Shown: positions 1-64,000 of the stretch, piece after piece | Position numbering within the stretch: the stretch's first letter is position 1 | Layout: every line of letters starts with the position of its first letter | DNA from: Streptomyces albofaciens JCM 4342 | GTDB lineage: Bacteria > Actinomycetota > Actinomycetes > Streptomycetales > Streptomycetaceae | DNA length: 64,000 nucleotides | Direction: 5' to 3' | NCBI RefSeq assembly: GCF_008634025.1 | Contig: NZ_PDCM01000001.1 | Coordinates: 4,248,501 to 4,312,500, forward strand | Position numbers and translations under genes: made by a program | The notes under the pieces: generated by a model | The model's database searches: none | The model's input: only the letters and a program-made list of their open reading frames with translations | Told to the model about the DNA's origin: nothing

Positions 1-2
1 TG

Positions 3-3000
3 CTGACCGGCAACGCGGCGGCGGCCTTCGACGTGACCGGGGCCGTCGTGGCGGACGCCCTCGCGGGCACGGGCGGCACGGGGCCCGTACCGGCGCGGGT
101 GACGGCCGGCTCGGCGTTCTCCGTGCTCCACACCTCCGGCTCGACCGGGGAGCCCAAGGGCGTGACGGTGACGCACGGCGGCGTCGCCGCGCTGGCGGCG
201 GACCCCTGCTGGGGCGGCAGCGCCACCGGCCGGACGCTCTTCCACGCCCCGCACACCTTCGACGCCTCCCTCCTGGAGATCTGGGTGCCGCTGCTGAACG
301 GCGGCTGCGTCGTGGTGGCCCCCGCGGGCGTCGCCGACTCCGACCTGCTGACGGGCCTGGTCGCCGACGCGGGCCTGACGACGGTCCACCTGACGGCCGG
401 TCTGTTCCGGGTGCTGGCCCAGGAGACGCCGGAGTGCCTGGCCGGTCTGCGGCACGTCCTGACCGGCGGCGACGTGGTGCCCGCCGACGCCGTGGCGCGC
501 GTCGTCCGCGCCTGCCCGGACGTGGAGATCCGCCACTTGTACGGGCCCACCGAGACCACCCTGTGCGCGACCGTCCACCGGCTCCGGCCGGGCGCCCCGG
601 TGCCGGAGCCCCTGCCCCTGGGCGGCCCGCGCTCCGGCGTCCGCCTGTACGTCCTGGACGGCGGCCTGCGGCCCGCACCGGCCGGCGTCCCGGGCGAGCT
701 GTACGTGGCCGGGTCCGGCGTCACACGCGGCTATCTGCACCGGCCCGCCCGCACCGCCGAACGGTTCGTCGCCTGCCCCTACGGCGGGCGCATGTACCGC
801 ACCGGCGACCTCGTCCGCTGGAACGCCGACGGGCACCTGGAATTCCTCGGCCGCACCGACGACCAGGTCAAGATCCGCGGCTACCGCGTCGAGCCGGGCG
901 AGACGGCCGCCGTCCTGGCACGCTGCCCGGAGGCCGCCCAGGCGGCGGTCGCCGTACGGGAGGACACCCCGGGGCACAAGCGGCTGGTCGCGTACGTCGT
1001 CCCCGCGCGCCCCGGCGCCCCGGTCGCCGACGCCGTCCGGCGGTTCGCGGCCGCGCACCTGCCGGAGTATCTGCGGCCCGCCGCGACCGTCGTCCTGGAA
1101 CGGCTCCCGCTCACCCCGAACGGCAAGGTCGACCGGGCCGCCCTGCCCGCCCCGGACCCGGCTCCCGAGGCCGCCGACGGCCGGGCGGGCACGCCGCGCG
1201 AGGACCTCCTGTGCTCCCTGTTCGCCCAGGTGCTGAAGGTGCCCCGGGTCCGCCCGGACGACAGCTTCGTGACGCTCGGCGGCGACTCGCTGCTGGCCAC
1301 CCGGCTCGCGAGCCGCATCCGCACCGTTCTGGGCGTCGAAGTCTCCAACCGCATGCTGTTCGAGCAGCCGACCCCGGCACGGCTCGCCCGGCGCCTGGAC
1401 CGGCTCGGCGCCGCGCGCCCGGCGGTGGCGGCCCGCGCCGCGCGGCCCACACCGCTGCCCATGTCCTCCGCCCAGCAGCGGATGTGGTTCCTCGACCGGC
1501 TGGAGGGCCCGGACAGCGTCAACAACATCACGCTGTGCCTGCGGTTGCGCGGCGCGCTGGACCGGGCGGCGCTGGAAGCCGCCTGGCGGGACACGGCCGT
1601 ACGGCACGAGACGCTGCGCACGGTCTACGGGGAGGCGGACGGCGCTCCGTACCAGGAGGTCCTGGCGGAACCCGAGGTGTGCGCAGCGACCGTGGACGTG
1701 TCCGAGGAGCGGTTGCAGGACGCGCTCGCCGCCGAAGCGGGCCGGGGCTTCGACCTCACGGCCGCCCCGCCGTGGCGCGTCACCCTGTTCGCGACGGGCC
1801 CCGGCGAACACGTACTGCTCGTGGTGCTGCATCACATCTGCGCCGACGGCTGGTCGCTCGGCATCCTCGCCCGGGACCTGTCGGCCGCCTACACGGCGCG
1901 CGTCGGGGGACACGCGCCGGACTGGCCGCCGCTGCCCGTGCAGTACGCGGACTTCACGCTGTGGCAGCGCGAGCTGCTGGCGGGCGAGGAGGACCCGGCG
2001 AGCCTGTTCGGCGGCCAGCTCGCGTACTGGACCGGGGCCCTCGCGGACCTGCCGCACGAGCTGGACCTGCCCGCCGACCGGCCGCGCCCGGCCACCGCGA
2101 GCCACCGCGGCCGCACCCTGGCCGTCCGCACAACGGCCCGCACCCACCGGCGCCTGCTGGAGGCCACCCGGGAGTGCGGCGCCACCCTGCCGATGGTGAC
2201 GCGGGCCGCGGCCGCGGTGCTCTTCTCCCGGCTGGGCGCGGGCGACGACATCCCGTTCGGCGCGCCGGTCGCGGGCCGGGTCGACGAGGCCCTGGACGAC
2301 CTGGTGGGCTGCTTCCTGAACACGCTGGTGCTGCGTACGGACGTGCGCGGCAACCCCACGTTCGCCGAGCTGACCGGCCGGGTGCGCGAAGCCGACCTGG
2401 CCGCCTACAGCCACCAGGACCTGCCGTTCGACCGCCTGGTGGAAGTGCTGAACCCCGACCGGTCGCTGTCCCGGCAGTCGCTGTTCCAGCTCGGCTTCGC
2501 CTTCCAGAACACCCCGGACGCCGGACTCTCCTTCGCCGGGCTGACCGCGGCCCCCGAGCCGTGCGCGATCACCTCGACGCGGTTCGACCTCTCGCTCCTG
2601 CTGCGCGAGGGGCACGACGCGGACGGCGCCCCGGCGGGCCTGGTCTGCCACCTGGAGTACGCCACGGACCTGTTCGACGAGGACACCGTACGGGCGGTGG
2701 CGGACCGGCTGGTCCGCGTGCTGGAGCAGGCCGCGGACGATCCGTACGGACGGATCGGTGACCTCGACATACTGGACGGGGCCGAACGCCACCGGCTGCT
2801 GGCCGGCTGGAACGACACCGGGCGCCCGCTCCCGGACGGCACGCTCGTCGACCTCTTCCGGGCGCAGGCGGCCCGCACCCCGGACGCGGTGGCGCTGCGC
2901 TGCGGCTCCGACGCCGTGTCGTACGCCGAACTGGACGCGCGGACCGACCGGTTGGCGCGCCGCCTGACCGGTCGGGGAGTCGGCCCGGAGACCCGGGTCG

Positions 3001-4616
3001 GGCTGTGCCTGCCGCGCGGGGTGGACATGGTCGCGGCGATGCTGGCCGTGTGGAAGGCGGGCGGCGCGTACGTGCCCCTGGACCCGGACTATCCCGCGGA
3101 CCGGCTCGCGTACATGGTGGCCGACAGTGGCGCGGCCCTCGTCCTGGCCACGGCCGGCACCGCGGCCGGCATCCCGCCCGGAGCGGCGGTGGCGGAGCTG
3201 GACGCGGCGGCGGGCGCCATCGGCGGGGAGACCTCGGAGCCGCTCCAACGGCCCCTGGAACTCGACCGGTTGGCGTACGTGATCTACACATCCGGTTCGA
3301 CGGGCCGCCCCAAGGGCGTGGCCGTCCCGCACCGCGGCGTGGTCAACCTCGCGATGGCGCTGCGGCCGGTGCTCGGCGCGGGCGAGGGCGTGGCGGGGCT
3401 GCAGTTCGCGTCGTTCAGCTTCGACGCGGCGGTGATGGACGTGGCGGTCACGCTGGCCGCCGGCGGCACCCTGGTGATCGCCACCGGCCCGGAGCGCACC
3501 GACCCCGAGGCGCTGGCCCGCCTGGTCGGCGCCCACGGCGTCAGTACGGCGTGCATGGTGCCGTCCCTGCTCGGCATGCTCGACCCGGCGGCCCTGCCCG
3601 GGATACGGAACCTGGTCCTGGGCGCCGAGCGGCTGACCGCGGACCTGGCGAGCCGGTGGGCGGCGCGCACCCGGGTGTGGAACACCTACGGCCCCACCGA
3701 GACCACCGTGATCAGCACCGCCGTCCGGGTGGACCCGGGCACCGGCCCCCGGGACCGGCCGCCGCCCATCGGCCGCCCGGTCGACAACGTCCGCGCGTAC
3801 GTGCTCGACGGCGCCCTGCGCCCGGTCCCGGCCGGGGTGACCGGCGAGCTGTACACCGCCGGGCCCGGCCTGGCCCGCGGCTACGTCAACCGGCCCGCCG
3901 CGACCGCGGAACGCTTCGTGGCCTGCCCGTACGGCGGCCGCATGTACCGCACCGGCGATCTGGTGCGGTGGGGCGCCGACGGCGGGCTGGAGTTCCTGGG
4001 CCGCGCCGACGACCAGGTCAAGATCCGCGGGTTCCGGGTCGAGCCGGGGGAGATCGAGGCGGTGCTCACCGCGCACCCGGCGGTCGCCCGGGCCGTGGTG
4101 ACCGCCCGCGCGGACGGCACCGGCGACCGGCAGCTGATCGGCTACGTCGTCCCGGAGGAGCGCACCGACGGCGGACCGCCGCCGGACACGGACCCGCGGG
4201 TGCTGCGCGAGCACGTGGCCCGGTTCCTGCCGGGACACCTCGTCCCGGCGGCGATCGTGCCCCTCGAAGCGCTCCCGCTGACCCCGAACGGCAAGACCGA
4301 CCGCGCCGCGCTGCCCGCCCCGGACCGCGTACGCCCGCCGGCCGACCGCGGTCCCCGCACCGCCACCGAACACGCCGTCCACCGGATCTGGTCCCAGGTG
4401 CTGGGCCGCCCGGAGTTCGGCGTGCGGGAGAAGTTCTTCGACGCGGGCGGCACCTCGCTGAAGCTGATGGCCGTGCGCAGCGAACTCGCCCGGTTCAGCG
4501 GCCAGGACCTGCCGGTCGCGCTGTTCTTCGAGCACTCGACCATCGAGGCGATGGCCGAGACCGTCGACCGCCGCCGCCCGGTCCCCGTGGACGACGACCA
4601 CAGTCACGAGCTGTAG
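3..4616 (+). CDS. Non-ribosomal peptide synthetase, C-terminal part (A-T-C-A-T), 5' end outside window
   Basis: The reading frame is open to the left edge, so this is the tail of a larger NRPS. Domains in order (nt): adenylation 3-1130 ([24 protein letters not shown] motifs); carrier 1185-1400 (GGDSLL, Ser codon at 1287); condensation 1455-2790 with HHICADG; adenylation 2835-4320; carrier 4340-4560 (GGTSL, Ser codon at 4455). There is no thioesterase; the chain presumably passes to the next protein. Hand alignment to GrsA gives pocket residues D-A-L-H-L-G-L-L-C-K for the first A domain, one or two changes from the 4-hydroxyphenylglycine code. The second gives D-A-M-C-V-G-T-V-I-K, which I do not assign. 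The 50-nt gap to the next gene suggests co-transcription. Family certain; substrate inferred. Confidence 0.96.
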
Positions 4617-4666
4617 CGCGGACCGGCCGCCAGGGAACCGGACCGCTTCGAGAATCGGAGAAGCAC

Positions 4667-7600
4667 ATGAGGACGGGTGACGTCGCGATCATCGGGGCTG
4701 CCGGGATCTTTCCCGACGCGGCGGACCTGGAGACGTTCCACGACAATCTGCGCGCGGGCCGCGACAGCGTCGGCGGGCCGGGACGCGCCCGGCTGCACGC
4801 CGGCGACGACCCCGGGGAACGCTATCTCGCCATGGGGTATTTGGACCGTATCGACCTCTTCGACCACGAGCTGTTCGGCATCCCGCGGCGCGAGGCCGAA
4901 CTGATGGACCCCCACCAGCGATTACTGCTCCAACTGACCCACCAGGCCATCGAGTCCGCCGGGTACGCCCCGGCCACGCTGCGCGGCTCGGCCGCCTCGG
5001 TGCTGCTCGCCGCCGTGGAAACCGGCCCCGACTGGGTGGCGGCGGAGACCGACCGGGACGTGGTCCAGCTGCTCGGCACCTCCACGGCCGCGCTCGCCGC
5101 CCGCCTCAGCTACCTCTTCGACCTCCAGGGGCCCGCCCTGGTGGTGGACACCGCGTGCAGCAGCGCGCTGACCGCGGTGCACCTCGCGGTCCGGCAACTG
5201 CGCGACGGTGAAGCGCCGCTGGCCATCGTCGGCGGCATCAACCTGCTGCCCCCGCCGGTCAGGAAGGCCGACTGGACGCCGCTGCCGGGGCTGGAGTCGA
5301 GCGACGAGCGGTGCCGCCCGTTCGACGCCGACGCCAACGGCATGACCGCGGGGGAGGGCGGCGGCATCGTCGTCCTGAAGCCGCTGTCCCGGGCGCTCGC
5401 CGACGGCGACAACGTGCTGGCCGTCCTCAAGGGCGTCGCCGTCAACCACAACGGCTACCGCGCCGCCACCATGGCCGCGCCGAGCCAGGCGGCGCAGGCC
5501 GCCGTGCTGGCCGAGGCCTGGCGGGACGGCGAAGTCGGTGCGGAGACCATCGGCTACGTCGAATGCCACGGCTCGGGCACCCCGCTCGGCGACGTGGTCG
5601 AGGTGGACGCGCTGCGCCGGGCGTTCACCGCCGCGGGCGTGACCGCCCCGCAGTGCGCGATCGGCTCGGTCAAGGCCAACATCGGGCACCTCGGCAACGC
5701 GGCGGCCATCGCCGGACTGTTCAAGGTCATGGCCGCGCTGCGGTACGGCGTCCACTACCCGGCCGTCAACTTCACCGCCCCCAACCCGCTGATCGACTTC
5801 ACCGGCCCGGTGTACGTGAACGACGCGCCGCGCCCCTGGCCGGACGCGCCGTCCGGCCGCCGCGCCGGGCTGAGCAGCTGGGGCATGACCGGCACCAACG
5901 TGCACGCCGTACTGGAACAGGCACCCGCCCCCGCCCCGCACGAGACCACCGCGCCGGACACCGAACTGGTCACCGTCTCGGCCCGCTCGGCCGCCGCCCT
6001 GGACCGCTACCGCACCCGGCTGGCCGCCTTCGCCGAGCGCACCGGCCAGCCCCTGCGGGCCGTCGCGCACGCACTCAACCGGGGCCGCGACGACCACCCG
6101 TACCGGCTGGCGGTGACCGCCACGACGACCGGCGAACTGGCCGCACGGCTGCGCGCGGCCGCCGTCCCCGAGGCACCCGCCCCCGACGCGCCGCGGCCGG
6201 TCCTGCTGTTCTCCGGGGACGCGCTCCTGGACGACGCGGCCTGGGCGCGGCTGTGCGCGGACTTCCCCGTACCGGTCGGCTGCGCGGAACTCGACGCCAC
6301 GACCCCCGACCCGGCGGGCCGCACCGTCGTGCGGCAGTACGCCCTCCACCGCGTGGCCGAGTCGCTGGGGCTCACGGACGCCGCCCTGATCGGCTCCGGG
6401 ACCGGCAACCTGACCGTCCGCGTCGCACGGGGCAGGCTCACGCTCGCCGAAGCGGTCGCCGAGGCCGCCGCGCGGCGGCCGGACCCGGCACCCGACCGGG
6501 CGCGGCTGGAGCCGGTGGCGGCGGGGCTGGCCCGCGACGGAGCGCTGCTCGTGGCGCTCGCCGGCGGGGGCGTCCTCGCACGCGAGACCGGCGCCCTCGT
6601 CCCGGACCTGCCCGTCGTGGACCTCGCCGGGGACGGCTCCCGCGCCGAGGTCCTGGCACGCCTCGGCCGCCTCTACACCCTGGGCGCCGCCCTCGACTGG
6701 GAGCGCCACTACCGCGGCACCGCCATCCGGCGCATCGAGGCACCGACGTACCCCTTCGAGCCGACCCGCTGCCCGTTCGGCCGCCCCCGCACCGAGCCGG
6801 CCGCCCCGTCCCGCCCCGCCGGGACCGCCCCGGCGGCGCCGTCCGGCCTCGCCGAGACCGAACGGCGCGTCGCCGCGGTGTGGGCGGACCTGCTCGACCG
6901 ACCCGACGCCGGGCCCGACTCCGACTACTTCATGCTCGGCGGCACCTCCCTCGTCGGCGTCGGGCTGCTGCGCCGCCTCCAGCAGGACTTCGGCGTACCG
7001 GTGACCTTCGCCGACCTGTACGCCCACCCCACGGTCCGCGCCCTCGCCGGACGGCTGCACGAACTCACCGCCGAGGCGCGCGGGAACGGCGCGCCCGCGG
7101 CGGTGCCGGACGACCGGCCGATCCCCCGGATCGGACGCGGCGGCCCGCTGCCGCTGTCCTTCGGCCAGGAACCCCTGTGGTACCTCGACCAGGTCAACCC
7201 GGGCAGCCCGCTCTACAACGTTCCCGCGCCCCTGCACCTGACCGGCCCGCTGGACACGGACGCCCTCCAGGACGCGCTGGCCGACATGGCCGCCCGGCAC
7301 GAGGTGCTGCGCAGCGTCTTCCTGACCGACGACGACAGCGCGCCGTACGTGGCGTTCACCGCGCCCGAACCGCTGCTCGCCGTCCTGGACGTGAGCCGGA
7401 TGCCCGAGGAGCAACGCGGCCCGCGGGTCCGTACCCTCATCCGGGACGCCGTCGCGCAGCCCTTCGACCTCACCCGCGACACCCTGCTGCGGGTACTGCT
7501 GATCAAGCGGGCCGCCGCGGACCACGTCCTCGTCCTGACCTTCCACCACACCGTCTTCGACGGCGGCTCCACCGCGCTGTTCACCCGCGACCTCGCCGAG

Positions 7601-10321
7601 TTCTACCGGGCCCGCAGCACCGGCACCGAGGCCCGGCTGCCCGAACTGCCCGTGCAGTACCAGGACTACGCCGCCTGGCAGCGCTCCCTGCCCGCCGGAC
7701 CGCGCTGGCGGCGCAGCCTGGACTTCTGGCGCGCGGAGCTGGCCGGTCTCGACCGCCCCGAACTGCCGCTGGACCGCCCGCGCCCGGACGTCCAGTCGTA
7801 CGACGGCGAAGTGCTCCCCTTCCTCATCGACGCCGAAAACGCCGAACGGGTACGGGAGTACAGCCGCCGGCACGGGGTCACCACCTTCGTCACCATGCTC
7901 GCCGTGCTCGACGCGCTGGTGCACCTGTGGTCCGGGCACCGCGACATCGTCATCGGCGTCGCCACCTCCGGGCGCGTCCACCCCGACCTCCAGGACGTCC
8001 TCGGCTACTTCAACAACCTCCCGCCGTTCCGCACCGACACCACCGCGGACCTGACCTTCGACGAGCTGGTAAGGCGGTGCGCGGGCACCGTCGCGGGCGT
8101 CCTGGACCACGAGGAGATCCCGGTCGCCCAGATCGTCTCGGCGGCCGGCGCCCGGCGCGACCTCGCCCGGCACCCGCTGTACGACGTGACGTACACCTAC
8201 CAGAACGTGCCGCAGTACGAAGGCGGCCTGGCCGGTGTGGAGATCTCCCGGTACGCGGACACCGACGTCGGCGGGGTGGTGCCGGGCACCGCGAAGTTCG
8301 ACCTGTCCTTCGGCATCGTGGACGCCGGCACCGGGCCGATGATCGGCGAACTCGACTACGCGACGGCCCTCTTCGACCGGGCCACCGCGGACCGCCTCGT
8401 ACGGTGGTTCCCCGAGCTGGTCGCGGCGGCGATGGCGGAGCCGGGGAGGACGCTGGGGGAGCTGGAGCCGGAAGGGGCGACGGGGGAGGCGCGGGCCGAG
8501 GCGCACGCGGTGTGCCCGGCGCCCGAGCCCGCTCCCGTACCGTCGTCCGCCCCGGAGCCGTCCCGTGCCACCGAACCCCCGGGGGACACCGAGGCGGTCC
8601 TGCGGAAGCTGTTCGGCGACCTGGTGGGCGGGACCACGGTCCGGCCCGACGACGACTTCTTCACCATCGGCGGGGATTCGGTCATGTCCATCCAGCTCGT
8701 GGCCCGCGCCCGCCGCGCCGGAGTGATGATCTCGCAGCGCGACGTCTTCGAGCACCGGACGGCCGCCGCGATCGCGGCGGTGGCCACGGCCGCGGCCGCG
8801 CCACCGCGCACCGAGGCGGACGGCGGGGCGGACCGGCGCATTCCGCTCACGCCGGTGATGCGGGAATTCGCCGGACGGGCGGGCATGCCGGGGCTGTTCG
8901 CGCAGACCGCGACCCTGGCCGTCCCCGCCGGAACGGACCCCGCCGTACTGGCCGCCGCTTTCCGGGCAGTGCGGGACCACCACGCGATGCTGCGGGCCCG
9001 GCTCGTGGGCGAGGCGGGCACCGACCCGGCCACCTGGGCGCTGACGGTGCCGGAAGCCGAAGCGGACGGCGCGGACGGTGCGGCCGCCCCGGTCCGCCGG
9101 GTGGACGCGGCGGAGCTCGGCCCGCGGGAGCTGGCCGCTCTCCTGGAAAAGGAGAGCCGGGCCGCGGCCGGGCGCCTCGATCCCCGCGCGGGCAGCACCG
9201 CGCAGCTGGTGCTGCTGGACCGGGGGACGGCCGAGGAGGGCCGGCTGCTGCTCGCCGTTCACCACCTCGTGGTCGACGTGCTGTCCTGGAAGGCCGTGCT
9301 GCACGATCTGGAGGCGGCGTACGAAGCCCTGGCCGCCGGTGAACCCGTGAGCCTCCCGCCCGTACCGACCTCCTTCGGACAGTGGGCGCGGACCCTGGCG
9401 TCGCTGGCGCGAACCGCGCAGTGGCAGGACGAACTACCCGCCTGGGAAAGCATTATGGCGCCTGGTGAGCCACTGCTCGGCGGCCGGGCCCTGGATGCCG
9501 CGCGCGACACGGTCACGCACGCCGGACACGTCTCCGTATCGCTGCCGGCCCCGGTGACCGCCGCGCTGCTCACCACCGTCCCGGCGGCCTTCTACTCCGG
9601 AACCGGGGACCTCCTGCTGGCCACCCTGGCCGCGGCGGTGGCCGCCTGGCGGACGGCGCGCGGCCAGGGCACCGGGCCGGTGCTGGTCGACGTGGAGGGC
9701 CACGGCCGCGAACCGCTCGGCGAGGACATGGACCTGTCCCGCACGGTGGGCTGGTTCACCTGCGTCTACCCCGTACGGCTGGACCCCGGCACGGCCGACC
9801 TGGCCGAGGTGCGGGCCGGCGGGCCCGCGGCGGGACACCTCGTCAAACGGATCAAGGAACAGCTCGGTGCCGTCCCCGGCAACGGCCTGGGCCACGGAGC
9901 CCTGCGCTACTTCGCCCCCGGCACCGGCAGCGCACTGGCCGGGCTGCCCGCCCCGTTGATCGGCTTCAACTACCTGGGCGGACTCCTCGGCGCGGGAACC
10001 GCCCCGGACGGCGGCTGGCGGCTGCTCGGACTGGGCGGCGAGATCGCGGAGCACACCGCCCTCGGCCACGCCCTGGAGACGTCCGGCACGGTCGTCGACG
10101 GGCCGGACGGGCCCGAACTGCACCTCGCCGTCACGGGCTCGCGCGACCTCGTGGACGAGAGCGCGGCCCGCGAACTGTGCCAGGACTGGGCCGCCCTGCT
10201 GACCGGGCTCGCGGCGTACGCCGACCGGCCCGGCGCGGGCGGGCACGTACCGTCCGACTTCCCGCTCGTCGCGCTGAGCCAGCGGCAGATCGAGCAACTG
10301 GAAGCGGGGATCGGGGAATGA
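4667..10321 (+). CDS. Hybrid PKS-NRPS: KS - degenerate AT - T - C - T - E
   Basis: The ATG at 4667 follows GGAG and opens with the KS start MRTGDVAIIG, giving 1884 aa. Ketosynthase at residues about 5-430 has all three catalytic residues (C164 in DTACSS, H301 in CHGSGT, H341 in NIGH). Residues about 505-680 align with an acyltransferase but are short, and the GHSxG nucleophile motif reads GSGTG (576-580), so Ser is gone. Then come a carrier (S761), a condensation domain (H960-H961, D965), a second carrier (S1338) and an epimerisation domain (HH at 1532-1533, TVGWFT motif). No adenylation domain lies between C and the second carrier. Both carriers therefore lack a visible cognate loading domain here. 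No reductive domains or thioesterase are seen. Confidence 0.93.
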   Translation: MRTGDVAIIGAAGIFPDAADLETFHDNLRAGRDSVGGPGRARLHAGDDPGERYLAMGYLDRIDLFDHELFGIPRREAELMDPHQRLLLQLTHQAIESAGYAPATLRGSAASVLLAAVETGPDWVAAETDRDVVQLLGTSTAALAARLSYLFDLQGPALVVDTACSSALTAVHLAVRQLRDGEAPLAIVGGINLLPPPVRKADWTPLPGLESSDERCRPFDADANGMTAGEGGGIVVLKPLSRALADGDNVLAVLKGVAVNHNGYRAATMAAPSQAAQAAVLAEAWRDGEVGAETIGYVECHGSGTPLGDVVEVDALRRAFTAAGVTAPQCAIGSVKANIGHLGNAAAIAGLFKVMAALRYGVHYPAVNFTAPNPLIDFTGPVYVNDAPRPWPDAPSGRRAGLSSWGMTGTNVHAVLEQAPAPAPHETTAPDTELVTVSARSAAALDRYRTRLAAFAERTGQPLRAVAHALNRGRDDHPYRLAVTATTTGELAARLRAAAVPEAPAPDAPRPVLLFSGDALLDDAAWARLCADFPVPVGCAELDATTPDPAGRTVVRQYALHRVAESLGLTDAALIGSGTGNLTVRVARGRLTLAEAVAEAAARRPDPAPDRARLEPVAAGLARDGALLVALAGGGVLARETGALVPDLPVVDLAGDGSRAEVLARLGRLYTLGAALDWERHYRGTAIRRIEAPTYPFEPTRCPFGRPRTEPAAPSRPAGTAPAAPSGLAETERRVAAVWADLLDRPDAGPDSDYFMLGGTSLVGVGLLRRLQQDFGVPVTFADLYAHPTVRALAGRLHELTAEARGNGAPAAVPDDRPIPRIGRGGPLPLSFGQEPLWYLDQVNPGSPLYNVPAPLHLTGPLDTDALQDALADMAARHEVLRSVFLTDDDSAPYVAFTAPEPLLAVLDVSRMPEEQRGPRVRTLIRDAVAQPFDLTRDTLLRVLLIKRAAADHVLVLTFHHTVFDGGSTALFTRDLAEFYRARSTGTEARLPELPVQYQDYAAWQRSLPAGPRWRRSLDFWRAELAGLDRPELPLDRPRPDVQSYDGEVLPFLIDAENAERVREYSRRHGVTTFVTMLAVLDALVHLWSGHRDIVIGVATSGRVHPDLQDVLGYFNNLPPFRTDTTADLTFDELVRRCAGTVAGVLDHEEIPVAQIVSAAGARRDLARHPLYDVTYTYQNVPQYEGGLAGVEISRYADTDVGGVVPGTAKFDLSFGIVDAGTGPMIGELDYATALFDRATADRLVRWFPELVAAAMAEPGRTLGELEPEGATGEARAEAHAVCPAPEPAPVPSSAPEPSRATEPPGDTEAVLRKLFGDLVGGTTVRPDDDFFTIGGDSVMSIQLVARARRAGVMISQRDVFEHRTAAAIAAVATAAAAPPRTEADGGADRRIPLTPVMREFAGRAGMPGLFAQTATLAVPAGTDPAVLAAAFRAVRDHHAMLRARLVGEAGTDPATWALTVPEAEADGADGAAAPVRRVDAAELGPRELAALLEKESRAAAGRLDPRAGSTAQLVLLDRGTAEEGRLLLAVHHLVVDVLSWKAVLHDLEAAYEALAAGEPVSLPPVPTSFGQWARTLASLARTAQWQDELPAWESIMAPGEPLLGGRALDAARDTVTHAGHVSVSLPAPVTAALLTTVPAAFYSGTGDLLLATLAAAVAAWRTARGQGTGPVLVDVEGHGREPLGEDMDLSRTVGWFTCVYPVRLDPGTADLAEVRAGGPAAGHLVKRIKEQLGAVPGNGLGHGALRYFAPGTGSALAGLPAPLIGFNYLGGLLGAGTAPDGGWRLLGLGGEIAEHTALGHALETSGTVVDGPDGPELHLAVTGSRDLVDESAARELCQDWAALLTGLAAYADRPGAGGHVPSDFPLVALSQRQIEQLEAGIGE

Positions 10322-11316
10322 GCGTCGCGCTGCGCACCACGGCCACCCACCTGCCGGGCCGGACCGCCCTGGCAGACCTGCCGGAGCTGGCCGAACTGGA
10401 CGCCGCCGAACGGGCCGCGTGCCTGTCCCTCGGCATCGACCAGGTGGCCGTCGGCCCGGACCTGTCGGCGGTGGACCTGGCGGCCCGTGCCGGGCGGCAG
10501 GCGCTCGCCACGGCGGGGCTGGACCCGGCCGGGCTGGACGGCCTGATCCTGATCGAGCCCCGGGCGCCGGAGGCGTTCTCCACCTCCGAGGCGACCCGGC
10601 TGCAACGGCTCCTCGGCGCCGGCCGGGCGTGGGCGTTCTCGGTGGGCGGCCTGGGCTGCGCCTCGGTGGTACCCGCCCTGCTCGCCGCCGCCGGACGGCT
10701 CGCCACCGATCCGGCCGCGGCGCACATCCTGGTCGCCCACGGCAGCAAACCGGTCACCGCGCGCCGCTACCGGCACCCGGTGACCGTCAACGGCGACAGC
10801 GGCCAGGCCGTCCTGGTCTCCCGGGACGGGCCGCTGCGCGTCCGCGACATCCTGCTGGAGACCAGCGGCACCTACTGGGACCTCTTCCACGTCGACTACC
10901 GGGGCCGGGCACCGGACCAGTGGCGCGAGGAATGCACCGACGTCCCCACGTACGCGTTCCGGCTCGCGGTGGAGTCCAGGAAGCGGATCGCGGCGCTGAC
11001 CGGCCGGCTGCTGGAGCGCAACGGCCTGGACCGGGACGCGGTCTCCTGTTACGTCGGGCAGAACCTGTCCACCGCCGCGCACCGCATCGTCGCCGAGTCA
11101 CTGGACGCCCGGCTCTCCGACGCGTGCGCCGACAACCTGCGCCGCAACGGCCACCTCGGCCCCAACGACGCCCTGTTCAACCTCACCACCGCCCTGGACC
11201 GCGGGGAGCTGCCCGAAGGCGGGCTGGCCGTCGTCCTCAACATGAGCCCGGCGGCGGCGTGGAGCGCGATGCTCGTCGAACACGGGGCGGGGGAGGGCGG
11301 GACCGTCTGCCTCTGA
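10318..11316 (+). CDS. KAS III-like (FabH-family) acyl-transferring enzyme of the assembly line
   Basis: The start codon overlaps the stop of the PKS-NRPS gene (ATGA), so the two are translationally coupled. The 332-aa product has the thiolase-fold layout of 3-oxoacyl-ACP synthase III, with a candidate nucleophile C114 in GGLGCAS. The usual FabH His motif (HQAN) reads GQNL around residue 247, and the final Asn motif is replaced by a stretch with H279 and D284. That departs from a housekeeping condensing enzyme. It recalls KAS III-like acyltransferases of natural-product pathways such as CerJ and ChlB3, which use Cys-His-Asp. Offloading, esterification or acyl transfer on the NRPS-PKS product are all possible; the role is inferred from position. 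Confidence 0.8.
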   Translation: MSVALRTTATHLPGRTALADLPELAELDAAERAACLSLGIDQVAVGPDLSAVDLAARAGRQALATAGLDPAGLDGLILIEPRAPEAFSTSEATRLQRLLGAGRAWAFSVGGLGCASVVPALLAAAGRLATDPAAAHILVAHGSKPVTARRYRHPVTVNGDSGQAVLVSRDGPLRVRDILLETSGTYWDLFHVDYRGRAPDQWREECTDVPTYAFRLAVESRKRIAALTGRLLERNGLDRDAVSCYVGQNLSTAAHRIVAESLDARLSDACADNLRRNGHLGPNDALFNLTTALDRGELPEGGLAVVLNMSPAAAWSAMLVEHGAGEGGTVCL

Positions 11317-11325
11317 AGGGGCCGT

Positions 11326-12276
11326 TCAGTCTGTCGGCCGCCGCGGCGGCCGCGCCCGCAGCGCCGTACCGCGCCGGTGCAGATCCTCCAGGGCGTTCAG
11401 CAGGATGGTGCGCTGGTGCCATTCGAGCCAGCGGCCGGCCTGGGCGGCCACTCCCTCCAGGGCGGTGGCCTGGGCCCGGGTGAGTTCCTGGTTCTCCCGG
11501 GGGAGGTGGAGCGAGAACACGCCGACGGTCCGGCCGGTGGCCGAGAGCATCGGGATGCTGTGCGCGGTGCGGCTGCCCACCGACAGGATCATCTCCCGGG
11601 CCGGTTCGCCGACCACCGGATCGGTGGCGATGTCGGAGACGACGCGGACCTGGCGCCGGGCGGCGAGGAAGCAGGGCGTGCCCTCCTCGACCAAGGCGAA
11701 GAAGTCCAGGAATTCCTCACTGAGCCCGTAGTGGTGCTCCATCCTCAGCCCCACCGCCGGCTCCATCGTCTGCAGGTCGCCCATCGACGCGTCGGTGAGC
11801 GACAGCGCCTGGTGCAGCACCTGCTTCAGTACGGTGCTGCGGTTGACCTTGTCCGGCCGGTGGCCGGGCAGGAACCGCAGCGCCGGCGGGGTCCGGCCGG
11901 AACGGCCCGGAAACCACAGGCCCCGCTCCTCATCGGGCCGGGGCACGGACACCACGGCGGACGCCAGGGAGCGCAGCTTCATGTTGTGCTGTTGTGAACA
12001 GCGCTTCATCAGCTCGAACGCGCTCTCCGCGTCCGGCAGCCGGTAGCGCTCCTGGAGCATGCCCTGCGCCTGGGATATCAGCGGATGCGCGACCAGCTTG
12101 CCCCGCAGGTCGCGCACCTCGCGGCGCAGCCGGTCCAGCTCCGCCTGCCGGTCGTCGTCCGGGCTGCCGTCCGGGCCGCCCTCCCGGCTGCCGTCCGGGC
12201 CGCCGTTCGCGCTGGGCGCTACGGCGGCCGCGTCCGGCACGTACGCTGAGGACGGCGGGTCCTCCGGCTCCTGCAT
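11326..12276 (-). CDS. GAF and ANTAR domain regulator
   Basis: This 316-aa protein starts with a Gly/Pro/Asp-rich 45-residue tail. An ANTAR RNA-binding helical domain follows (about 50-105; LISQAQGMLQERYRLPDAESAFELM), then a GAF domain (about 155-300). ANTAR proteins act by antitermination on paired hairpins in nascent RNA; GAF domains sense small ligands or redox state. The order ANTAR-GAF is the reverse of the commoner GAF-ANTAR. It ends 9 bp from the end of the KAS III-like gene, in the opposite orientation, so whether it controls the NRPS locus cannot be told from position. The upstream gap of 215 nt leaves room for its promoter. Confidence 0.88.
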   Translation of the reverse strand: MQEPEDPPSSAYVPDAAAVAPSANGGPDGSREGGPDGSPDDDRQAELDRLRREVRDLRGKLVAHPLISQAQGMLQERYRLPDAESAFELMKRCSQQHNMKLRSLASAVVSVPRPDEERGLWFPGRSGRTPPALRFLPGHRPDKVNRSTVLKQVLHQALSLTDASMGDLQTMEPAVGLRMEHHYGLSEEFLDFFALVEEGTPCFLAARRQVRVVSDIATDPVVGEPAREMILSVGSRTAHSIPMLSATGRTVGVFSLHLPRENQELTRAQATALEGVAAQAGRWLEWHQRTILLNALEDLHRRGTALRARPPRRPTD

Positions 12277-12491
12277 GGCTTCTTCTCCCGGGTAGGGTCC
12301 GTTACCGGGGCGCCGGGAGCGGACAGTGGGCGACGGCCACCGGCGGCCCGGAAGGCGCCTCGACTTGCGAACCTAACCCATTCGGCGGTGGCGTCCCGCA
12401 CGGCGCGGGCGTTCCGGAGCCGTTGTGGCATGCGCCACCCGGTCCTCCGGCAGCGCGCCGGGCCGCGCCCTCGCCGGGCGGGCCCCGCAGC

Positions 12492-13166
12492 TCAGGGCCT
12501 GGGATCGGTGTGGCGCAGCCGGTGCGGGAACGCCTCCACGAGCGTCCCCCAGCCGCCGAGGGGGAAGAACACCGTCACCCACGACCCGTCGGCGAAGCCG
12601 ATCTCGTGGGTGCCGTGCCGTACGTCCTTGCGGTCCCGCAGCCAGGTGATGTCCCGGCGGGCGACGCCGTAGGCGGGCTCGGCGGCGCCCGCCACCTTCT
12701 TGCCGTCCGGGGCGAGCTGTACGCGCACCACCCGCAGGGCGTCCCCCGTGAGCAGCAGCACCGACAGGTACTTCTCCTCCGTACGCGGGCGCAGCGCCGC
12801 CGCCAGCCGCCCGGCGGCGCTCTCCCAGCCGCCGTGCCACTGCGCGCCGCGGTCCTCGCCCCGCCGGTCCCAGGCGTCCAGCGCCGCGTTGAAGGGGTTG
12901 ATCCGGTCCAGCGCCAAGTCGATCCGCTCCGCGCCGTTCAGCAGCCGGTCGGTGGCCCGGGGCCGGAGGCCGAAGGCGTCCACCCGGTACGGCTTCGGCG
13001 GCTGCGGCACCCGTTCGCCCGGCTCGACGGTGTGCCCGTCCACCACCGTCTCGCCGGGCGGCAGCAGCGCCGCCGCCCGCGCCTTGGCCGCGCGCAGGAG
13101 CGCGTGCCGGTCGGGCGGCGTCACCCATGCCTTGATCCCGGACCAGAGCGCCTCGCCGATCCTCAT
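12492..13166 (-). CDS. Conserved hypothetical protein of a WXG100-type operon
   Basis: Third gene of a three-gene operon read leftwards; its ATG overlaps the preceding stop (ATGA). The 224-aa product has no signal peptide. The C-terminal half (KYLSVLLLTGDALRVVRVQ followed by DITWLRDRKDVRHG and a strand-rich end) looks like a small PH-like beta-sandwich, but this is only a pattern impression. It always sits in the reading order carrier-like helical protein, long helical protein, this protein, so an accessory or immunity-like role for the neighbour at 13163-14119 is conceivable. Function unknown. Confidence 0.75.
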   Translation of the reverse strand: MRIGEALWSGIKAWVTPPDRHALLRAAKARAAALLPPGETVVDGHTVEPGERVPQPPKPYRVDAFGLRPRATDRLLNGAERIDLALDRINPFNAALDAWDRRGEDRGAQWHGGWESAAGRLAAALRPRTEEKYLSVLLLTGDALRVVRVQLAPDGKKVAGAAEPAYGVARRDITWLRDRKDVRHGTHEIGFADGSWVTVFFPLGGWGTLVEAFPHRLRHTDPRP

Positions 13167-14119
13167 CCGAACGCCTCCCGCACGGACTTCCCGGCCTGGT
13201 CGGGATGTTGGCCCATGCGCTCGTCGAAGCTCTGCGACGGCGGGCGCCTGCCGTACTCGTACGCCTCTTCCGCGAGCCCCGGGCCGTTCTCCGCGACGGA
13301 GCCCGTCACGGCACCGCCGATGTCGACACCGAGCACGCCCTTGGCCACCTTCTTTCCCTGTTTCCACGCCATGTACTGGGCCAGGTCGGACATCTCGGGC
13401 CGTTCGCCGCGCAGGAGATTCCCGGCGATCCGCTTCCGCGCGCCCTTCCACTCCTTGATCTTCGCCCGGTCCAGACCGCGCAGGTAACGGCGCAGCCGGG
13501 AGAGTTTGGCCAGGGCCTGTGTCCGGCGGGCGAGGTCGGCGAGCTTGTCGGCCAGCTTCGCCGCGATACGGGTCGCCTTGGCCGCCCGGTACGCCACGTT
13601 CGCCGCGCCCGCGAGCGGACCGATGGCCGCCGCCGCGCCCGCCGTGAGCACCGACAGGATCGCGGTGGTCGCGGCGGTGACCATCAGCGCCTCGACGATC
13701 TCCACCAGCAGGTCCGTCATCGCCTGCTCGGCGATGACGCAGGCCGCCGCCGCCATCTCCAGCAGCTCGGCGACGGTGTCCATGTCGTCGGCCTCGCCGA
13801 GCAGCGCCTGCTCGAAATCGGTCATGGTCGTGCTGAAGCCCTGGGCCGCCTCGCTCTCCCACACCCGCTCGACCGACTTGCGCTCGGCGACCAGGTCCGC
13901 CACCACGTCCCGCAGGTCGCGGGCCGCGTCGCGCCATTCCCGGGCGGTCTTCTCCAGCAGCTCGCTGTCACCGGTGACCCAGTCGAACCAGTCGTCGGCG
14001 CCGCACTGCTTGAGGATGCCCTTGATGACCTCGTCGAGGGTGGCGGCGAGGGGGTTGCTCCAGTCCAGGACGTAGTTGACGCGGTCGAGCGCGCTGCCCG
14101 CGGCCTGCCCGACGCCCAT
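13163..14119 (-). CDS. Long helical WXG100/LXG-like protein
   Basis: The ATG at 14119 overlaps the stop of the upstream small gene (ATGA). The 318-aa product is alpha-helical. In its first 130 residues it carries a pattern typical of ESX/type VII substrates (VWESEAAQGF, with W and an A-G-F helix break, inside two long amphipathic helices). A central Ala/Gly-rich hydrophobic stretch follows (about 150-200), then a basic C-terminal region rich in Lys and Arg. Such proteins are predicted secreted or toxin-carrier proteins of type VII systems, though no ESX ATPase is in the window. I see no recognised nuclease or other toxin motif at the C-terminus. Confidence 0.78.
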   Translation of the reverse strand: MGVGQAAGSALDRVNYVLDWSNPLAATLDEVIKGILKQCGADDWFDWVTGDSELLEKTAREWRDAARDLRDVVADLVAERKSVERVWESEAAQGFSTTMTDFEQALLGEADDMDTVAELLEMAAAACVIAEQAMTDLLVEIVEALMVTAATTAILSVLTAGAAAAIGPLAGAANVAYRAAKATRIAAKLADKLADLARRTQALAKLSRLRRYLRGLDRAKIKEWKGARKRIAGNLLRGERPEMSDLAQYMAWKQGKKVAKGVLGVDIGGAVTGSVAENGPGLAEEAYEYGRRPPSQSFDERMGQHPDQAGKSVREAFG

Positions 14120-14430
14120 CAGGCGCCGCCCCCGAAGCCGCGCGCCGTCTCGTCCTCGTTGGCGTCGTAGTTCTCCGCGGACCCGCGCACCGCCTCGGCG
14201 ACGGTGCGCAGCATGGCCGCGCTGTCCTCCAGGTCCGTACCGGACCGGTCCTTCTGGTCGATGTAGTCGGCGCGCAGACTGTTGGCCTCCGGCAGCTGTC
14301 CGAAGGTGCCGTCCGACAGATCCAGCGCGGCCGTACGACTGCGGATCTTCGCGATCCGGTCGGCCGCGCTCTCGGCGGCGCGCGCGTAGGCGCGCAGCGC
14401 GTCGCTCTCGACGTTGGTGCCCTGGCTCAT
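14119..14430 (-). CDS. Small WXG100-like helical protein
   Basis: The start MSQGTNVESDALRAYARAAES was chosen because a GGGGG stretch lies just upstream; the longer frame lacks a site. The 103-aa product is a two-helix protein of WXG100 size with a Gly-rich end. The turn reads DLSDGTFGQLPEANSLRADY rather than a clean W-x-G, so it belongs to the wider ESX-partner group rather than canonical EsxA/EsxB. First gene of a tightly overlapping operon with the genes at 13163-14119 and 12492-13166. The likely role is partner or chaperone of the longer helical protein. Confidence 0.75.
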   Translation of the reverse strand: MSQGTNVESDALRAYARAAESAADRIAKIRSRTAALDLSDGTFGQLPEANSLRADYIDQKDRSGTDLEDSAAMLRTVAEAVRGSAENYDANEDETARGFGGGA

Positions 14431-14566
14431 GAGACCCCCGTTGCCATTCCTTTGCCGACGCATGACACACGAGCCCGTGGCGTACGTCAATTCCGGCCCT
14501 GGTCAGCGGGGGTGTTGGCCCCTTTTTCGGTGGATGTGGGAATGGTCGCGGCCCCGGCCTCCGGTG

Positions 14567-17365
14567 TCAGTCGACCGGTTCCGCGGACGCCATCAGCCGC
14601 GCCAGTTCGGTCCGCGAGCGGACGCCCAGTTTGCGGTAGACGCGGGTGAGATGGGCCTCGACCGTCTTGCGGGAGACGAACAGGGAGACGGCCGCCTCGG
14701 TGTTGTTCAGGCCGCGCGCCACCGCGCGCGCCACCTGGAACTCCTGCGGCGTCAGCTGCCGCAGGGCGCCGTCGCGGGCGGCCGGAGCCGTCAGCGGGGC
14801 GCCGGTGGCCGCCAGTTCGCCGGCGGTCCGGCGGGCCCACGGCACGGCGCCCAGGCTCTCGAAGCGCGCCAGCGCCGAGGTGAGCGGGGCGCGGGCGGCC
14901 GCGGGGTGGCGGTAGCGGCGCAGCAGCTCCGCCTCGCACAGCAGCGTACGGGCCTGTTCGAACGGGTCCCGGGCGCGCTGGTGCGCGGTGAGCGCGGCGG
15001 CGAACGCGGCCCGCGCCGCCTCGTACGACTCGGCCAGCAGGCCCCGGCAGCGCGCGGCGGCCGCCTCCGGGGCGGCCAGCCCGGTGGCCCGCGCGCGCTC
15101 CTCCAGCCAGTCGGTGACCTCCGCGGCGCGCGTGGCGTCGCCCGCCCGCAACTGTGCCTCCGCGAGGTCGGCGGCGCACGGCACCACCAGCGGATTGCCC
15201 ACCTCTTGCGCGGTAACCAGCGCGAAACTCTGCTCCAACTGGTCGGCCGCGGCGCAGTGGTCGCCGTGCGCGAGGGCCGCCAGGCCCAGTGCGGCGGTCA
15301 GGTGCATCTCCAGGCAGCCGATGCCGTACCCGCCGATCTCCCGCCGTGCCCGGCTCACCTGCTCCTCGCACCGCACCCGGTCGCCGCGCAGCGCTTCCAG
15401 CCGCGCCAGACAGGCCAGGCTGTAGCCGACGCAGGAGATCTGGCCCAGCTCCTCCGACCAGTGCAGCGCCTCGGTGGCATCGCCGTACCCGGCAGTCCAG
15501 TGGCCGACGCGGGCCTCCAGATCGCTGCGCACGGCCAGGGTGAACGGCAGTACGCCGGGAGCGCTGTGCCGCCGGGCCGACTCGACGGCGGAGTTGAGCA
15601 GGCGGCGGCTGCGGTCGCGGTCCTCGACCCAGTTCCACGCCTGCCCGGCCAGCGCGTACAGCTGCTGATTGCGTACCGGATCACCCGTGCAGTGGCCGTC
15701 GGCCGCGTCCAGCATGGCCGTGCCCCGGTCGGTCTGCCCGGCCAGCGTCAGCGCGGACCCCAGCAGCGCCATGCTCAGCCAGCGGTCCGGGCCCGACTCC
15801 GAGGCCAGCCGGAACGAGTCCTCGGCCGTGCGCACCGCCGAGGCCACCCGGCCGTCCATGCTGGCGGGCACCACCGCCTCCGCGAGCAGGACGCACGCCC
15901 GTACGGCATCGGTGCGGCGGATGTTGCGCGCCGCCTCGACGAGCAGTTCATAGGCGCGGGCGGGCTCGCCGTTCCAGGTGTGGATACGGCCCAGCAGCAG
16001 TTCGATGTCGGCGCGCACGGTGGGCTCCGCGGTCGTGCGCAGGGCCTCCTCGCACCACTGCGAGCTGGACGCCGAACCGCCCAGGAAGGCGTCGGATGCG
16101 GCCCGGTGCAGCAGGCCGGCGCGGGCCGCCCGGTCCCCGGTGAGTTCCGCGGCGCGCCGCCAGGCGAGCGCGGACTCCTCGAACGCGCTGCGCCGGCGGG
16201 CCTCCTCCGCCGCCTCGGACAGGGCGGCGGCGGCCCGCTCGTCCGGGCCGGTGGCGGCGGACGCCCGGTACCAGGCGTGCAGCGGGCCGCGGGTGACCTC
16301 CGCGAGGGCGCCGAACGCGGCGAGCCGGTGCGCCAGCGGGGCCCGCCCGAGGACCAGCGGGCGCAGCACGGGGTGGCGGAAGTCCAGCCCGTCACCGGTC
16401 GCCGTCACCAGCCCGTCCTCCTCGGCCGGGCACAGCGCCTCCAGCGACAGACCGAGCACGGCGAGGGCCTCGCACAGCCCGGACAGCTCCGTCGACCGGT
16501 GCGCGGCGAGCACGGTCAGCGCCTGCCGGGTGGCCTCCGGCAGCGCGCGGATACGGGCCGACCAGGCCCGCTCCAGGTGCCGGCCGAGCGACGGCGGGTT
16601 GTGCATCGGCTGCTCGCCGCGCCGCTGTTCGGGGGTCAGGGAGCGGGCGGCTTCCAGGAGGGCGAGCGGGTTGCCGCCGCTGATCCTGACCAGCTCCGCC
16701 TCCACCGCCGGCGCGGCCACGACGCCGTGCTGCCGCAGCAGCTGACCGCACTCGCTCCGCGACAGCCCGGTGACCTCGACGGACGGCAGGCTGTACGGCA
16801 CGCCCGGCTCGCCGTGGTCCTCCCGCGAGGTGAACGCGAGGGCGACCCGCTCGCCCGCCACCCGCCGCGCGATGAACAGCAGCACCCGCTGCGAGGACGG
16901 GTCCACCCACTGGAGGTCGTCGACGAGGACGGCCACCGGCCGCCTCTCGCCGAGCGCGGCCAGCACGTTCAGCGCGCCCATGCAGGCCGCGTACGGATTG
17001 GCCAGCGGCTCGCCCGAGAGGGCCAGACATGATTCCAGCGCCGCGCGCTGCACCCCGGGGAGTTCCCTGAATTCCGCATCAAACGGGAGCAACAGGTCGG
17101 CGAGGGCCGCGAACGGCAGGACCGTCTCGGACTCGATGCCGCGCGCCCACAGCGCGGCGTCCCCGGCCTGCTCGGCCGCGTACTCCAGCAGCGCCGTCTT
17201 GCCCACCCCGGGCTCACCCCACAGCAGCAGCGCCGCGCCCCCGTCCGCCCCCGCCGCCAGGAGGTCGTCGATCAGACGGCGCTCGCGCCCGCGGCCCACG
17301 AGGCCCGGGCCCGCCGGGCGGGCGGGCCGGGACCAGCCGGAAGGAGTCCGTTGTCTGCCGTCCAT
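14567..17365 (-). CDS. LAL-type LuxR family transcriptional regulator (AAA ATPase + LuxR HTH)
   Basis: This 932-aa protein has the full LAL layout. An N-terminal ATPase carries Walker A GEPGVGKT (about 48-55) and Walker B VAVLVDDLQWVD. A long helical TPR-like middle follows, and a C-terminal LuxR helix-turn-helix (about 870-925; LTPQEFQVARAVARGLNNTEAA, VSRKTVEAHL). LAL proteins are ATP-dependent activators often found in or beside antibiotic clusters. It is divergent from the CYTH/CHAT operon, separated by 193 bp that must hold both promoters, so it could regulate that operon, the WXG-like operon downstream or the NRPS locus. The ATG lies 6-10 nt after a G-rich Shine-Dalgarno. Confidence 0.95.
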   Translation of the reverse strand: MDGRQRTPSGWSRPARPAGPGLVGRGRERRLIDDLLAAGADGGAALLLWGEPGVGKTALLEYAAEQAGDAALWARGIESETVLPFAALADLLLPFDAEFRELPGVQRAALESCLALSGEPLANPYAACMGALNVLAALGERRPVAVLVDDLQWVDPSSQRVLLFIARRVAGERVALAFTSREDHGEPGVPYSLPSVEVTGLSRSECGQLLRQHGVVAAPAVEAELVRISGGNPLALLEAARSLTPEQRRGEQPMHNPPSLGRHLERAWSARIRALPEATRQALTVLAAHRSTELSGLCEALAVLGLSLEALCPAEEDGLVTATGDGLDFRHPVLRPLVLGRAPLAHRLAAFGALAEVTRGPLHAWYRASAATGPDERAAAALSEAAEEARRRSAFEESALAWRRAAELTGDRAARAGLLHRAASDAFLGGSASSSQWCEEALRTTAEPTVRADIELLLGRIHTWNGEPARAYELLVEAARNIRRTDAVRACVLLAEAVVPASMDGRVASAVRTAEDSFRLASESGPDRWLSMALLGSALTLAGQTDRGTAMLDAADGHCTGDPVRNQQLYALAGQAWNWVEDRDRSRRLLNSAVESARRHSAPGVLPFTLAVRSDLEARVGHWTAGYGDATEALHWSEELGQISCVGYSLACLARLEALRGDRVRCEEQVSRARREIGGYGIGCLEMHLTAALGLAALAHGDHCAAADQLEQSFALVTAQEVGNPLVVPCAADLAEAQLRAGDATRAAEVTDWLEERARATGLAAPEAAAARCRGLLAESYEAARAAFAAALTAHQRARDPFEQARTLLCEAELLRRYRHPAAARAPLTSALARFESLGAVPWARRTAGELAATGAPLTAPAARDGALRQLTPQEFQVARAVARGLNNTEAAVSLFVSRKTVEAHLTRVYRKLGVRSRTELARLMASAEPVD

Positions 17366-17558
17366 GTCGCCCCCCGGGCGCTCGCAGATGCCGTATGCGG
17401 CTCGTAGTCGGCGCCGGGACCATCATGCCCCCCGCCACAGCAGCCCTGAAGGGTCCGCGCATATGTGGGGAGGTCCCCGAAGCAGGGGAGGGACGGCGGG
17501 AGTTGAATGGCGGCACGCGCGGACGGAGAACGCGGACGGCGAACTCGGGGGGCAGGTC

Positions 17559-18317
17559 ATGACAGGCTCCGCAGAACCCGGTCACCGGCTGGATTCGGTC
17601 GAGATCAAGGTCACGTTCTCCGACGCGCGGGCGGAGGTGGCCGCCAAGGCTCTGGCACCGGACGACGGGGGCGTCTGGTGCCAGGTCTTCTTCTGCGAGG
17701 GCCCCCGCCACCGGCCGGACGAACTGCCGCTGCTGGAGGCCGGGCTGATCCTGCGCCTGCGCACACGCGAGGACGACGAGGGCGACTCCACGGTCAAGCT
17801 CCGGCCCTGCCGCCGGGCCCGGGTCCCCCGCCACTGGCTCGACTTCCACCGGAACGGCGACGACGAACTCCGCCTGGAGAGCGACTGGTCGGGCGAGCGC
17901 CAGGTGCTCTCGGCCGCGCTGACCCGTACCCGCGACCGCCGCACCATCGACGCGGTGACCGGCGGGCGGCGGCCGCTGCGCACCGCCTTCTCCCACGCCC
18001 AGGAGCGCTTCCTGGCCGACTGCGCGGACCTGCCCGTCGACTTCCGCGAGCTGACCGTGTACGGGCCGGTGCGCGCCGAACGCTGGCGCGGCGTCCGCCG
18101 CCGGCACCACGAACTGACCGTCGAGCGCTGGTCGCTGACCTCGCGCGGCGGACCGCCGCTCGCCTGGCTGGAGGTCTCCGAGCGGGTGGAGCCGGCGGGC
18201 GCGGAGGTGGTCCGGGCGTCGCTGCTGGCCCTGCTGCGCCACCTGGACCTGCAGCCGGACCTCGCCCAGCAGACCAAGACCCGGCGCGTCCTGGAGGCGC
18301 TGACGAGAGACGCGTGA
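17559..18317 (+). CDS. CYTH-like (triphosphate tunnel fold) protein
   Basis: The ATG at 17559 follows GGGGGGCAGG; the product is 252 aa. Strands with alternating charged residues match the CYTH/thiamine-triphosphatase fold: VEIKVTF near the N-terminus, LILRLRTRED, DSTVKLRPC, RLESDW, FRELTVYGPVRAERWR, HHELTVERWSL and LAWLEVSE. CYTH proteins bind or hydrolyse triphosphate-bearing nucleotides or polyphosphate with divalent metal. It is the first gene of an operon; the next, a CHAT protease, starts 21 nt after its stop. A nucleotide-sensing or signal-hydrolysing role next to the protease is inferred. The fold assignment is by eye and moderately firm. Confidence 0.72.
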   Translation: MTGSAEPGHRLDSVEIKVTFSDARAEVAAKALAPDDGGVWCQVFFCEGPRHRPDELPLLEAGLILRLRTREDDEGDSTVKLRPCRRARVPRHWLDFHRNGDDELRLESDWSGERQVLSAALTRTRDRRTIDAVTGGRRPLRTAFSHAQERFLADCADLPVDFRELTVYGPVRAERWRGVRRRHHELTVERWSLTSRGGPPLAWLEVSERVEPAGAEVVRASLLALLRHLDLQPDLAQQTKTRRVLEALTRDA

Positions 18318-18338
18318 TCGCACGCGGGAGGTAGCGGT

Positions 18339-20816
18339 ATGGGGGGACTGCCGTTCCGCCTGGACGTCTTCGAGGTCCGGGACGAGTGGGTGATCATGTG
18401 TACGTCGCCGCTCGGCCGGGCCAGCGCCAAGGTGCGCCCGCCCTACGGGCCGGACGAGCTGCGGCTGATGCTCTCCGAGGTCCGGACGGCCCTGATCCGG
18501 TCCGCCAGCCCGGTCATCACCCGCCGCGCCTCCCTGGTCGAGAAAAGCGTCCGGGACTTCGGCGAACGGCTCTCCGACACCGTGCTGACCGGTGACATCC
18601 GGCTGCTCTTCGACCGCTGCCGGGAACACGCCGGACGGCAGGGCGAACCGCTGCGCGTCGTGCTGGGCCTGGACGGCCCGCAGGTCTCCGGCATCCCCTG
18701 GGAGTTCGCGATCGACCCGTACGCGCGCGACAGCTACCTCGGCCTGCGGGTGCCGGTCGTCCGCTCCCCGCAGCTGATGGGCGCCCCCGCGCCGGTGTGC
18801 GTCACCCCGCCGCTGCGCGTCCTCGGCGTGATCTCCCGGCCCACCGACCTGCCCACGCTCCAGAGCGAGCGCGAACGCGACGAGATCACCCAGGCGCTCC
18901 AGCGGCTGAGCACCGATGTGGCCGTGGACTGGCTGCACGGCGACAGCTGGCGGGAACTGGCCGAGGCGGTCCGCACCCGCGCCCCGCACGTGCTGCACTT
19001 CGTCGGCCACGGCGGCTTCGACACCGAGACCGGGTCCGGGTACCTGGAACTGTCCGCCGAGGACGGCACCGCGATGCACGTCTCCGGCACGGACCTGGGC
19101 CGCCTGATGCACGACAGCCCCCAGCTGCGGCTGGTCGTGCTGAACGCCTGCGAATCGGCGACCAGCGGCGCCGAGGGCGTCTTCAGCAGCACCGCCGCGA
19201 AGATCATGCGGGAAGGGGTGCCGGCGGTGGTCGCGATGCAGTACGAGATCACCGACCCGGCCGCGCTCGCCTTCGCGCCCTCCTTCTACACCGGCATGGC
19301 CCGGGGGCTGCCGGTCGACCGGGCGATGACACTGGCGCGCGAGAGCGTGAAGATGACGCTGCCCGGCAGCCTGGAGTGGGCGACGCCGGTGCTGTTCCTG
19401 CGGTCCGACGAGACTCAGCTGTTCGTCGTGCCGGAGCAGCCGGAGCAGCCGGAGGAGCCGGGGCAGACCAGGCAGTCGAGGCAGCCCGGTCAGGGGGCGG
19501 AGGCGGCCGGAACGCCCGGCCCGGCCGGGCAGACGGCGCCGTCCGGCGCGGGGGAGCGGACCGTCCCGCCGTCCGCCACGACCGGCGACCTGGGGAGCCT
19601 GGCGTCCGGACGGACCGTGCCCCGACGGGCGCCCGGCCCCGGCTCGCCACCGGACCGGCCGGCCGCGCAGCCCCCGCCGTACCAGCCCCCGCCGGCCACC
19701 GAACAGCCCTGGGCGGCCGGTGTACGGGAGAAGTTCGCCCGCTACATCCGCGCCCGGCCGGACACCCCGCGCCCCGGACCCGCACCCGGCGCGTCCGCCG
19801 CCCCGGCCGACCGCACCGTCCCGCCGCAGCCCACCGCACCACCCGCGACCGCGGCCCCGTCCGCCGCCTCCACCGCGCCGCCCTCGTACCCACCACCGGT
19901 GTTCACCTCGCGCTCCGCCGGACGCCCCCGCACGCCCGGACTGCTGCCAGGTCTCGGCCCGTGCTCCCAGGCCGCCCTCGGCCCGCGCGGCCTGCTCGCC
20001 GCCGCCTGCCTGGACGGCTCGCTGCGGGTCTTCCGGCTGGACCCGCCGCAACTGCTGGCGGAGTGCGCCGCCCGGCAGCACGGCCCGGTCCTGCGCCTGG
20101 CCTGGAGTCCCTGGCCCCGCAACCTCGCCACCCTCCACGAGAGCGGCACCACCGTCGTCTGGGACATCGAGACGGAAGTCCCCGTACGGACCCTGCCGGG
20201 GCGCGCCGGACAGACCGGCGCGCTGGCCTTCAGCGGCGACGGGCGCTGGCTCGCCACCGCGGGCGGCGACCGCGTCCAGGTGCACGACGCGAACGGCCGC
20301 ACCGTGCGCAGCCTGCCGGTGGCCCCGGCGCCGCTGGTGCCCTGCCTGGCCTTCGGGCCGGGCGACCGGCACCTGCTGGCCGGCACCGCCGACGGCGCCG
20401 TACGACGGCTCGACGTCCACGGGCGCACCACCGCGCAATGGCCCCACCCGCAGCCCGTCTGCGCCATCGCCGCGTGCGCCGACCGGCTCGCCACCGGCAG
20501 CCCCGACGGCCGGGTCCGCGCCTGGGCCTGGAGCGGGCGGCTGCTGCACCGGGTCCACCAGGGCGGCGCCGTACGGGAATTGGCGTTCGCACCGGACGGC
20601 GCGGTGCTCGCCGCCGCGAGCGACGACGGCGTCCTCGTCCGCTGGGACCGCGACGGCACGCCGCGGCAGCGCGCCGAGCTGGCCGGGCGCCCGGTGGGCG
20701 TCGCCTGCACCGGCCGGGACGGCGCGGTGCTCACCGCGACCGACGACGGCGTCGTGGAGATCCACCCGGGCACCACCGTCCCCACCGGGCCGGACCACCC
20801 CGAAGAGGCCCCATGA
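18339..20816 (+). CDS. CHAT-domain caspase-like protease fused to WD40 repeats
   Basis: The 825-aa protein has three parts. Residues about 1-365 form a CHAT (caspase HetF-associated with TPRs) domain with the His-Cys dyad H224 in HFVGHGGF and C271 in VVLNACES. Residues about 365-530 are a Pro/Gly/Ala-rich linker. Residues about 530-820 are WD40-type beta-propeller repeats (LRLAWSPW, GALAFSGDGRWLATAGGD, VRELAFAPDGAVLAAASDDG). CHAT peptidases are effectors of several bacterial conflict and immunity systems; WD40 modules usually recognise partners or triggers. It is coupled to the next gene by an ATGA overlap. The protease should be activated by a sensor, perhaps the CYTH-like or small partner proteins; the target is unknown. 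Confidence 0.9.
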   Translation: MGGLPFRLDVFEVRDEWVIMCTSPLGRASAKVRPPYGPDELRLMLSEVRTALIRSASPVITRRASLVEKSVRDFGERLSDTVLTGDIRLLFDRCREHAGRQGEPLRVVLGLDGPQVSGIPWEFAIDPYARDSYLGLRVPVVRSPQLMGAPAPVCVTPPLRVLGVISRPTDLPTLQSERERDEITQALQRLSTDVAVDWLHGDSWRELAEAVRTRAPHVLHFVGHGGFDTETGSGYLELSAEDGTAMHVSGTDLGRLMHDSPQLRLVVLNACESATSGAEGVFSSTAAKIMREGVPAVVAMQYEITDPAALAFAPSFYTGMARGLPVDRAMTLARESVKMTLPGSLEWATPVLFLRSDETQLFVVPEQPEQPEEPGQTRQSRQPGQGAEAAGTPGPAGQTAPSGAGERTVPPSATTGDLGSLASGRTVPRRAPGPGSPPDRPAAQPPPYQPPPATEQPWAAGVREKFARYIRARPDTPRPGPAPGASAAPADRTVPPQPTAPPATAAPSAASTAPPSYPPPVFTSRSAGRPRTPGLLPGLGPCSQAALGPRGLLAAACLDGSLRVFRLDPPQLLAECAARQHGPVLRLAWSPWPRNLATLHESGTTVVWDIETEVPVRTLPGRAGQTGALAFSGDGRWLATAGGDRVQVHDANGRTVRSLPVAPAPLVPCLAFGPGDRHLLAGTADGAVRRLDVHGRTTAQWPHPQPVCAIAACADRLATGSPDGRVRAWAWSGRLLHRVHQGGAVRELAFAPDGAVLAAASDDGVLVRWDRDGTPRQRAELAGRPVGVACTGRDGAVLTATDDGVVEIHPGTTVPTGPDHPEEAP

Positions 20817-21277
20817 CCGACATCGAGATCTTCTGGCCCGCGGCCTACCCGCTCGACGCGGTGCACGCCACCGACGACCTGCTGCGCGAGGCCGGCGTCC
20901 AGGCCACCTACCGGCGCGCGCCGATGCGCCGAGGCCCGGAGACCTACGCGCTGGTGCTGCTGGCCGGGCACACGCTCCAGCCCTTTCTGCGGGCCGTGTT
21001 CGAACGGGTCGGCGAGGACGCGTACACCGGGCTGCGCGGCTTCGTCCGCCGTCTGATCGGCCGCAAGCCCGCCCCGGACGCCCCCGACGGCGTGGTCTTC
21101 GAATGCGTCCGCACCCGCGCCCAGTTCGTCTTCACCCACGGCCTGCCGGACGCCGCCTACCGGCAGGCCCTGGCGCTCGATCCGGGCACCGCACCGGGCC
21201 GGTGGGCCTGGCAGCACGAGCGGCAGACCTGGATCCGCTTCGAGGAACGCACCGAGACCGCCGGTCCCGCCGGCTGA
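20813..21277 (+). CDS. Small hypothetical partner of the CHAT-WD40 protein
   Basis: The ATG overlaps the CHAT gene stop. The 154-aa product starts with a short strand (TDIEIFWP), a helix, a second strand (TYALVLLAGHTLQPFLRAVFERVG), a basic segment (RLIGRKP) and a strand-rich C-terminal half. The length and the order strand, helix, hydrophobic helix recall the small constant components that accompany effector proteins in actinobacterial conflict operons, but I cannot name a family. Translational coupling to the protease suggests a stoichiometric partner such as an adaptor, inhibitor or membrane tether. Confidence 0.72.
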   Translation: MTDIEIFWPAAYPLDAVHATDDLLREAGVQATYRRAPMRRGPETYALVLLAGHTLQPFLRAVFERVGEDAYTGLRGFVRRLIGRKPAPDAPDGVVFECVRTRAQFVFTHGLPDAAYRQALALDPGTAPGRWAWQHERQTWIRFEERTETAGPAG

Positions 21278-21348
21278 GCCCCCGTCGGACGTACGGCAGA
21301 GGCCACCGGCAGCCCGTACGGCCGAACCGACTGGAGAAGGAGGCCGTC

Positions 21349-21720
21349 ATGGCCTATCCGCAAGGCCCGCCCGGCGAGGACTGGGGCGGCAACACCCCCT
21401 GGAACAGCCAGTCCCAGCCGCCGCCCACCGGACCGCCACCGCCGCCGCAGTACGCGCCCGGATACCAGCAGTACGCCAGGCCACCGCAGAACTACCTCGT
21501 CCCGGCCATCCTGGTGACCCTGCTGTGCTTCCTGCCCACCGGCATCGCGGCCATCGTCTTCGCCACCCAGGCCAACGCGAAGTTCAACTCGGGCGACTAC
21601 GCCGGCGCCGAGCAGGCGGCCGGGAAGGCTAAGCTGTGGACGTTCATCAGCCTGGGGGTCGGCCTGTTCGTCCTGCTGATCGTCGTCATCTCCAGCGCGT
21701 CGGGGGGAGGCGGCTACTGA
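21349..21720 (+). CDS. CD225/dispanin family membrane protein
   Basis: The ATG follows a near-perfect AAGGAGG. The 123-aa product has a Pro/Gln/Tyr-rich cytoplasmic N-terminus (about 1-48), a first hydrophobic helix with the conserved NYLVPAILVTLLCFLPTGIAA pattern, the loop ATQANAKFNSGDYAGAEQAAGKAKLW, and a second transmembrane helix. This is the CD225 (dispanin, IFITM-like) arrangement common in actinobacteria. It lies 71 nt downstream of the CHAT-associated small protein and directly upstream of a DUF2752 gene, a frequent pairing. Its function in bacteria is unknown; a membrane-organising or protective role is only speculation. Confidence 0.92.
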   Translation: MAYPQGPPGEDWGGNTPWNSQSQPPPTGPPPPPQYAPGYQQYARPPQNYLVPAILVTLLCFLPTGIAAIVFATQANAKFNSGDYAGAEQAAGKAKLWTFISLGVGLFVLLIVVISSASGGGGY

Positions 21721-22091
21721 CCGCGCCCCGCCCCGCCCGGCGCCGGACGGGCACGGCCTGGTCCGGCGCCGTGCTGTTCGCCGCCCTGACCGCGCTGGTG
21801 GCCCTCCGCGACCCGGAGGCGCCCGGCCACTACCCCGGCTGCCCGTTCCGCGCCCTCACCGGCCTGTCCTGCCCCGGCTGCGGCACGCTGCGGGCCCTGC
21901 GCGCCCTCACCGAGGGCGAGGTGGCCGCGGCCCTGGCCCACAACGCCCTCTTCGTGGCCGCCCTGCCACTGGTCCTGCTCGCCTGGCTGCGCGCGGTACG
22001 GGGCCGGCCGCCGGTCCTGACCTCGGTGTGGGCGGGCGTGGCGGCCGTGGCCGTACTGCTTCTCTGGGGCGTGCTGCGCAACTGCGTATGA
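21717..22091 (+). CDS. DUF2752 membrane protein
   Basis: The C-terminal 100 residues show the DUF2752 signature CPFRALTGLSCPGCGTLRALRAL between two hydrophobic segments, with a third hydrophobic helix at the end. There is no ATG or GTG near the expected N-terminus. The best candidate is a CTG at 21717 that overlaps the previous stop and lies 6-8 nt after GGGGGGAGG (124 aa); an in-frame GTG at 21771 would remove the first predicted helix. The two cysteine motifs (SCPGCG) may bind metal. Paired and apparently translationally coupled with the CD225 gene. Confidence 0.82.
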   Translation: MTAPRPARRRTGTAWSGAVLFAALTALVALRDPEAPGHYPGCPFRALTGLSCPGCGTLRALRALTEGEVAAALAHNALFVAALPLVLLAWLRAVRGRPPVLTSVWAGVAAVAVLLLWGVLRNCV

Positions 22092-22133
22092 GCGGGCGAG
22101 CGGCCCGGTCCCCGCGTGCGGCAGGCAGGTGAA

Positions 22134-22148
22134 ACCCGCGTGGCGGGT
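22134..22148. promoter_or_regulatory. Short perfect inverted repeat in front of the terpene cyclase gene
   Basis: ACCCGC-GTG-GCGGGT (6-bp arms, 3-bp spacer) lies 35 nt upstream of the cyclase ATG. It could be an operator or a small hairpin in the leader. No good Shine-Dalgarno is visible between it and the ATG. Low confidence because short GC inverted repeats are common in such DNA. Confidence 0.3.
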
Positions 22149-22182
22149 GAGTCTTTTCCTGGCTTGTGGATAGTTCTGTGCC

Positions 22183-24174
22183 ATGACGACGACAGCCGAC
22201 GACGCGCCACGCGAGAAGAGCCCGTCCCCGGCGGCGGGGAAGGCGGAGGTCGCCTTCGCCTTCCCCCCGGCCGACGCGACGGAGGACGCGGCCCAGCGCG
22301 CGGTGCTGCGGGCCACGGACCACTTGCTGGCGCGGCAGCACGGCGAGGGGTGGTGGAAGGAAGTCTTCACCACGGACGTGAGCTACGACGCGCACGACCT
22401 GTTCCTGCGGCACCTGCTGGGCGTCCTGGACGAGCGGGTGGCCGCGGCGAGCGGCCGGTGGATCCGCTCACAGCAGAGCCCGGACGGCTCCTGGCCCCTC
22501 GTCTTCGACGGGGCCGGCCACCTGGGGACCACCGTCCAGGCGTACGTGGCGCTCCGGCTCGCCGGACACCGCCCGGACGAGGAGCACATGCTCCGGTGCG
22601 CGGCATGGGTGCGCGGGCAGGGCGGCGTCGCGGCCGCCCAGCTGGAGCCCCGGGTGTGGCTCGCCATGCTCGGCCTGTGGACCTGGGACGACCTCCCCGA
22701 GGTCCCGCCGGAGATCATCGCCCTGCCCACCTGGGCGCCCCTGAACATCCACTCCTTCAGCGCCATCATGCGGGTGGCCCTGGTGGCCCTCGGCATCATC
22801 AGCGCCCACCGGCCCGTGCGACCGGTCCCCTTCGGCATCGACGAGCTCCACACCGTGTCCGACGGGACCGACACCCCCGCACGGCCGTCGGCACCGGTCA
22901 TCAGCTGGGAGGGCGCCTTCCTGCGCACGAACGCCGTGCTGCGCGGGTACCGGAGGATCGCCCCCCGCCCGGTGCGCCGGCTCGCGCTGAACGCGTGTGC
23001 CCGCTGGCTGCTCGAACGCCAGGAGGCGGACGGCAGCTGGGGAGCCTGCACACCCATGACCACCTGGGTGCTCGTCGCCCTGCACCTGCACGGCTACCCG
23101 TCGGACCACCCGGTGTTCCAGGCCGCCTTCACCTTCCTGGACGACTGCGCCTCCTGGCCCGAGGAGGACGTACGGAGACTCCAGACCGTGCAGAGCCCGG
23201 TCTGGGACACCTGCCTGTCCACCACCGCGCTGCTCGACGCCGGCCTGCCCGCCGGCCACCCCGCACTGGTCAAGGCCGCCGACTGGCTCCTCACCCGGCA
23301 GTCCGACCGCCCCGGCGACTGGTCCGTACGGCGGCCCCGCCTCGCCCCCGGCGGCTGGGCCTTCGAGTTCCACAACCGGACCTACCCGGACCTCGACGAC
23401 ACCGCCGAAGCGGTCCTCGCGCTGTACCGCGTCGACCACCCCGACCGGGCACACCTCGACGCCGCGCTGGACCGGGCGGCGCGGTGGAGCCTCGGCATGC
23501 AGTGCGCGGACGGCGGATGGGGGGCCTTCGACGCGGACAACACCAGCTCACTCCCCGGCAGACTCCCCTTCTTCGACTTCGGCGAGTACTGCGTCGACCC
23601 GCCCACCGCCGACGTCACCGCCCACACGGTGGAGATGCTGGCGGCGCTCGGAAGGGACCACGAGCCCGCCACCCGGCGCGCCGTGCGCTGGCTGCTCGAC
23701 AACCAGGAGGACAGCGGCGCGTGGTTCGGGCGCTGGGGGTCCAACCACGTCTACGGCACCGGCTGCGTCCTCCCGGCCCTCGTCGCCGCGGGGACCCCCC
23801 GGGACCACCCCGCCGTCCGGCGCGCCGTCACCTGGCTGACGTCCGTACAGAACGCGGACGGCGGCTGGGGCGAGGACTGGGCGTCGTACGCCGATCCCGC
23901 TCTCCACGGCCGCGGCCCCTCCGTCCCGTCGCAGACCGCCTGGGCACTGCTCGCGCTGCTCGCCGCGGGGGAGCGCGACGGCGCCGCGGTGCGGTCCGGG
24001 GTGCGCTGGCTGACCGAACGGCAGACGGACGACGGCACCTGGGAGGAACGGCAGTTCACCGGCACGCTCGTGCCCCGGGCCGTGGCCGTCCACTACGACG
24101 GCTACCGGCACGTCTTCCCCCTCATGGCGCTGGGCCGCTACGCCCAGCGCCGGGGCCCGGGGGACCGCCGCTAG
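22183..24174 (+). CDS. Squalene-hopene-cyclase family class II terpene cyclase
   Basis: The 663-aa protein has repeated QW-type motifs (QSPDGSWPLV, QEADGSWGACT, QCADGGWGAFD, QNADGGWGEDW, QTDDGTWEE) and the protonating DXDD box D403-L-D405-D406 followed by TAEAV, as in squalene-hopene cyclases. The length is normal for the family. Squalene synthase genes (hpnCDE) and other hopanoid genes are not beside it. Instead it faces an operon with a polyprenyl diphosphate synthase and a UbiA-superfamily enzyme. A substrate other than squalene, such as a linear or prenylated terpenoid, is therefore plausible but unproven. The gene is convergent with the ABC permease and shares the bases CTAG for both stops. 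The leader lacks an evident Shine-Dalgarno. Confidence 0.93.
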   Translation: MTTTADDAPREKSPSPAAGKAEVAFAFPPADATEDAAQRAVLRATDHLLARQHGEGWWKEVFTTDVSYDAHDLFLRHLLGVLDERVAAASGRWIRSQQSPDGSWPLVFDGAGHLGTTVQAYVALRLAGHRPDEEHMLRCAAWVRGQGGVAAAQLEPRVWLAMLGLWTWDDLPEVPPEIIALPTWAPLNIHSFSAIMRVALVALGIISAHRPVRPVPFGIDELHTVSDGTDTPARPSAPVISWEGAFLRTNAVLRGYRRIAPRPVRRLALNACARWLLERQEADGSWGACTPMTTWVLVALHLHGYPSDHPVFQAAFTFLDDCASWPEEDVRRLQTVQSPVWDTCLSTTALLDAGLPAGHPALVKAADWLLTRQSDRPGDWSVRRPRLAPGGWAFEFHNRTYPDLDDTAEAVLALYRVDHPDRAHLDAALDRAARWSLGMQCADGGWGAFDADNTSSLPGRLPFFDFGEYCVDPPTADVTAHTVEMLAALGRDHEPATRRAVRWLLDNQEDSGAWFGRWGSNHVYGTGCVLPALVAAGTPRDHPAVRRAVTWLTSVQNADGGWGEDWASYADPALHGRGPSVPSQTAWALLALLAAGERDGAAVRSGVRWLTERQTDDGTWEERQFTGTLVPRAVAVHYDGYRHVFPLMALGRYAQRRGPGDRR

Positions 24175-25007
24175 CGAGGCTGCCTGGCGGCCTCCGGCGG
24201 GCCGGTCGCGGCCACCGGTGCGGAAACCCCGGCGGCCGCGGCGGCGTCGACCGCACAGTGCGAGCGGGTGCGCAGGTGGAAGACGAGCAGGGCCAGCGCA
24301 CTGGTCGCGGCGGCCCAGCCCAGGGACAGCAGGGCATGCGGCCAGGGAGCGCGGGAGGTGAACGCCGCGGCCAGCGCCAGCTGGTTCGCGCCGTACAGCG
24401 GGAGCACGCCCAGGCCGGACAGATCGACCACGTTGAAGACCGGGTTCTGTACGCCGGTGTCGACCAGGCTGAGCATGATGACGAGGAAGAAGCCCTCCAG
24501 CTCGCCGCGGACCAGCGAGCCCAGCAGCAGACCGATGCCGCCGTACGCGAGGCCGGCGCCGAAGACCCCGAGGGCCAGGGCGCCCACCTGCCGGACGGGC
24601 ACCGAGGCCCACAGCACGGCCGTGGTGTACAGGGCCAGGAGCAAGGCGATGAGGGCGACGGCGGAGACCTTCGCCAGCAGCATCGGCAGACGCGGGTAAC
24701 CGGCCAGCAGCAGCCGGCGGTCCATCTCCCCGGACTTGAACGTCTCCATGAACATGACGAACCCGGTGACCAGGGTGACGGCGGCCAGGCCGTTGACGAC
24801 CTGGCTGACCTGGCTCGCCGGGGGGACGGCCTCGGTACCGAGGGAGTCGAGGGAGAAGCGCACCGGCCGGTCCGAGGCGCACAGCCGCGCCACGGCGATC
24901 CACAGGGGGATGAACACGACCGCCAGGAGCAGAGCCATGCGATTGCGCAGCCGGCCGAGCAGCGTGCAGCGCAGCATCTCGGTGAACGCCGCCGGACGCG
25001 GCCTCAT
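24171..25007 (-). CDS. ABC-2 type transporter permease
   Basis: The ATG at 25007 overlaps the ATPase stop (ATGA). The 278-aa product has six hydrophobic segments in the ABC-2 arrangement: one near the N-terminus (LLLAVVFIPLWIAVARLC), a large extracellular loop, then five helices. The segment FKSGEMDRRLLLAGYPRLPMLLAKV is typical between helices two and three. Together with the ATPase it should form an exporter, most simply for the terpenoid made by the same locus or for self-resistance. Its TAG stop overlaps the TAG of the convergent cyclase gene. Confidence 0.88.
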   Translation of the reverse strand: MRPRPAAFTEMLRCTLLGRLRNRMALLLAVVFIPLWIAVARLCASDRPVRFSLDSLGTEAVPPASQVSQVVNGLAAVTLVTGFVMFMETFKSGEMDRRLLLAGYPRLPMLLAKVSAVALIALLLALYTTAVLWASVPVRQVGALALGVFGAGLAYGGIGLLLGSLVRGELEGFFLVIMLSLVDTGVQNPVFNVVDLSGLGVLPLYGANQLALAAAFTSRAPWPHALLSLGWAAATSALALLVFHLRTRSHCAVDAAAAAGVSAPVAATGPPEAARQPR

Positions 25008-25639
25008 CGGACGCGCTCCTCGACGTCCAGGCGGCCCTCCCGCAGGTGGCCGACCGCGTCGAAGTGGTGCAGGTCGTGCAGCAGGTGCGAGACCACGACG
25101 ATCGACCGGCCCGCGTCGCGCAGGCGGACGGCCAGCGCCCAGAAGCGCTGGTGGGTGTCCCAGTCGAAGCCCTGGTACGGCTCGTCGAGCACCAGCAGCT
25201 GCGGGTCGTGCATCAGTGCGAGCAGCAGGTTCAGCTTCTGCCGCGTCCCGCCGCTCAGTTCGCCGGGCCGCAGGCGCTCGCAGCCGGCGAACGCCAGCAG
25301 GTCCATCAGCTCGTGGGCCCGCGCCAGGTCCGGCAGCCGGTAGGCCACCTGGAACAGCCGCAGATGCTGCAGGACGGTGAACGAGTCGTTCAGTACGGCG
25401 CTTTGCGGGCAGTACCCCACCGCCCCGGCGCGCACCACCGTGCCCGTGTCGGGCGTCAGCTCCCCCACCGCGATGCGCAGCAGCGTGCTCTTGCCCGAAC
25501 CGTTCTCGCCGACGACACCGACCAGCGCCCCCGACGGCACGTCCAGGTCGGCACCGCGCAGCACCTGCCTGCGGCCGTACGCCTTCCACACGCCCCTGAG
25601 CCGCAGCCGCGACTGCCGCTCGGTCCCCTCTCCTGGCAC
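25004..25639 (-). CDS. ABC transporter ATP-binding protein
   Basis: The nucleotide-binding domain is complete: Walker A GENGSGKST, Q-loop YCPQSAVL, signature LSGGTRQKL, Walker B LLVLDEP and H-switch VVSH. The start was placed at GTG 25639 (211 aa) because AAAGGG lies 8-13 nt upstream and the site falls 34 nt after the UbiA gene stop. A TTG at 25702 would extend it into the preceding gene without a binding site. The pairing with a membrane-only permease and the absence of a binding protein indicate export. Confidence 0.92.
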   Translation of the reverse strand: MPGEGTERQSRLRLRGVWKAYGRRQVLRGADLDVPSGALVGVVGENGSGKSTLLRIAVGELTPDTGTVVRAGAVGYCPQSAVLNDSFTVLQHLRLFQVAYRLPDLARAHELMDLLAFAGCERLRPGELSGGTRQKLNLLLALMHDPQLLVLDEPYQGFDWDTHQRFWALAVRLRDAGRSIVVVSHLLHDLHHFDAVGHLREGRLDVEERVR

Positions 25640-25673
25640 GTCCGGCCCTTTCGTTCTGCGCAGTGTGCGGATG

Positions 25674-26573
25674 TCAGCGAAGCGTGTAGATGGAGGCGGC
25701 AAGGGCGAAGGTGTACCACTGTTCCACCAGGCGATAGCTGCGCTGGTCGGATTCCGGGCCGCGCAGCAGCCAGACCCGGGCCGCCAGCACCAGGCTCAGA
25801 GCGCACAGGAGGACATCGGTGGCGACGAACCACCAGCGCGGGCCGGCGGGCGCCATCAGGAAGGAGTGGATGAAGACGGGGCCGACGGCGAAGCCGGCGC
25901 ACAGAAAGCCCCGGGTGGGCAGCTCGCCGAAGACCAGGGGCATCGTGGAGCGGTGGACCAGCCGGTCACCGTGCATGTCGCGCAGGTCCTGGACGGACAT
26001 CAGGAAGGTCACCGTGATCGTCAGCGTCCAGATCCAGCGCCAGGCGTCCGGCGTGGGCACGGTGACCATCTCCCACGCGGCCGCCAGCTGGGCGATGACG
26101 CCGATCCCGGCGTAGAGGTTCCTGCCCAGCCAGTGCCGTCCCCAACCGTACTCGTGTTGCAGCAGGGACAGGATCTGCCACATCAGCGCCCACTTCAGGA
26201 CGCCCAGGCAGTAGCCGTACACGGGGAAGGCGATCCGTACGACGGCCAGGCGCAGCCGGGCGCCCCGGATGGTGGCCTCGCCGGTGACCAGCGGCCGGAA
26301 GGGCTTGTTGTGGCGGTCCTCCTCGACGCCGACGAGCTGGTTGGCCAGGGTGTGCTCGTAGATGAACAGCCAGAAGTACACCGCCCCCAGCACCACGGTG
26401 ACCGCGGCCTCGCGCGGGGCCAGCCGCGCGTGGACGGCCGCCGCCGTGACGAAGCAGGTGCCGGGGAAGACCGTGGTCCAGCGGTCGACGCGGATGAACA
26501 GCCAGCTCAGGCGGATCTCCCGCCAGACGGTCAGCAGTACCGCCGTGGGGGCGCTCGTCGTGGGCGTCGTCAT
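25674..26573 (-). CDS. UbiA-superfamily membrane prenyltransferase or membrane terpene cyclase
   Basis: The 299-aa protein has about eight or nine hydrophobic helices. It carries the two UbiA metal-diphosphate motifs: NQLVGVEEDRHNKPFRPL (around residue 75) and SVQDLRDMHGDRLVHRSTMPL (around 190). The first replaces the usual NDxxDxxxD of ubiquinone-type enzymes by N-x-x-x-G-V-x-E-D-x-x-N-K-P, a variant I associate with UbiA-type terpene synthases of bacteria and fungi. So it may cyclise a polyprenyl diphosphate rather than prenylate an acceptor. No aromatic-acceptor gene is nearby, which fits. CGGAG precedes the ATG. It is second in the operon after the polyprenyl synthase, with an 82-nt gap. 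Confidence 0.87.
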   Translation of the reverse strand: MTTPTTSAPTAVLLTVWREIRLSWLFIRVDRWTTVFPGTCFVTAAAVHARLAPREAAVTVVLGAVYFWLFIYEHTLANQLVGVEEDRHNKPFRPLVTGEATIRGARLRLAVVRIAFPVYGYCLGVLKWALMWQILSLLQHEYGWGRHWLGRNLYAGIGVIAQLAAAWEMVTVPTPDAWRWIWTLTITVTFLMSVQDLRDMHGDRLVHRSTMPLVFGELPTRGFLCAGFAVGPVFIHSFLMAPAGPRWWFVATDVLLCALSLVLAARVWLLRGPESDQRSYRLVEQWYTFALAASIYTLR

Positions 26574-26655
26574 GGGGCGGCTCCGTACTGGTCGGACGGT
26601 GGTTCCGGGCCCGCGCGGCCCGGTGCCGGCCGGTCGGCGGGACGGGACCGCCGTG

Positions 26656-27723
26656 TCATGCCGTTCGATGGACGGCCGCTTCGGCGACGGCCTTGAGCGT
26701 GGCGACCGCCGCGGGGGTGAAGGGCGCCGTGTCCAGGGCGTGCAGGGCCTGCTGGTACCGCTTGTCGATCATCCGCTCCACCGCGGCCCGGGCCCCGGTG
26801 CTCGTGAGGATGTCGCGGACCTCCGCGGCCTCCTGCTCGCCCAGCTGGGGATCGCCGATCACCGCGCGCAGCCGCTTGGCCTGGGCGGGCGTGGCGACCC
26901 GCAGGGCGCGGACGATGAGGCTGGTGCACTTGCCCTCGCGCAGGTCGTCCAGGCGCGACTTGCCCATCCGGTCCGGGTCGCCGAACACCCCGAGCACGTC
27001 GTCCCGGAGCTGGAACGCCTCGCCGAGCGGCACACCGTAGGCGCTGCAGGCGTCCATGAGCCGCTGGTCGGCGCCGGCCAGGGCGGCCCCGACCTGCAAG
27101 GGCCGTTCGATGGTGTACTTGGCCGTCTTGTAGCGGACGACGGTCAGCGCGGTCTCCATGCTCACGTCGAGGTCGCCGGTGGTCAGCAGGTCCAGGTGCT
27201 GGCCGGCGATCAGCTCGGCCCGCGCGAGGTCGACGACGCGCAGGACGGCGACGCGGTGGGCGTCGGGCATGACCGTGGTGTGCAGCAGCTCGTCGGACCA
27301 GACGAGGGCCAGATCGCCCACCAGGATGGCGCCACTGGTGCCGAATCGTTCGGCCATCTCCGGCAGGGGGTGGCGCTCGGCCAGCCTCCGGTGGACCGAG
27401 GGGCGTCCGCGGCGGCTGTCGGCCGCGTCCATGATGTCGTCGTGCACGAGGGCGCAGGCGTGCGCCAGCTCGATGGAGGCGGCCAGCCGTACGGCCTGCG
27501 CGGGGTCCCCGTCCCCGCCCGCGGCCCGCCACCCGGCCACGCACAGCAGCGGCCGGACCCGTTTTCCGCCCTCGATGAAGTCCCGCAGCAGCAGGACCAG
27601 CGCCGACTGGCCGGGCACCGCGGCGCTCTGCGCCCGTTCCGTCAGGAAGGCGCACAGCAGGTCGTCGATGGCCGCGCGGGGGGCGAAGAAGTCGGATTCG
27701 ACCGGGAGCGTCTCAGTACGCAT
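26656..27723 (-). CDS. Polyprenyl (isoprenyl) diphosphate synthase
   Basis: The 355-aa trans-prenyltransferase has both Asp-rich motifs, VHDDIMD (FARM) and QLRDDVLGVFGD (SARM), the GGKRVRP box, and KTAKYT. It condenses IPP with allylic diphosphates to feed the UbiA-type enzyme and the class II cyclase. Small residues (A, C) precede the first motif, so a product longer than FPP is more likely; I do not fix the chain length. The ATG at 27723 was chosen over an in-frame TTG two codons earlier; neither has a strong Shine-Dalgarno. First gene of the leftward operon; its promoter must lie in the AT-richer stretch 27880-27965. Confidence 0.94.
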   Translation of the reverse strand: MRTETLPVESDFFAPRAAIDDLLCAFLTERAQSAAVPGQSALVLLLRDFIEGGKRVRPLLCVAGWRAAGGDGDPAQAVRLAASIELAHACALVHDDIMDAADSRRGRPSVHRRLAERHPLPEMAERFGTSGAILVGDLALVWSDELLHTTVMPDAHRVAVLRVVDLARAELIAGQHLDLLTTGDLDVSMETALTVVRYKTAKYTIERPLQVGAALAGADQRLMDACSAYGVPLGEAFQLRDDVLGVFGDPDRMGKSRLDDLREGKCTSLIVRALRVATPAQAKRLRAVIGDPQLGEQEAAEVRDILTSTGARAAVERMIDKRYQQALHALDTAPFTPAAVATLKAVAEAAVHRTA

Positions 27724-28102
27724 CGGCAAGGCGCGTCACAAGTCCGGGAACCGGCGCGGACGCCCGCCCGGCGAGGAAGCGGGCCACCGGGGGCCGGGGT
27801 GGCCGCATACGCTTGTCGTTCATGCATCCCATCCTTCGGTCGTCACCGGCCCGTGCGTCCGCACGGAACGGGGCCTAATTGGTGTACACCGGAGCCCGCG
27901 ACAAATTCCCCGCATGGGGATCTTTTACCTATTTGCCGTAATCACCTAGAAGATCAACTTCTTGACGGACAGGCGGACAGGCGGACAGGCGGACAGGCGG
28001 ACCAGCGGACGGGCGGTCGGCGAGGTGCCGTGCGGACGGTGGTGCGGGCCGGTTACTGGGCGAAGGCGGCCGTGGCGGCCGGGCCGGCCGAGCGGCCACC
28101 CG
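27724..28102. other. Intergenic region with AT-rich promoter stretch and palindromes
   Basis: About 380 bp separate the polyprenyl synthase start from the 3' end of the next leftward gene. The stretch 27880-27965 is clearly richer in A+T than anything around it and is the best candidate for the terpene operon promoter. It contains the perfect palindrome GGTGTACACC (27881-27890) and TCCCC-GCAT-GGGGA (27907-27920), both candidate operators. A short tandem repeat follows at 27967-28014. I see no gene here. Confidence 0.5.
27967..28014. repeat. 8-bp tandem repeat, unit GGACAGGC, six units
   Basis: Four exact units of GGACAGGC run from 27967 to 27998. Two changed units follow (GGACCAGC at 27999, GGACGGGC at 28007). 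The array is non-coding and lies just after the AT-rich promoter stretch. The repeat length is not a multiple of three, so array size would be free to vary by slippage. Confidence 0.85.
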
Positions 28103-29170
28103 CTACCCCAGTCCCTCGCCGAGCGCGGCGATCGCCTCGGGGGAGTGCCCCGCCGCGAGCAGCGGGGCGCGGACATCGCGCTCCAGGTCGGGGAGGTAGC
28201 CGAGGAGCACGTCGGCGGGGCCGTGGATGCGGACGCCGGAGGCCGTGGCGGCGGGCAGCAGGAGCGTCTCGGCCGGTCCGAGGCACTCCCGTACCGCCCC
28301 GCAGGTCACCGCCGTAGCGGCGCCGATGTTGCTGAGCACCACGCACGTGTCGAACGCCGGCACCGCGGACCCCGGCGCCCGGACCCGCCAGTTCTCCAGC
28401 GCGAAGTACGGCCCGGCACACAGCATCCGCCGCGCCACACCGTCCTCCGCGGGCAGCCGCAGCCCCGGATGGAAGTCCGGCCGGTGCTCCGGCCGCCACT
28501 CGCACAGCAGCGCCTCGATGTTGGCCCGCCACTGCCCGTCGCCGATCGGGGCCCCGTCCTCCATGCGGTGGCGCATCGCGTGCTGCTGGAGGTCGGAGGT
28601 CTGCTCGATCTCGTACACGAGGGTGCCGGGCCCGAAGCTGTGCGGCGTGCCGCCCGGTACGTACAGGGTCTGCCCGGCGCGTACCGGCAGGCGCCGCAGC
28701 ACCGCGTCGAAATCCTGGCGGAGCAGCGCCTGGCGCAGCCGGTCGTGGTCCACACCGGGCCGTACGCCGGCCAGCGCGGTGGTGCCGGGCGGGGCGTGCA
28801 GGATGTGCCAGGCCTCCGTCTTGCCGTTCGGCTCGCCCGCCCGCTCGCGGGCCGCCGTGTCGTCGGGGTGCAGATGCACCGGCAGCGGCCGGTGGGCGTC
28901 GATGAACTTGGTCAGCAGCGGGAACCGGGGCCCGCGCCAGCCCCGGCCGACCAGCTCGTCCGGATGGCCCAGGGCCAGCTCGCGCAGCGTGTGCCCGGCC
29001 AGTGCCCCGTTCAGGACATGGGCGTGCTCGCCCTCGACATCGCTGATCTCCCACGTCTCCGCCACCGGCCCGTCGGGCAGCCCGGTCCGGCCGAGCCGCC
29101 CGGGAATGGCCCGGCCGCCGAAGACGTGCTGCTTGACCGGGGTGGTCAGCCGCATCGGGTACCAGTTCAC
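28103..29170 (-). CDS. Mannose-6-phosphate isomerase class I-like protein
   Basis: The 355-aa product resembles the cupin-type phosphomannose isomerase fold. Metal-site motifs are visible: PVHLHPDD, KTEAWHILHAPPG and YVPGGTPHSFGPGTLVYEIEQTSD. The start was set at GTG 29170 so that the conserved-looking NWYPMRLTTPVKQHVFGGR is kept; an ATG at 29155 is possible. The family interconverts mannose 6-phosphate and fructose 6-phosphate, but this protein is shorter than ManA and may act on another sugar. It stands alone, with no sugar genes beside it. Confidence 0.82.
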   Translation of the reverse strand: MNWYPMRLTTPVKQHVFGGRAIPGRLGRTGLPDGPVAETWEISDVEGEHAHVLNGALAGHTLRELALGHPDELVGRGWRGPRFPLLTKFIDAHRPLPVHLHPDDTAARERAGEPNGKTEAWHILHAPPGTTALAGVRPGVDHDRLRQALLRQDFDAVLRRLPVRAGQTLYVPGGTPHSFGPGTLVYEIEQTSDLQQHAMRHRMEDGAPIGDGQWRANIEALLCEWRPEHRPDFHPGLRLPAEDGVARRMLCAGPYFALENWRVRAPGSAVPAFDTCVVLSNIGAATAVTCGAVRECLGPAETLLLPAATASGVRIHGPADVLLGYLPDLERDVRAPLLAAGHSPEAIAALGEGLG

Positions 29171-29384
29171 GGTCCGAGTACACCCCGGCTCCCGCCGCGC
29201 CCGCCGCATTACTCCGCGCCCTGGCGTGCCCCGCGCCCGGCCGCGGCCGGCCCGTACGGCAGCGGTGCGGAACCCCGTACGGGATCCGAACGGAATCCGA
29301 TCCGAATCCGCCCGTTTACGGTCCCGGCGCAGGGGCACGCGATGCACTGTCAAGGAAACGGCTCGACCGTAAAGGAGCGCGACC

Positions 29385-29558
29385 ATGACCGCCGACAAGA
29401 AGACTTCCAGCAAGGCCGAGCGCGCCAAGGGTGCCATGAAGGAAACCGTCGGCCGCGCGGTCGGCAACGAGCGCATGACGGCGGAAGGCCGCGCGGAACG
29501 CGCCAAGGGCGATATACGCGAGGCCGGTGAAAAGGCGAAGGACGCGTTCAAGCGGTGA
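29385..29558 (+). CDS. CsbD-family stress protein
   Basis: This 57-aa protein starts MTADKKTSSKAERAKG and shows the CsbD repeat pattern: AERAKGAMKETVGRAVGNERMTAEGRAERAKGD and a final helix. It is highly charged, rich in Lys, Ala and Glu, and lacks Cys, Trp and Tyr. AAAGGAG lies 7-13 nt before the ATG. CsbD proteins are general-stress proteins of unknown molecular role, often under an alternative sigma factor. A weak sigma-B-like element (GTTT at 29314 with GGGGCA 14 nt later) lies upstream. Transcription ends at the palindrome 29599-29640. Confidence 0.93.
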   Translation: MTADKKTSSKAERAKGAMKETVGRAVGNERMTAEGRAERAKGDIREAGEKAKDAFKR

Positions 29559-29598
29559 CACTTCCGTCCTGACGCGTCCGCGCGTTCACTCGGAATTC

Positions 29599-29640
29599 CG
29601 GGCGGTGGCCCGGCGGGAATTCCCGCCGGGCCACCGCCCG
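29599..29640. terminator. 42-bp perfect palindrome, bidirectional terminator
   Basis: Two exactly complementary 21-bp arms (29599-29619 and 29620-29640) meet at the EcoRI-like core GAATTC. The site lies between the convergent CsbD (+) and VOC (-) genes, 40 nt and 37 nt from their stops. It is therefore most simply a two-way transcription terminator. There is no T-tract, as usual in Streptomyces. Confidence 0.9.
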
Positions 29641-29677
29641 TATCGCGCGTTGCCGGGCGCCGGTGGGCAGAGCCGCC

Positions 29678-30064
29678 TCACGCTTCCTTGTCCTGCGGAT
29701 ACCACCGCAGCTCGACCGTGTTGCCGTCCGGGTCCTTCACGTACACGGACTGCGCGTCGCCCCGGGCGCCGAACCGCCGCCCCGGGCCGTCGACCACCGT
29801 GAGGACACCGGAGTCGATCACCTCCTGCCAGTCCAGCGGTTCCACGACCAGACAGATGTGATCGACATTGGACCCGCCCCGGTCGCCTTCGAGAAGGTCG
29901 ATGATCGTGGTCGGGCTCACCCGTACCGACGGGAACGGCACCTTCCCGGCGCGCCACTCCTCGACGCGTACCGGTTCCAGCCCCAGCGGGCCGCAGTAGA
30001 AGCGGAGGGCGCGCTCGGCGTCCGCGACGTTGAGGACCAGGTGGTCGAAGGCGATGACGCGCAT
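29678..30064 (-). CDS. VOC-family (glyoxalase/dioxygenase superfamily) protein
   Basis: The 128-aa single-domain protein starts MRVIAFDHLVLNVADAERAL and ends YVKDPDGNTVELRWY, the two ends of a vicinal-oxygen-chelate module. Likely metal residues are H in FDHLVL, H in NVDHICLVVE and E in TVELR. AGGGAGAA lies before the ATG. Possible roles include fosfomycin- or bleomycin-type resistance, glyoxalase or an epimerase; nothing in the sequence decides. It is divergent from the peptide operon that begins at 30325, so the 260 bp between them hold both promoters. Confidence 0.88.
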   Translation of the reverse strand: MRVIAFDHLVLNVADAERALRFYCGPLGLEPVRVEEWRAGKVPFPSVRVSPTTIIDLLEGDRGGSNVDHICLVVEPLDWQEVIDSGVLTVVDGPGRRFGARGDAQSVYVKDPDGNTVELRWYPQDKEA

Positions 30065-30234
30065 GCGGGGATTCTCCCTGTGGTCGTGACGGCCGCCGTC
30101 CGGCGGTTCTTGACGGACAGTAGCGGCCGGTGCGGCGGACCCGCGATCGGTCGTTGGGCCTGCTCCCGAAGTCCCGGGGGAGCGGCGGCCGCCGGGCGGC
30201 CGCGGGGCCCGGACCGCGCGGGACGCGGGTGCAG

Positions 30235-30249
30235 GGACCAATGTCCTAT
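30235..30249. promoter_or_regulatory. Candidate operator GGACCA-AT-GTCCTAT upstream of the peptide operon
   Basis: This imperfect palindrome (GGAC-N4-GTCC core) lies 76-90 nt before the first gene of the peptide operon. A second copy with the same flanks, GGACCA-GG-GTCCTAT, lies at 38514-38528 inside a longer perfect inverted repeat. Thirteen of fifteen bases match. The two sites flank the peptide/ATP-grasp/MFS region, which suggests one regulator. The LuxR and GlxA-type regulators at 41.6-43.2 kb are candidates. Confidence 0.55.
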
Positions 30250-30324
30250 AGCGGAGCGACTGGGCGGTCGGCCAAAGTAATGACCACGTCGAGGAAATAT
30301 GCAGAGGCCATGACGGGAGTGATC

Positions 30325-31395
30325 GTGTCCGCACAGATAACCATTGATCCCGGCCGGTTCAGTCAGTTCGGCGAAGCCACCGGAAGCAGCTTCTGCCTGA
30401 TCACGAATTCCGAGTTGGTCGACCGGTTCGAAGTCGTCCGGACGGCTCCCTACCGGGAATTCCTCACCATCACCCTGGACCGGGGCGACGACTTCGCGGA
30501 AATCCTCGACAAGAAGATACCGGAACCCGCGCACGTGCTGGTGGTATCGCCCTACAGATTCTTCGAATCGCCGGACCCCGAACTGGTGGGACAGCGGAAG
30601 ATCATGGGCATGGCGTGCAATTCGACGCCCACCGGCCTTGACGAGATCCGGCACTTCCTCGGTGTGATGGAGCGGACCTCGGCGGCCGACCAGGCGGCGT
30701 TCTGCGACACGTTCTTCGAACTGGCCGAGGACTCCGAGCACCTGGTCTACGCGGACCCCGCGCACGGCACCCGCGCCACCCTCGACCATCTGCGCGACGG
30801 CCTGGTGTGGAACCAGCAGGCCGGCCCGCTGGACTGGGGCGACCAGCAGATCGTCCCGTCCGGCGAGGTCAGCGTGCTGCCGGTGGAGATCAGGGAGTTC
30901 GACGAGGCCCTGAAACTGCCGCTGGAGGGCGAGATCACGCTGCGCGGGTACCCGATCCTGCACAGCGGCACACCTTCCTTCTCCCGGGCGGACCAGGCCC
31001 GCATCCACTCCCGGCTCTGGGCGATGCGGGACAACGCGATCAAGGCCACCGTCAAGGACGGCAGGATCACCGGCCTGGAGGCGCTGGACGCCGGAGCGGC
31101 GCCGGCGGTGGCGATGCTGGAGCAGATGTTCGCGGTGGACTCCCGCTACCGGATCGTGTGGGAGATCGGCCACGCCCTCAACGTCTCGCACGACATCCTG
31201 CCCGGGAACCACGCCATGAACGAGGTGTACGGCGGCACCGAGGGCTGCCTGCACTACGGGCTCGGCCTCACTCCGTACACCCAGTACCACCTGGACATCA
31301 TCGTGCCCGGCACCCGCGTGCTGACCAGTGATGGAGTCGCGGTGCTCGGCCGCCTGGACCGCCCCACCGTCGAGCGGGTCGTCTCCGTCGCCTAG
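30325..31395 (+). CDS. M29-metallopeptidase-like enzyme of the peptide locus, copy 1 (ligands intact)
   Basis: The start at GTG 30325 follows GGGAG and makes the N-terminus line up with the paralogue at 31593 (ITIDPGRFSQFGEA versus ITTSDFGQFGAPA); 356 aa. I do not know a named family for the N-terminal half. The C-terminal third follows the M29 aminopeptidase/NicX-dioxygenase pattern. A stretch GRITGLEA leads to WE280IGHALN, NE300VYGG, CLH310YGLG and YH322LD324, matching the five metal ligands of M29 enzymes. The shared motif WNQQAG...GDQQI.P.G..SV is present mid-protein. It may act on the 18-residue peptide encoded 67 nt downstream: cleavage, or a metal-dependent modification. The family assignment is a motif-level inference. 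Confidence 0.75.
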   Translation: MSAQITIDPGRFSQFGEATGSSFCLITNSELVDRFEVVRTAPYREFLTITLDRGDDFAEILDKKIPEPAHVLVVSPYRFFESPDPELVGQRKIMGMACNSTPTGLDEIRHFLGVMERTSAADQAAFCDTFFELAEDSEHLVYADPAHGTRATLDHLRDGLVWNQQAGPLDWGDQQIVPSGEVSVLPVEIREFDEALKLPLEGEITLRGYPILHSGTPSFSRADQARIHSRLWAMRDNAIKATVKDGRITGLEALDAGAAPAVAMLEQMFAVDSRYRIVWEIGHALNVSHDILPGNHAMNEVYGGTEGCLHYGLGLTPYTQYHLDIIVPGTRVLTSDGVAVLGRLDRPTVERVVSVA

Positions 31396-31462
31396 AGGAG
31401 CACGACCGCACGACCCGGCGGGGTGAACAAAAAGAAATAAAAAACACAGGAGGTGACTGGCC

Positions 31463-31519
31463 ATGAAGAAGATCAAGGTGCAGAAGAACCGCAACTACCT
31501 GGGCACGCTCCTGGGCTGA
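31463..31519 (+). CDS. 18-residue putative precursor peptide
   Basis: The frame encodes MKKIKVQKNRNYLGTLLG and stops. Its Shine-Dalgarno AGGAGGTGA (31448-31456) is a full match to the 16S end with ideal 6-nt spacing, stronger than for any neighbour, and it sits in an A-rich patch (aaaaagaaataaaaaacac) that is unusual here and would keep the site unfolded. The N-terminal half is basic (5 Lys, 1 Arg in 10), the C-terminal half neutral (NYLGTLLG). A hairpin follows 7 nt after the stop. Position between two paralogous enzymes and in front of an oxygenase and a peptidase-like gene fits a ribosomal peptide precursor or carrier peptide, comparable in size to PqqA. No Cys, Ser or core repeats are present. 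Confidence 0.82.
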   Translation: MKKIKVQKNRNYLGTLLG

Positions 31520-31526
31520 GTACCGA

Positions 31527-31561
31527 CCCACGGCGGGGCAGCGATCATGCCCCGCCGTGGG
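31527..31561 (+). terminator. 14-bp perfect hairpin after the peptide gene (attenuator)
   Basis: Arms CCCACGGCGGGGCA (31527-31540) and TGCCCCGCCGTGGG (31548-31561) pair perfectly around a 7-nt loop. No T-tract follows. It lies 7 nt after the peptide stop and 31 nt before the start of copy 2. The likely effect is partial termination plus 3'-end protection, giving much more peptide mRNA than enzyme mRNA, as is usual between RiPP precursor and enzyme genes. Confidence 0.88.
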
Positions 31562-31592
31562 GTTCTCACTGTCTCTCCCAGGGAGTGCGCCC

Positions 31593-32681
31593 GTGCCACC
31601 GCTGGACATCACGACAAGCGACTTCGGTCAATTCGGCGCGCCGGCCGAGACGTTCTGCCTGCTCACGAGTGAACAGTACGCCGAGCCGCCTGCCCTGCTG
31701 CCCGGCGGCGGATGCTCCCGCGTACTGCGCCTGACGCTCCCGCCCGGCGCGCGCCTGGGCGAGGTGATCGCGCGAAGCGTCCCCGCGGACGCGCACGTGT
31801 TGGCGGTCTGCCCCGGGCGGTTCCTCGACTCGCCGGCCGAGCGGGAACTGGGCGGGCGCAAGCTGGCCGTGCTGCCGGCCGGATCCACGCCGCTGACCGC
31901 CGAACACCTCCGCTACTTCCTGAGCACCGCCGCCCGCGTCGACGCGGCCCGGCACGCGCGGGTGGCCGAGGAGTTCTTCGACCGGGTGGGGGAGAGCCGC
32001 CGCCTCACCATCGTCGACGACGCCTCCGGCACCGAGGCCGAGTTCGACCACCACCTCGGCGACTGCGTCTGGAACCAGCAGGCGGGTGTCATGGAAGCGG
32101 GTGACCAGCAGATCTTCCCGCCGGGGAAGCTCAGCGTCACCGCCGCGGAGATCACCACCTTCGCGCCGGACGCCAGGCTGCTCGGCCTCAACGGGGACCT
32201 GACCCTGCGCGGATGGCCCATCGTCCACCGCCACGAGGACCCGGCCGACGGCCCCGAGCAGCAGCGGCTGTTCGAAGCCCTCTCGCCACTCGTCGCCAAC
32301 GCCGTGACGCTGCACGTCACCGCCGGCCGCATCGAGGGTGTCACTCCCCAGACGGCGGCGGCCGCACCGGCCGCCGCGGAGCTGGACAAGCTCCTCACCG
32401 ACGACCCGCGCTACCGCGTCATCTGGGAACTCGGCTTCGGGATCAACACCACCACGGAGGTCATACCGGCGAACTGCGGCCCCAACGAGGTGTACGGCGC
32501 GACCGGTGGCGTCGTCAACCTCGGGCTGGGCGTCACTCCGGCGACGCGCTTCGCCCTGGCCTTCCTCTGCCCCCGCAGCTCGCTGCTGACATCGGACGGA
32601 ACCGCCGTGCTCGGCGCCCGCAAGGCGGTACGCCGCGGCCGGATGCAGCGCGTCTCCAGCGCCGGCTGCGGCTGCCACTGA
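31593..32681 (+). CDS. M29-like paralogue, copy 2 (metal ligands partly lost)
   Basis: GTG 31593 follows GGGAGTG with the same spacing as copy 1; 362 aa. It aligns over its whole length with the protein at 30325 (SFCLIT/TFCLLT, VWNQQAG in both, GDQQIVPSG/GDQQIFPPG, ITLRGYPILH/LTLRGWPIVH). Of the five M29-type ligands E279 and E299 remain, but His is N309 and the H-x-D pair is A321-x-A323. It is therefore probably not a metalloenzyme of the same kind; a peptide-binding subunit or regulatory partner of copy 1 is more likely. The C-terminus ends with an added basic stretch and CGCH, absent from copy 1. The next gene begins 22 nt downstream. Confidence 0.78.
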   Translation: MPPLDITTSDFGQFGAPAETFCLLTSEQYAEPPALLPGGGCSRVLRLTLPPGARLGEVIARSVPADAHVLAVCPGRFLDSPAERELGGRKLAVLPAGSTPLTAEHLRYFLSTAARVDAARHARVAEEFFDRVGESRRLTIVDDASGTEAEFDHHLGDCVWNQQAGVMEAGDQQIFPPGKLSVTAAEITTFAPDARLLGLNGDLTLRGWPIVHRHEDPADGPEQQRLFEALSPLVANAVTLHVTAGRIEGVTPQTAAAAPAAAELDKLLTDDPRYRVIWELGFGINTTTEVIPANCGPNEVYGATGGVVNLGLGVTPATRFALAFLCPRSSLLTSDGTAVLGARKAVRRGRMQRVSSAGCGCH

Positions 32682-32703
32682 CCCCCAAGGAGGAATGCAC
32701 GCC

Positions 32704-33432
32704 ATGACGAGCAACCCCGAACTGCGCAAGAAGGTCGACGCGGTCCTCGACACCTTCATCAAGGACTTCTACGAGACGGTCCCGTACGCCCAGCACCAGA
32801 AGGACTCCGCCGAGCTGAACCTCGACTACTACAAGCGCCACAACATCGAGACGATCCTGCGGCTGCGCCGCAAGCGGACCGTGGACGCGCTGGCCATCAA
32901 GTACTTCACCAAGGTGGACCCGGTGCAGGCCAAGGCGTGGGCGCACTACACCGACGACGAGATGCTGCACGACCGGCTGTTCGCGGCCGACCTCGCCAAG
33001 GTCGGGGTCACCAAGGACCAGATCTACTCCACCGAGCCGATGCTCTCCACCAAGCTGCTCACCGGATACCTCCAGTACGGCATGGAGTTCGAGGACAGCC
33101 CGCTGGCGCTGATCACCAGCGTCTATTTCGTGGAGTACGTCACCACCCGCACCCAGCCCGAATGGCTGGACAACCTGGGCAACGTCCTCGGCGAGGAGAA
33201 CGTCAAGGGCGCCCGCGCCCACGTCAACACCGACCTCGACGACGACCACGACGACTTCGTGTGGCGGGTGCTGTCCACGCTCATCATGTCGGAGGCCGAC
33301 GAGCAGCGGGTGATGGAACACCTCAACCACATCTACTGGCTGTGGAAGCTGTACTTCGTGGAGCTGCACCAGCTCACCGTGGTCGGCAAGAGCGACGCCC
33401 AGATCCCGCTGCCCACCGCGGCCGACGTCTGA
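32704..33432 (+). CDS. Haem-oxygenase-like putative diiron oxygenase
   Basis: ATG 32704 was preferred over the ATG 9 nt upstream because AAGGAGGA abuts the latter. The 242-aa all-helical protein has the layout of the iron-containing redox/TENA-like group (haem-oxygenase-like diiron oxidases such as UndA and the SznF central domain). Candidate ligands are H81, E86 and H89 in HYTDDEMLHD, E144 in VYFVEYVTTR, H173 and H182 in AHVNTDLDDDHDD. Such enzymes use O2 for N-oxygenation, decarboxylative or C-C cleaving chemistry. In this operon it could oxidise the peptide, for example at Tyr or Asn, or a free amino acid derived from it. Assignment to the fold is fairly firm, the reaction unknown. Confidence 0.8.
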   Translation: MTSNPELRKKVDAVLDTFIKDFYETVPYAQHQKDSAELNLDYYKRHNIETILRLRRKRTVDALAIKYFTKVDPVQAKAWAHYTDDEMLHDRLFAADLAKVGVTKDQIYSTEPMLSTKLLTGYLQYGMEFEDSPLALITSVYFVEYVTTRTQPEWLDNLGNVLGEENVKGARAHVNTDLDDDHDDFVWRVLSTLIMSEADEQRVMEHLNHIYWLWKLYFVELHQLTVVGKSDAQIPLPTAADV

Positions 33433-33444
33433 GCGGGGGCGGCG

Positions 33445-34212
33445 GTGGCTGACGACGGCCGTGCCACACGGCGGGACGGGCGGCGGGGCGTCGAGATCCT
33501 GACCCTGCCGCCCGGCCGGGACCTGCCGACCGAGACCGAGAAGCGGATCGTGGACGGCCTGGTCCTCGCGATGCCCGGGCTGCGCACCCGCCAGCTCTTC
33601 ACGCTCCGACGCGACATGCTGACCACAGCCGACTACGTCGTCGTCGGGGTGGACCGCGAGCGCGACCGGGTCGTCGCGCTGCTCACCTCGCGGTGGGCGG
33701 AGCTGCCCTCGGGGCGCGGCTGTCTGCACATCATGATCCAGTTCGTGGGGGACGCGTACCGCAACGGGGTGGTCTTCAAGGAGAGCTGGGCGGCGCACTT
33801 CGCCCGTCTGCTCGCCGACGGACGCCCGTTCCCCGAGGTGATCGCGCTCAAGACGTACAACCCCGTGGTGCACCGCGCGATGTCGGCGTTCAGCGGCCAC
33901 CCGGACATCGCCCTGTACCCGGACCTCACCGGCAAGGACGACAGCCGGGCGGCCCTGGCGGCAGAGGTCGCCGCGGCACTCGCGCCCGGAGCGCCCTTCG
34001 ACCCGGCCCGCGGGGTCATCCCCGGCATCGGCCGCCCGCTCGACCTGTACCGGGAGCGGCCGCTGAGCCATGTGCCCGACACCAACCGGTACTTCGCCGA
34101 GCACACCGAGCCGGGCGACCGGGTGCTGTGCCTGCTGCACGTGCCCACCCAGGCGGGGGCGCACTCGATCCTCACCGCCCTCGGGGTGCCGCTGCCCTCG
34201 GCGCGGTGCTGA
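33445..34212 (+). CDS. GNAT-like hypothetical protein of the peptide locus
   Basis: The GTG lies 12 nt after the oxygenase stop. The 255-aa product contains a central stretch (YVVVGVDRERDRVVALLTSRW, CLHIMIQFVGDAYRNGVVFKESW, EVIALKTYNPVVHRAM) with the strand-helix order of an N-acetyltransferase fold and the usual RxxGxx/A-like turn as YRNGVV. The last 90 residues are unlike GNATs and contain HVPDTNRYFAEH. It could acylate the peptide or a fragment of it. The family call is weak; placement in the operon is solid. Confidence 0.6.
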   Translation: MADDGRATRRDGRRGVEILTLPPGRDLPTETEKRIVDGLVLAMPGLRTRQLFTLRRDMLTTADYVVVGVDRERDRVVALLTSRWAELPSGRGCLHIMIQFVGDAYRNGVVFKESWAAHFARLLADGRPFPEVIALKTYNPVVHRAMSAFSGHPDIALYPDLTGKDDSRAALAAEVAAALAPGAPFDPARGVIPGIGRPLDLYRERPLSHVPDTNRYFAEHTEPGDRVLCLLHVPTQAGAHSILTALGVPLPSARC

Positions 34213-34319
34213 GCCCCGCCCGGCCGACCGGGCCCGGCGCCCCCTGCGGGCTCCGGGCCCGTCGGCGTCCCCGCGACCAGGACCCTCATCCCTCCGGAAC
34301 CCCAGGAACGCGAGGCAGC

Positions 34320-35423
34320 ATGTCAGACGAGACCTCCCTCGACTTCGCGCCCGACTACTCCCGGGCCCGCGCGCGATTCCTGGAGGCGGCACAGGAGACG
34401 GGCGCCCGCCTGCGGAGCTTCGTCCTGCCCGGCCACCGCGGGCCCGACGGCGGCGAACTCGCCGTCGACACCGCCTACCTGGGGCCGCCCGACCCGGTGA
34501 AGCTGCTGGTGACGGTCTCCGGAACACACGGCATCGAGGGCTTTTGCGGTGCGGCCTGCCAGACCCGGATCCTGCTGCGGGAAGGTGTCGCGGAGGCCGC
34601 CGTGGGGCCCGCGACCGGCGTGCTGCTGGTGCACGGCCTCAACCCGTACGGCTTCGCCTATCTGCGCCGCGTCAACGAGGACAACATCGACCTCAACCGC
34701 AACTTCGTCGACCACCACGCCCCGCCGCACAACGACTCCTACGACGCGGTGCACGGCACGCTGGTGCCGGCGGAGGGCAGTGAGTTCGACCCCGGCGAAC
34801 TGGTCGCGAACCTCACCGCGCTGCGCGACCGGCTCGGTCCACAGAGGCTCCAGGAGGCCGTGACCCGGGGTCAGTACCGTCACCCCGACGGTCTGTTCCA
34901 CGGCGGGCGGGCACCGGCCTGGTCCCGGCGGGTGTTCGAGACGGTGGTGGCCGAGCAGATGGCGGGCGCGGCCCACGTCGGCTACATCGACCTGCACACC
35001 GGGCTCGGCGAACGCGGCGCCGGCGAACCCATCTTCCGCGGCGGCCGCGACCCGGACGCCCGCCGGCGGGCCCGCCGCTGGTACGGCGAGGCGCTCACCG
35101 CCTCGGAAGAAGGCACGTCCTCCTCCACCCCGATCGTCGGCAACACGGCGACCGCCGTGGCGGACGGCCTCGGCGCCGGCAGCCGCCTGACCGCGATCAC
35201 CCTGGAGTTCGGCACCCAGCCGGGGCCCCAGGTGCTGCTGGCACTGTGCGCCGACACCTGGCTGCACCGGCACCACGCACCGGCCGACGCCGTACGGTCG
35301 GACCTCAAACAACTGATCCGCGACGCCTTCTGCCCCGACGACGCCGACTGGCGCGGGCAGGTGCTCCGGCGGGCGCGGGAGGTTTTCGCACAGGCCATCG
35401 CGGGACTCGCCGACGCCAAGTGA
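34320..35423 (+). CDS. DUF2817 / M14-like metallopeptidase-like protein
   Basis: The 367-aa product shows the DUF2817 signatures: SGTH70GIE73GFCGA (zinc-binding HxxE), NEDNIDLNRNF and YIDLH226TGLG (third zinc ligand). These are the carboxypeptidase-fold metal sites. It starts 107 nt after the previous gene, with a weak AGGCAGC leader. In the context of an 18-residue peptide it is a good candidate for trimming the basic leader or releasing a modified C-terminal fragment. It is the last rightward gene of the operon, followed by a strong hairpin. Confidence 0.86.
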   Translation: MSDETSLDFAPDYSRARARFLEAAQETGARLRSFVLPGHRGPDGGELAVDTAYLGPPDPVKLLVTVSGTHGIEGFCGAACQTRILLREGVAEAAVGPATGVLLVHGLNPYGFAYLRRVNEDNIDLNRNFVDHHAPPHNDSYDAVHGTLVPAEGSEFDPGELVANLTALRDRLGPQRLQEAVTRGQYRHPDGLFHGGRAPAWSRRVFETVVAEQMAGAAHVGYIDLHTGLGERGAGEPIFRGGRDPDARRRARRWYGEALTASEEGTSSSTPIVGNTATAVADGLGAGSRLTAITLEFGTQPGPQVLLALCADTWLHRHHAPADAVRSDLKQLIRDAFCPDDADWRGQVLRRAREVFAQAIAGLADAK

Positions 35424-35431
35424 CCGCCGGC

Positions 35432-35486
35432 CGGACGGCCCGGTCATGCCGGAGGGGGCTGCCCGCCGGCGCGACCGGGCCGTCCG
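35432..35486. terminator. Bidirectional terminator hairpin
   Basis: Perfect 14-bp arms CGGACGGCCCGGTC (35432-35445) and GACCGGGCCGTCCG (35473-35486) enclose a 27-nt loop that holds a further 5-bp stem. The element sits between the convergent DUF2817 and ATP-grasp genes, 8 nt and 12 nt from their stops. Confidence 0.85.
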
Positions 35487-35498
35487 CCCGTGCCGCCG

Positions 35499-36746
35499 TC
35501 AGACCAGGCCGGGCGGGTCGATCACCACCTTGGCCTCGATCTCCCGGACCCGCTTGGTGTCCTGGTCGAGAACCTCCTGGTCGGGGGTGGAGAGCAGCAC
35601 CCAGCCGAGGGTGGTGAAGAGGTCCTCGGTCCTGGGCACCCGGGAGCCGTTGGGGTAGCGGCAGGCCAGCTTCTGGAACGAGGCCAGCTCACGCGCCGCG
35701 TCGAGCACCTCCGCGTTGCTCATGGTGCCGCTGTTCGCGGCGGAGAGCCACACCACCCGGGTGGGCCGCACGATCTCGTATCCGGGGGTGAAGGCGGAGT
35801 CCAGATGGTGCCGTACGGCGCGGTCGATCTGGCAGTCTCCGGTCGCGAGCCGCGCGGCCTGCTGCGCACAGCCCCCGTCGAGGCGCGCCGCGATCTCGAT
35901 CAGCCGGGGGCCGTCGTCCGTCAGCATGATCTCGGTGTGGGTGCATCCCGTACGGATGCCGACCGCGTCGGCGACCTGGCGCGTGTAGGACTCCAGGACG
36001 CCGACCAGCGGGTCGTCGGGCTGCAGGTAGTCCTCCGCGTCGTAGACCCCGATGCGGTTCCCCCGGGCCGACTTGCTGTAGCGGACCACGGCCACCAGCC
36101 CCATCCGCCCGTCGACGGAGTAGGTGTCCACGACGAACTCGGTGCCCGAGGCGAACTCCTGGATGAGGATGCTGTCGTTCGTCAGGTCGAACATGTTGAC
36201 GGAGCCCAGCAGCCGCCGGAAGGAGGGCCGCCAGTCCTCGCCGGCCTCCACCTTGTGCACGCCGTCGGTGCCGCCGCTGCACCGCGGCTTGAGCACCAGT
36301 GCCCGTCCCTCCAGGCCGTTCTCCCGCAACCAGCTCGCCGCTTCCTCCTCGCTCGCGGTGGCGAACGTGCGAAGGTGCGGAACGCCCGCGCTCGCCACGG
36401 CCTGGGCCATGGGCCACTTGTCGCGGCGCGCCGCGGAGAGTCCGGGGACATTTCCTGCCCCCGGGGTCAGCTCTTCGACCAGCGCGTCCACGAGCCTGAC
36501 CGCGGACTCGTTGCCGGGAATGACGGCGACCGGATCATAGCCGCGCACGATGCCGACGAGCTTCGCGAAGTCCCCGTCGTGGAAGTGTGTCGCGTGGAAA
36601 GCCTCCGGTTTCCAGCCGTGCAGATACGATTTCAGCGGTGCCGGTGTGCTGAGCACCGCGACCGGTTCGACCCCGCGGGCCCGGAAGGCGTTGGCGTATT
36701 CGGCGGCCTCGGAATAGGGGTCGATCAGGACTACATGGCGTGGCAT
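35499..36746 (-). CDS. ATP-grasp ligase
   Basis: The 415-aa protein has an N-terminal Rossmann-like part (RHVVLIDPYSEAAEYANAF) and an ATP-grasp core. Visible features are LVLKPRCSGGTDGV (nucleotide loop), SILIQEFASGTEFVVDTYSVDG (hinge and strand), and HTEIMLTDDGPRLIEIAARLDGG (Mg-binding E and N/R region). Stand-alone ATP-grasp enzymes of this size ligate amino acids or attach an amino acid to a carboxylate through an acyl phosphate. It faces the peptide operon and probably forms a transcription unit with the MFS gene upstream (72-nt gap). It may join the peptide-derived residue to another building block. Confidence 0.9.
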   Translation of the reverse strand: MPRHVVLIDPYSEAAEYANAFRARGVEPVAVLSTPAPLKSYLHGWKPEAFHATHFHDGDFAKLVGIVRGYDPVAVIPGNESAVRLVDALVEELTPGAGNVPGLSAARRDKWPMAQAVASAGVPHLRTFATASEEEAASWLRENGLEGRALVLKPRCSGGTDGVHKVEAGEDWRPSFRRLLGSVNMFDLTNDSILIQEFASGTEFVVDTYSVDGRMGLVAVVRYSKSARGNRIGVYDAEDYLQPDDPLVGVLESYTRQVADAVGIRTGCTHTEIMLTDDGPRLIEIAARLDGGCAQQAARLATGDCQIDRAVRHHLDSAFTPGYEIVRPTRVVWLSAANSGTMSNAEVLDAARELASFQKLACRYPNGSRVPRTEDLFTTLGWVLLSTPDQEVLDQDTKRVREIEAKVVIDPPGLV

Positions 36747-36818
36747 CTGTGTGCTTCCCCTTCTGCGATGGTTCCCGCTGCTTGTGCGGTCTTCCGACGG
36801 GCGAATGCGATGCCCGCC

Positions 36819-38168
36819 CTAAGTTCCCGTACGGATCTCCGCGTCGGCCGTCCCGGAACCGCCGGCCCCGCCCGTCTTCTCCTCGCTTCCGCCGCTCTCC
36901 TCGCCCTTGTCCCCGTCCGCCGCGCCGGCCGTCGGACGCACCCCGCCCCAGGCGGCTGCCACGGCGATCAGCCCCACGATTCCGCAGCCGATCCACAGCC
37001 CTTCCCGGAAGCGGTTCCAGATCATCACTCCGATGAACGGGCCGATCGCGCTGCCGAGTCCGTACAGGGCGTTCGAGGCCCCCAGATAACGTCCCCGCAG
37101 TCCGGGCGGGCCCGCCTGCGCGGGGTAGGCGAAGAACAGGGACGGATAGCCGATGATCTCGCCGAGCGACCAGACGAGGGTGGCGATCACCAGTGCGGCC
37201 AGGCCCCAGGGCAGGGCGTACATGCTCATGCCGATGCCGGTCAGCAGCACACCGATGATCACCGCGGTACGGATCCGCCAGCGCTGCACCACCTTGGCGA
37301 CGAGGAGTTCGCAGGCGATGACGAGGAAGCCGTTCAGCGCGATCAGCACCGCGTAGACCTCGACGCCCATGCCGAGGTGGCGCACGGTCAGCGGCAGGGC
37401 CGAGATGTGCTGGATGTAGATCACCGAGCTGACGAACATCGCCAGCAGGAACAGCAGATAGCGGCGGTCGGCCAGCACCGCCAGGTACGAGGCCCGGGGG
37501 GCTTTCCCGCCGTCGCCCGGGCCGTCGGCCGCCGGCCCGGGCGTGTCCGGCGCGACATGCGGCAGGGTGGTCGCGACCACCGTGGAGAAGATCACCACGG
37601 CCAGCGCCTCGCCCCAGAACAGGAAGTCCCAGGAGACCTTGACGAGCGCGGCACCCAGCAGGGGCGCGGCCGTCGTGCCGAGGTTGATCGCCAGACGGCC
37701 CATGGCGAAGATCATGACGTGTCGCTCGGTCGGGGTGAGGTGGCTGATCACGCTGGTGGAGGCGGGCTGGTAGGCCATGCTGGCCGCACCGCTGACGCCG
37801 ATGACCGCGAGGATGGCCCAGTAGTTGTCCAGGTAGAGGACGCAGGGGAGCAGCACGGCGGACCCCAGCAGGGTGGACACGATCGTCAGCCGCGGCCCGA
37901 GCCGGTCGGACATCCCGCCGCCGATCAGCGTCCCGAGCACGGCGCCCCCGCCGTACACGCCGAGCGCGGCACCCGCCTGGGTGTCGGAGAAGCCGCGATG
38001 GGTCAGATACAGCACCATGAAGACCTGCACGAAGCCGCCCAGCCGGTTGATCATGGTGCCGGCCAGCAGGGACTTCACCGCTGTGGGGGACTCGCGCCAG
38101 ACCTGCCGCACGCCCGCGTGCTGCTTCCCGGCCCCGTCCGACGCTTTCGTCGCGTTGTTCTGTGCCAT
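36819..38168 (-). CDS. Major facilitator superfamily transporter
   Basis: The 449-aa protein has about twelve hydrophobic helices, the motif-A-like loop GGGMSDRLGPR after helix 2, and a Lys/Gly-rich loop in the middle (APDTPGPAADGPGDGGKAPR). The C-terminal tail is hydrophilic and Gly/Glu-rich. The ATG at 38168 was chosen because hydrophobic sequence begins about 30 residues later and homology-like sequence does not extend upstream. Most likely the exporter or self-resistance pump for the product of the adjacent peptide/ATP-grasp genes. First gene of the leftward unit, next to the long inverted repeat at 38509-38530. Confidence 0.92.
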   Translation of the reverse strand: MAQNNATKASDGAGKQHAGVRQVWRESPTAVKSLLAGTMINRLGGFVQVFMVLYLTHRGFSDTQAGAALGVYGGGAVLGTLIGGGMSDRLGPRLTIVSTLLGSAVLLPCVLYLDNYWAILAVIGVSGAASMAYQPASTSVISHLTPTERHVMIFAMGRLAINLGTTAAPLLGAALVKVSWDFLFWGEALAVVIFSTVVATTLPHVAPDTPGPAADGPGDGGKAPRASYLAVLADRRYLLFLLAMFVSSVIYIQHISALPLTVRHLGMGVEVYAVLIALNGFLVIACELLVAKVVQRWRIRTAVIIGVLLTGIGMSMYALPWGLAALVIATLVWSLGEIIGYPSLFFAYPAQAGPPGLRGRYLGASNALYGLGSAIGPFIGVMIWNRFREGLWIGCGIVGLIAVAAAWGGVRPTAGAADGDKGEESGGSEEKTGGAGGSGTADAEIRTGT

Positions 38169-38695
38169 GCGACTCACTGTGCGGACGGATCCGGGACGGC
38201 AACAGTGGCAGCACTGACGAGGAACCTCGAATTCCTGCCACCGCCCGCACGGTGCGCCCGTCCGGCAGCGGGCGGTCGCTAGGGTGCCGTCGTCATGCGG
38301 GCGGATGGCCGGGATGCGCCCCCGCCGAAAGCTCCCGAACGAAGAATTCCGGTAGGGCGACCGCGGCCCCAATGGTGTTCCCGCGTCCCGTGAATGCGGG
38401 CGCGGAGTGGACCGATGCGCGGCTTCCGCGGCCCCGGGCGCACTGCCGGCCGTCCCTGTCGATCATTGTTCCGCAACTTTTCCGAAAGCGCTTACCAGGG
38501 CGATCCGGCCATAGGACCAGGGTCCTATGGCGTGACTGAAATCGGCTGTCTACCATGGCCGTCATCCGGTCGAATTCAGTGTGATCGAAACCAGTTTGGC
38601 CGAGTCGTCTGAGTCATTCGGTTTTGCGTCGCTGTTCTCCATGTTGTCCATGGACCAGAATTCCAAGTTCAGGGAATGAAGACGGGGGTCGGACT
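38169..38695. other. Divergent regulatory region between the MFS and iron-dehydrogenase genes
   Basis: These 527 bp have no convincing gene; short frames on both strands lack codon bias and Shine-Dalgarno sites. The right half is richer in A+T than the surroundings and contains AAGCGCTT (38486-38493), the perfect inverted repeat at 38509-38530, and a T-rich stretch towards the dehydrogenase start. It must hold two divergent promoters. Confidence 0.6.
38509..38530. promoter_or_regulatory. Perfect inverted repeat, candidate operator (second copy of the GGACCA-NN-GTCCTAT element)
   Basis: Arms CCATAGGACC and GGTCCTATGG (10 bp each) are separated by AG. The inner part matches the element at 30235-30249 in front of the peptide operon. 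It lies 341 nt upstream of the MFS start and 166 nt upstream of the iron-dehydrogenase start. Dyad symmetry of this size fits a dimeric regulator. Confidence 0.7.
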
Positions 38696-40003
38696 GTGGC
38701 ATCGTTCGGATGGGCCGAGAATGCGCCGGAGCAGGAACGCATTATCAGCTGGCAGGCTCCTCCGCTGAAATTCGGTGTCGGCGCCACCCGGGAGATCGGC
38801 CACGCGTTGCGCGCGTCCGGTATCACCTCGGTTCTGCTGGTGACCGATCCCGTCCTGGCCGGGCTCGGACTGCCCGCCCGCGTCGCCAAGCAGATCGAGC
38901 AGGAGGGGATCCAGGTCGCGCTGTTCGACCGGGCCCGGGTGGAACCCACCGACGAGAGCTGCGCCGAGGCGGCCCGGGAACTGGCGGACCTCCAGGTGGA
39001 CGGTTACGTCGGCCTCGGCGGCGGCAGCTCGATCGACACCGCCAAGATGCTGAACCTGCTGCTGAGTCACCCCGGCCGCCCGGTACGCGACTACCTGAAC
39101 GCCCCGATCGGCGCCGGGTCCCCGATCCCCGGCCCGCTCAAGCCGCTGGTCGCGGTGCCCACCACGGCCGGCAGCGGCAGCGAGTGCACCGCCATGGTCG
39201 CCCTCGGCGTCACGGGCCTGAACGTGAAGACCGGCATCAGCGACCCGCGGCTGCTGCCCTCCCTGGCACTGGTCGACCCCGCGAACACGCTGACCCTGCC
39301 CCCGGCGGTCACCGCGGCGTCCGGGTACGACGTCCTGACGCACGCCTGCGAGTCGTACACCGCGCGCGCCTACGACCGGCGCCCTCCGTACGCCACCCCG
39401 GCGGACCGCCCGCTGTACATCGGCGCCAACCCGATCAGCGACATATGGGCGGAGCAGGCGCTGGAACTGGTGGGCCGCTACCTCAGGCGGGCCGTGCTCA
39501 ACCCCGACGACCTGGAAGCCCGTACGGGAATGAGCCGGGCCGCGAGCTTCGCGGGCATGGGATTCGGCAACGCCGGGACCCACATTCCGCATGCCTGCGC
39601 CTACCCGGTCGCCGGGCTGGTCCGCGACTACCGGCCGGACGGATACGAAGTCGGCCACGCCATGGTCCCGCACGGCGCCGCGGTCGTCTCCACCGCGGCG
39701 GCGGCCTTCGAGTTCACGTATCCGACCTCCCCCGAACGCCACCTGCGCGCCGCGGAGCTGCTCGGCGCGAATCTCGCCGGAGTCACCGCGGCCAACGGCG
39801 CGGACGTGCTTCCGGCGACGCTGCTGAGCATCGTGACGGACACCGGAGGGCCCGCCGGCCTGCGGGACTTCGGCTACGGCGCCAAGGACGTACGTGAACT
39901 CGTCGAGGGCGCGCTCAAGCAGCAGCGGCTGCTGGTGTGCTGCCCGCGCGACGTCACCGCGCGCGATCTCGAAAGGGTCATCGTCGGGTCGATGGCCCGC
40001 TGA
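38696..40003 (+). CDS. Iron-containing alcohol dehydrogenase (hydroxyacid-oxoacid transhydrogenase-like)
   Basis: The GTG at 38696 follows GGGGG; 435 aa. Motifs of group III Fe-ADHs are present: GGGSSIDTAKMLNLLL, PTTAGSGSECT, and the metal site with D in PISDIWAEQAL, H in THIPHACAYPVAG and GHAMVPHGAAV. The segment around the His residues is closest in pattern to ADHFE1-type hydroxyacid-oxoacid transhydrogenases, which interconvert 4-hydroxybutyrate and succinate semialdehyde. In this cluster a semialdehyde such as aspartate semialdehyde is a tempting substrate. It is followed after 59 nt by an aldehyde dehydrogenase, so a hydroxy acid, aldehyde, acid sequence is possible. Confidence 0.9.
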   Translation: MASFGWAENAPEQERIISWQAPPLKFGVGATREIGHALRASGITSVLLVTDPVLAGLGLPARVAKQIEQEGIQVALFDRARVEPTDESCAEAARELADLQVDGYVGLGGGSSIDTAKMLNLLLSHPGRPVRDYLNAPIGAGSPIPGPLKPLVAVPTTAGSGSECTAMVALGVTGLNVKTGISDPRLLPSLALVDPANTLTLPPAVTAASGYDVLTHACESYTARAYDRRPPYATPADRPLYIGANPISDIWAEQALELVGRYLRRAVLNPDDLEARTGMSRAASFAGMGFGNAGTHIPHACAYPVAGLVRDYRPDGYEVGHAMVPHGAAVVSTAAAAFEFTYPTSPERHLRAAELLGANLAGVTAANGADVLPATLLSIVTDTGGPAGLRDFGYGAKDVRELVEGALKQQRLLVCCPRDVTARDLERVIVGSMAR

Positions 40004-40062
40004 CGGCCGAGCAGCACCCCACCACCCCCCGCCTCCCCCGCGTCAAGGAGCTGGATAGAGCC

Positions 40063-41520
40063 GTGAGTCACGCATGTCTACCGGAGCACGCGGCTGTCAT
40101 CGCGGGGAAGAGGGTCCCCACCGGGCGGTGGATCGACGTCCTCGACCCGTCGGACGCCCGCCCCTTCGCCCGGGTCGCCCGGTGCGGCCCGGACGAGGTC
40201 CGAGCGGCCGTGGAAGCGGCCCGGCAGGCGTACGAGACAGTCTGGCGGTTCGTGACACCGGTGGAGCGCTCCCGTGCCTGCCGGCGGATCGCCGAGGCCC
40301 TGCGCGGTGAGCGCGAGGAACTGGCCAGGCTGGAGACCCTGGACACCGGCAAGCCGATCGGCCAGTCGCGGACGGATGCCGACGTCGCCGCCCGGTACTT
40401 CGACTTCTACGCCAACGCCGTGGAATCGCTCGGTGGTGAAACGATTCAGCAGCGGCCCGACCGCCTGGCCTTCACCCTGCGCGAACCGTACGGCGTGTGC
40501 GGGCACATCATCCCGTGGAACTACCCGCTGCAGATCGCCGCCAGGACCCTGGCCCCGGCCCTCGCCGCGGGGAACTGCTGTGTCCTCAAGCCCGCCGAGG
40601 ACGCGCCGCTGACCTCGCTCCGCCTGGCCGGCCTCGTGGAAGAGGCGGGACTCCCGGCGGGAGTCCTGAACGTCGTGCCGGGCTACGGGGAGGAAGCGGG
40701 AGCCGCGCTCGCCGCGCACCCCGGTGTGGACCGGATCGCGTTCACCGGCTCGCGGGAGGTCGGCGAGGCCGTGATGGCCGCCGCCGCGCGCAACATCGTG
40801 CCGGTCACATTGGAACTGGGCGGGAAGTCCCCGCAGTTGGTGCTCCCCGACTACGACGCCGAGCGGGCGGTGCCGCAGATCGTGGAGGCGATCACGGAGC
40901 ACGCCGGACAGAACTGCAGCGCCGGGAGCCGCCTGCTCGTCCACCGGTCCGTGCACGACGAACTGGTGGCCGCCCTCGCCGGGAGGTTCCGCGCGCTGCG
41001 CATCGGCCCGGGCATCGGCGATCCCGACATGGGGCCGCTCATCTCCGCGAAACAGCGTGCAAGAGTGCTCGCCCACCTGGCCGAGGCGCGCCGGGAGACC
41101 GAGGTCGTCGTCGGCGGCGGAGTGCCCGAGGGGGAGGCGTACGCGGACGGCTTCTACGTGGAGCCCACCCTCCTCGACCGGGTGACGCCCCGGCACCGCG
41201 TCTTCAACGAGGAGATCTTCGGCCCGGTCCTGTGCGTGTCGGTCTTCGACACGCTGGACGAGGCGGTCGCCCTGGCGGAGCACACCACGTACGGGCTGGC
41301 CGCCGGCGTCTGGACGTCCGACGTGACCACGGCCCACTGGCTCGCCGGGCGGTTGCGGGCGGGCCAGGTGTTCGTGAACGACTACAGCGCGGCCGGGGGA
41401 GTCGAGTTGCCGTTCGGCGGCTACCGGCGCTCCGGAATCGGCGTGGAGAAGGGGCTGGAGGCGCTGCGCGCATACACGCGGTGCAAGACGGTGGCGATCC
41501 ACGCGCGGATGCCTGCTTGA
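40063..41520 (+). CDS. NAD(P)-dependent aldehyde dehydrogenase
   Basis: The 485-aa protein contains all core ALDH motifs: PWNYPLQI, KPAEDAPLT, FTGSREVG (cofactor loop), TLELGGKSP (general base Glu), GQNCSAGSR (nucleophile Cys) and EEIFGPVL. The overall pattern is that of betaine-aldehyde or aminoaldehyde dehydrogenases. AAGGAG lies 13 nt before the GTG, slightly long. It is coupled by position to the iron dehydrogenase. It would oxidise an aldehyde intermediate to the acid; which one is not visible. Confidence 0.95.
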   Translation: MSHACLPEHAAVIAGKRVPTGRWIDVLDPSDARPFARVARCGPDEVRAAVEAARQAYETVWRFVTPVERSRACRRIAEALRGEREELARLETLDTGKPIGQSRTDADVAARYFDFYANAVESLGGETIQQRPDRLAFTLREPYGVCGHIIPWNYPLQIAARTLAPALAAGNCCVLKPAEDAPLTSLRLAGLVEEAGLPAGVLNVVPGYGEEAGAALAAHPGVDRIAFTGSREVGEAVMAAAARNIVPVTLELGGKSPQLVLPDYDAERAVPQIVEAITEHAGQNCSAGSRLLVHRSVHDELVAALAGRFRALRIGPGIGDPDMGPLISAKQRARVLAHLAEARRETEVVVGGGVPEGEAYADGFYVEPTLLDRVTPRHRVFNEEIFGPVLCVSVFDTLDEAVALAEHTTYGLAAGVWTSDVTTAHWLAGRLRAGQVFVNDYSAAGGVELPFGGYRRSGIGVEKGLEALRAYTRCKTVAIHARMPA

Positions 41521-41634
41521 CCCGCCCGCACTGTTGCCCCCCGAGCTCCGCGGAAATCCGAGCGGCCCGGGGAAGTCCGAGCCTCAAGGGAATCGCGAAT
41601 CGACCCATCCATGTCGGCGGAGGGAATTCGTAGC

Positions 41635-42138
41635 ATGTCAGGTGTTGCGCGAGGGACCGTTGCGGAGTCGAGTTACCAGCAGTGCTGCGAATTCTGCGGA
41701 GCGCCGTCCAGGCCCGTGGCGGCCCTGGTCAGGACGGTCGCCAACGCGTACAAGGCGCTCGGCGAGGCGCAGGACGCGCTCGAAGCCCAGGGGAAGCTGA
41801 TAAAGGACCTGCGGGCGGCCGCGAGACCGTCCCCCTCCGAAAAGGTCCTCGCGGCCCGGGCGGCGCTCGACCTCCTGACGGCCCGTGAGCGCCAGATCCT
41901 GGTGCTCATATCCCAGGGTCATTCCAATCGCAGTGTTGCCAGGGAGCTCGGAATTTCCGAGAAGACGGTGAAGAACCACTTGTCCGCGCTCTTCACCAAG
42001 GCGGGGGTGTCCGACCGTACGCAAGCGGTGGTCCTGGGGATCCGCAGCGGGATCGTCTCCCTCGACGAACCCTGCGGGGATGTGCCGCCGGCCGCGGGTC
42101 CGCGTGCGGGTCTGCCCGCCGATTCAGGTTCACGCTGA
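41635..42138 (+). CDS. LuxR-type helix-turn-helix regulator with N-terminal cysteines
   Basis: The ATG at 41635 was preferred over the in-frame ATG at 41611 because GGAGGG lies in between. The 167-aa product has a CC..C motif (QQCCEFCGAP) near the N-terminus, a short predicted coiled coil (AYKALGEAQDALEAQGKLIKDL) and a LuxR domain (about 78-140: LLTARERQILVLISQGHSNRSVARELGISEKTVKNHLSALF). It has no receiver domain, so it is a stand-alone regulator, perhaps metal- or redox-sensitive through the cysteines. A candidate reader of the palindromes at 30.2 and 38.5 kb. Confidence 0.9.
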   Translation: MSGVARGTVAESSYQQCCEFCGAPSRPVAALVRTVANAYKALGEAQDALEAQGKLIKDLRAAARPSPSEKVLAARAALDLLTARERQILVLISQGHSNRSVARELGISEKTVKNHLSALFTKAGVSDRTQAVVLGIRSGIVSLDEPCGDVPPAAGPRAGLPADSGSR

Positions 42139-42215
42139 AAGTATGAGTGTCGATCCGGTCATGGAACAGTGTGAAGGCTGTCAGAAGCCCACGCTTTACT
42201 GCCACATTGGGTCCC

Positions 42216-43190
42216 ATGCTGGAGAATGTAGCCGCGGTCCTGCTCGAAAACGTTCACCCATTCGAGCTGGGCGTCATATGCGAAGTATTCGGGCTCGACC
42301 GCAGGGAGGAGGGCCTGCCCGCGTACGACTTCGCGCTCGTCGCAGCGGAGTCCTCGTCGGTACGGGCGGTGCCCGGGTTCACCATCAGCACGCCCTACGG
42401 CCTCGACCGGCTGGCGGACGCCGACCTCATCGCCATCCCGGTCGGGGACGACTTCCACACCAGGGACTTCCCGCCCGCCCTGCTGGAAGCCCTGCGCCAG
42501 GCGGTGGCCCGGGGAGCCCGGGTGGTCAGCGTCTGCGTCGGCGCCTTCGTCCTGGGCGCCGCCGGGCTGCTCGACGGACGGCGCTGCACCACGCACTGGC
42601 GGTACGCCGAAGCGCTCGCCGAGCGCTTCCCCAAGGCCGAGGTCGAACCGGGAGTGCTCTACGTGGACGAGGACCCGATCCTCACCTCGGCCGGTACGTC
42701 GGCGGGCATCGACGCCTGCCTCCACCTGGTGCGCAAGCTCCAGGGCAGCGACGTCGCCAACGCCATCGCCCGGCGCATGGTGGTGCCCCCGCACCGGGAA
42801 GGCGGCCAGGCCCAGTACATCGAGCGGCCGGTCGCCCACTGCGGGGAGGACGGCGTACGCGAGGTGCTGGTCTGGGCCGAGATGCACCTGGACCAGGAGA
42901 TCAGCGTGGAGCAGCTGTCGGCACGGGCCTGCATGTCGCCGCGCACCTTCGCCCGCCGCTTCCGGACGGAGACCGGGACCACCCCCTACCGCTGGCTGCT
43001 GGCGCAGCGGGTGCTGAGCGCCCAGCGGCTGCTGGAGAACACCGACGAGACGATGGAGGCGATCGCGGCCCGTACGGGATTCGCCAACGCGGCGGCCCTG
43101 CGGTACCAGTTCGTGCGGTCCCTCAACACCACCCCCCACGCGTACCGGCGTGCGTTCCGGGGGCGGTTGTCCGGCACCACCAGGCAATGA
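42216..43190 (+). CDS. GlxA-family AraC regulator (DJ-1/PfpI domain + AraC HTH)
   Basis: The 324-aa protein has an N-terminal class-I amidotransferase-like domain (about 1-165; SVCVGAFVLGAAGLLDGRRCTTHW with the Cys elbow) and a C-terminal AraC double HTH (about 215-315; ISVEQLSARACMSPRTFARRF, TPYRWLLAQRVLSAQRLLE). The frame is open 69 nt further upstream, but the domain begins at MLENVAAVLLENVHPFELGV. Such regulators often control catabolic or secondary-metabolite operons. It follows the LuxR gene by 77 nt and precedes the aspartate-pathway pair by 31 nt. Confidence 0.92.
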   Translation: MLENVAAVLLENVHPFELGVICEVFGLDRREEGLPAYDFALVAAESSSVRAVPGFTISTPYGLDRLADADLIAIPVGDDFHTRDFPPALLEALRQAVARGARVVSVCVGAFVLGAAGLLDGRRCTTHWRYAEALAERFPKAEVEPGVLYVDEDPILTSAGTSAGIDACLHLVRKLQGSDVANAIARRMVVPPHREGGQAQYIERPVAHCGEDGVREVLVWAEMHLDQEISVEQLSARACMSPRTFARRFRTETGTTPYRWLLAQRVLSAQRLLENTDETMEAIAARTGFANAAALRYQFVRSLNTTPHAYRRAFRGRLSGTTRQ

Positions 43191-43221
43191 GCCCCGCACG
43201 GGGGCCGACAGGAGGACGTGC

Positions 43222-44271
43222 ATGCTGCGCATCGCGGTAGTGGGGGCCACCGGAGCGGTGGGCCGGGAGTGCCTGACCCTGCTCGACGGCGGGATCGTGC
43301 CGGTGGAACAGGTGGTGCCCGTCGGTTCCGGGCGCAGCCTCGGCCGGGACGTGGGCGGCGAACTGGGGCTGTCGCTGCCCATGGCGGAGCTGGTGACGCT
43401 CGACGGGCTGGACCCCCGGGGCCTGGACGTCGCCGTCTTCTCCGCGGGAGCGGAGATCAGCGCCCGCGAGGCGGAGCGGCTGGCCTCGGCCGGGGTGCTG
43501 GTCGTCGACAACAGCTCCGCCTTCCGGATGCGCGCCGACGTTCCCCTCGTCGTACCGCAGGTCAACCCCGGCGCGCTCGACGACCGGCCGGCGTCGAACC
43601 TCGTGTCCAACCCCAACTGCTCGACCATCCAGCTGGTGCGCGCCCTGAAGCCGCTGCACGAACTGGCGGGCCTGGAAGGCGTCGTGGTGGCCACCTACCA
43701 GGCGGCGTCCGGCGGTGGCGTGCGCGGTCTGCGCGAACTGGCCGAGGAGTCCAGGGCCGTCCTGGACGACCCCCGCGCGCAGGGCGCCCCCGGCGGGCGC
43801 TTCGGACAGCCGCTGGCCTTCAACCTCGTCCCGGAGATAGGGCTGCCGGACGCCACCGGGCTCACGCACGAGGAGCGCAAGCTCGTCCGCGAGCCGCGCA
43901 AGATCCTCGGCCTGCCGGACCTGCGGGTGAGCGCCACCGCGGTCCGGGTCCCGGTCTTCGACTGCCACTCCGAGGCCGTGCACGTCAGGCTGCGGGAGCC
44001 GGTCACGGCCGGGTCCGTCGAGGCCGCCCTGGCCGCGACACCCGGGATACGCGCCTACGGCCGGTCGCAGAGCCCCTCGTACCCCATGCCCCGCACCGTC
44101 TTCGCCCGGCCGGAGGACCGTGCCCTGGTCCACGTCGGGCGGATACGCGTCGAGCCGGAGGACGACCGGGCGGTGGCGCTCTGGGTGGTCGCCGACAACC
44201 TGTGGGTGGGGGCGGCGCTCAACGCGCTGCAGATCGTGGAACTCGCCCTGAAGAACGGGTGGCTCGGATGA
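43222..44271 (+). CDS. asd: Aspartate-semialdehyde dehydrogenase
   Basis: The 349-aa enzyme has the dinucleotide loop VVGATGAVGREC, the catalytic Cys in SNPNCSTIQ, and QAASGGGVRGL. It reduces aspartyl phosphate to aspartate semialdehyde. GGAGG precedes the ATG. The following aspartokinase gene overlaps by ATGA, in the order asd-ask, the reverse of the common primary-metabolism operon. Together with two specific regulators upstream this suggests a pathway-dedicated copy. It lacks the usual DapB or hom neighbours. Confidence 0.94.
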   Translation: MLRIAVVGATGAVGRECLTLLDGGIVPVEQVVPVGSGRSLGRDVGGELGLSLPMAELVTLDGLDPRGLDVAVFSAGAEISAREAERLASAGVLVVDNSSAFRMRADVPLVVPQVNPGALDDRPASNLVSNPNCSTIQLVRALKPLHELAGLEGVVVATYQAASGGGVRGLRELAEESRAVLDDPRAQGAPGGRFGQPLAFNLVPEIGLPDATGLTHEERKLVREPRKILGLPDLRVSATAVRVPVFDCHSEAVHVRLREPVTAGSVEAALAATPGIRAYGRSQSPSYPMPRTVFARPEDRALVHVGRIRVEPEDDRAVALWVVADNLWVGAALNALQIVELALKNGWLG

Positions 44272-45458
44272 CGGCCCGCCGCGTGCCCGTCGGGCCTCCG
44301 CTGGTGCTGAAGTTCGGTGGCTCGGCCTTCGCCGACCTCGACGGCTACCACCGGGTGGCCCGGTACGCGGCGCGCCGCGCCGCCGAGGACGGACGCCCGC
44401 TGGTCGTGGTGGCGAGCGCGATGTCCGGGACGACGGGCAGGCTCCAGCAGACCTTGGACGCCCTGGCCGAGGACCCGCCGGCGGACGCCGCGGCCATGCT
44501 GCTGACCACCGGTGAGACGGTGAGCGTCGCCCTGCTGGCCGCCGCGCTCGACGCCGAGGGCGTGCCGGCCCGCCCCCTCCAGGCGGCGGACACCGGACTC
44601 CTCGCCGAGGGGCCGGCCGACCGGGCGGCGCTCGTCTCGGCCGGCCCCGGGGCGCTGGCCGGGGCCCTGGCCTGCTGCCCGGTCGCGGTCGTCCCCGGTG
44701 GCCAGGCCGTCGACGCGGAGGGACGCACCGTCATGCTGGGCCGTAACAGCTCGGACCTCTCGGCGGTGGCGACGGCCGCCGCGCTGGGTGCCGAGACCTG
44801 TGAACTCTTCTCCGACGTGCCCGGAGTGTGCACCGCCGACCCCTACCTGGTCCCGGAGGCCCGCACCCTCTCCCGCATCAGCTACGAGGGAGCGCGCCGG
44901 ATGTCCCGGCACGGGGCCAAGGTCGTCCACGAGGGCGCCGTGGACTGGGCGGAGCGCGGTGGAGTGCGGCTGCTGTGCCGTCCCTTTCCCTGGTGCGAGG
45001 CCCCGGACGGCGGGACCGCCGTGGGTACGGGACCGGAGGCGGCCGCGGTCGTCGTGCACCGCCACAGCGACGTGTGGTGCTTCGGGTCCGGGCGAGAACG
45101 CGGGGCGGTGGGGAGACTGCTGGGGGCCGAGGGCCTGGCCGTCGCGGAGTTCGACACCGCGGGCGGGGCATGTCTGACGGTGCCGGCCGGAGTGCGGGGC
45201 GTGGCCCGGCACTTGCGCGACGCGCGCCGTCTCGACGGCCTGTGCCTGGTCACCACGCTGTGGCCGGACGGCAGGGCGGAGCACACGGCGGTGCCGCGCC
45301 CGGAGGCCGCGGCCGAAGCCCGCAGGCGCCACGCGCTGCTGTACCCGGACCCCGGGGGCACCGCCGGTCGGGCCGTCCGGCCACCGGCCAAGGCCCGCTC
45401 CCCGCACAGCGACGTCCTGGTCGGTCCGGCCCGGTCGGAGAGCCGGCGTCCGTCGTGA
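44268..45458 (+). CDS. Aspartokinase-like protein, probably pathway-dedicated
   Basis: The 396-aa product begins VLKFGGSAFADLDGY (kinase KFGGSS loop with A for the second S) and contains TTGETVSVALLAAAL, LGRNSSDLSAVATAAAL and FSDVPGVCTADPYLVP, all aspartokinase hallmarks. The C-terminal half should carry ACT domains but is divergent, with an extra Arg/Ala/Pro-rich tail (from about 345). A changed regulatory half would free the enzyme from lysine/threonine feedback, as expected for a biosynthetic-cluster copy; this is inferred. The start overlaps the asd stop. Confidence 0.88.
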   Translation: MTARRVPVGPPLVLKFGGSAFADLDGYHRVARYAARRAAEDGRPLVVVASAMSGTTGRLQQTLDALAEDPPADAAAMLLTTGETVSVALLAAALDAEGVPARPLQAADTGLLAEGPADRAALVSAGPGALAGALACCPVAVVPGGQAVDAEGRTVMLGRNSSDLSAVATAAALGAETCELFSDVPGVCTADPYLVPEARTLSRISYEGARRMSRHGAKVVHEGAVDWAERGGVRLLCRPFPWCEAPDGGTAVGTGPEAAAVVVHRHSDVWCFGSGRERGAVGRLLGAEGLAVAEFDTAGGACLTVPAGVRGVARHLRDARRLDGLCLVTTLWPDGRAEHTAVPRPEAAAEARRRHALLYPDPGGTAGRAVRPPAKARSPHSDVLVGPARSESRRPS

Positions 45459-45652
45459 ACGCCGCCGACGCGCGGCAGGCCGGGTGCCGGGGGGAATGCC
45501 TGTAACGAACACCTACAACTTGACCAACATTTGGTGTCATGGGAACACCTTTTGCATCAGCCTCTCACGCAACAGGCGGTTACCACAGGCCGGTTGAGGA
45601 TTCAACGGCGTGGCCGCATCCACGAGGCAAGGCGAGAGGCAGGAATCGGAAC

Positions 45653-46327
45653 ATGGCGAAGAACCGCACCGTGCGGCACGGAGGACGCGCGCTGGTGCTC
45701 GCGGCGACGGCCGCGGGCCTGGCCGCGGCGATGACCGGGCCGGCCGCGGCGGCCGACGGCCCGGACCGCAAGCAGCTGATAGCCGACTGCGCGTCCGGCG
45801 AGGGCAAGTGCAGCTTCAACGAGCCGGTGCTCGGCAAGGCGTACCTGGGCGACTTCCGGCAGGTGTCCAACTCGCTGTACAACTGCACCTCGTCGCCCGC
45901 CACCCAGTCGATGGGCTGGTCGGACACGGTGGGGTCCACCGACACGGCGGGCGTCTCCGTCACCGCCGGCGGAAAGCTCGCGGGCATCATCGACCTGAGC
46001 GTCACGGCGCAGTACAGCCACACCTGGTCCAGCTCGCACACCGAGAACAGCTCGCTGGACATGACCGTCCAGCCCGGCGAGGTGGGCTGGATCTCCCGCG
46101 CCCAGGTGATGCAGACCGTCTCGGGCACCTGGCAGACGCACTACGACAGCCCCAAGTGGGGGCACTACTACTGGTTCGTCCCGGACACCGTCACCGGTCC
46201 GGCGGCCAACGGTACGGACGGCGTCAGCAACGCGGTGGTCGTCAAGACGCGGAAGATGACGGCGGCCGAGAAGGCGTCGTGCTCGGCCGACGCGCACCGG
46301 GGGAAGACCTTCCAGCGCAAGCGCTGA
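45653..46327 (+). CDS. Secreted beta-rich protein, aerolysin/ETX-like
   Basis: The 224-aa product has a signal peptide (basic MAKNRTVRHGGR, hydrophobic ALVLAATAAGLAAAM, cleavage after AAAA near residue 33). The mature part has Cys pairs (about 45 and 52, and a C-terminal Cys). A long Ser/Thr-rich alternating stretch, GVSVTAGGKLAGIIDLSVTAQYSHTWSSSHTENSS, resembles the insertion strands of aerolysin/ETX-MTX2-type pore formers. Secretion is well supported; pore formation is only a pattern guess. It stands alone. The 194 bp upstream contain GGTGT-N7-ACACC (45533-45549) and a repeated GAACACCT. Confidence 0.8.
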   Translation: MAKNRTVRHGGRALVLAATAAGLAAAMTGPAAAADGPDRKQLIADCASGEGKCSFNEPVLGKAYLGDFRQVSNSLYNCTSSPATQSMGWSDTVGSTDTAGVSVTAGGKLAGIIDLSVTAQYSHTWSSSHTENSSLDMTVQPGEVGWISRAQVMQTVSGTWQTHYDSPKWGHYYWFVPDTVTGPAANGTDGVSNAVVVKTRKMTAAEKASCSADAHRGKTFQRKR

Positions 46328-46492
46328 CCCTCCGCCGGAAGGGTCCGCCTTCCGGTACCGCGAGCGCTGCCTCCCCGGCCCGGGCGTGACCTGCCGGCGC
46401 AAGGGCCGGGGAACGGCCGCGCTGGGCGGGCCGCCCGCGGCACCGCGGCCACGGCCGGGCGCGGTGCCGTACGCGTGGCCCGGCCGCCCCGG

Positions 46493-46909
46493 TCAGCCGC
46501 TGCCCCCGACGTCGACCCGCAGCCGTACCTGCTCCGCCAGGCGCTCCAGGCTGCGGTCCAACTCGGCGTTGACCTCCTTCTCGCCGGGGTCGTGCCGCTC
46601 CTCGAAGAAGGACAGGTGCACCGTCACCTCGCTGGCGCCGCTGCCGATCCCGGACACCTGGAGCCAGCCGGCGTAGCTGCCGGTCTCGCGGGTGCCCCAC
46701 TCCAGCCGCATCTGCTCGCGCTCGGCGCGGAACAGCGCGGGCGCGTCCTCGCCCGTACGGTCCTCGTGCACGGTCACCGCCGGCAGCTCCTCCGCGCGGA
46801 CGTGCAGAGCCTGCGGCAGCCAGCTGTCGAGCTGCCCCACGTTGCTCGCCTGGTCGAATACGTGCTCGGGCAGCGCGGGCATCGTGCGGGAACGCTCGTA
46901 TTCGCTCAT
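46493..46909 (-). CDS. SRPBCC-family protein
   Basis: The 138-aa single-domain protein starts MSEYERSRTMPALPEHVFDQASNVGQLDSWLP and shows the START/Bet v 1-like order of strands ending VTVHLSFFEERHDPG and a long C-terminal helix (VNAELDRSLERLAEQVRLRV). Members bind hydrophobic ligands or act as polyketide cyclases. Its isolated position gives no pathway clue. A GC-rich 165 bp separate it from the convergent secreted-protein gene. Confidence 0.86.
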   Translation of the reverse strand: MSEYERSRTMPALPEHVFDQASNVGQLDSWLPQALHVRAEELPAVTVHEDRTGEDAPALFRAEREQMRLEWGTRETGSYAGWLQVSGIGSGASEVTVHLSFFEERHDPGEKEVNAELDRSLERLAEQVRLRVDVGGSG

Positions 46910-47182
46910 GCCTGACCCATCCTCGTCATAAGCCGTACCGATGAAGCCGTATCGAACAATCCGTACCGCCCCCCTCCGTATCCGTCTGCCCGCGGACGGC
47001 GCCGCAAGGCCCACAACCACCCGTTCGCTGTCACCGGGTCCGCCCTTCAGCCGCACCGGGCCGGCGGGACGGCCGGATCGGGCAACGGCGGTGTCCGTCG
47101 CGGGCAAGACGGGACGGCCGGGGCCGCGGTTGACTTCCGGCCACCCGTCCGACGGAACCGGACGACCGCAACGGAGTACGCC

Positions 47183-47716
47183 ATGCCCCGGCAGGCAGCC
47201 GACGGGTTCTGGAAGAACCTGAAGCCGATCGAGAACTCCTTCAAGCCGGACGCCCTGCCCGAGGTCCGCATCCCGGGCGCGGCCACCGGCGACGACCGCT
47301 ACTACGCGCCGTTCACCGGGACCGTGGGCTCGCGCCCGCTGCGGATCAACGTCAAGGACAACTCCTGGTCCGACATCCTGCGCGCGAAGGAAGCCGGCCT
47401 GGTCAACCGGCACTACCACCCGCACGAGGTGTTCGCGTACACCCTCTCCGGCATGTGGGGGTACCTGGAACGGCCCTGGACGGCGCGCGCCGGGGACTTC
47501 GTGTACGAGGCGCCGGGGGAGGGCCACACCCTGGTCGCGTACGAGAGCGACGAGCCGATGAAGACCCTGTTCATCGTCAAGGGCCCGCTGATCTGGCTCG
47601 ACGAGCACGGCGAGCCCACCGGCTGCTTCGACGTGCACGACTACATCGCGATGTGCCGCGCCCACTACGAGCGGGTCGGCCTCGGGGCCGGCCACGTCGA
47701 CGGACTGTTCCGCTGA
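47183..47716 (+). CDS. Cupin dioxygenase-like protein (2,4'-dihydroxyacetophenone dioxygenase type)
   Basis: The 177-aa protein is one cupin barrel with metal motif NRHYHPHEVFAYTLSGMWGY (HxH...E) and GEGHTLVAY (second His). PMKTLFIVKGPLIWLDEHGEPTGCFDVHDYI closely follows the pattern of DAD-type cupins that cleave aromatic hydroxyketones with Fe. An oxygenase or isomerase acting on a small aromatic is likely. The neighbouring decayed AraC gene may once have been its regulator. Confidence 0.84.
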   Translation: MPRQAADGFWKNLKPIENSFKPDALPEVRIPGAATGDDRYYAPFTGTVGSRPLRINVKDNSWSDILRAKEAGLVNRHYHPHEVFAYTLSGMWGYLERPWTARAGDFVYEAPGEGHTLVAYESDEPMKTLFIVKGPLIWLDEHGEPTGCFDVHDYIAMCRAHYERVGLGAGHVDGLFR

Positions 47717-47742
47717 GCCCGCGCGCCGGACGTCCCGCCGCC

Positions 47743-48287
47743 TTCTCCCGGATCTCGACCCGGTCGGTTGCCCCCGCGGGCCGTGTGGACCTGTGGGAGG
47801 ACTACAACCGGCGGGCCCTGGTCGGCCTGACGTGCTCCCCGTACTCCGAGGACGGCCTGCCGGCCACGCAGGCCAACACCGGCCTCGGCAGCCCGCGGCT
47901 GGCCGACCCCGGCTGTGCCCCACGCACGTGGCGGACGCGCTCGGTGTCTCCACGCGCCAGCTCGGCCGCGACTTCCGGAAGGCCGGTCCGAGCCCGTCCC
48001 GGTACATCCTGGAACGCCGCCTGGAGCGGGCCCGGCAGGACCTGGCCGACCCCGCGTCCGCCCGGCTGACCGTCGCGGACATCGCCCACCGCTGGGGCTT
48101 CGCCGGCCGGCCGCACTTCACCCGGGTCTTCCGCGACCGGTTCGGCCGCACCCCGGGAGAGGTCCGCCCGGCCGTCAAGGGGCCCGGCCGGGCGGACATC
48201 GCGGTCGTGCGCCGGCCCTCGGAAGACGGCCGGTGCCGGCCCTCCGAAGAGGACCGGTGTCAGTCCTCCGAGAGGGACACGTTGTAG
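47743..48287 (+). pseudogene. Remnant of an AraC-family regulator
   Basis: Two parts of one AraC regulator survive in different frames. The first (frame 1, from 47743 to about 47905: RISTRSVAPAGRVDLWEDYNRRALVGLTC, SEDGLPATQANTGLGSPRLAD) matches the start of an AraC ligand-binding domain. From 47913 in frame 3, the C-terminal HTH domain follows at once (VADALGVSTRQLGRDFRKAGPSPSRYILERRLERARQDL, GFAGRPHFTRVFRDRFGRTPGEVR). About 150 residues between them are missing and the frame has shifted, so the gene is broken. It overlaps the 3' end of the gene at 48260. Confidence 0.78.
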
Positions 48288-49684
48288 ACGACGCGTCCGT
48301 TCAGCTCGGGGTGCGGACGTACGTACTTGCGGTACGGGGACTCGTTGGAGACCCAGAGCCGCTCGGTGGCGGGCCAGTAGGAGAGGTTCTCGGCGGCCGC
48401 CGGAGTGCGGCTCCATACGCGGACCGGGCCGTTGGCGCTGCCCCGGTAGAGGCAGTACGGCTCACCGAACCGCCGGCGCGCGTCCGGGCACATCGCGGTG
48501 AAGTAGAACCGGTCCTCCAGCTGCACGACACCCTGCGGACCCGCCAGCGGCACCTGGTACCCGGCAGTGGCCTGCACCAGGCCGCGGCTGTCGGAGCGCA
48601 GCAGGTGGCTGGTCGGGCTGAGCGGCCACCGCACCACACGGGAGGTGGGCCTGCTGGTCTCGACGGTCACCAGCGACGGCGAGAACGACGAGCCGTGGTC
48701 GATGGAGGCGCCGCTGAAGCAGGGCGTCTCGTGCGGGCTGCTGCCGCACCCGCGGCGGCCGATGAAGGAGTACTCGCCGACCTGCGGCAGCGCGGCCGCC
48801 TGCCAGTTGGCGCTCACCGCGCCGCGGTGCACGCCCACGCGCCCCGAGGTCGCGGTGGTGGCCCACAGGTGGCGCACGTCGAAGACGCGCAGCCGCTCGT
48901 TGCTGTAGAGGAACAGGTAGGGGCCGTACCAGGAGAGGGTGTCGCCGTGTCCCTTCAGCGCGGCGAAACCGTTGCGCTGCGGGGCGACGAGCAGGGCGCT
49001 GCGGTAGCGCGCCCGGCCCTGGTCGGTGACGTCCGTGAACGACACCTTCATGAAGTGGTCGATCTGCTTGGCGCCGCGCCAGGGGCGGTTGTGCCGGTTG
49101 CGCGGGGCGCTCGGGTGGCTGTAGCTGGACGCCCAGCTCGCGGCGACGATGCTGCGTCCCTGCCAGCGTCCGGAGCGCGGCTCGGCCTCCCCCGAACCGG
49201 TCAGGCCCTGCGGCACGTACGCCCATCCCAGGTCGTCCGACGACCCGCGCTGCCAGCAGAAGCCGTCCGCGCCGGCCAGCGGCACCCTGGTGGGGCAGCG
49301 TGAGAGGTGGGGCGCCGGGTACGCGCGGGTGTTCAGCCAGGACGTGAGGGACACCGGCCGCAGTGCGCGGAAGCGCCGTTCGAGCGCGAGGACGCGGCCG
49401 CGGTCCGAGCCGTCGTAACGGAGGCGGAAGCCCTGGTGGCCGATGGGGGAGATGACCCCTTTCGACCGGCCGCCGGGCATCGCGCTCTGCGGGAGCTGTT
49501 CGTCCCGGAAAGCCCGCTGCTCACCTTCGTGGGCATAACGGGCGGAGTCCGCGGCGACCGACGGCGGTTCCTGCGGTGTCGCCGTCGGGGCGCCGACCGT
49601 GAGAACGGCGGCCAAGGATCCCACCGCGGCCACAAGTGCCGTACACCGAGAAAACTTCAATTCTACCAGCCACTCTTTCCGCAA
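48260..49684 (-). CDS. Secreted protein of unknown function
   Basis: The start was set at TTG 49684, which lies 6 nt after GGAGG; 474 aa. The N-terminus MRKEWLVELKFSRCTALVAAVGSLAAVLTVGAPTA is a signal peptide with a likely cut after the hydrophobic core. The mature protein has six or more Cys in pairs (SRCP, FCWQ, RGCGSSPHETPCF, MCPDA, YCLYR). Repeated short strands (GWAYVPQGLTG, YGPYLFLYSNERLRVFDVRHLW, VVQLEDRFYFTAMCPD, LSYWPATERLWVSNES) read like a beta-propeller. Family unknown to me; extracellular, disulphide-stabilised. Confidence 0.8.
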   Translation of the reverse strand: MRKEWLVELKFSRCTALVAAVGSLAAVLTVGAPTATPQEPPSVAADSARYAHEGEQRAFRDEQLPQSAMPGGRSKGVISPIGHQGFRLRYDGSDRGRVLALERRFRALRPVSLTSWLNTRAYPAPHLSRCPTRVPLAGADGFCWQRGSSDDLGWAYVPQGLTGSGEAEPRSGRWQGRSIVAASWASSYSHPSAPRNRHNRPWRGAKQIDHFMKVSFTDVTDQGRARYRSALLVAPQRNGFAALKGHGDTLSWYGPYLFLYSNERLRVFDVRHLWATTATSGRVGVHRGAVSANWQAAALPQVGEYSFIGRRGCGSSPHETPCFSGASIDHGSSFSPSLVTVETSRPTSRVVRWPLSPTSHLLRSDSRGLVQATAGYQVPLAGPQGVVQLEDRFYFTAMCPDARRRFGEPYCLYRGSANGPVRVWSRTPAAAENLSYWPATERLWVSNESPYRKYVRPHPELNGRVVYNVSLSED

Positions 49685-50086
49685 TTCCGTCCTCCGGAAT
49701 GCCGGCACACCGCCGCGCGCCGGGGCGCGGTGGCGGTCCAAGTGCAGGGCGGAAGGCAGGAGTTGCAGAGTCGCGGGGCTCCCCGGATGGCAGCTCCCTG
49801 ATCACAGGAAGAAAGGATTCCATCACCGGGCCTCCTTGGAGGAGTACGCCGGCGTCAACAGGCTGGTACTTCACTCGGACGAGTTATCCGGGGCGCAGTC
49901 GACATCCATGCCGAGAGTGGGTCGTACGACAAGTAGGACAAGCTTTTCATGTGGCTGTGCGACCGCGAAGGCGACGGATATCCGGCCCCGCCGCCTTTCG
50001 CGAGGAGAAACCGGCGGGAAACGCCGACGGCGGCGCACCTCCGGAATTCCCGGGGCGCGCCGCCGTCCGTGCCGCCGTCCGCGCTG
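49685..50086. other. Non-coding region, 402 bp
   Basis: Between the secreted-protein start and the RNase H stop. The part 49800-49960 is richer in A+T and should carry the promoter of the secreted-protein gene. A leftward frame opening at ATG 49823 after AAGGAGG encodes a Pro/Arg-rich peptide running into the secreted gene in another frame. I do not trust it as a gene. Confidence 0.5.
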
Positions 50087-50800
50087 CTATCCGGCCGCTC
50101 CGGCACCCGCCGCGCACGCCGGGTGGCCCCAGCCCTCGGAGTTCTTCGAGATCGGCTCGCCCTTGCCGTACGCCTGCCCGCAGCGGCACTGTCCGGGGAA
50201 CCGCGCCTTGATGGTCCCCCGCGACGGCCGCGGGCCCTTGCCCTGGCGCGCCGCCGGGACCCGCCCGGCACGCGACGGCCGCGCCGCCCCGCCGGAGGAG
50301 GCGGCGGGCGGCTCCGGTTCCGGCAGCGCGGAGCCGAGGGCGCTGCCGATGGCCTGCTGGGTGCGGGCGGTCTCGCTGGCCGCTCCGTCCGCCGCCGCGT
50401 TCAGCGGGTCGCCGTCGACCTGGTGCGCCGGTACGTACACGAAGTCCACCGACCGCCCGGCGAGCAGCTCGTCGATCGCGACGATCAGGTCCCGGTTGGC
50501 CACCGGCTTGCCCGCGGCGGTCTTCCACCCCTTCTTCCGCCACCCCGGCAGCCAGGTGGTGACCGCCTTCATCGCGTACTGCGAGTCCATCCGCACCTGG
50601 AGCGGCACCGCGGGGTCGGTGGCCGCCAACAGCTCCCGCAGCGCGGTCAGTTCCGCCACATTGTTGGTCGCGGTGCCCAGCGGCCCGGCCTCCCAGCGCT
50701 CCACGGCGCCCGTGGCCCCCGCGATGACCCATGCCCAGGCCGCGGGCCCGGGGTTTCCTTTCGACGCCCCGTCGCAGGCGGCGGTGATCAGTTCTGCCAT
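50087..50800 (-). CDS. Ribonuclease H-like protein with C-terminal cysteine motif
   Basis: Residues about 1-145 are an RNase HI domain with the four acidic residues: D in TAACDGASKGNPGPAAW, E in NNVAELTAL, D in VRMDSQYAMKAV, and D in HQVDGDPLNAAADGAA. A Pro/Ala/Arg-rich linker follows, and then a small motif QCRCGQAYGKGEPISKNSEGWGHPAC that may bind zinc. The added tail would help bind nucleic acid. It removes RNA from RNA-DNA hybrids. 237 aa, monocistronic. Confidence 0.9.
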   Translation of the reverse strand: MAELITAACDGASKGNPGPAAWAWVIAGATGAVERWEAGPLGTATNNVAELTALRELLAATDPAVPLQVRMDSQYAMKAVTTWLPGWRKKGWKTAAGKPVANRDLIVAIDELLAGRSVDFVYVPAHQVDGDPLNAAADGAASETARTQQAIGSALGSALPEPEPPAASSGGAARPSRAGRVPAARQGKGPRPSRGTIKARFPGQCRCGQAYGKGEPISKNSEGWGHPACAAGAGAAG

Positions 50801-50880
50801 CCTTCGATACTGCCAGTACTCCGGACCTTCCCCGACCAGGGCCCCGGCGGTCGCACGCGGCCCGCCGGGGCCCCGCCGCG

Positions 50881-51882
50881 TCAGCAGGTGGGGCGCTGGG
50901 CGTGGGCCGGGTCGAGCGCGTTCAGGGCGAGGCGGGTCGCCGTCCGGTTGTAGGTGATGTTGAGGTGGGTGATGGGGCTGATCAGGCAGTGGCTCTGGAC
51001 CGTCTCGTTGGTGACGTTGCGGGCCGGCGCCAGGAACGCCGAGGAGTAGGGGGTCACGACCTCGTCGTACCAGGTGGTGATGACGGTGTAGTCGACGGCC
51101 GGGTCGGTCTCGCCGCCGGCGTTCAGCTCCTTGAGGAAGCGCGAGCCGACGACCTGCTGCTCGCAGGCGGGGCAGGCCGCGCCGACCACGACGTCGACGC
51201 CGGGTATCAGCCGGGCCAGCAGGCCGAGGCCGAGGAGCGAGGTGCCATGGTTGGGCGGGACGAAGGCGACGAGCCTGCCGGTCTTCGCGGCTCCGCCCAG
51301 GTTCTTGATGTAGTACCGCGGCATCATGCCGCCCTGCGAGTAGCCGACGAGGTCGACCTTGTCCGCGCCGGTCGCCGCCCGCACCCGGTCGACGAACGCG
51401 GCGAGCTGCCCGGCCGACTTCGCGATGTCGCCGGTGGCGAGAACGGGACCCTGGGCACCTCCGTAGTTGAGGGCGAAGACGCAGTAGCCGGCGTCCTTGA
51501 GCGTGGGGGAGAGGGCGGCCCAGTTGGCGTACCGGTTCTCGAAGGTGCCGTGCACGAGGACGACCGGGCGGGGGTGCGCCCGGCCCGGCTTGCACGACCA
51601 GTCGTTCGCGCCGATGGGCAGGGCGGTCGGCTTGGCGACCGAGTAGAGGAAGGCGGACAGGAAGTCGCCCTGCCGCGGCCCGACGGGGTCGGCGGCGGTG
51701 GGGGAAGCGGTCGCGTGCGGTGCGGAGGCCGCCGTCGCGGCGGTGGCCCGTGCGGTCGCGGCCTGGGCGCCCGGTGCCGTGACCGTGCCGGTCAGCACCA
51801 GACCGGCCGTCACCACCAGGCCGGTCAGCGCGGCCAGTGGCCGTCGGCGGCGTCTCGTGCGCATGGTCCCGTTGCTGCGCAT
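50881..51882 (-). CDS. Secreted triacylglycerol lipase / esterase
   Basis: ATG 51882 follows AAGAGGAG with 8-nt spacing. The 333-aa product has a twin-Arg-like basic N-terminus (RTRRRRRPLAAL), a hydrophobic signal core and an AQA-type cleavage site. The alpha/beta-hydrolase fold has VVLVHGTFENRYANW (oxyanion), GYSQGGMMPRYYI (nucleophile Ser), and likely acid Asp and His in VVTPYSSAFL and PITHLNITYN. Four Cys suggest two disulphides, typical of Streptomyces extracellular lipases. Monocistronic. Confidence 0.92.
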   Translation of the reverse strand: MRSNGTMRTRRRRRPLAALTGLVVTAGLVLTGTVTAPGAQAATARATAATAASAPHATASPTAADPVGPRQGDFLSAFLYSVAKPTALPIGANDWSCKPGRAHPRPVVLVHGTFENRYANWAALSPTLKDAGYCVFALNYGGAQGPVLATGDIAKSAGQLAAFVDRVRAATGADKVDLVGYSQGGMMPRYYIKNLGGAAKTGRLVAFVPPNHGTSLLGLGLLARLIPGVDVVVGAACPACEQQVVGSRFLKELNAGGETDPAVDYTVITTWYDEVVTPYSSAFLAPARNVTNETVQSHCLISPITHLNITYNRTATRLALNALDPAHAQRPTC

Positions 51883-52252
51883 CACGTGTACTCCTCTTGC
51901 CGTGGATCGGTACGGACACAAGAAGGGCGGACGCGGCACGCCGGACCGGCACCCCGTGTACCGGGGCCGGGAAGAAGCTACCGGCGCGTAACGTCGGGAC
52001 CACGCTCGCGCCGCAAGGGCCGTTACGCCAGGGAAAAGGGCCCGGTGGCGAGAAATGTGTCACATGGATGACATCTTCGGGGGCCGCCGGGTCAGCCACC
52101 GGAGCCGGTGGAGGGACTACGGGAGGCGGTGGGCGGCGGGCCGTCGCCGCCCCCGGGCGCGTACGAGGCTGGACCGCCGGGGCCGGAACGGGGCACGATC
52201 CCGGCCCGGGGACTCGAACGCCCTGCCGCCCATGGTCCGGAGGAGGCCCGCG
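51883..52252. other. Divergent intergenic region, 370 bp
   Basis: Holds the promoters of the lipase (-) and the PucR-type regulator (+). A small inverted repeat TGTCA-CATGGA-TGACA lies at 52058-52073. The regulator frame is open back to 52055, but its predicted extra N-terminus is Arg-rich shadow sequence. No other gene seen. Confidence 0.5.
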
Positions 52253-53464
52253 ATGCAGAACCCGCCCGGCGAGACGTTCGCGCGCGGGCCCTGGCACGAA
52301 CTGCCGTCGTCGTTCGGCTCGTTGCTGCGCCCCAGGATCGACACCATCGCCACCGACATGGTCGAGGCCATCCGCGAGGAGGTGCCCGCCTACCGGCGCC
52401 CGCTCGACTCCGCCCTGGGGCGCGACCTGGTCGACTCGGTGTGCCGTGCGATGCGCCAGTTCGCGGAGCTGGCGGAGGCCCCCGAGAGCGCGCAGGACCA
52501 CCACGTACGGCACTTCCGCCACCTGGGGCGCGTGGAATTCCTCAACGGGCGCACCACGGACGGCCTCCAGGCCGCCTTCCGCGTCGGCGCGCGGGTCGGC
52601 AGCCGCCGCTACGCGGAGATCGCCCGGACGGCTTCGCTGCCCACCGAGATCGTCCTGCCGCTGCACGAAGCGGTGCTGACGCACATCAACGCCCTGTCCA
52701 ACGAGGCGGTCAGGGGGTTCGTCGCCGCGCAGGCCCGCGCGGAGGGCGAGGTGCAGCGCAGTCGGCGCGCCCTGGCGCAGGCGCTGCTGGAACAGCCGCG
52801 CGGCACGCCCCGCGAGCCGCTCGAAGCGCTCGCCGCGCGGGCCCGCTGGCCGCTGCCCCGCAAGGTCGCCTGCCTCGTCGTACGGGACGCCGCGGGCAGC
52901 CGGTTCACCGTGCCGGGGCTGGGCGGGGAGGTCCTGGCGCTGTCGCGCGGAGCGGACCTCGTGGTGGTTCTCCCGGAGCCGGGGGACGGCGGCCCGGCCG
53001 GTATCGAGGACGTACGGGGCGCGGTCCGCGGCCGGACCGCGGCACTCGGCCCGGCCGTCGCGCCGCGCGACGCCTGGGTGTCGCTGGTGTGCGTGCGGCT
53101 GGCGCTGAACCACCACCGGGACACGGGCGCGCCGGACGGCGGCCTCCTGGTCGTCGCCGACCGGCTGGCCGACGTGCACCTGCTGGGCGGCGCGCACATC
53201 GGGCGCCTGCTGGCGGACCGTGCGCTGGGCGCGCTCGACGGGCTGCCCGCGGGCCGGGCGGCGCGGCTGGCGGAGACGCTCGACGCCCTGCTCATGTCAT
53301 GGGGCCGCAGTGCCCCCGAGGTCGCCCAGGCCCTGGGCATCCACCCGCAGACGGCCCGCAAGCGCCTGCGTCAGCTGGACACCCTCTTCGACGGCCGCCT
53401 CGCCGACCCGGACTTCCGCTTCGCGGCGCTGCTGGCGTTGCGGACGCGGGCGCTGGGGAGGTGA
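52253..53464 (+). CDS. PucR/CdaR-type transcriptional regulator
   Basis: The ATG follows GGAGGAGG; 403 aa. An N-terminal helical sensor part (about 10-170; IDTIATDMVEAIREEVPAYRR) is followed by a GGDEF-like middle. The C-terminal PucR HTH lies at about 335-395 (LAETLDALLMSWGRSAPEVAQALGIHPQTARKRLRQLDTLF). Such regulators activate adjacent or distant genes; the divergent lipase gene is the nearest candidate target. Confidence 0.88.
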   Translation: MQNPPGETFARGPWHELPSSFGSLLRPRIDTIATDMVEAIREEVPAYRRPLDSALGRDLVDSVCRAMRQFAELAEAPESAQDHHVRHFRHLGRVEFLNGRTTDGLQAAFRVGARVGSRRYAEIARTASLPTEIVLPLHEAVLTHINALSNEAVRGFVAAQARAEGEVQRSRRALAQALLEQPRGTPREPLEALAARARWPLPRKVACLVVRDAAGSRFTVPGLGGEVLALSRGADLVVVLPEPGDGGPAGIEDVRGAVRGRTAALGPAVAPRDAWVSLVCVRLALNHHRDTGAPDGGLLVVADRLADVHLLGGAHIGRLLADRALGALDGLPAGRAARLAETLDALLMSWGRSAPEVAQALGIHPQTARKRLRQLDTLFDGRLADPDFRFAALLALRTRALGR

Positions 53465-53519
53465 GCAAGCGGTCGGGCGGTCACTTCGGTCCGTGGTGGC
53501 CGTTCCCGATCCCGAGGGC

Positions 53520-53852
53520 TCACTGCGGCTTCAGGGGATCGTGTCCGATGTCCATCAGGCCGTGGCGCCAGTCCGTACCGCCGGCCGTCACGTCCGTACC
53601 CGCCGGGCGCTGGGTGCCGACGATCTCTACGACGCGGCGCATGGCCGCCGCGTCGTCGTCGGTGAGGTCGGTGCGGCGCTTGCCGAGGATCTCCAGGACC
53701 TGCCGCCCCAGGGGCCGCCCGGCCCGGTCGGGGACCTCCTCGCTGTTCTCGCCCGCGGCCTCGACGCTCAGCCACTCCTGCAGCTCACGTGAGGTCATGT
53801 TGACGGCCCGGTGGAACTCGTCCCACAGTTCGTCGCCGACCTGCGCTGTCAT
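53520..53852 (-). CDS. DUF3140 protein
   Basis: The 110-aa product starts MTAQVGDELWDEFHRAVNMTSRELQEWLS and contains RPLGRQVLEILGKRRTDLTDDDAAAMRRVVEIV, the DUF3140 pattern of actinobacteria. AGGAGG precedes the ATG. Small, soluble, helical; function unknown. A DNA-binding role has been suggested for relatives by analogy only. Confidence 0.9.
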   Translation of the reverse strand: MTAQVGDELWDEFHRAVNMTSRELQEWLSVEAAGENSEEVPDRAGRPLGRQVLEILGKRRTDLTDDDAAAMRRVVEIVGTQRPAGTDVTAGGTDWRHGLMDIGHDPLKPQ

Positions 53853-54033
53853 GGACGCCTCCTGGAGATCGTTCTGAAGGGAGATCGTTCTGCCCGTACG
53901 CAGACTGGGTGTCCAGCGGTCCGCCCGGACAAACCCGGCGATCGGCCGTTCCGGTACGTCGGCCGCGCGTCCGGGCGGCGCGGTCCGCCGCACCCGCCAC
54001 CGGCGGCCTCACGTGCCGCCCGCCCCACCCGCC

Positions 54034-55014
54034 TCACGTACCACCCGCCCCACCGGCCCCGCGCAGCCCCGTCAGCACCGGCCGGTGGTCGCTGCCGAGG
54101 TGGTCCGGCAGCACGGTGGACGCGGTGGCCGTCAGGCCGCGCAGCAGGACGTGGTCGATGCGGACCAGCGGGAACGCCGCGGGCCAGGTGAAGCCCGGAC
54201 CGCGCCCGGCCTCCCGCTGCGCGGCGGCCAGCTGCCGGGCCAGCGGCGCCAGCCCCCGGTCGCGCAGGCTGCCGTTGAGATCGCCGAGCAGCACCACACG
54301 GTCCGCCGGGTCCTCCCGCACCCGGCCGGCCAGCTCGGCCGCGCTCCGGTCCCGCGCCTCTACGGTGAATCCCGCGTCGGCCCGCACCCGTACGGACGGC
54401 AGGCGCACGGCGTAGACGGCGGTGTCGCCGCCCGGGGTGCCGACCAGCGCCCGTACGACGTGCGGCCAGGCGCCGCCCAGATTGAGGGCCGCCGTTTCGC
54501 GTACCGGGTAACGGGACCACAGGCCGAGGGTGTTGGCCGTCACGTGGTACGGATAGACCGCGCCCAGCGCCCGTTCGTACGCGGGCACGGCCGACGCGGG
54601 CACCTTCTCCAGCGCCACCACGTCGGCCCCCGTGCCGATCACCTGCCGGGCGACCTCGGCGGGTGCCGTGCGGTCGCCGCCGACGTTGAACGTCAGGACG
54701 TGGAAGTCGGCCCGCCCGCCGTCCCCGCCCGAGAGGTAGCCGGGCAGGAACACACAGGCCCACACCACCCCGGGCACCAGCGCGGCGGCCGCCCCCGCCA
54801 CCGAGCGGCGCAGTGCCGCCCACCCCAGCAGGACCGGCACGACCGCACCGAACCAGGGCAGCGCGGTCTCGGCCAGACTCCCGAGGTGCCCCGGTGTGTT
54901 GGGCAGCAGCCCGGGGAAGGCCAGCAGCCCGGCGAGGAGCAGGGCGGGGACGGCGATGCGCAGCCCCGGGCGTCGCGCGGCACGGGCGGCGGCGCCCCGG
55001 GTGGACGTGCTCAC
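54034..55014 (-). CDS. Endonuclease/exonuclease/phosphatase family protein with membrane anchor
   Basis: GTG 55014 overlaps the stop of the upstream small gene (GTGA). The first 100 residues of this 326-aa protein hold three hydrophobic helices. The rest is an EEP fold: LTFNVGGDRT, VVALEKVPAS (catalytic E), VVLLGDLNGSLRD (D-x-N) and LGSDHRPVLTGL (SDH motif). The catalytic part should lie outside the membrane and may cleave phosphodiesters in nucleic acid or lipids. The usual N-terminal N in SWN is N of TFNVG. Confidence 0.9.
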   Translation of the reverse strand: MSTSTRGAAARAARRPGLRIAVPALLLAGLLAFPGLLPNTPGHLGSLAETALPWFGAVVPVLLGWAALRRSVAGAAAALVPGVVWACVFLPGYLSGGDGGRADFHVLTFNVGGDRTAPAEVARQVIGTGADVVALEKVPASAVPAYERALGAVYPYHVTANTLGLWSRYPVRETAALNLGGAWPHVVRALVGTPGGDTAVYAVRLPSVRVRADAGFTVEARDRSAAELAGRVREDPADRVVLLGDLNGSLRDRGLAPLARQLAAAQREAGRGPGFTWPAAFPLVRIDHVLLRGLTATASTVLPDHLGSDHRPVLTGLRGAGGAGGT

Positions 55015-55367
55015 CGGGCCCCGCCCCTCTGCGTACGGCGGGACAGGCAGTGCCATCCCACGACGGCGAACGCCACCGCCGTACAGCCCGCGCCGAGCAG
55101 TCCCGCGCAGATCAGCGGGGTGACGGCCGGCGGGGACAGCGCGACGGCGGTGACCACCAGCGCCGGCAGCACGGCCACGGCGAGCAGGGCGCGGAGGGCC
55201 CCGGCCGGGCCCGCGCCGGACGCCGGCGGGCCCGGGACGACCGGTCTCGGTACGGTCGGACCCGGCACCGTCGGATCCGGCACGGTCGGACCCGCCACGG
55301 TCCGATGCGGCTTCACGGACATCTGCTGCACGGGTCCCTGCTGCACGGGTATCTGGTGCGGCTTCAC
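55011..55367 (-). CDS. Small Pro-rich two-helix membrane protein
   Basis: GTG 55367 follows GAGGAGG. The 118-aa product has a N-terminal half with short Pro/Val repeats (TVPDPTVPGPTVPRPVVPGP) and two transmembrane helices at about 60-80 and 85-108. Stop and start overlap with the EEP gene. No family recognised; probably assists or localises the EEP protein. Confidence 0.75.
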   Translation of the reverse strand: MKPHQIPVQQGPVQQMSVKPHRTVAGPTVPDPTVPGPTVPRPVVPGPPASGAGPAGALRALLAVAVLPALVVTAVALSPPAVTPLICAGLLGAGCTAVAFAVVGWHCLSRRTQRGGAR

Positions 55368-55470
55368 GGTGGTCCTCCTCGGGAGTACCGATGGGCGCGG
55401 TTCGGTGGTCGCGGTCCTGTGGGCACGGTCCTGTGGCCGCGGTCGGGGCCCGGAGCGCCGGGCCCCGCGT

Positions 55471-56781
55471 TCAGGCGGCGTCGCGGCGGTGCTCGGCGGG
55501 GAGCAGCAGCACGCGGTCGTCCGCGTCGTACTCGTACAGTTCGGCGTAGCGGCCCCAGGTGACCGCGGTGGCCAGCTGCCGGTGCGCGGCGCGCTCGGAG
55601 GCGTTGCCGCGCAGCCGTCCGATCAGGTACGGCTCGCGCAGCCGGCCGCTGTCGGAGGCCAGCAGGAGCGTGCGGATGGTCGCGATGAGCGGGACGTTGG
55701 CGAGCGCGGCGGCCGCGAACAGGTGCTTGCGCGGGAGGATGTCGGCGCGGGCGAAGCCGCGGCCGGTGCCCGTCAGGTGCAGCCGGTTGCCCGCGACCCT
55801 GGCGTAGCCGAGCAGCTGCGCCGCCTCGACCACCGGCATCAGATCGTCCACCTCGTACGCCAGCGCGTCGGCCAGCGCGGGCAGGTCCACCGCCCCGCCC
55901 CGGGTGTCCAGGAGCTCCAGCAGGCCGGTGAGCGCTTCCACGGTGGCCGTCGGCAGCGGCTCGGCGGCCCGCAGCGGATCCTGGCCGGGACCGGCCGCGG
56001 GCGTGGTGCGCTGCCCGGTCAGCGCCTCGTAGGCGTCCTCGACCAGCGCCTGGAAGCCGTGGTCGCGGCGGTCGCGGGGCTGCGGCAGGGCGACCCGCAG
56101 GTCGGCCTTGATCCGGCCGGGACGGGTGTCGAGCACCAGGACGCGGTCGGCGAGCTGGACGGCCTCCTCGATGGAGTGGGTGACCAGCAGGACGGTGCGG
56201 GTGGGGGTGTCGGGGTGGGCGAGCAGTTCCAGCAGCTCGTTGCGGAGGGTCTGCGCGGTCAGCACGTCCAGGGCGGAGAACGGCTCGTCCATCAGGAGCA
56301 CGTCCGGCTCGACGACCAGGGCGCGGGCGAAGCCCACCCGCTGCCGCATCCCGCCGGACAGCTCCTTGGGGTAGGCGTTCTCGAAGCCGTCCAGGCCGAC
56401 CATGTCGATGGCGCGCAGGGCCCGGCCACGCCGCTCGGCGGCGTGCACGCCGCGGGCCTGGAGGCCGAGTTCGACGTTCTGCTGCACCGTCAGCCACGGC
56501 ATCAGGGCGAAGGACTGGAAAAGCATCGCCGTACCGGGGTGGGGGCCGGTGACCGGCTCGCCCCGGTAGTGCACGGTGCCGCCGGAGGGCGCCAGCAGTC
56601 CGGCGACGTGGCGCAGCAGTGTGGACTTGCCCGAGCCGGACTTGCCGAGCAGCGCGACGACCTGCCCCTCGTACAGGTCGAACGTGACGTCGTCGAGGAC
56701 CGGCAGGACGCCGCCGGAGGGGCCGGGGAAGTCCTTGCGGAGGCCGCGGACGCTGATGACAGGGGTGGTGCGGGTGTTCAT
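55471..56781 (-). CDS. ABC transporter ATPase (nitrate/sulfonate/taurine type) with C-terminal extension
   Basis: Residues about 1-250 form the ATPase: LLGKSGSGKSTLL (Walker A), LSGGMRQRVGFARAL (signature), DVLLMDEPFSALD (Walker B) and VTHSIEEAV (H loop). The last 180 residues form the AAA-associated helical domain seen in fused NrtD/SsuB-like proteins (ATVEALTGLLELLDTRGGAVDLPALADAL). A winged-helix-like part ends with ELYEYDADDRVLLLPAEH. CGGAG precedes the ATG at 56781; 436 aa. It is second in the operon with the fused permease. No substrate-binding protein is in the window. Confidence 0.94.
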   Translation of the reverse strand: MNTRTTPVISVRGLRKDFPGPSGGVLPVLDDVTFDLYEGQVVALLGKSGSGKSTLLRHVAGLLAPSGGTVHYRGEPVTGPHPGTAMLFQSFALMPWLTVQQNVELGLQARGVHAAERRGRALRAIDMVGLDGFENAYPKELSGGMRQRVGFARALVVEPDVLLMDEPFSALDVLTAQTLRNELLELLAHPDTPTRTVLLVTHSIEEAVQLADRVLVLDTRPGRIKADLRVALPQPRDRRDHGFQALVEDAYEALTGQRTTPAAGPGQDPLRAAEPLPTATVEALTGLLELLDTRGGAVDLPALADALAYEVDDLMPVVEAAQLLGYARVAGNRLHLTGTGRGFARADILPRKHLFAAAALANVPLIATIRTLLLASDSGRLREPYLIGRLRGNASERAAHRQLATAVTWGRYAELYEYDADDRVLLLPAEHRRDAA

Positions 56782-56884
56782 GGGATGACTCCGAGGTGTA
56801 CGGCGGCCCGGGCGCGGCGGCGGTCCGGAGGCCCGGGCCGGGGGAAGGGGTGAGGGGGCCGTCACGAAGTGGGTGAGGGGACCG

Positions 56885-58621
56885 TCACAGGGCGCAGCGC
56901 TTCATCGCGAAGCGGTACAGCCGCCGCCAGAACAGCCGGTTGATGACGACGACGTAGACGCTCATCAGCACGGCGCCGAGGAAGTTGCGGGCGAAGTCGC
57001 CGTCGGCGGTGGCCTGCTGGATGTACGCGCCGATGCCGACCGCGGTGAGCGTGGTGCTGCCGTAGGTGACGATCTCGGCCTGGATCGACGCGTTCCAGGC
57101 GCCGCCCGAGGCGGTCAGCGCGCCGGTGACGTACGAGGGGAAGACCGCCGGCAGGATCAGCTTCGTCCAGCGCAGCCGGCCGCGCAGCCCCAGGTCGGCG
57201 GCGGCCTCACGGAGGTCGCCGGGGATGGCGCTGGCTCCCGCGATGACGTTGAACAGCACGTACCACTGGGCGCCGAGCGCCATCAGCACGACGCAGCCCC
57301 AGTTCAGCGAGATGCCGGAGGCGCCCAGCACGATGACGACGAGCGGGAAGACGAAGTTCGAGGGGAAGGACGCCAGCACCTGCACGACCGGCTGGGCGAA
57401 CCGGTTGACCCTCGGGCGCATCCCGATCCACACGCCGATGGGCACCCACACCACGGTGGAGAAGGCGACCAGCAGCAGCACCCGGCCGTAGGTGATCAGT
57501 GCGAGCAGCGCGTCGTGGCCGATCTCGGGGAGCGGCACACGGGCCAGGACGTACGAGACGGCCTGCCAGACGATCGCCGCGACGCCCAGCGCGTACAGCA
57601 CGGAGAAGACCAGGTCGCCCCGCTTGCGCCGGGCCTCGTCGCGCGCCGCCCGGGGCCGCCCGCCGCCGGTGCCCAGCACCCGCATCGCGCGGTCGAGCCG
57701 TTCACCGGCCGGGCGCAGCGCGCGCCCCAGGCGGCCCGGCAGCGTGGAGCGGCGCAGCAGCTCCAGCACGAGACTGCGCGGCTGCTCGGCGATCTCGCAG
57801 TCCTCGGTACGGAACCGCTCGGTCCACGCCGTCACCGGCCGCCAGAAGAGGAAGTTGACCGACACCACCATCGCGACCATGACGACGATGGCCAGGGCGA
57901 CCCGGGCACCCTCCCCGTCGGCGAGCGCCCGGGCCACGTACGAGCCCATGCCCGGCAGGGCGTTGTCCCGGTTGTTGACGGTGATCGTCTCGGAGGCGCT
58001 GAGCGCGAACCAGGCGGCACCGAAGCTGATCATGCCGTTCCAGACCTGCGCGATCATGCCGCTGGGCACGTCCAGCTTCCAGAACCGCTGCCAGCGGGTC
58101 AGCCCCATCAGCCGGGCCGCCTCGTCCAGCTCCCTGGGCTGGGTGGTCAGCGACTGGTAGAAGGCCAGCGCCATGTTCCACACCAGCGCGGTGAAGACGG
58201 CGAAGACCGACGCGCATTCCAGGCCCAGCGTGGAGTGCGGGAACAGCGCGACGAAGCCGGTGACGGTGATGCTCAGGAAGGTCAGCACCGGTACGGACTG
58301 GAGGATGTCGATCGCCGGGACGATCACCTTGGCCGCCCGCCGGGACCGGGCGGCCCACGTCCCGAACACGAAGGTGAAGAGCACCGCGGGCACCAGCCCC
58401 GCGAACATCCGCAGCACGGAACGCGCCGCGTAGTACGGCAGGTGCCGCGGATCGGTGGAGACGGCCGGCGGATTTCCGGGGTCGAAAGGACGGTCGGCGG
58501 TGGCGCCGACCCGTATGACGAGATACAGGAGTGCGAGAACGCCGCAGAGGACCAGCAGGTCCACGGGGCGCAGGCGGGCAGCGCGCAGTGCGCCACCGGC
58601 CGGAAACCGGTGGAATTTCAT
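56885..58621 (-). CDS. Fused double ABC permease (BPD_transp_1 x 2)
   Basis: The 578-aa protein contains two binding-protein-dependent permease domains. The first spans about 65-275, with the EAA loop QPRELDEAARLMGLTRWQRFWKLDVPSGM. The second spans about 350-565, with the EAA loop IPGDLREAAADLGLRGRLRWTKLILPAVFPSYV. They are joined by a polar linker (about 280-330). Two permeases in one chain make a one-protein membrane unit for the ATPase at 55471. Substrate class inferred from the ATPase: small anions or sulfonates. Regulatory repeats lie 260-340 bp upstream. Confidence 0.92.
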   Translation of the reverse strand: MKFHRFPAGGALRAARLRPVDLLVLCGVLALLYLVIRVGATADRPFDPGNPPAVSTDPRHLPYYAARSVLRMFAGLVPAVLFTFVFGTWAARSRRAAKVIVPAIDILQSVPVLTFLSITVTGFVALFPHSTLGLECASVFAVFTALVWNMALAFYQSLTTQPRELDEAARLMGLTRWQRFWKLDVPSGMIAQVWNGMISFGAAWFALSASETITVNNRDNALPGMGSYVARALADGEGARVALAIVVMVAMVVSVNFLFWRPVTAWTERFRTEDCEIAEQPRSLVLELLRRSTLPGRLGRALRPAGERLDRAMRVLGTGGGRPRAARDEARRKRGDLVFSVLYALGVAAIVWQAVSYVLARVPLPEIGHDALLALITYGRVLLLVAFSTVVWVPIGVWIGMRPRVNRFAQPVVQVLASFPSNFVFPLVVIVLGASGISLNWGCVVLMALGAQWYVLFNVIAGASAIPGDLREAAADLGLRGRLRWTKLILPAVFPSYVTGALTASGGAWNASIQAEIVTYGSTTLTAVGIGAYIQQATADGDFARNFLGAVLMSVYVVVINRLFWRRLYRFAMKRCAL

Positions 58622-58865
58622 GGAAGTACCCGTAAGAATTCATGCGGGCGGCCCGGCGTGGCGGCGGCCACGGGGAGCACGGCCCGACAGGGTTCGCCGC
58701 GGGCCGTCCGGCCCGGTCAGCGGGGACGGCGAGGGTAACTGGGAGGTTCGCCGTAGAGCACAACGACCACCTCCTCGAATTCTTCGGCACGGCGGCGCGG
58801 CGGCCTCCTGCGACCGGCGCCGAAAAGAATGATGGCACGCAATGCGTGAGGTGGTCAAAAGGCCT

Positions 58866-58906
58866 CGGTAATTCCGGCGGATCTGAAAGCGCCTTCAGAA
58901 TTACCG
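58866..58906. promoter_or_regulatory. Nested inverted repeats, candidate operator 1
   Basis: Outer arms CGGTAATTC (58866-58874) and GAATTACCG (58898-58906) pair perfectly. Inside lies CTGAAAGCGCCTTCAG (58883-58898), itself a 5-bp-arm inverted repeat. The inner sequence recurs with two changes at 58944. Candidate binding site for a regulator of the ABC operon, the small gene at 59042, or both. Confidence 0.55.
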
Positions 58907-58943
58907 GCGAGCGGCCGGCCCGTGGCGGCGGAATTCGCATTTC

Positions 58944-58959
58944 CTGAGAGCGGCTTCAG
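58944..58959. promoter_or_regulatory. Candidate operator 2, repeat of the 58883 element
   Basis: CTGAGAGCGGCTTCAG matches the element at 58883-58898 in 14 of 16 bases and adds longer arms (TTCCTGA and TCAGGAA). Centre-to-centre distance is 61 bp, close to six helical turns, which would place two bound dimers on one face of the DNA. Confidence 0.55.
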
Positions 58960-59041
58960 GAATCGGCCGCGCGGGCTGCGCTCCGGGGAACCGCGGCCGG
59001 CCGGGCCCCGGGGTGTCCGCGCCTTCCGGGGTGATGGGACA

Positions 59042-59233
59042 ATGGCGGTGATGATTAAGGAAGACCACCGCAGCGAGAACCCGACCGACCCGGCCGCGCC
59101 CGAGGGCGACGAGGCCGGCGCCGTGCGGCAGCAGGCCCGGCTGACCCTGGCCGGCCAGGCCCGCGACGCCGACGAGCTGAAGATGCTCCTGGAGATGCTG
59201 GGCCTGCACCCCTCCCAGGAGGGCGAGAGCTGA
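59042..59233 (+). CDS. Small conserved-looking acidic protein
   Basis: The 63-aa product begins MAVMIKEDHRSENPTDPAAPEGDEAG and ends with an amphipathic helix (QARLTLAGQARDADELKMLLEMLGLHPSQ). ATG 59042 follows GATGGGAC; an ATG at 59051 is possible. No signal peptide or Cys. Codon use is typical of the window, which supports a real gene. Function unknown. Confidence 0.72.
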   Translation: MAVMIKEDHRSENPTDPAAPEGDEAGAVRQQARLTLAGQARDADELKMLLEMLGLHPSQEGES

Positions 59234-59237
59234 GCCC

Positions 59238-59280
59238 GTACGCGGGCGGGCCCGGACGGATGCCCGGGCCCGCCGCGTAC
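59238..59280 (+). terminator. Terminator hairpin after the small gene
   Basis: Arms GTACGCGGGCGGGCCCGG (59238-59255) and CCGGGCCCGCCGCGTAC (59264-59280) pair fully with one bulged G and an 8-nt loop. It starts 5 nt after the stop codon. Confidence 0.8.
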
Positions 59281-59355
59281 CGGTTCGGATGTGTACGGGG
59301 CCGAATGCGTACCGGATCGGACACGTACCGCTTCGGATGCGTACCGCTTCGGACG
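59276..59355. repeat. 16-bp tandem repeat, five units
   Basis: Units start at 59276, 59292, 59308, 59324 and 59340, exactly 16 bp apart. The consensus is CGTACCGSWTCGGATG. Units 1, 3, 4 and 5 are near-identical; unit 2 matches 11 of 16. A partial unit (TGCGGTTCGGAT) follows. The array is non-coding and lies between the terminator and the chitinase stop. Confidence 0.85.
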
Positions 59356-59366
59356 TGCGGTTCGGA

Positions 59367-60422
59367 TCAGCGCCCCTGAAGCGCCTTGACGTTGTTCCCG
59401 AACGACCACGCCTTGGAGCCGTCCCAGTTGACCGACCAGGTCATCAGGCCCTTCAGCCCGCCGCGGTAGGTGTTCCACGCCTGGCCGACCAGGCCCGGTG
59501 ACATGTAGCCGCCGCCCGCGCCGGGCTGCGCCGGCAGGCCCGGGACCTGCTTGTCGTAGGGGACCTTGATGGTGGTGCCCTGGATCACCAGGCCCTTGTT
59601 CAGGCAGTCCGTCTGCGCGGTGAAGCCCTGGACGGTGCCGGCGGAGTAGGCGTCGCCGGAGCAGCCGTACATGCTCCCGTTGTAGTACTGCATATTGAGC
59701 CACCAGAGGCGGCCGTTGTCCGCGTACTTCTTCACGATCGGCAGGTAGGCGCCCCAGATCGAGCCGTACGTCACACTGCCCCCGGTGACGTACGCCGTCT
59801 CCGGCGCCATGGTCAGGCCGAAGTTGGACGGCATCCTGGCGAGCACCCCGTCGATGATGCGGATCAGGTTGGCCTGCGAGGCGGACAGGGTGTTGATGTT
59901 GCCGCTGCCGGTGAGCCCGGTCTCGATGTCGATGTCGATGCCGTCGAAGTTGTACTTCTGCAGGATCGGCACCACCGTCTCCACGAACCGGTCGGCGACC
60001 TTGCTGGAGCTGAGGTCGATACCCGCCGCGGCGCCGCCGATGGACATCAGGATCGTCTGGCCCGCCGCCTTGGCCTCGCACATCTCGGCCGGCGTCGCGA
60101 CCTTCACCGTCGCGTCCATGCCGTCCTCCCACAGGACCGTGCCGTCCGAGCGGATCACGGGGAAGGCGGCGTTGAGGACGTTGTAGCCGTGCTGGGCGAT
60201 CCGGGGGTCGGTGATCCTGGTCCAGCCGAACGGCGGGTGGACGCCGTTGGCGGCGCCGTCCCAGTTCTCCCAGTAGCCCTGGAGCACCTTGCCCGCGGGT
60301 CTGGATTTGACCGGACAGGTGGCGTCCCGGGGTGCGGCGTGCGGGGCCGCGGCGGCCGGCACCTGGGCGGCGCAGACCATCGCCAGGCCGATTCCGAGCA
60401 GGCGAAGCGCCCGACCGAACAT
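59367..60422 (-). CDS. Secreted GH18 chitinase
   Basis: ATG 60422 follows AAGGAG with 6-nt spacing; 351 aa. A signal peptide (MFGRALRLLGIGLAMVCAAQVPAAAA) precedes one GH18 catalytic domain with KVLQGYWENWDG, the second-strand motif TILMSIGGAA and the catalytic DGIDIDIE (DxxDxDxE). TMAPETAYV and WLNMQYYN complete the barrel. No separate chitin-binding domain is present. It cleaves beta-1,4 N-acetylglucosamine chains outside the cell. The upstream chitinase box and promoter support chitin-regulated expression. Confidence 0.95.
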   Translation of the reverse strand: MFGRALRLLGIGLAMVCAAQVPAAAAPHAAPRDATCPVKSRPAGKVLQGYWENWDGAANGVHPPFGWTRITDPRIAQHGYNVLNAAFPVIRSDGTVLWEDGMDATVKVATPAEMCEAKAAGQTILMSIGGAAAGIDLSSSKVADRFVETVVPILQKYNFDGIDIDIETGLTGSGNINTLSASQANLIRIIDGVLARMPSNFGLTMAPETAYVTGGSVTYGSIWGAYLPIVKKYADNGRLWWLNMQYYNGSMYGCSGDAYSAGTVQGFTAQTDCLNKGLVIQGTTIKVPYDKQVPGLPAQPGAGGGYMSPGLVGQAWNTYRGGLKGLMTWSVNWDGSKAWSFGNNVKALQGR

Positions 60423-60561
60423 GATGTGCTCCTTCCCGGCGGTGGCCGGCGGTGACGGAGGAGGGGGACCGGTGGAGCGGGGTGGGGGTGGTGCCGAGTG
60501 GGGGCGTGCGGGGGTGGCGGCGTGCGGGCGGTGGCCGGAACCCGCGCGTCGCGCTGCCCGA

Positions 60562-60603
60562 ACCGTAGGGTGACGCGCAGGGGCCGTCAATAGGTCTGGA
60601 CCA
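60562..60603 (-). promoter_or_regulatory. Chitinase promoter: TGGTCCAGACCT box, -35 TTGACG, -10 TACGGT
   Basis: Read on the minus strand, TGGTCCAGACCT (60603-60592) is the 12-bp element known from Streptomyces chitinase promoters and resembles the DasR-type dre half-palindrome. One base further is TTGACG (60590-60585), then a 17-bp spacer and TACGGT (60567-60562), a good vegetative sigma-factor promoter. Only one copy of the box is seen where known promoters have two. The leader would be about 130 nt. Confidence 0.82.
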
Positions 60604-61079
60604 AGTCCGTACGGAGGCGGGCACGCCGCCCGTACGCCGTGACCGGGTCACCGCCGCCGCGCCCGCCGCCACCGGACAACAAGCCGTCCGCGCGCTGCCG
60701 TTGCCGCGGTGCGGGCAGATCACGGGCCCGCCGGAGCGGCGAGCGGAGAGCGAACGGAGCAGCGAACGGGGCGGGGGGCGCGGTGGCGAGCGAAACCCCC
60801 GACGTGCTCTGTCTCTGTCCTCGGTTTCGAAATCAAACCTTTGGGTGGCCCCGTTCACACGATCGAAGGCGAAGGCGGCGCTGGGGGAGCGTGTGCCGCG
60901 GTGCTCCGATACGCTCGCGACGATGCCTGTGCATCGGGGGCGCGTGCTTTGTGATCTGTTCTCCCAGGGGCGGCAGCAGCTGTGGCGCCGTTGCATCGGC
61001 CACCGCGCTGCCCTGAAGGGCGAGAAGCAGGGCGGGATGGTGAGCCCGCACCGTGACCGGGCCGCAGGGGAGGGGCAGG
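60604..61079. other. Intergenic region upstream of the PP2C gene
   Basis: About 475 bp between the chitinase promoter and the regulatory group. A frame of GC-rich low-complexity sequence occupies 60640-60800; codon pattern and lack of a Shine-Dalgarno argue against a gene. A candidate stress promoter lies at 60824-60848. Nothing else is recognisable. Confidence 0.5.
60824..60848 (+). promoter_or_regulatory. Candidate sigma-B-like promoter
   Basis: GTTT (60824-60827), 15 nt, then GGGTGG (60843-60848) resembles the GNNT-N14-16-GGGTAY pattern of Streptomyces stress sigma factors, with one changed base in the -10. It lies in an unusually A+T-rich patch, 231 nt before the PP2C start. The genes downstream regulate such sigma factors, so autoregulation would fit. 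Confidence 0.4.
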
Positions 61080-62426
61080 ATGAACACCGCTGTCACGGAA
61101 AGGGGCCGGTTGGCCGCAGTGACCCGTTACGGAATCGTGGACATCCCCGCCGAGCCGTCCTTCGGCCGCATCGTGGCCCTGGCGGCCCGTTGGTTCGACG
61201 CACCCATCGCCACCGTGACCGTCGTCGACGCGCACCGGGCGTGGTTCAAGGCTTCCCGCGGTCTGAAAGGGATCACCGACGCCGCTCGGTGCCCTGGCTT
61301 GGCGGAAGCGGCGCTGCTGGCTGACGGCCCGTACGTCGTCCCCGACACCCTGCGCGACGCGGCGGCGTCCGGCCACCCGCTGGTCACCGGGCCGCCGGGC
61401 GTACGGTTCTACGCCGCCTGCCCGCTGACCACGCGCGAGGGCCACCGGCTGGGCACGGTGGACGTGTGGGACACCCGCCCCCGCCATGCCACCACCGAGC
61501 AACTGGAGGCGCTGCAGGACCTGGCCGCGGTGGTCATGGACGAACTGGAGACGCGCTGCCGCGCCGCCTCGACGGTGCGCGCCGAACGCCGCCGCCGAAA
61601 GCGGGCCGAGGCGGAGTCGGCCGAGAGGGAGCTGCTGGCCGCCACGCTGGAACGCATGCTCGCCCCGCCGCAACTGCCCACCGTGCCGGGGCTGGAACTC
61701 GCCAGTCATCTGCGCACCGTCGGCCCCCGGCAGATCGGTGGTGACTTCTACGACGTCTTCTCCCTGCCCGGGAATCAGTGGGCCTTCGTGGTCGGGGACG
61801 TATGCGGCAAGGGAGCCCAGGCCGCATCCCTGACCGCGCTGATCCGCCACACGGTCCGCGCCCAGGCCCTGCACGATCCGGCGCCTACGGCTGTGCTGGG
61901 CGCCTTGAACCGGACCTTGCTGACGGCCCCCGGGGAAGGGCGGCCGGGTTTTTGCACCGCCATGTACGGGCTGCTGCGGCGTGACCCCGCCGGCCGGCCG
62001 CCGGTACAGCGGGGCTTCACCATGGTGCTGGGCAGCGGCGGCCACCCGAGCGCTTTCGTGCTGCGCGCCGACGGCACGGTCGAACGCCTGCGGCCGGAGG
62101 GTGGCATGCTCGTCGGAGCCCTGGCGGAGGCCACCTTCGCGGAGTGCGATGCCCACTTGGGGCCGGGCGACGCGCTGCTGTTGTACACCGACGGGCTGAC
62201 CGAGGCACGCCTTGCCGACAGCAGCCTGCTGGGCGAGGACGGCCTGGCGCGTCTGCTGCCCTCGCAGGCCGGGGCCGGGGCTGCCGCACTGACCGAGGCG
62301 ATCAGTGCGCTGCTGACGGACCTGGAGACCGCGGTGTGCGACGACGTGGCCGTGGTGGCGCTGGCCGTGCCGGCTGCCGGCCCAGGCCGCGAGCGGGGTC
62401 TACCAGGACCACGGCAGGCGGATTGA
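61080..62426 (+). CDS. GAF domain PP2C (SpoIIE/RsbU-like) phosphatase
   Basis: ATG 61080 follows GGGGAGGGGCAGG; 448 aa. A GAF sensor domain spans about 15-155. A linker helix (RRRRKRAEAESAERELLAATLERML) leads to a PP2C/SpoIIE domain (about 215-435) with GGDFYDVF, VGDVCGKG, LGSGGHPSAF and LLLYTDGLTEAR, giving the metal-binding Asp residues. It should dephosphorylate a STAS antagonist, most simply that at 62447, in a partner switch that frees a sigma factor. Confidence 0.95.
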   Translation: MNTAVTERGRLAAVTRYGIVDIPAEPSFGRIVALAARWFDAPIATVTVVDAHRAWFKASRGLKGITDAARCPGLAEAALLADGPYVVPDTLRDAAASGHPLVTGPPGVRFYAACPLTTREGHRLGTVDVWDTRPRHATTEQLEALQDLAAVVMDELETRCRAASTVRAERRRRKRAEAESAERELLAATLERMLAPPQLPTVPGLELASHLRTVGPRQIGGDFYDVFSLPGNQWAFVVGDVCGKGAQAASLTALIRHTVRAQALHDPAPTAVLGALNRTLLTAPGEGRPGFCTAMYGLLRRDPAGRPPVQRGFTMVLGSGGHPSAFVLRADGTVERLRPEGGMLVGALAEATFAECDAHLGPGDALLLYTDGLTEARLADSSLLGEDGLARLLPSQAGAGAAALTEAISALLTDLETAVCDDVAVVALAVPAAGPGRERGLPGPRQAD

Positions 62427-62446
62427 CCCACAGCGAAGGGCAGGGC

Positions 62447-62827
62447 ATGGCCGATACGGACCTGACGGTGCACGACGCTCGCCGGATGGGCACGTGGACG
62501 GTGGCCGCCGTCACCGGCGAGATCGACTTCAGCAGCGCCGACGCCCTGTACAGCCAGGCGCGCCGGCTCATCAGCGAGGGCCCGGGGTGCCTGCTGCTCG
62601 ACTTCTCCGCGGTCACCTTCTGCGACTCCTCCGGCATCAGCTCCCTGATCGGTCTGATGCGCGAGGCCCGCATACGTCACGGAACCCTGGCCCTGGCCGC
62701 GGCGCCCGAGCGCGTGAGCAGGGCGCTGCACCAGATCGGGCTGCACCATTTCATTCCTGTCTACCCCGACATCGAGGCGGCGCTGGCCGCCGCACCCGGC
62801 GCTCCGCCCCCGTGCGGCAGCGGCTAG
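62447..62827 (+). CDS. STAS-domain anti-sigma factor antagonist
   Basis: The 126-aa protein contains one STAS domain with the phospho-acceptor Ser region LLLDFSAVTFCDSSGISSLIGL. It begins 20 nt after the phosphatase gene, a classical RsbU-RsbV order. Unphosphorylated, it would bind the anti-sigma kinase. The stop TAG shares CTAG with the convergent MEDS-ATPase gene. Confidence 0.93.
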   Translation: MADTDLTVHDARRMGTWTVAAVTGEIDFSSADALYSQARRLISEGPGCLLLDFSAVTFCDSSGISSLIGLMREARIRHGTLALAAAPERVSRALHQIGLHHFIPVYPDIEAALAAAPGAPPPCGSG

Positions 62828-63753
62828 CAGGTGAAATAGCAGCGCACCGTGGTGCCGTGCTCGCTGGTGTGCATCCGTACGAGGTCGGCGACCAGCTGGA
62901 CGAGCAGCAGCCCACGCCCGCCGGGCCGTCCCGCAGGCGCGGGGTGCCGTCCGGCCAGCGGGTCGGCCAGCCGTCCGCGATCGCACACCTCCCACACCAC
63001 CTGCTGTCCTTCGGACCAGATCCGCAAGGTACCCGAACCCCCGCCGTGTACCACGCTGTTGGTGGTCAGCTCGGCCACCGCCAGCTCCATGTCCTGCAGC
63101 CGGGACCCGGTCAGCCCCAGCTCGCGCGCCCGCCCGGTGGCCCAGCGCCGTACCGAGGCCAGTTCCGGTGCGCCGAAGTCGGCCGCCGTCGCGGTGGGCG
63201 GGGGAGCCAGCGGCTGGTTGTAGCGGGCGACGATGCCCTCGGGGTCGTAGGCGGGGCTGGTCCGCCGGCCGCCCGGATCGATGATCAACGGGTGCGTGGC
63301 GTGCGCGTCGGCCAGCACCGTGGCATCCAGGCCGGCCGCGTCGTAGGGGCACAGGATCGATACGGCACGGCCGTGGAACGCCGCGTTGATCAGCGCCTCG
63401 TGCTGGGCACAGGCCGGGTACTCCACATCGGTGCGCTGCGGCCAGATCGGCTCACCGATGATCCAGACGCGTCCGTGCGGCTGGGCGTCGGCGAAGGCCC
63501 GCAGCACCCCCGGGATGATCCGGCCCGGGTTGCGCCCCGCCTGGGTCATGTCGATGAAGCGCACCGCATCGGCGAACCGGCCCAGCTGCTCCTTCAGCAT
63601 TCCGTGCCGGGCGGCGGGGACGGCGACGGCCACCGGTTCCCCCGCCTCCAAGCCGTTGAGGATGAACGGTACCGTCCCCTCCACATACTGCTGGTCGTCC
63701 CAGTAGAACAGTGCGGGGTGAGAGAAGGGCCCGTCGGCCGGGAGAGCATGCAT
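62824..63753 (-). CDS. MEDS-domain and HATPase (anti-sigma kinase-like) protein
   Basis: ATG 63753 lies 7 nt after a perfect GGAGGTGA; a GTG one codon earlier is also possible. The 309-aa protein has a MEDS domain (about 8-165; HPALFYWDDQQYVEGTVPFILNGLEAGEPVAVAV) for sensing methanogen/methylotroph-type or small-molecule signals. An RsbW-like ATPase (about 195-305) follows, with N-box ELAVAELTTNSVVHGG and G-box GRGLLLVQLVADLV. It is coupled to the upstream STAS gene. Together they form a sensor-kinase/antagonist pair. Confidence 0.92.
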   Translation of the reverse strand: MHALPADGPFSHPALFYWDDQQYVEGTVPFILNGLEAGEPVAVAVPAARHGMLKEQLGRFADAVRFIDMTQAGRNPGRIIPGVLRAFADAQPHGRVWIIGEPIWPQRTDVEYPACAQHEALINAAFHGRAVSILCPYDAAGLDATVLADAHATHPLIIDPGGRRTSPAYDPEGIVARYNQPLAPPPTATAADFGAPELASVRRWATGRARELGLTGSRLQDMELAVAELTTNSVVHGGGSGTLRIWSEGQQVVWEVCDRGRLADPLAGRHPAPAGRPGGRGLLLVQLVADLVRMHTSEHGTTVRCYFTC

Positions 63754-64000
63754 CACAGCGTCACCTCCATCGCCGCCAGATCGGGCCAGAACAGCTCCAG
63801 CAGACGCCGCAGCGTACCCGGCGGCCGGCTGACCACGACGCGCCGCCCCTCGCCCAGGTTGTGCGCGGTCAGGGCCAAGGCGGACGCGCCGGCCACATCG
63901 ATGAAGGTCACCGCCGACATCTCCATGTGGAAGACGTCGTCCTCGCACCGGGCAAGACGCTCCAGTGCCCCTTCCCAGACGGGGCGTGTGCTCAAGCTGA
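63753..64000 (-). CDS. STAS-domain protein, N-terminus cut by window edge
   Basis: The frame is open to the right edge of the window. The visible 82 residues include FHMEMSAVTFIDVAGASALAL, the STAS core with D-V-A-G in place of the usual D-S-S-G, so the phosphorylatable Ser is missing. The C-terminal part LRRLLELFWPDLAAMEVTL fits the last helix. Its stop overlaps the start of the MEDS-ATPase gene. A non-phosphorylatable scaffold-type STAS protein is a possible reading. Confidence 0.85.
   Translation of the reverse strand, partial: SLSTRPVWEGALERLARCEDDVFHMEMSAVTFIDVAGASALALTAHNLGEGRRVVVSRPPGTLRRLLELFWPDLAAMEVTL

Follow-up and report, generated by a model that had tools for sequence, protein, structure and literature searches.

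An 18-codon gene beside CgnB-like proteins in five bacterial phyla: a candidate RiPP-type pathway in Streptomyces albofaciens

The window, that is, the whole stretch of DNA that was analysed, comprises 64,000 nt of Streptomyces albofaciens JCM 4342 (NZ_PDCM01000001.1, positions 4,248,501-4,312,500; genome of 9.25 Mb). It harbors a gene cluster in which protein A, an 18-codon frame and proteins B, C, D and E follow each other on the forward strand, with F and G next on the reverse strand, and which reaches to the right to about position 45458. The closest named relatives at the peptide/A/B locus are Streptomyces. The features of the cluster are the following:

30280..31395, + strand: protein A, predicted CgnB-like fold, six metal ligands kept (E196, E295, E315, H325, H337, D339)
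31448..31455, + strand: ribosome-binding site AGGAGGTG of the peptide gene, read from the sequence
31463..31519, + strand: putative 18-codon precursor or carrier peptide gene, MKKIKVQKNRNYLGTLLG (motif beside A, synonymous codon change)
31527..31561, + strand: 14-bp hairpin 3' of the peptide gene (MFE -34.6, z -4.9)
31593..32681, + strand: protein B, paralogue of A (39%), CgnE-like, with a degenerate metal site (K, E, E, N, A, A at the ligand columns)
32704..33432, + strand: protein C, haem-oxygenase-like diiron enzyme of MboA type (MboA 9ypi, E 1.7e-27; invariant ligands)
33445..34212, + strand: protein D, GNAT fold
34320..35423, + strand: protein E, DUF2817 (PF10994, E 3e-113)
35499..36746, - strand: protein F, ATP-grasp ligase of the PRK07206 subfamily, DdaF-like (NF005543 above cut-off)
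36819..38168, - strand: protein G, MFS transporter (PF07690, E 7e-40)
38696..40003, + strand: iron-dependent alcohol dehydrogenase (PF00465; relatives in 18/36 type I loci)
40042..41520, + strand: aldehyde dehydrogenase, start uncertain (PF00171; relatives in 17/36 type I loci)
41635..42138, + strand: LuxR-type regulator (PF00196)
42216..43190, + strand: AraC/DJ-1-type regulator, start uncertain (PF12833, PF01965)
43222..44271, + strand: aspartate-semialdehyde dehydrogenase (Asd), extra copy (NF011456 above cut-off)
44268..45458, + strand: aspartokinase (AK), kinase domain (PF00696 at 12-236)

The start codon of A is uncertain, and many relatives start 10-17 residues later. Pfam and NCBIfam gave no match for A, B or D, and the Haem_oxygenas_2 match of C lies below the curated cut-off. 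Protein E belongs to DUF2817, which we take to be metallopeptidase-like. The cluster aspartokinase consists of the kinase domain, with no ACT domain found by Pfam, and elsewhere the same genome has a further aspartokinase match and two further Asd matches; the extra copies and the kinase without an ACT domain suggest, from general knowledge, a dedicated supply of aspartate semialdehyde. Much of this layout had been described in the initial annotation, which placed a tiny gene with a Shine-Dalgarno sequence in an operon with a haem-oxygenase-like diiron protein, a GNAT-like protein and a DUF2817 protein, facing an ATP-grasp ligase and an MFS exporter. These assignments hold: AGGAGGTG ends seven bases 5' of the ATG of a frame that reads MKKIKVQKNRNYLGTLLG, C matches MboA with its metal ligands invariant, D has the GNAT fold, and E, F and G show the family matches given above, with F and G on the opposite strand.

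An alignment of protein A alone was used to retrieve 66 loci from a species-genome collection, and the motif N..Y.G.[LIVM][LIVM]G-stop was searched on both strands of all of them. It occurs in 96 copies in 60 of the 66 loci, all on the strand of A and less than 1.3 kb from A/B (the most distant at 1.2 kb), with no occurrence in the remainder of the 2.32 million strand-bases of the same loci. Five of the motif-less loci (L043, L082, L087, L091 and L092) lie on contigs that stop at A, and the sixth, L090, carries a decayed peptide copy. The frames share the consensus end K-N-x-x-Y-[LT]-G-[TSN]-L-[LI]-G-stop. Because the motif was drawn from earlier loci, its N, its Y and its two G residues are constant by construction. 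At the free positions, the 50 distinct DNA strings have K in 50/50, L in 50/50 and, at the next position, L in 49 and I in 1, with L (40) or T (10) after the Tyr and T (40), S (9) or N (1) before the two leucines. The last Gly is encoded by GGC (28), GGT (18), GGA (3) or GGG (1), and synonymous codon changes occur also at the fixed letters N, Y, G and G. Such synonymous variation with conserved residues rules out a chance frame as well as a signal that lies purely in the DNA or RNA and, as far as comparison of sequences goes, shows the 18-codon frame to be under coding selection. The length of the peptide is mostly 16-23 residues across loci.

The peptide is tied to protein A across five phyla. 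Its hosts, by record name, include Streptomyces, Kitasatospora, Frankia, Nocardia, Sphaerisporangium, Actinoallomurus, Nostoc, Cylindrospermum, Calothrix, Phormidium, Acinetobacter, Noviherbaspirillum and Ferruginivarius, together with Coxiellaceae, Pyrinomonadaceae and Chloroflexi MAGs. In the genus sample, B is matched at E 1e-10 or better in 14 of 295 genomes. Nine of these, the window's included, carry A and B adjacent together with the peptide; six have the same 18-mer as the window, one has MTETKKIEVKKNGKYLGTLLG, and two have MKKTIKVRKNSNYLGTLLG in triplicate. In each of the remaining five there is a single distant match (25-30%), and the motif was not seen in the surrounding 4-kb loci. 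In the phylum-wide sample, A was found in 2 of 396 genomes, that of the window and another from its genus, so that the locus is rare and patchy. An out-of-sample locus on a plasmid of Paraburkholderia largidicola (L100), found through protein B as the sole match covering at least 80% of B in the plasmid collection, has MKNRKKNAEYLGTLLG just upstream of the A gene, and the frame after A was read by eye as AzlD-like. Eight Streptomyces plasmids match 64% of B only, at about 30% identity, and the one inspected among them (L101) has a different small frame beside an A-like gene. Conservation of the C-terminus had been set as a check on the peptide gene, and Y-[LT]-G-[TSN]-L-[LI]-G-stop was recovered in 60/66 loci; the lack of conservation that had been expected to speak against the gene was thus not found. 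A second objection, that the flanking enzymes are common in places without a small frame, does not apply to A (60/66 with the peptide); relatives of C do occur without it.

A hairpin with z of about -3 or lower lies 3' of the peptide gene or of its last tandem copy in 18 of 26 folded loci and in the window, and the remaining 8 of the 26 (e.g., L045, L049 and L053) have no hairpin that strong. Rfam has no match in the window. The hairpin at 31527..31561 is possibly a partial terminator or an mRNA stabiliser.

A and B are paralogues. The AlphaFold2 model of A, obtained with 50 aligned sequences, has a pLDDT of 92.8, and with Foldseek and VIA-align 2 its only clear matches are CgnE and CgnB, 2,5-dihydroxypyridine dioxygenase and M29 aminopeptidases. 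By Z, CgnE (23.0, rmsd 3.5 over 291) and CgnB (22.2, 3.9 over 292) are tied, followed by 2,5-dihydroxypyridine dioxygenase (21.0) and the M29 enzymes (14.3-15.9); by Foldseek E-value, the dioxygenase comes first. Of the initial description of A and B as two paralogous M29-like proteins, the paralogy (39% identity) stands and the M29 assignment does not, the curated family model being unmatched and CgnE/CgnB being nearer to A in fold by Z. According to the crocagin study (PMC10070186), CgnB and CgnE bind the 21-residue precursor CgnA and act together with the Fe/2-oxoglutarate enzyme CgnC; CgnB harbors a zinc site (E161, E252, E274, H280, H291 and D293) that is lost in CgnE, and its metals are proposed to catalyse an elimination at Tyr20 of CgnA. 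The same study reports homologues in about 100 genomes, single copies having an intact site and pairs a degenerate second copy, and describes all two-copy loci as crocagin-like with a CgnC homologue, a description that the loci presented here do not fit (PMC10070186).

The pairing of an intact and a lost metal site in CgnB and CgnE, as reported in that study (PMC10070186), is the same as the pattern seen in A and B. In the window, A has its six ligands in the same order as CgnB and with similar spacing, the correspondence being read from order and spacing. All six are present in 56 of 96 A/B proteins, the other 40 all lacking H337 and D339, and in a tree of the 96 proteins, which is unrooted and carries a long-branch warning, the intact and degenerate sets fall on opposite sides of one supported branch. 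HMMER profiles of A against the PDB found neither CgnB nor CgnE at E 10, so that the kinship rests on fold, residues and context. Predicted fold and residues show A and B to belong with the crocagin peptide-binding proteins, A with its putative two-metal site intact and B with it lost. In CgnA (R13, K15, K16, G17, N18, I19, Y20, W21; PMC10070186), Tyr20 comes four residues after the last Lys, which is the spacing of K-N-x-x-Y in the peptide described here.

The profile of C matches MboA, the diiron acetylenase of mangotoxin biosynthesis (PDB 9YPI; PMC13185094), at E 1.7e-27. The ligands of MboA are E86, H89, E143, H172, D176 and H181, with D90 in one chain, and Tyr82 is a possible base; the enzyme holds its substrate through the C-terminal carboxylate and oxidises the residue at that end, and without MboB it stops at the alkene, MboB being needed for the alkyne (PMC13185094). 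C is like MboA in fold family and in metal ligands, and the equivalents of E86, H89, D90, E143, H172, D176, H181 and Tyr82 are invariant in 17 C proteins; an ATP-grasp ligase is present in both the mangotoxin cluster and the window's. The Arg-binding residues are only partly kept in the profile alignment (D61 retained, N57 replaced by K and D139 by V), no MboB-like reductase was found among the cluster genes scanned, a ribosomal peptide is present here, and the substrate of C, as far as can be told, is not Leu-Ala-Arg. Since MboA alone stops at the alkene and the cluster genes include no MboB-like reductase, one may guess, by analogy, that the product of C would be an alkene rather than an alkyne.

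Of the 295 genomes in the genus sample, 22 have a relative of C; in seven of these the match is at 79-100% and the peptide locus is present, and D occurs in exactly these seven (7 of 295). In one further cluster (locus L097, genome G187), which has no A, B or peptide, AK and Asd are found together with a TauD-type enzyme, the E chain of methylaspartate mutase, EamA pumps and a haem-oxygenase-like diiron enzyme (HDO) that resembles C at about 60%. The presence of a C-like HDO with AK and Asd in such a cluster indicates that C may not touch the peptide, and its module may make an aspartate-derived unit independently of it.

Three locus types were defined by the presence of C (type I), AzlC (type II) or a class-V aminotransferase (type III), and the counts per type are lower bounds, because the flanks extend at most 10 kb on each side and many contigs are shorter. 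Type I, with the diiron enzyme C and the GNAT protein, comprises 36 loci, with D in 36, E in 33 (it is missing within the flanks of the other three), F in 19, AK in 18, Asd in 18, the iron-dependent alcohol dehydrogenase in 18, the aldehyde dehydrogenase in 17, an SDR in 12 and G in 12; one peptide copy is present in 35/36, the exception being a cut contig. The 15 type II loci, from verticillate Streptomyces, Acinetobacter, Noviherbaspirillum and others, contain none of C, D, E and F, have an S9 peptidase in eight cases and carry one to four peptide copies. Type III consists of four loci (three Nostocales and one Oxalobacteraceae MAG; one contig cut), with PhyH near A in two of the four and up to seven peptide copies. 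No type II or type III locus has ligase F, and 11 of the 66 loci, several of them short, fall outside the three types. The minimal form consists of peptide copies, A and AzlC/AzlD, the latter of an amino-acid exporter family, and is found in Acinetobacter, Noviherbaspirillum and, by eye, Paraburkholderia. Among the 17 query proteins, only the A/B family occurs in all three types, although A is in every locus partly by construction, the loci having been fetched with it. As no other query protein is so distributed, A is the likeliest core catalyst.

The interpretation that we favour, with somewhat better than even confidence, is that of a RiPP-type pathway whose substrate peptide is the product of the 18-codon frame. 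A similar, modestly favourable weight is given to the proposal that A both binds the C-terminal Y-x-G-x-L-L-G and modifies it, with B assisting in its presentation, a peptidase releasing a small product and a pump exporting that product. A, with B where present, would bind the basic N-terminal half of the peptide and act on, or present, the C-terminal Y-[L/T]-G-[T/S]-L-L-G, whose Tyr follows the lysines at the spacing seen for the modified Tyr20 of CgnA. Less firmly, we propose that a small product resembling an amino acid would be released by a peptidase (E in type I, the S9 peptidase in verticillate Streptomyces) and exported by AzlC/AzlD or an MFS pump. In type I, the pathway would probably build a unit from aspartate semialdehyde, which the HDO C would oxidise and D would acylate, and which ligase F would join in about half of the loci. 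This interpretation is favoured by the 96 motif copies beside A, their synonymous codons and the out-of-sample Paraburkholderia locus, by the fold of A, nearest to CgnE/CgnB, and the split of its family into 56 proteins with six ligands and 40 without H337 and D339, by the tandem copies, up to seven, which fit a consumed precursor, by the presence of D in all 36 type I loci and the 15 AzlC-type loci without C, D, E and F, and by the hairpin 3' of the peptide. Against it stand the sequence profile, which finds neither CgnB nor CgnE in the PDB and leaves the kinship to fold, the C-terminal Gly, which offers no beta-carbon to an MboA-type enzyme, the C-like HDO in a cluster without A, B or peptide, and the three type I loci with E missing in their flanks.

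The single peptide copy of type I loci (35/36) fits equally well a recycled carrier, and this leads to the most serious of the alternatives. In LysW/PEARL carrier pathways, a small ribosomal peptide is combined with an ATP-grasp ligase, an aspartate-type kinase, a semialdehyde dehydrogenase and a terminal peptidase, the same set as here. The peptide would serve as a scaffold: an amino acid would be placed on its C-terminal Gly, modified there by C and other enzymes with the peptide bound by A/B, and then released by the DUF2817 peptidase, so that the peptide could be used again. All 96 copies stop right after the same Gly (the stop is part of the motif, and six motif-less loci were checked by eye), the extra AK and Asd would supply an aspartate-derived unit that the peptide does not contain, and MboA acts on a C-terminal residue held by its carboxylate (PMC13185094). 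We regard the carrier as unlikely, at roughly one chance in four, given that ligase F is present in only 19/36 type I loci and absent from many others, that no LanB-like PEARL ligase or LysW-type domain was matched among the cluster genes, and that the tandem copies of types II and III suggest consumption. The RiPP and carrier readings both put the peptide at the chemical centre and differ on its consumption.

The other explanations are much less probable. Exporters and tandem copies would suit a peptide that, as such or in modified form, is itself a secreted signal or antimicrobial; its C-terminus is nearly constant over five phyla, unlike most signals or bacteriocins, and AzlC/AzlD are an amino-acid exporter family, which makes this improbable. 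Marginally less credit is given to a regulatory leader or attenuator upstream of B, an idea that the strong hairpin 3' of the frame would invite: conservation is on residues and not on codons, Acinetobacter, Nostoc and others have a single frame or a tandem array upstream of A, 8/26 folded loci are without a strong hairpin, and the window is without an Rfam match. Frames of 18 codons arise commonly by chance, but a chance frame was rejected, with a probability close to nil, by the conservation of the peptide in 60/66 loci, its synonymous codons and the Paraburkholderia locus.

To return to the RiPP-type reading, the best description of the cluster is a pathway built on CgnB/CgnE-type proteins that is not a crocagin, its parts being kin to described ones. 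Crocagin biosynthesis (CgnA-E of Chondromyces crocatus; PMC10070186) also relies on a precursor of about 20 residues with a basic leader, on a CgnB/CgnE-type paralogue pair and on an oxygenase and a releasing hydrolase nearby. That precursor ends in Ile-Tyr-Trp, whereas the peptide here ends in Y-L-G-T-L-L-G, and none of the 50 peptide DNA strings has a Trp at the place of the CgnA Trp, so that the Tyr-Trp end is lacking. Neither a CgnC-like Fe/2-oxoglutarate dioxygenase nor a CgnD-type or methyltransferase gene was found in the window's cluster, which has instead a diiron HDO, with aspartokinase and Asd; single-A AzlC loci, moreover, occur elsewhere. The initial annotation had also compared the locus with PQQ biosynthesis (PqqA-E), which likewise combines a short ribosomal peptide, a haem-oxygenase-fold protein and a peptidase; this logic is not sustained, as the scanned cluster genes contain no PqqE radical SAM or PqqD match and the diiron protein matches MboA. 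The earlier observation of the peptide gene is confirmed, on stronger grounds than first put forward, and its interpretation is supported in part. In the literature searched, nothing matched the precursor or the gene set, nor the minimal AzlC form or the breadth of hosts. A bolder proposal, to which we give somewhat less than even odds, is that of a widespread undescribed RiPP class, in which one CgnB-like metalloprotein would turn the near-invariant C-terminus of the peptide into an amino-acid-like metabolite; peptide, A and AzlC/AzlD would be the minimal system, to which actinomycetes, cyanobacteria and others would have added a degenerate partner, an MboA-type enzyme and an aspartate-semialdehyde supply.

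Genes this short are hard to annotate, and the centre of such a pathway is thus easily overlooked despite its spread over five phyla. The presence of a ribosomal peptide beside MboA-type diiron chemistry is of interest for unsaturated amino acids, and the minimal system of a peptide, one protein and one exporter pair suits the question of what CgnB-type proteins catalyse. The finding would make crocagin-type peptide-binding proteins general machinery, beyond one well-studied case.

The peptide, an 18-residue product encoded in the window between the CgnB-like protein A and its paralogue B, occurs elsewhere both as a multiplied and as a degenerate gene.

L073 (Nostoc linckia locus), 7476-8239: tandem peptide array, seven copies of MKNRKKNGQYTGSLLG
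L090 (Parafrankia locus), about 9700-9820: decayed peptide copy, reading ...ESYLGTPLG

Each MKNRKKNGQYTGSLLG copy has its own ribosome-binding site, and two intact A-type genes lie downstream of the array. In the Parafrankia locus the match to A is interrupted, and the peptide seems to decay along with A.

Relatives of the haem-oxygenase-like diiron enzyme (HDO) C, and one further haem-oxygenase-like protein, are found at other loci.

L097 (G187:C2:28500-48400), about 8400-17800, minus strand: HDO, aspartokinase and aspartate-semialdehyde dehydrogenase cluster without the peptide
L099 (G257:C8:110000-129500), 7887-12941: HDO 40% like C, with neighbours
L071 (Phormidium locus), 2302-3006: second haem-oxygenase-like protein, PF14518 match

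The L097 HDO, about 60% like C, is accompanied by a TauD-type dioxygenase, a methylaspartate mutase E chain, two EamA pumps and one solute-binding protein, as well as by the two aspartate-pathway enzymes; an unsaturated amino acid derived from (methyl)aspartate may be the product. The L099 HDO, from a Streptomyces relative, adjoins two ATP-grasp proteins and a flavoprotein-like frame (read by eye), a set similar to that of mangotoxin. The PF14518 protein adjoins genes for A, C and the GNAT-fold protein D.

Other small or distant proteins accompany A or its relatives.

L079 (Noviherbaspirillum locus), 12125-12556: small Cys-rich GFA-like protein near A, weak PF04828 match
L067 (Nostoc locus), 2159-2614: small Cys-rich GFA-like protein near A, by eye
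L101 (NZ_CP102510.1, Streptomyces plasmid), 6568-7861: distant A-like protein and small frame

The plasmid protein is about 31% identical to B over the matched part and adjoins an annotated 46-residue frame ending in KYGKYDRLEG; neighbouring genes code for one radical SAM, one adenylation and one NRPS protein. CgnB-like proteins perhaps serve a further family of peptides, to which this frame would belong.
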